37,162 nt of DNA from Desulfurococcales archaeon ex4484_58 (GTDB lineage: Archaea; Thermoproteota; Thermoprotei_A; Sulfolobales; Desulfurococcaceae). The translations under genes were made by a program, and so were the position numbers. Positions 1 through 37,162 of the stretch are shown here, piece after piece. Position 1 is the stretch's first letter, and each line of letters starts with the position of its first letter. Under the pieces are notes generated by a model. It worked only from the letters and a program-made list of their open reading frames with translations, did no database searches and was not told the DNA's origin. The stretch covers positions 1-37,162 of the forward strand of contig NJDP01000002.1 of NCBI GenBank assembly GCA_002254665.1, given 5' to 3'.

Positions 1-573
1 TATGGCTTCTAAACTGGTTCTCTTGGGTAGTTGAGCGTATGGATTATAAGATGCATGTTCATGCATTCTTAAAGGCCAATATGCTAGGTCTTCACGTGTA
101 TAACCATACGTATTCATGTATAGTCTAGCGACCATAGCGTTTAAACCAGTAAAACTCACACCATAGAATACCTCATACTCCATATCAGCTGCTTGTGCAA
201 GTGCACGTGTAGCCTCAGCAGTTAATCCCTCAGTAAGCTTCTCAACGCCACCAACAGCAACTATATCGGCTAAACCAGATTTCACCAATGAATAACCAGC
301 ATATATAGCTGCTCCACCTGAGCCACAAGCAGCTTCTACTTTAAAAGCTGGTATTCCACGTAAACCACTATAATCAGCTAGTAATGCAGCTAAACTATCT
401 TGTTCCATTAACACACTTGATGTCATGTTACCTATAACTAATGCTTGAGGTTTAACATTACCAGAATCCTCTAAAGCTTTAATTAAAGCCTCTACAAACA
501 ATTCACGTGCACTCTTATCATAGAACCTACCAATCTTAGTCATACCAACTCCTACAACAAATACTTTATCCAT
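1..573 (-). CDS. Acetyl-CoA C-acyltransferase / thiolase, SCP-x archaeal type (C-terminus truncated by window edge)
   Basis: Manual translation from ATG at 573 (minus): MDKVFVVGVGMTKIGRFYDKSARELFVEALIKALEDSG...VEAACGSGGAAIYAGYSLVKSG...; open to window start; nucleophile Cys in AACGSGG; AGGTGG upstream of ATG. Confidence 0.9.
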   Translation of the reverse strand, partial: MDKVFVVGVGMTKIGRFYDKSARELFVEALIKALEDSGNVKPQALVIGNMTSSVLMEQDSLAALLADYSGLRGIPAFKVEAACGSGGAAIYAGYSLVKSGLADIVAVGGVEKLTEGLTAEATRALAQAADMEYEVFYGVSFTGLNAMVARLYMNTYGYTREDLAYWPLRMHEHASYNPYAQLPKRTSLEAI

Positions 574-737
574 ATAACCACCTAAACTAGAACACTATAT
601 AATGAAGATAATAGGAGTATTAATTAAAAGATTTACCTATCCAGCCTATAGATAAACGAACAGTCCTCTCCCTTATAATATTTTTAACTTAATAAAATAT
701 GAAGGATAAGGAGAGAGATGGAGGTATCGATTAAATA

Positions 738-1070
738 TTGACAAGCACTTATCTAAAAGATCAACTAGTTAGATATGTGGTTAGAAAAGCACTTGATCTA
801 CCGATCGATGACATAGAACTACAGAGAATAGTTGGTTCAACGCAATACCCAATTATGAGGAAAGTTGTAGGGTATATTACTAGGAGACTAGTTATTGAGA
901 AAAACCAGCATCTTAGATGCGGTTTATGTAATAAAGGCCCATTTACCAAGAGAGGATTATACTTGCACTTAATGAGGGTTCACAAAGAAGATATATTAAA
1001 AATGATCGATGAAAAATATGCTGAATATAGCAAGAAACAATTTTTCCCTAGGGGTGGAGTTTCGTCATAG
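738..1070 (+). CDS. Small C2H2-type zinc-finger protein
   Basis: TTG start preceded by GGAGG; CGLCNKGPFTKRGLYLHLMRVH fits C-x2-C-x12-H-x4-H. Confidence 0.75.
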   Translation: MTSTYLKDQLVRYVVRKALDLPIDDIELQRIVGSTQYPIMRKVVGYITRRLVIEKNQHLRCGLCNKGPFTKRGLYLHLMRVHKEDILKMIDEKYAEYSKKQFFPRGGVSS

Positions 1071-1142
1071 AACTCTACTCGGAACTGGAGTCTCCGGACA
1101 TCCAATAATATTTAATTAGAAACAACTATTATTAACTATTTT

Positions 1143-2258
1143 CTAGGTAAGCTTCATCTCTATTACGATATGATATTTAATTTTATGAGTCTTCATCTCC
1201 TCAACAGCGTGTGCAGATACTGCTACATAATCTCCCCTAACAACTTTACCAGTCACGATCGTTGGTTGTATATAGTATAGTGCATAGGGAATAGCTACTC
1301 GCGTCAAACTTACACCTGATCCTTCACTAACTATAGGATCAACTCTGATCCACCCCCATGGAGGGATATATGTTGATACCCATCCATGTCCACCCCCACC
1401 TATAAAATCTATAATAATATATCCATTTGCTTCTACATCTCTATACCTATACTTTTGATCTATAAATACGTAGCCTATCTCTAAATAACTAGGTATACCC
1501 TTTGATCTTAGGAAAGCTATTAATAGGTTCGATTGATCATCACAATCACCAGCACCCTCTGCAATAACCTCCCATGGATAACGTGGTGGTACTCTCGTAG
1601 AATAAACTACGTTATCATCGATCCACGATAGAACACTTAAGAGGAAAGCAAGTGGATTAGATGGTCTTAGTACACGCTCTATATACTTATTTACCAGTTT
1701 GACTAGTGGATGTGTATAGTTCCATAATCGAGTTATATTTGTTAATCTCAGATCACCAATACTCTTTAATTCATTCCATCCACCAGCTCTATCAATTAAC
1801 CTATATGGATTATCTACTAGATAAAAATCGGATATACTAGTTTTACGCTGTGATAAATTAACTGATACATAATACGTTACTCCAGCCTCAACTGTTTCAC
1901 CCGGTGATAAGCTACTATTCATGAGTGGAGCATTGATTATCAATGTTAAGGAATCATTTTCTCTCTTTATAGTATAATTATACTCAGTATGGTCAACCCA
2001 CGTTTTTACATCATAAACTCTTTGATCACTAGTATTTATAGGATAATCAAAATACAATAGATCAGTCTCATTTATATTAAGTGGTTCACTCCCTTCATTC
2101 GTTATATTTCCATATATAGATAACGATACATTATATATTTCGTATAACAAAATACCACGTTCAACCATAACACTATATCCGTAATTGCTATTAAAATCCA
2201 TATTTGCAGATGAGAATATATTTACTACAATTATTAATAACAACAAAGATCTACACAT
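1143..2258 (-). CDS. Secreted transglutaminase-like domain protein
   Basis: N-terminal signal-like segment (MCRSLLLLIIVVNIFSSA); transglutaminase-like Cys/His/Asp pattern: AGDCDDQSNLLIAFLRSKGIPSY ... GHGWVSTYIPPWGWIRVDP. Confidence 0.85.
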   Translation of the reverse strand: MCRSLLLLIIVVNIFSSANMDFNSNYGYSVMVERGILLYEIYNVSLSIYGNITNEGSEPLNINETDLLYFDYPINTSDQRVYDVKTWVDHTEYNYTIKRENDSLTLIINAPLMNSSLSPGETVEAGVTYYVSVNLSQRKTSISDFYLVDNPYRLIDRAGGWNELKSIGDLRLTNITRLWNYTHPLVKLVNKYIERVLRPSNPLAFLLSVLSWIDDNVVYSTRVPPRYPWEVIAEGAGDCDDQSNLLIAFLRSKGIPSYLEIGYVFIDQKYRYRDVEANGYIIIDFIGGGGHGWVSTYIPPWGWIRVDPIVSEGSGVSLTRVAIPYALYYIQPTIVTGKVVRGDYVAVSAHAVEEMKTHKIKYHIVIEMKLT

Positions 2259-2350
2259 TTAATCCACCGTAAAACAATCTACTAAGTTCATTAGAATAAA
2301 CATGTTATTCTAGCTATTAATGTTTTAGATGACTCTATTAATATTTGTTA

Positions 2351-2360
2351 GAAAAAAAGA
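2351..2360 (-). terminator. Oligo-T transcription terminator after the SSB-PqqD unit
   Basis: On the minus strand, CTCTTTTTTTCT lies about 35-45 nt past the stop codon of the 2394..2705 gene; archaeal termination at T-runs is established. Confidence 0.45.
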
Positions 2361-2393
2361 GATTTATAGTTAATTATTTTTTCCAATAATGCT

Positions 2394-2705
2394 CTACGTA
2401 TAATCAATTAATTGTACATCATATAAACTATTCAAAGCTATAATTAATGGCTCTTTAACTTCATTTAATTCTACTTGTATTTCTTTACTCATTCTATTAG
2501 CTAAATCCTCCACAGTATGTTCTCCATCAGATATTAACCATACATAGTATACGAGAGCTGATAACTCATATATTTCCTCTTCACTCTTAGCTACATAGAA
2601 TTTCTCGTCTTGTTCACCTATAAATACTCCTTTACGTATTGGTTTTTTATCCTTTAAATCCTCCCAAAGCTTAACTATATCTAATTCCTCATTAGCACTA
2701 GGCAT
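2394..2705 (-). CDS. PqqD-like (RRE-type winged-helix) small protein
   Basis: KPIRKGVFIGEQDEKFYVAKSEEEIYELSALVYYVWLISDGEHTVEDLANRMSKEIQV matches the PqqD pattern (...iw.l.dG..tveela..l). Starts 9 nt after the SSB stop. Confidence 0.65.
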   Translation of the reverse strand: MPSANEELDIVKLWEDLKDKKPIRKGVFIGEQDEKFYVAKSEEEIYELSALVYYVWLISDGEHTVEDLANRMSKEIQVELNEVKEPLIIALNSLYDVQLIDYT

Positions 2706-2713
2706 TTTTCAGT

Positions 2714-3142
2714 TCACCTCCTACCCCTAAACCTTCTACCCCTCATAGGTCTTCTACGATAATTCTCCTCCGGAGCTGATGGTTCATCTTCTGGTATCTC
2801 ATCTGGTTTTGGTGCTTCTGAATCCTCTAATATCTTAACCTCTGTTGAACGACCAATATTCAACTGTACTTTTCCACGAAAACTACTAGTCCAAGCACCA
2901 TGTATCTCTACAGCTTCACCCTCCTTTAATGAACCAGCTTTACTGCCCCAGAGTGTTGTCTGTACTCTACCACTCTCATCTCCAATTATAGCATTACTTA
3001 TAGTACGTATTCCTCTACGTGTATTAATCGTTCTTGGAGGAGAGGCTTCGATAACTCTCCCCTTAACACTTACGTTTTCACTATGGGGTTTGAGATCGAT
3101 TATTTTAGTTACGGGTTTAGATTCTTTCTCGGATTCGTTCAT
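2714..3142 (-). CDS. ssb: Crenarchaeal-type single-stranded DNA-binding protein (OB fold)
   Basis: OB-fold sequence SVKGRVIEASPPRTINTRRGIRTISNAIIGDESGRVQTTLWGSKAGSLKEGEAVEIHGAWTSSFRGKVQLNIG, followed by an acidic and then Arg-rich tail. Confidence 0.88.
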   Translation of the reverse strand: MNESEKESKPVTKIIDLKPHSENVSVKGRVIEASPPRTINTRRGIRTISNAIIGDESGRVQTTLWGSKAGSLKEGEAVEIHGAWTSSFRGKVQLNIGRSTEVKILEDSEAPKPDEIPEDEPSAPEENYRRRPMRGRRFRGRR

Positions 3143-3296
3143 TACGGATTTCGACTCCTACGATATAGATATGGATAGATATGTATCTTTAGGGTTTATA
3201 AATTAATTGGTTAAATAATATGAATAATTTCTTCGGTTAAATAAAACACCTAGCAATTTCTACACAAGACAAATAATGACAACGACACCAATATAC

Positions 3297-4709
3297 TTAG
3301 ATTCTCAATATGTCTTTGTCTTTAATAGATCTAGATAACATAATTATTCCCAGTATTAATGCTATCACGGATATAAAGACAATGTATATCATAGGGTTTA
3401 TTGTATTAGGTCGTCTAGTACTATTTTTATTTGCATCGTCTATAGGTTCGATAATCATTCCTATATCATAGCTTAATATTTCACCATTAGACCCGTTAAT
3501 TACGAATTCTTCGTAAACCTTACCATTCCTAAGATACAATTCAATGCTATATAATTTAATTACACCACCACTAGTAATAACATATTTTTCTATGAGGTTG
3601 TTCAGGATTTTCTCACGTGATATTTCGTCTCCATACTTAGGTTTCAATTTCTCATATACTATATTAGCTGCTTTCTCGCGTGAGATACTAGGTTTTATCT
3701 TTATTCCACCTAACTTTTTATATATATGCTCCAACAACTCTAGATCATTATAATATGTTATACTTATCGACGAATAGTCATAAACGTACTTTAAATATGC
3801 TTTGATAAGCCCAGATGAAACCTCGCCTTGTTCATTTCGTGTTAAGAATCCTATATATTTACCGTTATAGAGTATTGTATAACTTGATAAATATAATTCC
3901 ATTTCTTCCTGTTTACTTGTATAGTTATTATCAAGCTTTAGTTGGAAACCTAGTCTACGCGCTCTATCCATACTCTTCAAGTACTCTAGTTTTATTTTAT
4001 TGATTAAATTGATCCATTCACTGATACTAGTAGAGTGTTTCGTTAAGTCTGGGATATTTATAGTTAATCCATTAAAGATAAATTTGTTTGTTTCATAATC
4101 AAAGAAAACTCTTGTAGTTATTGTGAAATTCCCTCTATCTTTTAATAAAATAGTGTATCCTTGTAAACCTAATTCAAGATTCCATTTGTCCTTATCAATG
4201 ATAAGCTCTATATTACTATTACTAACTATTGTATCATATATAATGGGATAATTATTTTCTAAATATTTCAATACATAGCTTACTAATTGATTCTCTAATG
4301 AAGGATCTATGTATACGCTATAGTCTCCTCTATATAGCATCCATCTACAATTTTGTTTTTCACAATAATCAGCTATAATGTTAAACCTTGTATTACCATA
4401 TATGTAATCGTAATAAATATAGTATCTCCAATAACCCTCACTATATATAGATGATGTCACGATAGTATATTCTATGGCTTCCGGTAACGACTTATCATAT
4501 TCTATAGCCGTTTTAATAACATCAATTAGAAACTCATCCTCGAGAGGAGCTAATATTTTGGACAACCATCCTATAAATCCTCGTCCTTTCCAATCATCCG
4601 GGTAATGGTATGTTCCATTAAATCTATAAGCCCACAACCATGTATCGACTTGATCCTTGATTATTGGTGTCTCATTTATTATTTCTCCTGCACTATTACA
4701 ACCATTCAT
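3297..4709 (-). CDS. C-terminal part of a frameshifted secreted protein: caspase-fold Cys motif, PepSY-like region, C-terminal TM anchor
   Basis: 470-aa ORF; begins just before MNGCNSAG (Cys-strand-like); PepSY-like YEEFVINGSNGEILSYD; terminal TM PMIYIVFISVIALILGIIMLSRSIKDK. The frame continues upstream of the ATG with coherent sequence to about 4853. Confidence 0.75.
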   Translation of the reverse strand: MNGCNSAGEIINETPIIKDQVDTWLWAYRFNGTYHYPDDWKGRGFIGWLSKILAPLEDEFLIDVIKTAIEYDKSLPEAIEYTIVTSSIYSEGYWRYYIYYDYIYGNTRFNIIADYCEKQNCRWMLYRGDYSVYIDPSLENQLVSYVLKYLENNYPIIYDTIVSNSNIELIIDKDKWNLELGLQGYTILLKDRGNFTITTRVFFDYETNKFIFNGLTINIPDLTKHSTSISEWINLINKIKLEYLKSMDRARRLGFQLKLDNNYTSKQEEMELYLSSYTILYNGKYIGFLTRNEQGEVSSGLIKAYLKYVYDYSSISITYYNDLELLEHIYKKLGGIKIKPSISREKAANIVYEKLKPKYGDEISREKILNNLIEKYVITSGGVIKLYSIELYLRNGKVYEEFVINGSNGEILSYDIGMIIEPIDDANKNSTRRPNTINPMIYIVFISVIALILGIIMLSRSIKDKDILRI

Positions 4710-5178
4710 TATAACTACCGGGTAATTGACTAGTCGCCTTAGTTTGGATCTCGTATGTAACCTCGATAGCAGAAACTCCGACTCCCAATGGACATTGGAT
4801 ACCAGTATATTTACTACATGTCCATTGAAGCGGAAAGCTATCGCCGGGTAAAGTTTTTAACTTGTTTTTAAATAATAAGCCTTGATAAGTTTTTGGATCG
4901 CTATGTCCAAACACATAAAGTATCCCATTAGACGGTGCATTAGTAAAGGTATTAAATAATATATTCCTTAACCACTTCTCATCCCTATTATGGTTATATA
5001 TTAAATCATATACGAAAGTTTTCGAGACCTCTTCTTTCGTAGCACTTAATTCGTTAATAAATCGCTCATATAACTTGCGAGCTCGTGTAAAGGGAAGCTC
5101 TTCGTTCGCGGAAAATGTAGCACAACCTGACTCGTACCATCCACCGTCTATTCCTATAAGAAATGAATATTTAGGCAA
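4696..5178 (-). CDS. N-terminal part of the same frameshifted gene (His motif of caspase-like fold)
   Basis: 160-aa ORF; coherent through GILYVFGHSDPKTYQGLLFKNKLK, after which the adjacent frame carries the better sequence. In-frame upstream extension encodes a signal-peptide-like segment. Confidence 0.7.
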   Translation of the reverse strand: MPKYSFLIGIDGGWYESGCATFSANEELPFTRARKLYERFINELSATKEEVSKTFVYDLIYNHNRDEKWLRNILFNTFTNAPSNGILYVFGHSDPKTYQGLLFKNKLKTLPGDSFPLQWTCSKYTGIQCPLGVGVSAIEVTYEIQTKATSQLPGSYNEWL

Positions 5179-5640
5179 TACTTGGGCACTAATACTTTGC
5201 GGAATATACGATACACTACATACTAGAAGGAATAAGAATACTAATCCATATATAGAGAATTTTATATTTTACACCTATTTTTTTCTAAACAGACTTGTAT
5301 AAAAATTTTTCGTTATCGATTAAAACAGTATTGTTTTCAATTATGAATTAATAGATTTCATACTATTAATTAAAGCTTAAATCAATCAGGTTTCAAATAC
5401 ATTAGTAATGTTGTTTTCTTGTAACTATAAGTTGTAATATTAATCTATTATTATTAAGTATAACAAAAATATTATTGCGGAGTATTAGGTAAATATGTAT
5501 ATAAGTGCTAATGCTACTGCTATAATTGATGATATCAATTGTATTTAGATCGATAGAGCGAGAAGATACCGTTTAGTACATATTTATGTTAATTATCAAA
5601 TAGCTAACAATATATGCAAGGCTAGTCTATGGTATTTAAT

Positions 5641-6633
5641 TTATAACCTGAGATAAAAACAGCTCCTCCATGCAGTATTGTAGAGTATGAAATCAAATGG
5701 CATAGATATTAGTAATGTTAATATAAAATAGGTAAATACTACTTTTCTAACCTCATCTATATTATCGGGTAGATCTTTTCCGATTACTTTTCTCGATATA
5801 CTCAATAGTAATTTCTTAAATCTAAGTGGTAAAGGAATTATGAAAGATGATTGTTCTCTATACTCTCTATATTCATCGCCATATTTCTTCAATAAATCTA
5901 CTTCTTCAGATAAAGCTTTGTATATGAGTGTATAGAATAGAATCGTGAATGGTAGACCGGGTGCGGGTATTTTAGTAAATGGTGATACACAATACATTGA
6001 GTCTAGTGCGAAGGATAGATAAAACCATAATATATAAGCTAGATACTGTGGGTGTCTAATATACTTATATAATCCAGTCTTGATCAAACCTTTTCTTTCA
6101 ACATAGTATTGTATCCATGTAGTTGTTGAAAAACCTAGTATTAAGCCACCAATTATTACTAGTATCGAGAATATTATTTGTAAAAAGATCGTATCTAATC
6201 CGAGAATAATAGGTATTGATAATATAAATATAGGTAGTAGAAATACTGTTGAACCGAGGGTAAGAATATATGCTTCACCAGTAATCATTACTAATGGTAA
6301 CCATATACTTCTTAAAATCCCTGCTCCACCGAGTAATGTCATGTATAATGCAAAGTTTCCATAGGTTGGGAGGAAAAATAATATTGAACCAAATACGCTG
6401 ATCCCAGCTCGTCTAACCATATACCCAATAATTATTAATAAGATTGAAACAATGAACATGAAGAAACAAATCTCTGATATAAGAATCCTTGACTCTACTC
6501 TATTCAACGACGGATTTAAGAATAGATTGTTTAGAATATGAGGTAAAACAAATATTGTAAAAAACATTGATAAAGTAAATATTACCGATAACGTTATTGA
6601 TACAGCTAAGTATACATAGTTTCTCAAACTCAT
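5641..6633 (-). CDS. Multi-pass membrane protein, isoprenylcysteine carboxyl methyltransferase (ICMT/PEMT)-like
   Basis: LIKTGLYKYIRHPQYLAYILWFYLSFAL and EEVDLLKKYGDEYREYREQSSFIIP match the ICMT-type C-terminal motif (RHP.Y ... E..L...fG.eY..Y). Confidence 0.85.
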   Translation of the reverse strand: MSLRNYVYLAVSITLSVIFTLSMFFTIFVLPHILNNLFLNPSLNRVESRILISEICFFMFIVSILLIIIGYMVRRAGISVFGSILFFLPTYGNFALYMTLLGGAGILRSIWLPLVMITGEAYILTLGSTVFLLPIFILSIPIILGLDTIFLQIIFSILVIIGGLILGFSTTTWIQYYVERKGLIKTGLYKYIRHPQYLAYILWFYLSFALDSMYCVSPFTKIPAPGLPFTILFYTLIYKALSEEVDLLKKYGDEYREYREQSSFIIPLPLRFKKLLLSISRKVIGKDLPDNIDEVRKVVFTYFILTLLISMPFDFILYNTAWRSCFYLRL

Positions 6634-6947
6634 TATATAACTCCTAACTATTTACTCACAATACCCATTTTTATATGGATAAAGTTTTAAGTTTATTTTC
6701 TCTTTTCACTCTCCCAGCTTATCTTTAGGCTCTCATCTAAATCTACATAAACCTTTACGCCAATCCTCAACACCCTGATCCTACCGATTCTACCATAACG
6801 TTTAACTTTGATCCTATCTACAAATACTTACTCTTTTACTATTCAAAATAAACACCATACAAACAGTTATTTGCCCTACTATATAGAACTATTATTTAAT
6901 ACTTTAATATTTAGCATAGAAATACCGTGTTATTTCTAAATACAACT

Positions 6948-7391
6948 CTATATTTGATCCTTTAATATACCTATTAATTCATTGATACAACTAGTTATTG
7001 AGTATCCACACCAGTATAGATGAGAATAATCTCTTGTTTTATCGCTACATCCGAAACCCTTTATTCCGGGTAAATAGTTGTTAAGTATAGTTGCTATTCT
7101 TGATTCTAGATCATCTTTCTCCTCAACGATACGATAATATATTAAGACTATTTCTGTATTAGGATTTGATAATAGATAATCTATGTGCCAAAATAATTTC
7201 TTTTCACGACGTAAATGCCTATTTATCCTAGCTCTTAAACCACCGGGGCCCCGTGCAGAACCTACATAAATATAAAAACCTCTGTTTATTCTGAACTTTC
7301 TACTCCTAGTCTCTACTACTATATCTCTACAAACAGCTATTACTAGTAAATACACACCACTCCTACCCGGTATATTATGTTCAGTCTTCAT
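6948..7391 (-). CDS. GIY-YIG endonuclease-like protein, DUF123 family
   Basis: GVYLLVIAVCRDIVVETRSRKFRINRGFYIYVGSARGPGGLRARINRHLRREKKLFWHIDYLLS is typical of DUF123. Confidence 0.9.
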   Translation of the reverse strand: MKTEHNIPGRSGVYLLVIAVCRDIVVETRSRKFRINRGFYIYVGSARGPGGLRARINRHLRREKKLFWHIDYLLSNPNTEIVLIYYRIVEEKDDLESRIATILNNYLPGIKGFGCSDKTRDYSHLYWCGYSITSCINELIGILKDQI

Positions 7392-7457
7392 AGCTCCTAT
7401 TATCCCTCATTATACGATAAGAATTAATTATTTAGTAATACAATATTTTATCTCTAG

Positions 7458-7507
7458 ATGAAGAGCCCGGTTTTCAGCTGATAAATGATGTGGAGTTGCT
7501 CAGCGGA
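7458..7507 (+). ncRNA. Candidate C/D box sRNA (2'-O-methylation guide)
   Basis: Ordered boxes: ATGAAGA (C, 6/7 to RTGATGA) - gcccggttttcag (13 nt) - CTGA (D') - TAA - ATGATGT (C', 6/7) - ggagttgctcag (12 nt) - CGGA (D, 3/4). Lies in an intergenic gap with higher GC than its flanks. Confidence 0.45.
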
Positions 7508-7589
7508 TTATAGAAACCTATTTACCCCATTAACTTTTCTAATATATAGTTAGGTATATAATGAGGTGTATAGAGTATCTTAGAATTGT

Positions 7590-8753
7590 TTGTTGAGGTT
7601 GATGATGGTGAGTCAAGCGATCAATAGTTTACTTGCTAATACTAGCAAGTTTGTAGAAGAGTTAGCTAAGCCTTTTGTTGGTAGAGAAGAAGAAGCTCGA
7701 GTGCTTGCTCTAGCTATTATCTCTGGTGAACACGTAGTATTAATTGGTGAACCGGGAACTGCTAAATCAGCACTCGCACGTAGAGCTGCTGAGTTGATAA
7801 ATGCTCGTTTCTTCAAATATCTGTTAACAAAATTCACTGAACCAGATGAATTATTTGGTCCACTAGATATTACTGCTTTGAAACAAGGCAAGTATGTTAG
7901 GATCACTAAGAACAAATTACCGGAGGCAGAGATCGCTTTTATAGATGAAATCTTTAATGCCAACTCTGCTATATTAAATATGTTCTTAACAATAATGAAT
8001 GAACGTATATTGTATGATGGATATAATGAGATAAAAGTCCCGTTATGGACTATGATCGCTGCAAGTAATAATGTACCAGACGAGCCGGAGCTTCAAGCAT
8101 TATATGATCGATTCCTATTTAAACACTTCGTTAAACCTATTAGTGAAGATAAATGGGCTGAACTATTAGATGCTTCTTGGAAGATAGAAGCTGGATTGTA
8201 CGAGAAAGCTGAACCAGTTCTCTCAATGGATGATATTAGGAGATTAAATAAGCTATTATATGAGGTTAACCTTGAACCTATTAAGGAGAAGCTCTTAAAA
8301 CTATACGCTATATTCGAGGATCAAGGGATACATATTACTGATCGTAGGAAGGGGAAAGCTCTTAAAGCAATAGCGGCATCTGCATTAATCGATCAGAGGC
8401 TTGTAGCTAAAGAAGAAGATCTATTCATACTTAAACATATAACACCTAAAGATGCTGATGAAATGGAACAAACCTACGCTATTCTACTCGACGAGATCAA
8501 AGCTACCGAGAAACATTTAAGAGAACTAGCGGAGATCGAGAGAAATGCTTCCGAAGCTAAAGCATATATTGCTAAGGTAAGCGACTTTGATCCTAGACTA
8601 GTCGATTATCTACGTAGTTTTGAAACTGTACGTGAAAGAGTTAGACGTATCGCTGAAGAAACTAGTGATGATGTTGTTAGACAGAGAGCACTTGATGTAT
8701 TGAGCGAGATTAGTGAAGTTATTGATATGATCAAGCGTAAATTCATGATTTGA
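7590..8753 (+). CDS. MoxR-family AAA+ ATPase
   Basis: Walker A GEPGTAKSALARR; Walker B IAFIDEIFNANSAILNMFL; sensor region AASNNVP. Likely real start is an ATG near 7605, after GAGGT. Confidence 0.93.
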   Translation: MLRLMMVSQAINSLLANTSKFVEELAKPFVGREEEARVLALAIISGEHVVLIGEPGTAKSALARRAAELINARFFKYLLTKFTEPDELFGPLDITALKQGKYVRITKNKLPEAEIAFIDEIFNANSAILNMFLTIMNERILYDGYNEIKVPLWTMIAASNNVPDEPELQALYDRFLFKHFVKPISEDKWAELLDASWKIEAGLYEKAEPVLSMDDIRRLNKLLYEVNLEPIKEKLLKLYAIFEDQGIHITDRRKGKALKAIAASALIDQRLVAKEEDLFILKHITPKDADEMEQTYAILLDEIKATEKHLRELAEIERNASEAKAYIAKVSDFDPRLVDYLRSFETVRERVRRIAEETSDDVVRQRALDVLSEISEVIDMIKRKFMI

Positions 8754-8763
8754 GGATGGAGAT

Positions 8764-10077
8764 ATGGTTAAGCCCCCAGTTAAAATAATCGTTAAAGAGA
8801 AGCTTAAAGGGGTTATTGAAGGGATCGACTATGAAGACCCTGTTGTAAAGTATAGAGGCTCTAAAGTTTTAAGGATAACTAGGCTTGTAGCTGAGAAAGA
8901 AGTTAATATTCCTCTCTCAATGGCTATTGATGTATTTTATTCATTCTATCTACCAATGCCTATACTTAAATCAATTAATGAGTTACCACAGGATAAAAGA
9001 TACAATTACCATGTGATAAACTCATTGCTAAGATCCAGTTTTATACATGAGATACGTAGTAAAACGATAGTTGATGGTTTGATGAGTAGTATTGCTGCTA
9101 GTATATTCTTAGCTGAATTAAAAAAGCTAGAATCCTCTAAGAAAATAAGTAGTCAAGATAAAAACGAGAAAGGAGGAGAGGAAGGAGAGGAAGTTAGGAA
9201 GGATGTTGAAAAAATAGTTTCTAATCTTGCACGTGATATTGATAATATTAAGAAACTAAGAACTTTGATCGAGGGCGAACAACCTGGTAGTGTTAGTATG
9301 GTTGCATATGAAGAATATGGCCCGGAACTCATAAGACTTGCACGTAACCTCGAAGTTAAGAAGATCCTCGATATACTACTAGGCATAAAGCCGTGGACTA
9401 TCAATATTTCCGAGAAGAAACAAAGATTTAAACATGGAGAGATAGTTGGTTATGAGATCGGTAAAGATATTGAACGGATAGTACCCTCAATACTCGCTTT
9501 ACCGGATGAGCTATTCTACTTAAAATTACTTGAAGGGAAACTATTACTTTACCAGAAATTATTAAGTCAGGGTAGAGGATCACTTTATGTTTTACTAGAT
9601 AAGAGTGGATCGATGGATGGAATGAAGATGATTTGGGCTAAAGCAGTTGCTTTAAGCTTATATATGAGAGCTGTTAAAGAGCGTCGTGAATTCTATTTTA
9701 GGTTCTTCGATAGCGTACCTTATCCTTTAGCTAAAGTTGATAAACGTCCACGTGTCAACCAAGTACTTAAACTTATAGATTACATCGCTAGGATCAGGGG
9801 TAGTGGTGGCACAGATATTACACGTGCAGTCATAACTGCATGTAACGATATACGTAGTGGTAGTGTTGGTTCAACAAACGATATTGTATTGATAACTGAT
9901 GGAGTTGATCGTATTGCTGAACAACTAGTTCAACATAATCTACGTAAAGCGAATGCAAGACTTATAACGGTAATGGTTCTCGGAAATAATAAGAATTTGA
10001 AAAACATATCCACTAAATACTTTACAGTAACTAAGCTTACACAAAAGAATATACTCGAAGTTGTTGAAGCAGATTAA
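8764..10077 (+). CDS. VWA (MIDAS) domain protein, CoxE/ViaA-like
   Basis: MIDAS-like LLDKSGSMDGMK ... GSGGTDIT ... VLITDGVD; immediately downstream of moxR. Confidence 0.92.
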   Translation: MVKPPVKIIVKEKLKGVIEGIDYEDPVVKYRGSKVLRITRLVAEKEVNIPLSMAIDVFYSFYLPMPILKSINELPQDKRYNYHVINSLLRSSFIHEIRSKTIVDGLMSSIAASIFLAELKKLESSKKISSQDKNEKGGEEGEEVRKDVEKIVSNLARDIDNIKKLRTLIEGEQPGSVSMVAYEEYGPELIRLARNLEVKKILDILLGIKPWTINISEKKQRFKHGEIVGYEIGKDIERIVPSILALPDELFYLKLLEGKLLLYQKLLSQGRGSLYVLLDKSGSMDGMKMIWAKAVALSLYMRAVKERREFYFRFFDSVPYPLAKVDKRPRVNQVLKLIDYIARIRGSGGTDITRAVITACNDIRSGSVGSTNDIVLITDGVDRIAEQLVQHNLRKANARLITVMVLGNNKNLKNISTKYFTVTKLTQKNILEVVEAD

Positions 10078-10174
10078 AACTTTTTACCCATAAATTTTCC
10101 TCGAAATAGTTTTATACCTATATCTATAGTTAATACATTCACTTGAACACACCATATTTTGTGGCGATGATATA

Positions 10175-10486
10175 TTGTCTAAACGTCAGGTAATCGATCT
10201 ATTTATAAACTATGTTCGTGAAAATAGAGAGTCATTATTTGAACGTACACCCGAGGATGTTGTTAAAGAAGTAATGGATATGGTTAAACGTTACGGTGAA
10301 TTTGTTAAATATTATTTAAAACTTCATTGGAAGGGAATAGAGCAACTATTAAGTGATCCAAGCAAGTTGTTAGAAGAGATCAAAGAATCTGATCAAGAAG
10401 TATATAATATCATAACACAACACCTAGACTGGTTCTATAGCTTCATAGATAAACTATATAACGAGCTTAAAAACCATCTTAGCTAA
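10175..10486 (+). CDS. Small uncharacterised helical protein
   Basis: 103-aa ORF with TTG start, charged/helical composition, same strand as MoxR/VWA. Confidence 0.6.
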   Translation: MSKRQVIDLFINYVRENRESLFERTPEDVVKEVMDMVKRYGEFVKYYLKLHWKGIEQLLSDPSKLLEEIKESDQEVYNIITQHLDWFYSFIDKLYNELKNHLS

Positions 10487-11745
10487 TTTTTCTCGATAGA
10501 CAGATATATCTTCAGTAAATATATTGTTGAAAACAAGTTTATGAACGCTGAGAATACAAAACTATTAGCTGGACCAAGACCGGTATATAAATAACCAGCA
10601 AGTATAGTTACAGTAGCCATGCCAATATTCTCAAACATTCTCTGAAAACCAGTTACACGCCCCCTGATCTCTGGTGATAATATTTTTGTTAATAATGTAG
10701 ATATCAATGGCCATATAACAGTATTCCCAATAGCGCCAACTATAACAGCTGAACGCATAATTAATGGGTCATATAAGCCATAATATCCCGGTATAGCTAT
10801 CATTAATTGAGAAATCGTAATTGACAAGCCGCCAATTAGAGCTATTTTGAATCCATCTAATCTAGTTGAAAACCCAAATATTAGTGATACTAAAATCATA
10901 GTTGCTGTTATTAAGCTATTCAATAAACCCCATTCAGTTTTTGTTGAGCCTAGAACCTCTACTACATATATAGAGCCGTATGTAAACCAAACAGCTACTC
11001 CGAGCTGGAATAAGAAGCCAGAATATATGAAGATCTTTAAAGCATTTTTTAATTCAACCCTATAGTTTCTCAACTCTAAAATAAAGTTAGAGACTCTTAC
11101 GCGCTTGTTTATAGTTATTGTTTCACGTAAACCCTTCATTCTCAACAGTAAAACGATCAAACTTATAGTTCCAGATATGATAAAACCTAATCTAACACCA
11201 GTCAATCCATATATGTCATATAGGATACCTCCAATAATAGGCATAAATAAACCGGGTATACTGGGTATGGCTTGTAATAATAGGAAACCCTTTAACGTCT
11301 TATCCCTTGGTAGAGAATCCATTATTATAGCGGAGAGTGCTGGTTGATAGAAGTGGGCAACTTCATCTATAACCCATATAATAGCTAGTTGAAACCAATC
11401 ATTAACGAAAGCATATGCGTATTGTGTGATAACTATGATTGAAGTACCTATTAATATAGTCTTTACTCTACCAATATAATCGGTCAATAATCCCCCAAAT
11501 ACTATCGACCCGGCTAAAGCATATAATCCAATTGATCTGATATAAGCTATTATAAGATCAGAAGCACCCAATGCTTTAGCATAGAGGAAGAAAAAAGGGA
11601 TAACTAGTGAACTACTTAAACCAAATAAAAACCATGAGAGAGCCATAACTCCTACATTTCCACTAAATATTTCTCTTAATTCACTAAGGCTCTCTGAAAA
11701 TACCAATCCAAATCCTCCACTTAATATAAGATAACCTCTATACAT
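10483..11745 (-). CDS. Major facilitator superfamily transporter
   Basis: About 12 hydrophobic segments; MFS-like loop FGGLLTDYIGRVKTILIG and second-half EIRGRVTGFQRMFENIG. Confidence 0.88.
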   Translation of the reverse strand: MYRGYLILSGGFGLVFSESLSELREIFSGNVGVMALSWFLFGLSSSLVIPFFFLYAKALGASDLIIAYIRSIGLYALAGSIVFGGLLTDYIGRVKTILIGTSIIVITQYAYAFVNDWFQLAIIWVIDEVAHFYQPALSAIIMDSLPRDKTLKGFLLLQAIPSIPGLFMPIIGGILYDIYGLTGVRLGFIISGTISLIVLLLRMKGLRETITINKRVRVSNFILELRNYRVELKNALKIFIYSGFLFQLGVAVWFTYGSIYVVEVLGSTKTEWGLLNSLITATMILVSLIFGFSTRLDGFKIALIGGLSITISQLMIAIPGYYGLYDPLIMRSAVIVGAIGNTVIWPLISTLLTKILSPEIRGRVTGFQRMFENIGMATVTILAGYLYTGLGPANSFVFSAFINLFSTIYLLKIYLSIEKN

Positions 11746-11808
11746 TAATACTGAATACCCTAATTAATCATAAAATAGAAACTGTATCTTTATATTGAGG
11801 TTTAATTA

Positions 11809-13011
11809 ATGAAAATACATAACTATGATGGGAGAATAGGAGTCATGATGTCTAAAACATATATATTCATAACATTATTCCTGATCACTATATCCCCTCT
11901 AATAAACACTCAAAACATACAATCAAATGTAGATTTAGAAGAATATAGTGTAGAATATGCGATCAACTTCCAGAGCATAGGGCCTAGCCTAGTTCAAGAT
12001 AGACTGATTACAGTAAAAAACGATACCTTCTATACAGGTAAAACTACGCTTAAAATAACAAATAACACGTTAAGCCTAGGTATTTCGCTAGACTGTGTCT
12101 TTAGTAAATTAACAACAATAGGAGGAGTAGGAGAGAAAATAGATAATACGTCACAGACTATCCTTAAAATGCCATGTGGAAACATAAGCATTACTACTGC
12201 GTATAAGTTAGACGAGTATTTGAAGAATATCTTAAACTATACTCTCCTAGAATTATTTATTCCATGGATCATACATGGCTTAGGAATAAATAAAACTATC
12301 AAATACTTATCTAATGAAACATATATTGATGAACGAGTAACTACCTATAGAAAAATACCAGTATACGGATTCCAAGTTATACGTGGAATAGAGACTTATG
12401 GAATAACTCTTCACACTAAAGAAAGGGTTCCATGGTTCATTAATTCAACAGAGGAAATATATTTATATGCAGGAATACCTTATCCACTCTATATTAACTC
12501 ATCTATCCATATATATCAATCTAGTAAATTAGGTGAAAAAATACTAATAAAAACTGTTTCAATATCGCTTAAACTAAAACAAAGCAATCTACCTACATTT
12601 ATTGTACGTAGAATAATACATCTAAAAGATATCAATATAGTATCCAGTGGACTACCTGGCTCGAATATAACGATTAAAGGTAGTAAAAACAATAATTTCA
12701 TAGTAGTAAAAAATTACGGTGATAACGTAGGATATGTGATGATCTATTACAAAGAAGAGGAGACTATATCAATATATGGGGTTCCACCTAAAACAAGTAG
12801 AACAATAAGACTAAAAACTATCCTAGATAGAGACCTGAATATTGAAATAGAGAACCCTAAACTTTCACTATATAACGAAACAGAATTCAAAATACCATTC
12901 AAATCCCTCCTCACCGGAAGAATAGGATTAATTATTACCGCTACATTAGTAGCGATTAGTGTAGCTGGTATAGTATTGTATGAGTTATTTATTAAGAGAA
13001 AAACTATTTAA
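11809..13011 (+). CDS. Secreted/surface protein with C-terminal TM anchor, unknown function
   Basis: Signal peptide MSKTYIFITLFLITISPLINTQ; C-terminal TM GLIITATLVAISVAGIVLYELFIKRK. Likely start ATG at 11845/11848 after GGAG. Confidence 0.75.
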   Translation: MKIHNYDGRIGVMMSKTYIFITLFLITISPLINTQNIQSNVDLEEYSVEYAINFQSIGPSLVQDRLITVKNDTFYTGKTTLKITNNTLSLGISLDCVFSKLTTIGGVGEKIDNTSQTILKMPCGNISITTAYKLDEYLKNILNYTLLELFIPWIIHGLGINKTIKYLSNETYIDERVTTYRKIPVYGFQVIRGIETYGITLHTKERVPWFINSTEEIYLYAGIPYPLYINSSIHIYQSSKLGEKILIKTVSISLKLKQSNLPTFIVRRIIHLKDINIVSSGLPGSNITIKGSKNNNFIVVKNYGDNVGYVMIYYKEEETISIYGVPPKTSRTIRLKTILDRDLNIEIENPKLSLYNETEFKIPFKSLLTGRIGLIITATLVAISVAGIVLYELFIKRKTI

Positions 13012-13020
13012 TACTGATTC

Positions 13021-13863
13021 TTAGACCCGCGATTTAATAATTAATACGAAATTAGCAACTATTATTGATAATGAAAATATAATATAGTAGAATGGAGAGT
13101 AAGGACTCCTAATATTCTCAAACGCTAAACGACGATAAACTAGACTAATATTGGTTCTAGGAGATATGATACCTATACGTGTCTCTAAATCAGTCTCTAT
13201 AAAATTAACGTATCTACCCCTAATTTCACGTCTATCAAGTATATTGTCTCTTATAACTACTATTTCGATTGAAGTATTTGTTTCTACATAGATTATAGAT
13301 GAAGAATTAATTATGTCTATTAAACATATATATGTAGTATTGTATTCTTCACAATTTAATGGGCTATTTAATTCTATTATTGAAGCCCTACTAATTGGCT
13401 CATGTATACACAACACGTATAAATAATTAATAAGTATAGATAAACCAATTAATACTAGAATTATATAGAATTTAATGTATATTTTTCTTTGAAACAATAT
13501 TTTGAAACCAAAATAATAAATTATTAATATAATGATTGACGACAAGATCAGGTATAGATCTATTCCACTAGAATATATAGATAGCACTTCATAACCTGAA
13601 CCATAATATTCAATATGAACTGGTAATCCATTATATACGAATTTCTCTACTCGATCAGTTAATGGATCGTATATATAAACTTCTGTTATAAACCTGTAAG
13701 GGGGCGGGTAAACAATCGAATCGATAGATTGAAAATCACCAATATGTATTTTTTCAATAGATACTTGATAATTCATTAATACTAAGATTAGGACTAGAAA
13801 TACTGGTATGTAGTGTTTAAAAACAATATCTCTGCTCATAGACAATACATAAACACCTATCAT
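13021..13863 (-). CDS. Uncharacterised membrane protein with extracytoplasmic loops
   Basis: Several hydrophobic segments (IPVFLVLILVLMNY; LYLILSSIIILIIYYFGF; FYIILVLIGLSILINYLYVL; YYIIFSLSIIVANFVLII). Confidence 0.65.
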   Translation of the reverse strand: MIGVYVLSMSRDIVFKHYIPVFLVLILVLMNYQVSIEKIHIGDFQSIDSIVYPPPYRFITEVYIYDPLTDRVEKFVYNGLPVHIEYYGSGYEVLSIYSSGIDLYLILSSIIILIIYYFGFKILFQRKIYIKFYIILVLIGLSILINYLYVLCIHEPISRASIIELNSPLNCEEYNTTYICLIDIINSSSIIYVETNTSIEIVVIRDNILDRREIRGRYVNFIETDLETRIGIISPRTNISLVYRRLAFENIRSPYSPFYYIIFSLSIIVANFVLIIKSRV

Positions 13864-13883
13864 TGAGAAAAGACTATTGTTAA

Positions 13884-14429
13884 TTAAATATTTGTTGCTA
13901 ATACAAGTGTTAAAGCAATTATTGTTATTATATTTAATAACTTAGCCTTAACATCACTAGTATCCTTAATGAACCCCTCTAACTCCCTGATCTCGTTTCT
14001 CCTACAACCTAATCCCTCCAGCAGTAGAGATAGATCATTCTTTAACTCATTAATACAGATTTCAGGGTCTATTGAGTGATCATTTATTATTCCTCTACAT
14101 AGGTAAGTATTCACAAGAATATTATTCAATATTTTTTCAGTTACACCATTCGACTCCCAGAGTTTATTCTTTATCATAGAAGATAATTTATCAACTGCTC
14201 CTTCAATATAGTTTATCGGTGCTATTTTTTCTAACCATTTATTCGTTAAATACCAGATACTCTTCTTTACATATTCACGTTCTTCTTGTTTTTCTGTTAA
14301 TGCATAGTAATTTAGTAGTATTATGTATACATCTTTCAAACCCTCTAGTAAGGCTAGATCGTTTATTTCGAGCTGGGATTCAGTTGATAAACCAATATTT
14401 TCTGTTCTATCGTCTATTAAGGTACTCAT
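13884..14429 (-). CDS. Uncharacterised protein with a single C-terminal TM (tail-anchored)
   Basis: Helical soluble N-terminus, terminal hydrophobic segment LLNIITIIALTLVLATNI, no N-terminal signal. Confidence 0.65.
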   Translation of the reverse strand: MSTLIDDRTENIGLSTESQLEINDLALLEGLKDVYIILLNYYALTEKQEEREYVKKSIWYLTNKWLEKIAPINYIEGAVDKLSSMIKNKLWESNGVTEKILNNILVNTYLCRGIINDHSIDPEICINELKNDLSLLLEGLGCRRNEIRELEGFIKDTSDVKAKLLNIITIIALTLVLATNI

Positions 14430-14496
14430 AGGTGTACACCTATAGTGTAGATTCTTGGTAGTTTTTATTTAAAGAGCCTTGGATTCATAGAATAGT

Positions 14497-14955
14497 TTAT
14501 CTTAATAGTTGTGGTGTAAATAGTGTTAAATAAATGATTGTACATGCTATAAGGTTTCCTATGAAAACAGCTATAATAGATCTCTTTTTATCTAGATCCA
14601 TTAGATAAGCTATTAATGAACCCGTCCATACCCCGGTTAAAGGTAAGGGTACAGCTACATAGAGTATTAATCCTACATACACAACCTTATATTTAGATAC
14701 TTTTACACTTTTCCTTCTAACACGTTCAAGTATCTTAGTGTATATCCTAGCTAATAATCCGGATTTAATTATTAATTTTCTTTCAACCCATTTTAAACCA
14801 TATATTATCGGAATTGATGGAAAACTACTAAATACATATATCAAGAGATACGTATAGGGGTTAAGTAATCCAAGATAAAATGCCATTGGATAGGCTCCAC
14901 GCGCCTCTATACCGGGTGTTAAAGCTAATAGTATCATTAAGATATACTCGAACAA
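14497..14955 (-). CDS. Small multidrug export (COG2426-type) membrane protein
   Basis: LALTPGIEARGAYPMAFYLGL ... VAVPLPLTGVWTGSLIAYLM is characteristic of the family. Confidence 0.85.
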   Translation of the reverse strand: MFEYILMILLALTPGIEARGAYPMAFYLGLLNPYTYLLIYVFSSFPSIPIIYGLKWVERKLIIKSGLLARIYTKILERVRRKSVKVSKYKVVYVGLILYVAVPLPLTGVWTGSLIAYLMDLDKKRSIIAVFIGNLIACTIIYLTLFTPQLLR

Positions 14956-15017
14956 TACCTATCTCCACAAAAAATAGTATGCGATTATATAAATGGGGTT
15001 AGTTGAGAAAAAAGTTT

Positions 15018-18000
15018 TTAGATATGTAGAGAAGCAGCTATTATACCTGGATATACTAGTTCAACTAACAGTATTTCTCCGGTATACCAATCATGCCAGT
15101 ATGTTCCTTCACTATGCCATGGATACCTATATGTTACTAGTACAATGTTTATTTCTGGAGATTCTGTTATATTAGCTACTATGGGTATTTTTCCTTTTAT
15201 AAAGCTACTATATAGTGTTGTTTCTATATAGTAACCGGGCCAGCTCGTCTGTATATCGTATGTTAGATTTGTTAGTGTACCATTTATGATTACACTTGTC
15301 GTTATGTTTCTCAATTCTCCAACTAATGGATATGTGTATGTACTATTAGTTACTAGGTATATTTTCGATCCTATGAATGGCGTATAAGCTCCTGCTTTGA
15401 ATTCATATTCTATATAACCAGTTGATTGCTCTCCAATCCTATTCAATTCTACATATTTAGCTGATGCTTTTACAGTAATTATTCTAAACGATACGTGATC
15501 CTCGATATCTCTACCATTAAATGCTCCAAAACTATAGATTACCCTATATAAACCATACGCTTCTGTAGCTCTAATATTAGGATATGGTACGATAGGAGAG
15601 TATAGATCATAGTAGGGCGGCCACCAACGTAGATCAAGCATTCTAATATCAACAAATCTTGATGGAAGACCCCATTTGATCGGTAGATATGTTCTCAATT
15701 TACCGTTCAACTGATCTCTTATACTCGGATTATATATTAACCCAGTATCATACGCTAGTTTATATGATGCGAAATAATTCAATGTCCCATACTCGTTGAA
15801 TACTCCATTAGGAGGTATTACTAGGAACTCTAAGTCACTATATGCCCCACTAGCCCATCTAGCTATAAATAACACTCCAGTAATCTCTGGATTCGTCACT
15901 ATTATTGGTAGTATCCTCCAATCTTTACATTCCCATGATAAGATATCATAAGGTGCTTGTAAAACGAATTGATCATATCTATAACCTGAACTTGTACCTA
16001 TCAATAGTGTTGTTGAAATATTATCTAGTACTAGAGGTATTAGTATTGATAGAGGTACTGTTATTTTCTTTGATTTAGTCTCTATTATTAAGCCTATCTC
16101 ACGTATACCCGGTCTCTCATTTCCTGGGACTCTAACTGATATATTTATTTTTAATGAACCATTTACATAAACTGTGTCTGGATAACTTATTAGATCGGAT
16201 TCTATATACTTATATGCACGAACAACTACTTGGATAGGTTGTGGTGTAATATTCATTAATTCAAGATACTCTATCGGAGGCTGTATCATAGCTACTAGAG
16301 TACCTTCTATCCTCTTCTCAGGTTTAGCTATTGAGAGTATTGATTCTACTCCTAAACGATAATCAAGTGATAAGAAGTAGTTTTCGAGATAATAGTCTAT
16401 CTCATGATCTTGATCATGATCTCTCCAATCAAACAATAATACTGTTATTAGGTGATATACATCTTTAGGCGTTAATGTAAAACCACCACTCATATTCTTT
16501 AACAATACTATTACTTCTAGATAGTCGGAGTGCGTATAGGTGTATCTAGGGATTTGTATGAATAATGTATGGTTGAAATCATATATTCCACTATATACCG
16601 TATACTCCTTATATAGTACCGGTTCTCTTGTTGATAACTTGATAGTTCCATTACCGATAACTTCTAATGTGATATTCTTTATTGTACCTGGCATTACTAC
16701 TCCATAGTATGCGGTATCATATAGTTTTTCAGTTAAATTAGCTATCAAGTATCCATATACGTTAAGATAGTTCTCGATAAAAGCTGAACGTATACCTTCA
16801 CCTATCTTAACGATCAATTCATTATCAAGTATAGTCTCAACTGCTCTTAATGCATTAACCCTACCTACACCCTGCATGAAAACCGGGTAATCTATATCGT
16901 CAGCTGAACTCTTAAGTATAGTTTTAACGGTAATAGCGTCGGGGCTATATCCATATTTCTCTCGAAACGCTTGATACATTAACGCTATTACACCGCTTGT
17001 GAGTGGAGTTGCTTCACTAGTTCCACCGAATAGAGTTAGACCAGCTACTAGTTCATCTAAATAACCATTTACACCATAACCCTTACCATCAATAGTTCTA
17101 ACAGAAGCCCATTCAAAAGCACCAATAGCTAAGACATCTGGTTTAGGATAACCTAAAGCGTTTGGTCCACGACTACTAAATGGTATAACATCATCGTATT
17201 GACCAGACGGCATCATCCAGGCATTCATAAATTTGAAAGACGTAGATGCACCTACTGTTATAGTAAGTAATCCAGCACCTGGTGATGACAGTGAACTATA
17301 TCCAGGTCCCTCGTTTCCAGCTGCAAACACGATCGTTACCGGATCTCCTACTATATAGTTTCTTGTAGCTACTATATCATCAATGATCCATGCAAAATAA
17401 TCTGTTCCCGGAAACTGTTGTATAGCGAAGTTTATGCTTGGTAGTCCCCAACTATTACTAATAATGTCAGTACGATGTGGTCCATATGGGTTTAATATTA
17501 TTGATTGAGTATAATTATCTACTGTAATAAATGATATATTATATCCAGCCAGCCAAGCTTCAAGATATAGCATCCCTCCAATATCAATTGAGAAACCAGT
17601 TGCTAGTTTAGCAGATGGTGCTACTCCCTTTAGTATGTATGAAGAGACCCCTGTATGTACAGTTTTCCCACGCCCAGCGATCAGTGATGCTACAGCTGTT
17701 CCATGACCCATATAATCATTCATTAACGCTACAAATCCCCCACTATAATCCCATCCATGATAATATCCTGGATAACTGAGATTTATCATAGTCTCATTAT
17801 CAACTATGGATACTGTAGCGTTTACTAATCCCAAGCGATCAAGATAGTATCCAGCAAGCACTCCCAAGCTAAAATCAAATATACCATCAAAATCAAAGTC
17901 TCTAGCAACAATCTCTCTACCAGGGCCAAACCATGGTTCATCAACAATACTATAATCCTCCCAGCTTGGATCAGGTTCTCTCCACGTTGTTGTATTTGTT

Positions 18001-19052
18001 GTTATATTCTCGAAGGAACGAATATTTGTTAATAGTTCATAGAATGTAGTTGATAGATCAAAGTATACTCTATCGTATCTACCCGGTGTAGTAGAATCAA
18101 CCATTATTGCAGGTGTATATATTAGATAATATATAGGAGTATCAGCAACTACAACTAAATATAATACAACACCCATTCCAACCTTATATATACCACTAGC
18201 ACTAGTAATATTTCCAACCGTTATATTGTTCTCTAATTCAATAACTCCTATTGTTCCAAAATATGGATCATAGACTATTAGTTTCAAACCAGTGGTGTTT
18301 AATGTTCCATTAATATTTACAGCTGATCCTGTGAATAGGAATACTCCATAATCAATCGTCATTACTAACGGGTAACCATTATTATCCCTTGCTATAGACT
18401 CGTTACCTAGATCTGGTATTGAGAAATCAATACCAGTATCAACAACACCTACAACTACACCTTCACCGGTAATGTTATATTTATCCCAAACCTCTATAAC
18501 ATCCATTATATTGAGTGCATCTAAATAACTAGTTGTTTGCATGAATTGATCTGAACCAATTTCTTGATAGTATCTAATATTCTTTAATGCTCTAATCAAT
18601 CTATATTCTTTCTCGAATATCTCGTAAGAGGGGATGTCAGGGATAAACTTATGGATCTTTGGATTCTTAGCTAATCTAATTAATTGTTCTTTAGTTAAAA
18701 CTGCTTCATAGATAACTCTTCCATAACCTACCTCGAATTTCATCAAAAGCCTCAATGAATTCTCAGAGATCAATCTATCCAGGTCTTCATCATTATCCGC
18801 TACTATAAAGTATTTCTGTGAATCTTCCGGAAAAATACTGTATTCAAAGATCTTCCTACCACCAATCACTAGCTCTTTTACAATAACATCATTAGCTTCC
18901 TTGTTAAGAAGCTTTGGTAGTTTTTTATACCAGTTAGGATCGATTATCTCCCTATTATTATTATCGCTTAAATGTATACCACTATATACTAGTGGCATGG
19001 ATGTTGAGACTATAAGTGATAATAAGAGTAGTATAGTAAATACCTTATTCAT
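15018..19052 (-). CDS. Secreted S8 subtilisin-like serine protease, very large
   Basis: Signal peptide; catalytic Asp GVVVGVVDTGIDF, His DYMGHGTAVASLIAGRG, Ser GGTSEATPLTSGVIALMYQ; long beta-rich C-terminal region. Confidence 0.95.
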   Translation of the reverse strand: MNKVFTILLLLSLIVSTSMPLVYSGIHLSDNNNREIIDPNWYKKLPKLLNKEANDVIVKELVIGGRKIFEYSIFPEDSQKYFIVADNDEDLDRLISENSLRLLMKFEVGYGRVIYEAVLTKEQLIRLAKNPKIHKFIPDIPSYEIFEKEYRLIRALKNIRYYQEIGSDQFMQTTSYLDALNIMDVIEVWDKYNITGEGVVVGVVDTGIDFSIPDLGNESIARDNNGYPLVMTIDYGVFLFTGSAVNINGTLNTTGLKLIVYDPYFGTIGVIELENNITVGNITSASGIYKVGMGVVLYLVVVADTPIYYLIYTPAIMVDSTTPGRYDRVYFDLSTTFYELLTNIRSFENITTNTTTWREPDPSWEDYSIVDEPWFGPGREIVARDFDFDGIFDFSLGVLAGYYLDRLGLVNATVSIVDNETMINLSYPGYYHGWDYSGGFVALMNDYMGHGTAVASLIAGRGKTVHTGVSSYILKGVAPSAKLATGFSIDIGGMLYLEAWLAGYNISFITVDNYTQSIILNPYGPHRTDIISNSWGLPSINFAIQQFPGTDYFAWIIDDIVATRNYIVGDPVTIVFAAGNEGPGYSSLSSPGAGLLTITVGASTSFKFMNAWMMPSGQYDDVIPFSSRGPNALGYPKPDVLAIGAFEWASVRTIDGKGYGVNGYLDELVAGLTLFGGTSEATPLTSGVIALMYQAFREKYGYSPDAITVKTILKSSADDIDYPVFMQGVGRVNALRAVETILDNELIVKIGEGIRSAFIENYLNVYGYLIANLTEKLYDTAYYGVVMPGTIKNITLEVIGNGTIKLSTREPVLYKEYTVYSGIYDFNHTLFIQIPRYTYTHSDYLEVIVLLKNMSGGFTLTPKDVYHLITVLLFDWRDHDQDHEIDYYLENYFLSLDYRLGVESILSIAKPEKRIEGTLVAMIQPPIEYLELMNITPQPIQVVVRAYKYIESDLISYPDTVYVNGSLKINISVRVPGNERPGIREIGLIIETKSKKITVPLSILIPLVLDNISTTLLIGTSSGYRYDQFVLQAPYDILSWECKDWRILPIIVTNPEITGVLFIARWASGAYSDLEFLVIPPNGVFNEYGTLNYFASYKLAYDTGLIYNPSIRDQLNGKLRTYLPIKWGLPSRFVDIRMLDLRWWPPYYDLYSPIVPYPNIRATEAYGLYRVIYSFGAFNGRDIEDHVSFRIITVKASAKYVELNRIGEQSTGYIEYEFKAGAYTPFIGSKIYLVTNSTYTYPLVGELRNITTSVIINGTLTNLTYDIQTSWPGYYIETTLYSSFIKGKIPIVANITESPEINIVLVTYRYPWHSEGTYWHDWYTGEILLVELVYPGIIAASLHI

Positions 19053-19130
19053 AGTTAAGACACCTATATAAAGATAAATATCTCGAATAAATAATAAGTC
19101 TATCTATATCTGTTATATTTATAAAAGACA

Positions 19131-21101
19131 TTAGACTGGATTATCTGGAATATATGGTTTTACATATATTTCTTTAATAATGTTTTTAATAACATGATTA
19201 TTTGAAACTATTGATGCTTCAACATATTGTTTACCACTATATTTAGGTTTAATAACTACTTCCACGGAATAGTTAGAACTTGGTTCTACTACAGCTGATC
19301 TATCTATATTATTATTTGATTCAAATCCGGGACTCACAATCTTTATATTCAGATAAGCCTTATGCTCTAAATCATTCTCTATCTCAATTAAAACCTTTGA
19401 ATCTAGTCCCTCAACTAATTCAGTAACAGGCTTTATATCCGATATTCTAATCTTTGAAAACTTATCATCAAGTGTTTTCTCGATCTCGTTTAACCAAGTA
19501 TTAATTACTTCTGGATACCAGAATTCAGCCCACCAATAATCACTATCAAGTACGTGCCACAGATACCATCTAATCCTCTTACTAGTCTCTACATCTCCTC
19601 TAACTATTTCTTCGTATGCTCTCAATAATTTGTAGGATTCATATACTCTATTCCAGTATTTTTCATGTTCACTTACCTCCCCCCTCCATTTACGGAATGT
19701 TCCGAGCCAAGAATTTGTTGGTATATGTTTTAATACATTATTTACTGGGATCCTCTCATACATTTCTCTAAGTGTAGATAGTTTTAAGTATCCTAGATCA
19801 TTTAATGTTTCAAGATAAATTATGAATTTATCATAGAAAAACGCTGTTAACGGTGGATCGTGTGAGAAAACCATCCAGTTCTCTCCATCTAGAGCTAGAA
19901 CTAGAACCTTAACCGTTTCATCAAACCATTTACGTAGTATCTGATAGCTTAACTCATACGCATTTCTCCAAGCATGTAATTCATTGTTAAAATTGTTCTT
20001 GAACCCAAGAATATCGCTTAAAACATGATCTCTAAAGAAAACAATTAGATGCTTCCCACTACTAGTATCAATTACCATGTAAGGTTTGTACTGTGAATCT
20101 TTTTCACCCTCAGCTCCTCTAAAGTGGTGTAGATCATCTAGAATAGTGTATTTTAAACCTATATCATAGATTATAGGAACTAGTTTCATCGAAAAAGCCA
20201 TTTCAGGCGTCCATATACCTAGTGGTCTATAGTTATTCCCCATAGCTTTCATAGTTATCTCTAAACCATACTTGATCTCCTCATATACTATATCATCCAT
20301 ACCAAGCAGATCCGTTAAGAAACCAGCTATTGTATGTGCATAGATACTAGTTAATACGTCAATTTGTTTATTTCTCAATGCTTCTCTATAGGAGTTAAGT
20401 GTTTCCTCAACCAGCCTAGCCTCTATAGAATCTCTTGAATATTTTTCACCACTAACAAACTCTATTCCTTCCTCTAATAATTTCATCCATTGATATAGTA
20501 GGCTAGGACTTAAATTATATGTTGACTTAAAATTAGGATGATTCTTTAACATCACTGTATGATAGTGATATGGTCCCTTACCATAGGGTTTTAGATGATC
20601 GCCCCAAACATAAATATATGCCCATGGACTATGTATTCTACCATCTGGGTAATAGTTTGGTGCTTGATGGTGATGCCATACTATTGTGAAATAGAATGGA
20701 TCTCTTAAAGCTGGTTCATTAACTATATAGTTGATCTTATCTATCACAGTATTATTAACTAGTAGTTCTAAATGATAAAACCCGGATTTCTCTGGTAAAC
20801 TGTGTGTTAAAGTTAGTATTTTACTTTTATTGCTCTCTAATTTAGTATTTCTATTAAATAACACGTTATCCTCTTCCCTAACCTGAATAGTTACTTCTTT
20901 TGTATCGCCATGATTATAGAGAAGTATATGGATCTTTGCCTCGCTTCCAGGCTTATACCCGGGTTTATCTAATACAATATATGCTTCTACACCATCAATA
21001 ATGTTTACTGGTATTAATGCGGATGTCTTCTTAGACACGATCAAGTCACCAGATTGTCTAGGTAGATTCCTCTGTTTCTCGAACTTCAAGTTTTGTTTCA
21101 C
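19131..21101 (-). CDS. Glycoside hydrolase family 57 protein, cytosolic (alpha-amylase/amylopullulanase-like)
   Basis: FTIVWHHHQAPNYYPDG; LGIWTPEMAFSMKL (nucleophile Glu region); LVLALDGENWMVF. No signal peptide. GTG at 21038 with GGTGA upstream would remove the 44-nt overlap with the next gene. Confidence 0.92.
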   Translation of the reverse strand: MKQNLKFEKQRNLPRQSGDLIVSKKTSALIPVNIIDGVEAYIVLDKPGYKPGSEAKIHILLYNHGDTKEVTIQVREEDNVLFNRNTKLESNKSKILTLTHSLPEKSGFYHLELLVNNTVIDKINYIVNEPALRDPFYFTIVWHHHQAPNYYPDGRIHSPWAYIYVWGDHLKPYGKGPYHYHTVMLKNHPNFKSTYNLSPSLLYQWMKLLEEGIEFVSGEKYSRDSIEARLVEETLNSYREALRNKQIDVLTSIYAHTIAGFLTDLLGMDDIVYEEIKYGLEITMKAMGNNYRPLGIWTPEMAFSMKLVPIIYDIGLKYTILDDLHHFRGAEGEKDSQYKPYMVIDTSSGKHLIVFFRDHVLSDILGFKNNFNNELHAWRNAYELSYQILRKWFDETVKVLVLALDGENWMVFSHDPPLTAFFYDKFIIYLETLNDLGYLKLSTLREMYERIPVNNVLKHIPTNSWLGTFRKWRGEVSEHEKYWNRVYESYKLLRAYEEIVRGDVETSKRIRWYLWHVLDSDYWWAEFWYPEVINTWLNEIEKTLDDKFSKIRISDIKPVTELVEGLDSKVLIEIENDLEHKAYLNIKIVSPGFESNNNIDRSAVVEPSSNYSVEVVIKPKYSGKQYVEASIVSNNHVIKNIIKEIYVKPYIPDNPV

Positions 21102-21441
21102 ATATACTCGGAGAATCCTCTGCTATTTTCTTCCAATCTATTCTCTTCTCAATGATATATCTAAGATGAGACTCCAATAGTTTAAGAGCATCTTCACGTC
21201 CAAGTCTAGTAGCGTTCCAAGTCACGTATGGTGGGTAGAAAGCAGCTGTTTCAACAAACACTTTATTATTCCCTCTATCTACTTTGAATTTAATATAACC
21301 TAATTCTTTAAGATGACAGGCAGGATTTGCACATAATATATCTATTTCACATTGATCCTTTTTTATAAAAACTATTTTATACTCCTCCGGTGAACCATAT
21401 TCTTTACCGCATGGACACTGTAGGGTTTTTTCATCAGACAA
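21058..21441 (-). CDS. Small Cys-containing (possibly zinc-binding) uncharacterised protein
   Basis: CPCGKEY and CANPACH motifs; directly upstream of the GH57 gene. Confidence 0.7.
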   Translation of the reverse strand: MSDEKTLQCPCGKEYGSPEEYKIVFIKKDQCEIDILCANPACHLKELGYIKFKVDRGNNKVFVETAAFYPPYVTWNATRLGREDALKLLESHLRYIIEKRIDWKKIAEDSPSICETKLEVRETEEST

Positions 21442-21602
21442 TACATTTACCCCATTAAGACAGCTTAATTGTTATATATTATTATTTAAACGATTGATTA
21501 ATAAACTCTTTCTATAATATAAGTACCTATAAAGCATATTATTGAATAATTATGTATAGAGAATTGTGGTTAGGTGTATTTATAATACATACCTAAGGAT
21601 AT

Positions 21603-22172
21603 ATGATGGGGTTTGATCGGATGGTTGAAGAAAAAACTGTTCTTTCATTGAATGAAGCTTTATACATGGTTTTTCATAGTATTCGTTTAAGGCTTGGAAG
21701 GATCGTTATAGTTATAGTTGCTATAACAGCTAGTATAGCTTATATGGTTAGTTTAGAGCTTTTAGCAAAAGTTATAGCTTCTAATATGCCTCCGGAAGCA
21801 ATATCTACATACACGTTAATGCTTAGTATAACAGCTATAGTAGTAGCTATAGCTGGTACTATGAATTCATTATTAATAATGATTGGTGAAAGATACCATG
21901 AAATAGGGACTATGAAAAGTTTCGGTGCACGTGATATCCATATATTTGAGTTACTGCTACTCGAGTCACTGATCTTAACAATCATAGGTGGTTTCTTAGG
22001 TTATTTGATAGGTCTTGGAATAGGATATGCGCTTGGAGGTAGCGGTGACCCCCTCTATCTCCTTGGTAAATCAATAGCTGTATCTATAGGTATAGGTTTA
22101 GTAGCAACAATCTACCCCTCCTATCATGCAGCTAAACTAAGCCCGGTTGAAGCACTTCGTATAGAGGTGTGA
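21603..22172 (+). CDS. Minimal FtsX-like ABC permease
   Basis: Four hydrophobic segments; ERYHEIGTMKSFGARDIHIFELLLLESLIL and YPSYHAAKLSPVEALRIEV match the FtsX/MacB signature; short loop instead of a large extracytoplasmic domain. Confidence 0.88.
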   Translation: MMGFDRMVEEKTVLSLNEALYMVFHSIRLRLGRIVIVIVAITASIAYMVSLELLAKVIASNMPPEAISTYTLMLSITAIVVAIAGTMNSLLIMIGERYHEIGTMKSFGARDIHIFELLLLESLILTIIGGFLGYLIGLGIGYALGGSGDPLYLLGKSIAVSIGIGLVATIYPSYHAAKLSPVEALRIEV

Positions 22173-22936
22173 GTCTTTTGAGTAAAGAAGCTATAATAGA
22201 AACTAGGGTTGTTACACGTAAACTAGAATATGTGGTTGAAACAATTGATCTTAAGAAGTATTATAAAATGGGTAAATTTATTGTAAAAGCACTTGATGGA
22301 GTTACTTTCACTATTAAGCGTAGAGAATATGTTAGCATAATGGGTCCAAGCGGTAGTGGAAAAACAACATTATTCAACATGATCGGTGGACTTGATCGGC
22401 CAACGTCAGGTAAAATATATATTGATGGCGTAGATATAGCGATGCTAGATGCATACGAATTAGCTTGGCTCCGAGCTAATAAGATAGGGTATATTTTCCA
22501 AACATTTAATTTAATACCAGTATTAACTGCTCTCGAAAACGTTATGTTACCAATGATATTTGTTGGAACACCATATGATCAAGCGATTGAGAGAGCCCGT
22601 AAACTATTAGAGCAGGTAGGGCTTGGAAAATTCCTACACCATAAACCATATGAGCTTAGTGGTGGACAACAACAAAGAGTAGCCGTTGCACGTGCATTCG
22701 CTAATAATCCATCGATCATATTAGCAGATGAACCGACAGGAAACCTTGATTTAGTTACTGGATTAAATATTATAAAGCTGCTAAAGAAACTCAATGAAGA
22801 AGCAGGTGTAACAATAGTAACAGCTACACATGATCTTAAGATGGTTGATGTAAGTGATAGGATCATATGGATCAGGGATGGAAAGATCGAGAAGATCGAG
22901 TTGAGAAGAGATATTGAAGCGGTGGTTGAAGAATGA
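22169..22936 (+). CDS. ABC transporter ATPase, LolD/MacB type (first copy)
   Basis: Walker [11 protein letters not shown]-loop [31 protein letters not shown]; Walker [17 protein letters not shown] overlap with upstream stop. Confidence 0.96.
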   Translation: MSLLSKEAIIETRVVTRKLEYVVETIDLKKYYKMGKFIVKALDGVTFTIKRREYVSIMGPSGSGKTTLFNMIGGLDRPTSGKIYIDGVDIAMLDAYELAWLRANKIGYIFQTFNLIPVLTALENVMLPMIFVGTPYDQAIERARKLLEQVGLGKFLHHKPYELSGGQQQRVAVARAFANNPSIILADEPTGNLDLVTGLNIIKLLKKLNEEAGVTIVTATHDLKMVDVSDRIIWIRDGKIEKIELRRDIEAVVEE

Positions 22937-23670
22937 CTCGTGAAGTATTGATCAAAGTAATTGATCTGCATAAATACTATTATTTGAGGGGAGGAGTCGT
23001 TAAAGCACTACAAGGGATAAATCTCGACATATATCGTGGAGAATACCTCTCAATACTCGGTCCAAGCGGTAGTGGAAAAACAACATTATTCAACATGATC
23101 GGTGGACTCGATAAGCCGACTAAGGGTAGAGTATTAGTTGAAAACACCGATATATATAGCTTACCTGAAGCTAAACTAGCATATTTCAGGAATAGGAAGA
23201 TAGGATATGTTTTCCAAACATTTAATTTAATACCTTATCTAACAGCATTAGATAATGTTGCGTTACCAATGATATTCGCTGGTATACCACGTAGTAAAAG
23301 AGTTAAGAAAGCCCGTAAGTTATTGGAGCAAGTTGGGTTAGGAGAGAGAATATACCATAAACCACATGAGCTTAGTGGTGGACAACAACAAAGAGTAGCT
23401 ATAGCTAGAGCGTTAGCCAACGACCCATCAATTATATTAGCAGATGAACCAACCGCTAACCTTGATCTTGTCACCGGTAAACAAATAATTAATTTATTGA
23501 AAGAGATATCGATCAACAGAAACGTTACAGTTATAACGAATACACATGATCTTAAGATGATCGATGTAAGCGATCGTGTAGTATATATACGTGATGGTAA
23601 GATTGAAAGGATAGAAGAGAGACAAGTAGTCGAGCTTCATGGAATAATTATTGATTTATCTTCTCAATAA
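22933..23670 (+). CDS. ABC transporter ATPase, LolD/MacB type (second copy)
   Basis: Walker [40 protein letters not shown] overlap with upstream gene. Confidence 0.96.
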
Positions 23671-24199
23671 TACTTCTCAACAATAACCTATTTAATTCAA
23701 CAATATTTCTCCATGCTTTAACAGGGTTTAATGTATAGAATGCTCTAGTTCTACCTATTACAACGAGTGAAGAACCACTAATTCTACCGTTCAAATACTC
23801 TAACATCTCTCTATCAACTCTCTTAATAATTAACTCCTCATATAGAGTTCTCAATATCGATTTTCTCATATCACTAGTTCTTATTAGTTCATCTACTAGT
23901 TCATATAATAAACCCCTACCTCTAACCATGATCTTCGAGCCTATGCCTAGTATCCCCTTCTTAATCCTAATCCTCGCTTCCCCAAGATCACCGATCTCTT
24001 GTTTCGATTCGTATACAGCTATCGTCACATAGTATTGTTCTGAAGTATATCTAGCAAAATATCTACCTATAAAGAAGTATGTTAAAAAAGACTCATTAAC
24101 ACGGAGAATAGATGCTCCTCCGCGATCATATATAATTTCTGCTTTCTCTCCAAAAATCCTCTCTAATATACGGGCTTCACCGGATCGTCTCTTGAACAA
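23648..24199 (-). CDS. Uncharacterised protein
   Basis: 183-aa ORF of normal composition filling the space between neighbours; 3' ends overlap convergently with the ABC operon by 23 nt. Confidence 0.65.
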   Translation of the reverse strand: MFKRRSGEARILERIFGEKAEIIYDRGGASILRVNESFLTYFFIGRYFARYTSEQYYVTIAVYESKQEIGDLGEARIRIKKGILGIGSKIMVRGRGLLYELVDELIRTSDMRKSILRTLYEELIIKRVDREMLEYLNGRISGSSLVVIGRTRAFYTLNPVKAWRNIVELNRLLLRSIIEKINQ

Positions 24200-24228
24200 T
24201 ATCTTCTCCCTATCCGATCACATATACT

Positions 24229-26751
24229 TTATTTCTTCTTCACAAATTTAATTACTATTAATATCAACGCAATGATCCATAATGTAATCGTTACATATAA
24301 TGCTATAGTTACTAGATCGAATCCTTTAGTTTGACTTGTCTTCTGTGAAACAGTTACTCTACCCTTAAATATATTGTTTTCTAGTTCTGGATCGTATGAC
24401 GATCTAATCGTTACATTGTATATGTATGTTCCTTCACTAAGATCTATTTTTATGATCTGCGTAGTTGAATGCTCTCCTTTATAGATCGTTGCATTCTTAA
24501 CTATTTCTTTACCAGCAATATATAAGATAATAGTTATTGGAACGTCATATTCGACAGGTTGTTTATTGCTTGTTAGAGCTGTTATGGTAAATACGTATTC
24601 GCCGGGGGGAGTTGGAGATAATCCTGCTCTACTACCGTCTGGTGCTTTAACAAAAACCGAAACCTCTAGATCAACTGGTTGATATACATTATACCTATAC
24701 TCTCTACTGTATAAATAATACAATTTACCTGCAACAATTGATCCAGGATTATATATGTTAATAAATAGTGTTATCTTATCTACACTTCTAGGTCTAAAGA
24801 AAACAGTTAAGGTATGCCGTGATCCCGGCTCTATACTTACCTCCACTAATGTAGAGTTTATATTTGATACTTTAACAGAGATCTTGGTATCTCTCATAAT
24901 ATAATTATTTTCATTAATTATCGAAACATACGCTTTATTTATTACCTCGTTTACCGGGTTCTCTGGTTCTAGAGTTATAGATAATTTTATTTTGAATATA
25001 TTGTTGAAGTCTTTATCAAATTCTCTAAGCCATTCCTCAATATATGTCCTCGAGAAAAACTCTGCCCACCAGAAATCACTATCCATAGCGTGTATTAAGT
25101 CGTAGACAGTCTGGTTAAACCATGTATTACGCTTTATTTCTAGACGGAAGCCTTCATACGATGTAATGTCTTTATAGTATAGGTAACCCTTATACTTAGC
25201 TATTGCTTGACTCATTTCATCCCATACAATCCTATGTTCTTCACCTCTCTCAGTAGTCCATTTACCCCATCCACCAAGCCAGCTAGTGCTAGGTATACTT
25301 GTTAATATTCTCTGTGGTGGATGAACTCTTACAGCATCTTCGAATGTCCCGCTTTCCATGATCCCTTGTAATGTTAGTTTATCAAGGTAACGATAGATGC
25401 GGTCAAGAAATAACGCTCCGTTACCAGTTGATGGCGCAAATAATATCCAGTTTTCACCATCAGCTGCGATAACGTGTATTGGTTGGTATTGATAGTTCTT
25501 AAACGAGTGTGTATTGTATATCTCATAGTATAAGCTACGAGCATCACGATCAGCTTGTCTAGGATCATCCCAATCTTGATTAGTAAACCCTATGAATCCA
25601 TCACTTATTCTCTGATCTCTAAAGAAAACTATTAGTTCACGTCCCATCTGATCCCTTATAATATATGGCTCGAAAATCGAACTCTTATCTCCCTGAGCTC
25701 CGGGGAAGTGATGTGTACCGTCTAGTACAGTATATTTTAACCCTAGATCCAGGTATATAGGTATGAGTTTATCGCTCCAAGCCATTTCAGGCGTCCAGAT
25801 AGCATCTGTATCCACTATTAATTCTCTTGTAGTGTTTATTCCAAGCTCTATATCATACTTTAATAGTTTATCTATACCATATCTATCAATATAGTAGCCC
25901 ATAATAGTGTGTGCAAAAACTGATGTCATAATATATACGCGACCTTCTTCATGGAGATTATGAAGCCCTTGAAAGAAGCCATGAATCACATTAGTTAATG
26001 GGTCGCCGGGTTTAATGTTCTTTGTTTTCTGAATGCTCGGATCATATATAGTGAATCCTTTTTCATAAGCTAATTCTAACTGGTATATTAGGCTTGGACT
26101 ATAATGTAGATTAACTTTTATGTTAGGATACTTTGTTAGTAAATAGTAGTGTAAATAATAGGTACCCATATCCGGAAATATCGGTTCACCATATACTTCA
26201 TCTAATGAGAAATATGGTTGTAAATTATCCTGGAAGAAATGAACTATATGCCAGTTAGCAAAAAAGCCTCCATCTGGATGATAGTTTGGACCCTGATGAT
26301 TATGCCATACGAATAGGATCATCGGCTTAATGCCGGATGGAGGACCTCCTCTAATCCAGAAATCAACTGTGTCTTCAATAACTTTTACACCATTAACCCA
26401 AATCTCCATTTTTAAATTATATGTCCCGTCACCAATGTTTTGAGGTAATGTTATAGTATGTGATCTGACAAGTAAGAATCTCTTCTCAGATACTGGTGGA
26501 ATAGTTACCTGGATATCTGGTATTGAGGGGGCATTAGGTAGGTCTAGAAAGTATAACTTAATAGTTGCTTGTATAGGAGAGTTTTCTTGTGGATAAATAA
26601 ATATTTCAGCAACCATTTGCTGGCCTGGTAGATAGATTGGTGAATCTGTAGAAATAAATGCATAGAGACTAGTTGTTTGTGTATCTATGGTTAATGGTGT
26701 TGATATAAACATTATTGATAAAAACAATACAATCGTTAATTGCATCTTCAA
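24229..26751 (-). CDS. Secreted, membrane-anchored GH57 glycoside hydrolase
   Basis: Signal peptide MKMQLTIVLFLSIMFISTPLTIDTQ; LFVWHNHQGPNYHPDGG; AIWTPEMAWSDKL; VIAADGENWILF; C-terminal TM LYVTITLWIIALILIVIKFVKKK. Confidence 0.93.
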   Translation of the reverse strand: MKMQLTIVLFLSIMFISTPLTIDTQTTSLYAFISTDSPIYLPGQQMVAEIFIYPQENSPIQATIKLYFLDLPNAPSIPDIQVTIPPVSEKRFLLVRSHTITLPQNIGDGTYNLKMEIWVNGVKVIEDTVDFWIRGGPPSGIKPMILFVWHNHQGPNYHPDGGFFANWHIVHFFQDNLQPYFSLDEVYGEPIFPDMGTYYLHYYLLTKYPNIKVNLHYSPSLIYQLELAYEKGFTIYDPSIQKTKNIKPGDPLTNVIHGFFQGLHNLHEEGRVYIMTSVFAHTIMGYYIDRYGIDKLLKYDIELGINTTRELIVDTDAIWTPEMAWSDKLIPIYLDLGLKYTVLDGTHHFPGAQGDKSSIFEPYIIRDQMGRELIVFFRDQRISDGFIGFTNQDWDDPRQADRDARSLYYEIYNTHSFKNYQYQPIHVIAADGENWILFAPSTGNGALFLDRIYRYLDKLTLQGIMESGTFEDAVRVHPPQRILTSIPSTSWLGGWGKWTTERGEEHRIVWDEMSQAIAKYKGYLYYKDITSYEGFRLEIKRNTWFNQTVYDLIHAMDSDFWWAEFFSRTYIEEWLREFDKDFNNIFKIKLSITLEPENPVNEVINKAYVSIINENNYIMRDTKISVKVSNINSTLVEVSIEPGSRHTLTVFFRPRSVDKITLFINIYNPGSIVAGKLYYLYSREYRYNVYQPVDLEVSVFVKAPDGSRAGLSPTPPGEYVFTITALTSNKQPVEYDVPITIILYIAGKEIVKNATIYKGEHSTTQIIKIDLSEGTYIYNVTIRSSYDPELENNIFKGRVTVSQKTSQTKGFDLVTIALYVTITLWIIALILIVIKFVKKK

Positions 26752-26805
26752 ACTCTACACCATTAGAATCTTTAATTATATATGATAGTGAAAAGTTAAG
26801 TAGGA

Positions 26806-28773
26806 TTAATAAATGTATAGCCATAGACTCTTAGTAATCAATGATATAGCTACTGCTAGAGAGATCATTAATCCTTCACCTAAACCTAGACCAGCCGAGA
26901 TCACTGCTATGTATTCTTTAAACCATTCAGGCCCTTTCTTTCTCTCAAGTATCCTAGCAATTACTCCTCCAATAAACATTGTTATTGTGAATGATATTGG
27001 TTGACTCATACCGATAGTGAAACCGATGAGTTCGAATGGTATATTAAATACTTTAACACCCGCAACTATCAAGCCACCAATAAAGAATGGGATAAGTATT
27101 CTTGTACTCCAGTTTTTAAAGTGGTCAAGCAAAGCATTCGCTAACTCGTTACCAGTAACTCCAAGCCTACCACTAGTCCATGCAGGCCATAATAGTGTCC
27201 ATAACGCAGCTATTCTCCAGAAAACAGCTGTTGCTGGATAAGTCGAGCTTGGTATCGGGGCTATTCTCCAAAATATATCAGCGTATATGAAGCCCATTAG
27301 ATAAGTTAATGGGAATGCTATGAAGTATGCTTTTAAATAATCGCTTTTCCTAGTATTCGTCCAATCACAAGCAACATATACTGCCGTCCATCCACTAGCT
27401 CCTCCATAAACATATATTGGTGTAAACCAAGCAGCTATACCACGATAACCACTAGCTAGTAAAGCCCCCTCCTTAATATATGGTAGACTAATACCTACAG
27501 CAGCTTCTCCGATAGCACGTGTATTTGCTAATTGGAATAGTGTTGAGAAACCAACTATTAATGCTATGAATAATACTAGAAACTGTGGTGTAGCATATTC
27601 TGGTTCAGTTATATAGATTAGATAATATACGAAGAAACTAAGAGCAATCGCCGATACTAGATATATTATAAGCGATAACCTAGTTAACGGTATACCTAAA
27701 ACACGCGGTTCCTCGATAACCTCACCCCCACTACCCCTAATCTTCGGCGGCCTAAATACTCTAGCAACACTTCTCCAATTAATGATCATAGGTGCTAATC
27801 CAGCTGCAAAACTTAAACCTATAAGTGGACCTACAAATAACTGTACTAGTCCATATTGGAAAATATCTCCCAGATTCATACCCGGCCTCCATAACGTGAA
27901 CCAGTTATTACTTACAGCTAATGGAGCATATATTAGGTAAGCAAATATTCCACCAATAAATATTGAGAGATTAACTCTCCAAGGCATGATCATACCTACA
28001 CTAATCAATAGTAGATCAAGACTTAAACCAAAACTAGCCCCATAGAAACCCATAGCTTCGATCGAAGATGTAAAATCAGCCCATGGAACCGGTAATAATT
28101 GGACTCCAGTAATAAACCATATACCATAGAGTAGGAATGCATAGAGGAAACTAAACACAGCTACACTAACCATTAATCTAGCTTTATCTCTCCATACATG
28201 CTTCTCTGCTAACACTATACTAGATTCAGCCCATACACGTGCACCCGGGAACGGTAGTTTCTCTTCAACAGCATATATTCTATATAGTACATATGCAAGG
28301 CTTAGATCCATCCCTTTAGTGAGTAGAGCTGATATTAGAGCAACTATTAGTGGAGGTATAAACACTGCTTGAAACAATGTACGGGGTAACTCAACCTCCG
28401 ATGGAGCATACCAGAAAGGTATTTTACCGAATAAACCAAAACTACGTGCATACTCACTCGTAGCTATAAACCATGCAAGTACAAGATTTATTCCAAATAA
28501 ACTCTCAGAAATAGTCGTACAAACATTACTAAACAATATAAATGCTTCTTGACGTGTAAGCTTAGCACCCATAATAACAGCTATTGTTGTGAATAATAGT
28601 AGAGTAGTATATTCAGCTGAATTTATGATCTGCCATGGATTAAGACCCGTTACTAGATTCAACCATATAGCTGCTGGTTCAAACACTAGTACACCATATA
28701 GTATAGCTAATAATACTCTCCATGTAAAACCAGAACCCTTACCCACACCCATGTACCGCACACCTTGTCTCAA
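26806..28773 (-). CDS. OPT-like (DUF6785/DUF6784-type) multi-pass transporter, paralog B
   Basis: Many TM segments; VEEKLPFPGARVWAESSIVLAEKHVWRDKARLMV resembles the LPFP-containing motif of OPT-like proteins. Confidence 0.6.
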   Translation of the reverse strand: MRQGVRYMGVGKGSGFTWRVLLAILYGVLVFEPAAIWLNLVTGLNPWQIINSAEYTTLLLFTTIAVIMGAKLTRQEAFILFSNVCTTISESLFGINLVLAWFIATSEYARSFGLFGKIPFWYAPSEVELPRTLFQAVFIPPLIVALISALLTKGMDLSLAYVLYRIYAVEEKLPFPGARVWAESSIVLAEKHVWRDKARLMVSVAVFSFLYAFLLYGIWFITGVQLLPVPWADFTSSIEAMGFYGASFGLSLDLLLISVGMIMPWRVNLSIFIGGIFAYLIYAPLAVSNNWFTLWRPGMNLGDIFQYGLVQLFVGPLIGLSFAAGLAPMIINWRSVARVFRPPKIRGSGGEVIEEPRVLGIPLTRLSLIIYLVSAIALSFFVYYLIYITEPEYATPQFLVLFIALIVGFSTLFQLANTRAIGEAAVGISLPYIKEGALLASGYRGIAAWFTPIYVYGGASGWTAVYVACDWTNTRKSDYLKAYFIAFPLTYLMGFIYADIFWRIAPIPSSTYPATAVFWRIAALWTLLWPAWTSGRLGVTGNELANALLDHFKNWSTRILIPFFIGGLIVAGVKVFNIPFELIGFTIGMSQPISFTITMFIGGVIARILERKKGPEWFKEYIAVISAGLGLGEGLMISLAVAISLITKSLWLYIY

Positions 28774-28816
28774 AACCCTATATTTACGGATATACTTTTG
28801 ATTAAATAGTGTGGTG

Positions 28817-28833
28817 AAGTGAAAAAATAAAAA
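28817..28833 (-). terminator. Oligo-T terminator between the two OPT-like genes
   Basis: Minus strand reads TAATTTTTTATTTTTTCAC right after the stop of the 28835 gene. Confidence 0.5.
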
Positions 28834-28834
28834 A

Positions 28835-30886
28835 TTATGCTGAGATAAGTTTTGGTGTTACATATGATAACCATGTCATGAAGAAACTTGATATAACTAG
28901 TCCAGTCATTAATGGTACAATGTATTTCTCATAACCCTCAAATCCAAGTATTCTTATAACAATAAGCTTTACAATTAAAGCTATTACATTCGGTATAAAC
29001 ATTAATACACCGGTTACCGGCATATCACCGATCAATACACCTATTGGACTGAAGGGTACGCCGGGTATGAATGTTCTAAGTATTACTAAGAAGAACCCTA
29101 TAATAATACCTACAATATATTGTGGAAACCATAGCCAGTGATCATTGCTCATATGAGTGATCTGGTTTTGATGAACCATAGTATCTACCCATGTAGGCTC
29201 TAATCCACGATCAGGTCCTCCAACCCATTTACCACCGACAGTACCGTATAACCCATAACTATACATACCCCATAGATTCAGTATAAACGATATTATTATA
29301 CCCATTAAAACAGCAAATGAACCGATCACAACGATTTTACGTATATGCATATTATTAACTTTAGCTAATCTAAAGCCCTCCATAATAGCTGGGCCAGGTA
29401 CTGTAGCTAGTGTACGATCAGTGACTAATGGATAAAACGATGATGCAGCTGCAAATGCTTCGCGTGAATACCATCTACCAGACAATCTATATGGCAACCA
29501 GGGTAATACTAAGTGTTCATGATACCATGGACCATATGTGTATAGAGCGGTTGTCCAAGTTGTTTCCGCTCTAATCCTCATCCACGTAATATATAGTAGT
29601 AGAGCGATCAAAGTTACTAGTAAAGCTATGTGTGGTTCAACGCCAGAGACACTCAAGAGTATCCATGCTAGTATAAACCCGGTTAACCCAAATATTACTC
29701 CAAAGAATACTTCTCGATCCCTCCTCCAATTACTTATGTGTTTCCACGTTAATAGAAACCAGGCTATCGGGAAACCTATAGCTATACCACGTGTAATCAT
29801 GTGGGGCATTAAACCATACCAGTGACCGATCGTGAAATAGTTTGTATGTGCATCCTGTGTTTCAGTTAATGGTACAATACCTAGACTAACCTCGATAAAT
29901 GGTAACAAAATATACATTAATGCATACCATATAATAGCTGTTATTAAGACATCAAGAGGCATTAAAAACGCTAAACCAATGAATAACGGTGCTACTGTAA
30001 CCATTAATGCAACATTATTCCTAATATACGGTGATAAATCATATCCTCCCTGAGCAGAGACTAGAAGCGATCCATACAAATCTGGTAATTCAGATAAGAT
30101 CTTTAGAGAATATAGTAGATTTGGTAGTAGAGCTAAGAAACCAATTAACAACCCGACACCAAATAGTATTTTAGAACTACCACGATGCTCCCATGCACCA
30201 CGGAAACCAGTTGCTCTCATAACTTCAACAGCCATCTGTGCATATGGGAATGGAAGCATCTCCTCATCGATCCATGGTTTCCTAAACATTAACGCTACTC
30301 CAATCTGAGCTATAGCTAGGAATAGAAACACTAATATCCAAAGGATAAGCGATGGTAACCAAGCACTAAGTATTATTGAGAACCAATTAGGATCCTTTAA
30401 TAATATCTCTCTAGCAGTCTCATTAAACATCGGCGCTAATGCATGCATTGTTACTCCATTAACCGTTATATTCCCTTTAGGAACCCATAGATCGGGCATT
30501 AACTTCCCATTATCGCTGATCGATGGTGCTCCTTCAACCATGTATGCATAATGAGCTAGTAGAAAGCTTGATGAGAAAGCATATCCAGCACTAGCACTTA
30601 TAGCTATATATATTAATATAGAATCCCCGATCGTTAGGGATAATCTAGATTTCAATAGACTAAGTATAAGTTTAACCAGTAGGTGTAGAGCACCGATTAC
30701 AAGCAGTAATATTAGTCCCGGCCATGCCCATACCCATTCCATGAATGTATCGGGCCATATTAATCCATACATGAGAGTCATCAGTATAGGGGCTACTATA
30801 GCCATTATAATAGCTAATATAATACCCGCAATAGTAGTACCAGTCGGTTCAACCCCCCATATAAGCTTCCTAGATTCCTCCCCCAT
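28835..30886 (-). CDS. OPT-like (DUF6785/DUF6784-type) multi-pass transporter, paralog A
   Basis: Many TM segments; FRKPWIDEEMLPFPYAQMAVEVMRATGFRGAW. Confidence 0.65.
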   Translation of the reverse strand: MGEESRKLIWGVEPTGTTIAGIILAIIMAIVAPILMTLMYGLIWPDTFMEWVWAWPGLILLLVIGALHLLVKLILSLLKSRLSLTIGDSILIYIAISASAGYAFSSSFLLAHYAYMVEGAPSISDNGKLMPDLWVPKGNITVNGVTMHALAPMFNETAREILLKDPNWFSIILSAWLPSLILWILVFLFLAIAQIGVALMFRKPWIDEEMLPFPYAQMAVEVMRATGFRGAWEHRGSSKILFGVGLLIGFLALLPNLLYSLKILSELPDLYGSLLVSAQGGYDLSPYIRNNVALMVTVAPLFIGLAFLMPLDVLITAIIWYALMYILLPFIEVSLGIVPLTETQDAHTNYFTIGHWYGLMPHMITRGIAIGFPIAWFLLTWKHISNWRRDREVFFGVIFGLTGFILAWILLSVSGVEPHIALLVTLIALLLYITWMRIRAETTWTTALYTYGPWYHEHLVLPWLPYRLSGRWYSREAFAAASSFYPLVTDRTLATVPGPAIMEGFRLAKVNNMHIRKIVVIGSFAVLMGIIISFILNLWGMYSYGLYGTVGGKWVGGPDRGLEPTWVDTMVHQNQITHMSNDHWLWFPQYIVGIIIGFFLVILRTFIPGVPFSPIGVLIGDMPVTGVLMFIPNVIALIVKLIVIRILGFEGYEKYIVPLMTGLVISSFFMTWLSYVTPKLISA

Positions 30887-30966
30887 ACATATCCTCCTTA
30901 ACCAGTTTATTTAAAACTATAATTTAGTATTTTGAGGATGTTTATATAAAACATTTATGTGTAGAT

Positions 30967-33900
30967 TTAAATATTCAATTTCATATCCTTAAAGAACACA
31001 TGTGCTTTCTCGATATAGCTCTTCTTATCCTCGATATGGAGCGTTCTCCATAATAGTAGTTGTTTACGTAGAGCATCTATGAATACTTTATTAGATTTAA
31101 TCCATATCCTCCTATTACCAGTTAATCTCTTCAAATAAATACTTATATCCCATTCACCCGGTTTAGTCTCAACCGCTCTAATCTGGAAGACCTGCTTAAC
31201 ACCAGCATGCCATGGTTTAAGCCTAGCTTCACCCTCTAAAACAACTACACTCTTACCCCCTACCTCGGATCTACTAACACCTAATTTTTCAACCACAAAA
31301 CTCCCTATATCTGGGCTTGTAAATCCACTTATATACTCGTATACATAAGTATATACACCAAGTAATTCCCTGAATGTAGTCAATTTAAATGGTAGAGGGA
31401 TTAACCACTCATCACCTGATGGTTTAGTTGGGTACTCCCATTTTCTACGTAGACTAGGTAAAGCCATTCTCCCAGCTTTAAATACTGGATATATAGACGC
31501 TAACAATACTGCTATGAAAGTAGTTGATAGAGCTAATAATACGTATCCACTACTATAATTTGGTTTAAATACTTGAGGCATAAGTGCAGCAGCTATATTC
31601 GTTAAAACTATACCTAGTGAAAAACCAACTACTGTAGCGATCAAAGCGCATGCTAATGCTTCAGCTATAAACATCAACCCGATCTGGGTAGGCGATAACC
31701 CTAGAGAAGCATAAATATATATTTCTCGTCTCCTCTCATATATGCTTCCAAGCATAACTCCTAAGATAGATATACTAGCTATTATAACCGGAGCAATTAT
31801 ATAGTTGAAACCAGCACCTTGTAAAGCAATCAATCTAGAATACTTCGATACACCCCTAACAGTACTATACATGTAGGTATCAAGTGATGGTAGAGTAAAC
31901 ATTATTTCTCGACTAATACTGTAGGGATCATACCTAGTTCTAGAAGAGATCTGAGCCAATATAAAGGCTACACCCTTGCCCATCCAAGGATCTTCTTTAA
32001 CGATCTTCGAAGGTATAAAAGCAACTCTCAAAGCATGTGCACGAGGAAAACCTATTACTGGCGTAATTGTATGACCATCAAGTTCACGTATTCCAAGAAT
32101 TCTACGATCATCATATACACCTACGACTTTAAACTTTACACCAGCCAATACAACCGTCTTATTTACATCGATCGCTCCATTAGTTGTATTAATTGTAGAG
32201 TATGGAATTATTATTGAGTAAGTATCATTTTCATCAAACCATCTACCCTTCACAATATATTTAGAAATATTAGTTATTCTATCCTCGAAAACCTCTAAAC
32301 CAACAACACCTTCTAATGAATGGTATTTTGTTGGATCATCGTATAAGAATATATAGATAGAGCTTGATGACCAATATCTAGCAATCGTCTCATTACTAAT
32401 AGCTACCTCTACAACGTCTAAAACCATATCGCCCAATGGTAAATTGCGATCAATTGTTTCTCTTTGAAACATAAAACCAGATGGTCTCGTTGGAGTATAT
32501 CCAGTTATCCCTATAGGTTTTGGAGCTACATAACTAGATAAGCTTGTGAATAAAACTACACTTATAACGACTACGATCAAAGTTATCAATGTAAGTATTG
32601 TTCTAAGTTTTCTTCTTTTCATATGTTCTACTCCATAACTGAAAGCTACATAGCTAGTAGCTATCCTACTCCTCTCAACCTCATGTATACCAACTTTCTT
32701 CCTCCTAATTTCTTTCAAGGCATTATTGAAATCACTTAATAGTATGAGTAGTGCTGGAATAGATAGTATAAGCATTATGAAACCAATGATCGACATAATA
32801 GCATTAACTGTTAGATGAAAAGCTGGATGTAGTAGAGCAAATATTAACGCTATTATAACCGATATACTTATAGCTTTAATAACTACTTTAAGCGGATTAT
32901 CGCCTGGCTTACGTAGATATAATCCTAGTATAAAAGCAAAAAATACTAGGAGTACAGAGAATAGTATAGCTGTATTCTCTACGTCTAAATATGTTGATTT
33001 CATTAATTTGTATGCATTAAATGTTGCTGTTAAACCCATACATATATATGCTCTATATTCCTGGTACTTATGTTTTAAGAGAGCTTCAGTAGCATTATTT
33101 AATGCATTTAGACCACGTGATAAAAACTCATCAACTGCTGGATTAACAATTCTATATTCTGCAAGCCTATCCATACGTTCTTTAACAATACTTAATGTAT
33201 CATCTAATGCATCATATAAACTATAAATATGATTAGGTAAAGCATCTTCAATAACATAATATACTGGTTCAGGTCCAAAAACTAAACTATACTCCATCAA
33301 ACGATCAACATATGCTATAAAAAACCCTGTTTCATCTAGAAACACCCAGTAATACTCTGGTTCAGCTAACGTATCTAATCTAACAATTTTATATCCAATA
33401 CTACCACCTTCTAATGGTGTCTGGTAAGTGATAGGATCTACTACTAGATTCAATGATATAGAACCATTATACTCTACGATCCAAACCTCCCACGGTGCCT
33501 GATAAGAACCTAAAACTGGTTGATTAATAGAAACTGTTGAACCACGAGAAACTGAACCCATAGCATTTAAAGCTAATACTTTACCAGTATCAGATAAAAC
33601 TAAAGCAGTAATCTCTAAGCTTGTCGCACGAGAACTATGTAGCCCTGATACCTCGAAATAGCCTTTCTCATCAGTAAACATTACTAAACGTATATTCCAC
33701 GGACTGGTTGTTTTTATCCTTGAACCAGCGCGGATCATAACTAATGCTTTATCGAAACCAGCACGATCAAGAGATACTCTTTGACCAAGACTAGGTATCC
33801 AAACCATTACCTGACCTATAAGCTTAGTAAACATCTCGTTACGTCCACTAACACTTGTACGTACAGGTGCGCCGGGAGATAAACCCTTGGATATACATGC

Positions 33901-35370
33901 TGCTAGTTCGTCTGGTTTCTTAGAATACAGTATATCTAAGAAAACATCCACCAACCTATACTGAATAGCTACATTAGTGAAGTTAACATAATCGATTAGA
34001 TCACGCGGAGTTGCCTGGAATCCCTTCTCTGCAAAAGCTGATTTCAAAGTAAATGCTGGTAAACCAGAGCTCCAGAAAGGCTCAGTATCAAGCCAGTAGG
34101 GACCAGGAAATAAAACCCACCATGAGTTAGGGTCTTTAGAGTATAGGAGCAACTGTCTTATCTTATCCCCAAAACCTGAACCAAATATTTCCGCGACTCT
34201 ATCCTTTACTATAGAGCTACTATATACTTCATCTATAAATCCAGCATAGAGGTTTAACGGCCCATAAGTTATACCTATAGCTTGAGCTGTATAGAAGTAG
34301 CCTATACTTGTTGGTGCTATGTAATGTGAATTAGAGTTTATATCTATCCCTACATAAATTGTTTTATCTGGATCAAGCTTAATACTCTTATTCCCGAATA
34401 CCAGCTTATTATTATTAAACAAGTATTTTTCAACAAAATACCTATGACCAACTAATCCCTCATAGTATCCAGAAAACAATATTATTAATGTATCATATTT
34501 GGGCTTATCTCTACTATACTTCTCCGCTAAACCGATAAGATAAGCTGGAGCTAATAAATCATTTGCACCCGGTGCATAACCTATTGCTGGAGACCATGAA
34601 TCATAGTGTGTAAGCAATACTATCTTATAATCATGGTTTTCACCGGGAAAATAAGCTATGATGTTAAAAGCATTTGTTTCTATCCATCGAGAAGATAATT
34701 TTAAGTAACCATAGGTACCGTTTAGGTCTATTAACGATGAATTATATTTCACTTTAAGTTCTCTACATGAAATATATCCTAATGGGAGATTAACCGGGGC
34801 ATCTAAATACTTATCATACATTCTACCATTAATAGTATCATCTGAATCATAGAAGATAATAGCTTTTACACCAATATATGGATCTAGTAGCCAGAGCCAT
34901 TTCCAATCAATACCCATATCGATGAATACAATCGAATCCCTTAGATCAACACTATTCAGATCTTCAAGCTTCCTCGCCACAACTATCCTACCACTATATT
35001 CTCCATTAACCGGGACACCCCCACTAGGCCAGATCGGATAGACTTTTATATATAACCCATTAACTTCAAGATAACTACCATTATCTACTGGAACCACGAT
35101 CGTATAGTTATCCAGTAACACGTTACCATTAGTTAAATTATAGAGTCTACGGTAAAGATAATTGGTTACATTATAGTATCCATTATGTCCGGTCAAACGA
35201 TCACTTATATTTGAAAGATCATATATAGTATCTAAAATAGTCTTATTAATCAATAGATCTCTTAATAAAAACTCGCTATAACCACTACCATAGACCATGG
35301 GTTTAATCGGTGAAATAAGGGAAATAAATAAAAATAATAAGATTAATGTAAAAATAGCTTTCTTAAACAT
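30967..35370 (-). CDS. Giant fusion: secreted M28-peptidase-like domain + beta/linker region + MacB/FtsX-type permease
   Basis: Signal peptide; M28-like IVLLTHYDSWSPAIGYAPGANDLLAPAYLIGLAEKYSRDKPKYDTLIILFSGYYEGLVGHRYF; C-terminal FtsX signature SILGVMLGSIYERRREIYIYASLGLSPTQIGLMFIAEALACALIATVVGFSLG ... SIYPVFKAGRMA. Confidence 0.88.
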   Translation of the reverse strand: MFKKAIFTLILLFLFISLISPIKPMVYGSGYSEFLLRDLLINKTILDTIYDLSNISDRLTGHNGYYNVTNYLYRRLYNLTNGNVLLDNYTIVVPVDNGSYLEVNGLYIKVYPIWPSGGVPVNGEYSGRIVVARKLEDLNSVDLRDSIVFIDMGIDWKWLWLLDPYIGVKAIIFYDSDDTINGRMYDKYLDAPVNLPLGYISCRELKVKYNSSLIDLNGTYGYLKLSSRWIETNAFNIIAYFPGENHDYKIVLLTHYDSWSPAIGYAPGANDLLAPAYLIGLAEKYSRDKPKYDTLIILFSGYYEGLVGHRYFVEKYLFNNNKLVFGNKSIKLDPDKTIYVGIDINSNSHYIAPTSIGYFYTAQAIGITYGPLNLYAGFIDEVYSSSIVKDRVAEIFGSGFGDKIRQLLLYSKDPNSWWVLFPGPYWLDTEPFWSSGLPAFTLKSAFAEKGFQATPRDLIDYVNFTNVAIQYRLVDVFLDILYSKKPDELAACISKGLSPGAPVRTSVSGRNEMFTKLIGQVMVWIPSLGQRVSLDRAGFDKALVMIRAGSRIKTTSPWNIRLVMFTDEKGYFEVSGLHSSRATSLEITALVLSDTGKVLALNAMGSVSRGSTVSINQPVLGSYQAPWEVWIVEYNGSISLNLVVDPITYQTPLEGGSIGYKIVRLDTLAEPEYYWVFLDETGFFIAYVDRLMEYSLVFGPEPVYYVIEDALPNHIYSLYDALDDTLSIVKERMDRLAEYRIVNPAVDEFLSRGLNALNNATEALLKHKYQEYRAYICMGLTATFNAYKLMKSTYLDVENTAILFSVLLVFFAFILGLYLRKPGDNPLKVVIKAISISVIIALIFALLHPAFHLTVNAIMSIIGFIMLILSIPALLILLSDFNNALKEIRRKKVGIHEVERSRIATSYVAFSYGVEHMKRRKLRTILTLITLIVVVISVVLFTSLSSYVAPKPIGITGYTPTRPSGFMFQRETIDRNLPLGDMVLDVVEVAISNETIARYWSSSSIYIFLYDDPTKYHSLEGVVGLEVFEDRITNISKYIVKGRWFDENDTYSIIIPYSTINTTNGAIDVNKTVVLAGVKFKVVGVYDDRRILGIRELDGHTITPVIGFPRAHALRVAFIPSKIVKEDPWMGKGVAFILAQISSRTRYDPYSISREIMFTLPSLDTYMYSTVRGVSKYSRLIALQGAGFNYIIAPVIIASISILGVMLGSIYERRREIYIYASLGLSPTQIGLMFIAEALACALIATVVGFSLGIVLTNIAAALMPQVFKPNYSSGYVLLALSTTFIAVLLASIYPVFKAGRMALPSLRRKWEYPTKPSGDEWLIPLPFKLTTFRELLGVYTYVYEYISGFTSPDIGSFVVEKLGVSRSEVGGKSVVVLEGEARLKPWHAGVKQVFQIRAVETKPGEWDISIYLKRLTGNRRIWIKSNKVFIDALRKQLLLWRTLHIEDKKSYIEKAHVFFKDMKLNI

Positions 35371-35443
35371 ATACTATCATCTCATACCACTACTACTGAT
35401 AACCTCTATTTCTACACATTAAACCATAATTATTCAAATAAAA

Positions 35444-37162
35444 TTATTTCTTCTCACCTTTAACCATGACAAAGACTATAGTAATTACTGCGAGTACCGC
35501 TATAACTCCAATCCACACCAATAATCCTCCACCAAACCCTCCAGAAGAATATATTACTTGAACCTCATATATACCGCCTTTCTCGAGAGTTATTGTTGCT
35601 TGAGCATAATCATCTAGAACCTCAAACTTAACCTCTTTATTATTTACAAGTATTTTATCTAGGCTATAGATCCCAGCCTTCACTGGAACCTCGATTAAAT
35701 AAGTGCCTGGAGTCTTTAAACCCGGTTTGGGAGGCGAAAACCTTAGATCAACTACTGTTATATTCCTTGATTCGGGTTTAGATGTATCACTATATACCAG
35801 CTCACCAGCATCTGTATATACTGTAAAGTTTATATCCCCAGCTTGCTGTGGTAAACCAACACCATCCGGTGTCACGAACAATAATATGATCTTAGCTAAT
35901 TCTCTAATACTAAACTTTAACTTTACAGTATCACCTTGCGATAAAGTAATATTTACTTCTGGAGATTCCACTAGCGTACCATTAGGCAATATCCATCCCT
36001 CAAACCTAAACTCGCCGAGACCATCAATTGTAACTCCAGTCTCGGGATCGATCTTTAATCGATAAGTAGTGTTTGTATATGGTATCTTCAATACAAACTT
36101 GTCACTCTTGATCTCAACCTGGTTATATAGATCCCCCGTATATACATCAAATAGTAGTATAGTTGATTTAGGTATACCTTTTCCACCTTCAGTAACGATC
36201 TCAACGTTAACATCATATTTCAATTCAACAGTAACAACCTTACATGGTATACGCGGTGAATAATCTGGACTATAGAAGTTCTTATTATATAAGTCACTAG
36301 GCATACCTAATTGTTTAATATAATAATAGTGGAGGGGGCCAGCATAGATCAGCATATGATATTCCTCGGAGGATCCGGGATCGATTGTTACTGCTCTAAA
36401 CTCTATACGAATACTACTATCCGGTACACCTCCAGTAGTGCTTTCAAACCATACATGACTAGTTTTACCTATAGTCTCGTTATCAACCATAAATAATCCA
36501 AGCATAAAACCCCATGGCGAAGGCTCTGTTGATGCATCATATATACCTACACCTTTAACCATACCATGATAATCGAAAGCTTGAAAATCGATCCCGGAAG
36601 CACCGCGTGGAACAGTTGTTATATTATTATCAGTCAACCATACAAAACGCATATCATTGTCTGGTTCACCTATTTTAGCTACAAGTTCGACCATTGGCCC
36701 AACGGGTCTGCCCCAAGCATCAGATAAATTTAGTACAATCTGCGATCCACCCTCGTTTATGAGTGTCATGTTGAATTCTATGATAAATGAAGCATTCCAT
36801 ACTCTATAGGTTTTCACAACTTTTAACCCACTCAATGGGTCTGGGAGTGAATACGTTATCCTTAATAATGTATAGTTTTCCGTCTCTTCTAATACTTCAT
36901 AATTTGCTGATGCACCAATAGCTAAACCATACCATGGATCACCAGTAGTTATAATATCCCACATAACAGTCTCTATAGTAGGCATTCCACCACCGCTTCT
37001 AGTAGATTTTATACCCTCTCTAGCAACTGGCGTACCAGAGAAATCCTTGTGTATTGCAACGATATTCTGTATTGCACCACCATTAGCTAGATCCCATGTT
37101 ATCTTAAGGAAATCATTATCAACAATTAATTTGTTATCACTAGCTGTTATCGAAGAACTAGT
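35444..37162 (-). CDS. Surface protein with YidC-periplasmic-like beta domain, C-terminal TM anchor (N-terminus beyond window)
   Basis: Frame is open past the listed start 36985 to the window edge (TSSSITASDNKLIVDNDFLKITWDLANGGAIQNIVAIHKDFSG...); C-terminal TM LLVWIGVIAVLAVITIVFVMVKGEKK. Confidence 0.7.
   Translation of the reverse strand, partial: TSSSITASDNKLIVDNDFLKITWDLANGGAIQNIVAIHKDFSGTPVAREGIKSTRSGGGMPTIETVMWDIITTGDPWYGLAIGASANYEVLEETENYTLLRITYSLPDPLSGLKVVKTYRVWNASFIIEFNMTLINEGGSQIVLNLSDAWGRPVGPMVELVAKIGEPDNDMRFVWLTDNNITTVPRGASGIDFQAFDYHGMVKGVGIYDASTEPSPWGFMLGLFMVDNETIGKTSHVWFESTTGGVPDSSIRIEFRAVTIDPGSSEEYHMLIYAGPLHYYYIKQLGMPSDLYNKNFYSPDYSPRIPCKVVTVELKYDVNVEIVTEGGKGIPKSTILLFDVYTGDLYNQVEIKSDKFVLKIPYTNTTYRLKIDPETGVTIDGLGEFRFEGWILPNGTLVESPEVNITLSQGDTVKLKFSIRELAKIILLFVTPDGVGLPQQAGDINFTVYTDAGELVYSDTSKPESRNITVVDLRFSPPKPGLKTPGTYLIEVPVKAGIYSLDKILVNNKEVKFEVLDDYAQATITLEKGGIYEVQVIYSSGGFGGGLLVWIGVIAVLAVITIVFVMVKGEKK

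Follow-up and report, generated by a model that had tools for sequence, protein, structure and literature searches.

Gene content of the locus

The window, by which we mean the whole stretch of 37,162 nucleotides that was analysed, carries on its minus strand a single unbroken ATG frame for a protein of 1467 aa (P0001). The original prediction described this ORF as a signal peptide and an M28-like domain followed by a MacB/FtsX-type permease, and the ORF, hydropathy and Pfam results agree with that layout. The features of the gene are as follows.

30967..35370, minus strand: M28-like ectodomain fused to a MacB/FtsX-type permease (P0001, 1467 aa; ORF, Pfam, orthologues)
35287..35370, minus strand: signal peptide, residues 1-28 (hydropathy)
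33811..35289, minus strand: putative pseudo-peptidase ectodomain, residues 28-520, PA-like plus M28 fold (AlphaFold2, Foldseek, hmmsearch)
34462..34467, minus strand: Y302-Y303 at the catalytic Glu-Glu position (Glu-Glu missing in 72/72 homologues)
34012..34014, minus strand: A453 at the zinc-ligand His position, YH..D motif (profile and reference alignment)
32716..32991, minus strand: three extra membrane helices, residues 794-885 (hydropathy)
31465..32613, minus strand: FtsX unit, residues 920-1302 (Pfam, hydropathy)
30970..31461, minus strand: conserved C-terminal tail, residues 1304-1467, predicted cytoplasmic (orthologue identity)

Beyond the signal peptide, hydropathy predicts seven hydrophobic helices at about residues 794-822, 825-859, 849-885, 920-951, 1185-1212, 1227-1265 and 1272-1297. 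The FtsX unit runs from its helix 1 through a MacB_PCD-like extracytoplasmic domain to helix 2 and two further helices. The Pfam matches are Peptidase_M28 at residues 236-322 (22.4 bits against a cut-off of 21.3), FtsX at residues 1195-1302 (41.4 bits) and MacB_PCD at residues 924-1089, the last with 24.4 bits, slightly below its cut-off of 27, though above it in relative L124. Six full-length or near-full-length orthologues were found with 46-62% identity, and identity in the C-terminal tail is 57-70% among orthologues and 42% in the divergent relative G011. A frame error or pseudogene as the origin of the ORF was rejected, as the frame is open and kept in the orthologues. Contamination of one MAG was likewise rejected, since orthologues are present in the single-contig genomes G013 and G022 and in many independent assemblies.

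The neighbouring genes in the window are given below.

35444..37162, minus strand: surface protein, truncated where the contig ends, with a single membrane helix at the C-terminus (Pfam, hydropathy)
28835..30886, minus strand: DUF6785 protein, a divergent OPT-superfamily transporter (OPT-B; Pfam E 8.6e-28)
26806..28773, minus strand: OPT-family transporter (OPT-A; Pfam PF03169 E 9e-16)
24229..26751, minus strand: secreted GH57-family protein (Pfam E 1.4e-22)
23648..24199, minus strand: 183-aa protein with no family assignment, which adjoins the ATPases in three orthologous loci
22933..23670, plus strand: LolD-type ABC ATPase 2 (Walker A and LSGGQ present)
22169..22936, plus strand: LolD-type ABC ATPase 1 (Walker A and LSGGQ present)
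21603..22172, plus strand: mini-FtsX, 189 aa (Pfam FtsX E 2.4e-17)
21058..21441, minus strand: 127-aa conserved protein, which adjoins mini-FtsX in orthologous loci
19131..21101, minus strand: second GH57-family protein (Pfam E 3.5e-27)

The surface protein is a conserved upstream neighbour in orthologous loci and has a weak match to a YidC-periplasmic/GH36-N-like beta-sandwich. Both cassette transporters belong to the OPT family (PF03169) and DUF6785/DUF6784 grouping, and the DUF6785 and OPT-A groups match each other in a profile-profile comparison (100%, E 2.3e-39); a PDB sequence search with the OPT protein found no relative. The two ATPase genes lie about 7 kb from the M28-FtsX gene on the opposite strand. 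Unlike MacB or LolC/E, the mini-FtsX carries no large outer domain; it is the probable partner permease of the M28-FtsX protein. A subtilase gene is also present in the window.

Fold and active-site residues of the ectodomain

The reliable AlphaFold2 model of the ectodomain covers residues 28-520 (pLDDT 92.2, pTM 0.92, 55 homologues) and has segment 520-793 outside it; it supersedes a run on residues 36-800 with seven close sequences, which reached a pLDDT of 59. In the PDB the ectodomain is matched best by M28 aminopeptidases, the transferrin receptor and GCPII. The M28 fold is thus recovered by the structure prediction that had been proposed as a check, with Foldseek E values of 3.7e-23 to 2ek8 and 1.9e-19 to the transferrin receptor. 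It may be noted that the Foldseek TM-scores are no higher than 0.43-0.50, with a large rmsd across the whole chain, despite E values of 1e-23. In hmmsearch the family profile matches 2ek8 (E 3e-34), the transferrin receptor (E 7e-16) and nicalin (E 2e-13).

Metal-site residues were mapped by sequence and profile alignment. The first metal ligands had been read as kept in the motifs THYDS (H255, D257), PGAND (D271) and VGIDI (D343); these are exact, and all four residues are kept in 7/7 sequences, i.e., the protein and its six orthologues, which speaks against a chance pattern. The catalytic Glu-Glu, said to be replaced in GYYEGLVGH, is indeed Y302-Y303, and the conservation check that had been suggested for the YY and T substitutions gave [Y/H]-Y in 7/7 and T or S at position 429. 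The claim about the His of 'SDH' stood only in part: T429 does occupy that position in LDTEPFWSSGLPA, but the SDH His is not a zinc ligand. In the Streptomyces griseus aminopeptidase the SDH His is residue 205 and chain position 247 is the His of the 'YH..CD' motif, which we take to be the zinc ligand, and the SDH His was therefore rejected for that of the 'YH..D' motif. At the position of His247 the M28-FtsX protein has Ala453, within 'QATPRD', which means that the actual ligand His is missing as well. Of the five M28 metal ligands, H255, D271 and D343 are present, while the Glu (Y303) and the His (A453) are gone.

The Glu-Glu pair is absent from 27/27 sequences of a smaller alignment and is kept in 0/72 aligned homologues from two domains of life. 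Across these 72, a His is found at the H255 position in 31, an Asp at the D271 position in 17 and an Asp at the D343 position in 54; in the wider family the H97 position carries Y/R/F/N and the D117 position E/S/Q/N. With the general base and an entire metal site absent from the protein and its orthologues, and with the Glu-Glu pair lost in all 72 homologues, the pseudo-peptidase first proposed is strongly supported, and its state would be an inherited one. Against the other option raised at the outset, an altered metal site, stands the free drift of the remaining ligands, which leaves the family without any metal site common to all members. One metal may possibly still bind at H255/D271/D343 in the Desulfurococcales clade alone, since these residues are invariant in the seven close orthologues.

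Distribution and linkage of the cassette

A scan of the genome collection with P0001 as a single sequence gave no matches. A search with FtsX-part patterns, derived from the seven-sequence alignment (the 27-sequence set was too diverse), yielded the loci, which therefore were not selected for an OPT neighbour. The cassette with the M28-FtsX gene occurs in Thermoproteota, one Asgard archaeon and many bacterial phyla, usually with an OPT-type transporter, DUF6785, mini-FtsX, LolD-type ATPases, a PqqD-like protein and the unnamed family A307. The conserved association with OPT-family transporters, which was absent from the original prediction, is the strongest clue. Where a locus has 2.5 kb of flank or more, an OPT-like gene lies 5 kb away or less in 63 of 69 cases (29/31 archaeal, 34/38 bacterial), and it is near the M28-FtsX gene in 22 of the 23 loci having 5 kb on both sides. 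This linkage holds in archaea and bacteria while gene orientations change. Bacterial OPT-A members are not recognized by Pfam.

On comparing 398 genomes of the phylum, DUF6785 was found in 47 of 50 carriers against 6 of 348 non-carriers (p 1e-50, ignoring shared ancestry), and mini-FtsX in 43 of 50 against 17 of 348 (p 3e-36, likewise ignoring shared ancestry). In the host family, mini-FtsX and A307 are present in exactly those 7 of 40 genomes that have the M28-FtsX gene (naive p 5e-8, ignoring shared ancestry), and in 4 of these 7 mini-FtsX is on a different contig from it. The ATPase genes are not adjacent to the M28-FtsX gene in most archaeal loci; in bacteria, 11 of 15 loci with both flanks have a LolD-type ATPase and a further FtsX gene inside the cluster. 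Co-occurrence of mini-FtsX and the LolD-type ATPases lends support to the earlier link to a mechanotransmission-type ABC complex. In the tree, the archaeal (44) and bacterial (28) sequences part in one split with a support of 0.995, from which we judge the system to be old. One planctomycete locus has an LptC/LptD_N-like protein upstream.

Regarding the substrate, GH57 genes are present in the window, and GH57 and starch synthase genes adjoin the A307/PqqD genes on contig C37. Glycan enzymes are numerous among neighbouring genes in several unrelated lineages. Of 20 flank genes sampled by position in other loci, 8 are carbohydrate-related (a raw count) and none is a peptidase. The gene context thus favours glycan use over peptides.

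Proposed function and alternatives

Our preferred reading, to which we assign a probability of roughly 0.55, is that the protein acts as both receptor and permease within an uptake system made of ABC and OPT components, with a dead M28 outer domain and a glycan-derived oligosaccharide as ligand, much as if a transferrin receptor had been joined to MacB. A Type VII (MacB/LolCDE-like) ABC machine would have the protein as its large permease, and the outer domain of this permease would be a former M28 peptidase. With the M28 fold retained but neither the general base nor the second metal site left, the ectodomain should bind instead of cutting, like the transferrin receptor. The large subunit would most likely pair in the membrane with the 189-aa mini-FtsX, the adjacent LolD-type ATPases would power the pair, and the ABC machine would act together with the two OPT-superfamily transporters (OPT, DUF6785) of the neighbouring genes. 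The ectodomain would catch ligand that secreted hydrolases set free; when the LolD-type subunits bind ATP, the FtsX helices would move along with the ectodomain (mechanotransmission), and the ligand would then be passed to the OPT pair and carried inward. The fold, the loss of catalytic residues and its conservation, the gene linkage and the co-occurrence are computed results; what we infer here is a physical complex, a handover, its direction and a substrate, the last being probably glycan-derived oligosaccharides in view of the gene context. It may be noted that characterised Type VII ABC systems act at the outer face and normally neither pass substrate through the membrane nor import (PMC12646458).

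The same composite system may instead serve a peptide ligand, the dead M28 domain gripping peptide N-termini and the OPT pair importing oligopeptides. Peptides and metal chelates are the familiar cargo of OPT families, which are not known to carry sugars. This reading draws on the aminopeptidase ancestry of the ectodomain, the PF03169 match and the family name, the subtilase gene in the window, and Staphylothermus marinus, a reported peptide fermenter whose OPT is termed a peptide transporter (PMC2678158). The glycan enzymes of unrelated lineages and the peptidase-free flank sample speak against it, and we regard it as rather unlikely. Less likely again is an envelope-maintenance or export machine of the LolCDE/MacB kind moving lipids, lipoproteins or small molecules outward, with the OPT linkage reflecting a shared regulon. 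Such a role would suit both the outer-face action of characterised relatives and the LptC/LptD_N-like neighbour, but the OPT linkage lasts across two domains despite changing orientations, the mini-FtsX lacks the large outer domain, and archaea of the host family are not known to possess an outer membrane. That the protein is an active metallopeptidase, or some other hydrolase, with one remodelled metal site is very improbable, as H255, D271 and D343, though from one M28 metal site and invariant in seven orthologues, are lost in many relatives, so that catalysis cannot be the shared function, and 72/72 are without the Glu-Glu pair.

Returning to oligosaccharide uptake, the recurrence of a dead-peptidase domain with one and the same set of transporter genes, across archaea and many phyla of bacteria, points to an undescribed system of nutrient uptake whose cargo is probably sugar chains. 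The open-access literature searched (M28 with FtsX, DUF6785, OPT with FtsX) contained no description of such a system. Only tentatively would we extend this to an old class of uptake machines in archaea and bacteria, in which an ATP-driven ABC pair, working by mechanotransmission and bearing a dead-peptidase receptor, supplies an OPT-type pair, mainly with oligosaccharides, and several copies per genome serve different glycans. Type VII ABC and OPT proteins, studied separately, appear to form one conserved archaeal and bacterial system, with a receptor derived from a peptidase in parallel to the transferrin receptor of animals. If true, a function would be assigned to DUF6785 and to a family of ~1,500-residue proteins that automatic annotation would label peptidase, uncultured sediment and hot-spring microbes would gain an added uptake route, and caution would be due in scoring such genes as peptidases in ecological studies.

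Comparison with known systems

MacB, LolCDE and YbbAP-TesA share with the present system the FtsX fold (a helix, an extracytoplasmic MacB_PCD-like domain, three helices) and LolD-type ATPases, which in our case are putative partners, but here there are three added helices, a long conserved cytoplasmic tail, a mini protein as partner FtsX and OPT-linked genes. In YbbAP, too, an FtsX permease has a hydrolase as its partner (PMC12646458), whereas here the hydrolase-fold domain appears dead and belongs to one chain with the permease. The bacterial M28 aminopeptidases 2ek8/BSAP, the best structural and profile match, share the PA-like plus M28 architecture but are stand-alone active enzymes with an intact zinc site. 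The OPT transporters known so far work singly, in contrast to the cassette OPT genes, which are linked to ABC parts. Nicalin is likewise an M28-like protein within a membrane complex, although of the eukaryotic ER and without FtsX or OPT. The transferrin receptor is an M28-fold receptor that acts by binding, not cutting (PMC9768917), and by analogy the ectodomain would work in this manner, a likeness without membership. Transferrin receptor 1 (M28B, with GCPII) is eukaryotic, with one membrane helix and no ABC permease. The likeness shows common M28 ancestry, the loss of ligands may be independent, and both proteins have a small residue where active relatives carry the ligand His.

Architecture and fold of the fusion protein

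The M28-FtsX ORF (30967-35370, minus strand, 1467 aa) is genuine: a signal peptide leads into a large outer domain, followed by 3 additional membrane helices, a 4-helix FtsX unit whose own outer domain resembles that of MacB, and a C-terminal tail that is conserved and cytoplasmic by prediction. This layout bears out the fusion of an M28-like outer domain with an FtsX permease proposed in the original prediction, every motif quoted there being exact. The window's genome is archaeal and incomplete (1.43 Mb), and the named close relatives in the public genome collection are Desulfurococcales. The ectodomain scored just 22 bits against Pfam M28, and a profile of its relatives matched the M28 aminopeptidase 2ek8 (E 3e-34), transferrin receptor (E 7e-16) and nicalin (E 2e-13). 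Residues 28-520 were modelled with AlphaFold2 from 55 homologues (pLDDT 92.2, pTM 0.92), and among PDB entries the model matched best to M28 aminopeptidases (E 3.7e-23), the transferrin receptor and GCPII. As TM-scores to these matches are moderate (0.43-0.50), the assignment relies on E-values and on the agreement of sequence and structure, on which basis the M28 fold, as modelled, is taken as established.

Catalytic and metal residues

H255, D257, D271 and D343 are unchanged in seven orthologues, in line with the claim that the first metal ligands are kept, and the claimed replacement of Glu-Glu proved to be conserved, the position reading [Y/H]-Y in all seven. The 'SDH' His, also reported lost, is T or S in these orthologues, so that the substitution stands; its role as a zinc ligand does not, the ligand His lying in a later YH..D motif. 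At this motif the Streptomyces griseus aminopeptidase chain has Tyr246-His247, of which His247 is the zinc ligand. Profile alignment places A453 of the fusion at the zinc-ligand His ('WYHTPND' in 2ek8 versus 'yvgtPld' in the family). Judged from the residue alignment, A453 included, the H255/D271/D343 metal site appears formally complete in this clade, with the other metal site and the general base lost. In GCPII, Glu424 is the essential proton shuttle (PMC9768917). Of 72 aligned homologues, all retain D257 and none Glu-Glu; 31 have the His of position 255, 17 the Asp of position 271 and 54 the Asp of position 343. A stand-alone M28 protein on another contig of the genome (C44) has intact His, Asp, Glu-Glu, Asp and YHT motifs, as does its relative at L013 (L-numbers denote loci in other genomes). 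This pattern shows the catalytic-residue loss to be inherited and particular to the fusion family.

Distribution

Within the class the ectodomain is confined to seven genomes of one family, and strong relatives of the fusion occur in 50 of 398 phylum genomes, mostly as ~1500-aa ORFs and often at least two per genome. Scanning the genome collection with sequence patterns left 80 loci, nearly all metagenome-assembled. Archaeal carriers included Bathyarchaeota, Brockarchaeota, other Thermoproteota and a Hodarchaeote; bacterial carriers included Armatimonadetes, Planctomycetes, Desulfobacterales, Sumerlaeota, Poribacteria, Lentisphaerae and Verrucomicrobia, among more lineages. Bacterial examples again gave Pfam matches to M28, MacB_PCD and FtsX in a single chain. 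In the unrooted tree one split divides archaeal from bacterial members (support 0.995), and this speaks against a recent exchange across the two domains of life. In one bacterial member (L126:6844-11745) the pseudo-peptidase ectodomain contains an inserted F5/8 type C (galactose-binding-like) domain.

Genomic linkage

Linkage to OPT-like genes is established: one lies within 5 kb of the fusion in 63 of the 69 loci that have 2.5 kb or more of flanking sequence, and near it in 22 of 23 loci with 5 kb on both sides. Gene orientation differs between loci, hence the cassette is not one frozen operon. Co-occurrence is also seen for DUF6785, a divergent relative of OPT, found together with the fusion in 47 of the 398 phylum genomes, one being present without the other in 9. 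One archaeal cassette holds a separate stand-alone M28 protein (L120:14887-16908, E 7e-23). Upstream of a planctomycete M28-FtsX gene lies a 1040-aa protein (L174:4211-7330) with weak LptC/LptD_N-like matches and relatives in L178 and L187.

Of the family genomes, precisely the seven with the fusion also have the window's mini-FtsX (E <1e-50), which lies on a separate contig in 4 of them and would pair with the fusion protein. A LolD-type ATPase, the putative power source, adjoins mini-FtsX in 5 of 8 phylum loci inspected; in 11 of 15 bacterial loci with both flanks, an ATPase and a second FtsX are inside the cluster. The unnamed family A307 is likewise found in exactly those seven of 40 family genomes, and recurs near the cassette with a PqqD-like protein. 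In the window's genome contig C37 ends with these two, which in orthologous genomes stand immediately upstream of the YidC-like gene; C37 therefore probably continues the window. A307 (alignment A10; L191:8990-9859; L124:18232-19131) has 280-340 aa with conserved Trp, Cys and His, tracks the cassette from archaea to bacteria, and gave no significant match in a Pfam scan. Small PqqD-like proteins adjoin it (L191:8617-9015; L156:6505-6945), and a weaker one lies at 2394-2705 (minus strand) of the window (E 2e-4, slightly below the Pfam cut-off). In RiPP pathways, PqqD-type domains typically act as peptide binders. Several archaeal genomes also encode, next to the cassette or not far from it, another class of large FtsX proteins (~1000 aa); three of these were scanned and had no Pfam M28 match. 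The loci are:

L101:4384-7356, large FtsX protein
L116:9194-12256, large FtsX protein
L201:7427-10480, large FtsX protein
L158:4606-7566, large FtsX protein

Proposed function and ligand

ATP in Type VII ABC machines moves outer domains and does not normally move substrates across (PMC12646458). Our best reading is that the dead M28 domain would serve such a machine as receptor, capturing a ligand that ATP-driven movement would hand over, presumably inward, to the adjoining OPT pair (OPT and DUF6785). The earlier interpretation, a binding or sensing pseudo-peptidase gating an ABC complex, is supported in part and widened. The component families are already known; their combination has apparently not been described, as far as the open-access papers searched go, and there is a real chance that the system is a new class.

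For the ligand, GH57 enzymes and starch synthase surround the cluster in the window's lineage. By a position rule, 32 flank genes of other archaeal loci were chosen and 20 scanned, of which 8 were carbohydrate-related (GH66, apiosidase, two GH42-type, one CBM4_9 protein, TrmB and two GFO/IDH/MocA oxidoreductases). Neighbours picked by hand, which are no fair sample, include GH127 with FGGY kinase, GH28 with GH95-like, GH1, GH78 and enolase-superfamily proteins. This context, taken as raw counts, and the F5/8 type C domain tend to favour glycan oligosaccharides. For the rival reading, a peptide ligand, a 1344-aa subtilase (S8; window 15018-19052, minus strand) close to the GH57 genes is a candidate source of peptides. 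In the S. marinus genome paper, the OPT protein Smar_1400 is called, on family grounds, a transporter of peptides, and glycogen synthase is Smar_1393 (PMC2678158). Since the gene order from starch synthase to OPT (PqqD, A307, a 115-aa gene, YidC-like, M28-FtsX, DUF6785, OPT) fits this numbering, the S. marinus cluster is very likely Smar_1394-1400. GH57-like proteins at L090:3-1712 and L114:16699-19617 also match the YidC-periplasmic-like domain seen upstream in the window, which may for this reason bind or process glycans. At 7590-10077 (plus strand) of the window, the sequence looks like a MoxR-type ATPase and, after it, a VWA-type protein.
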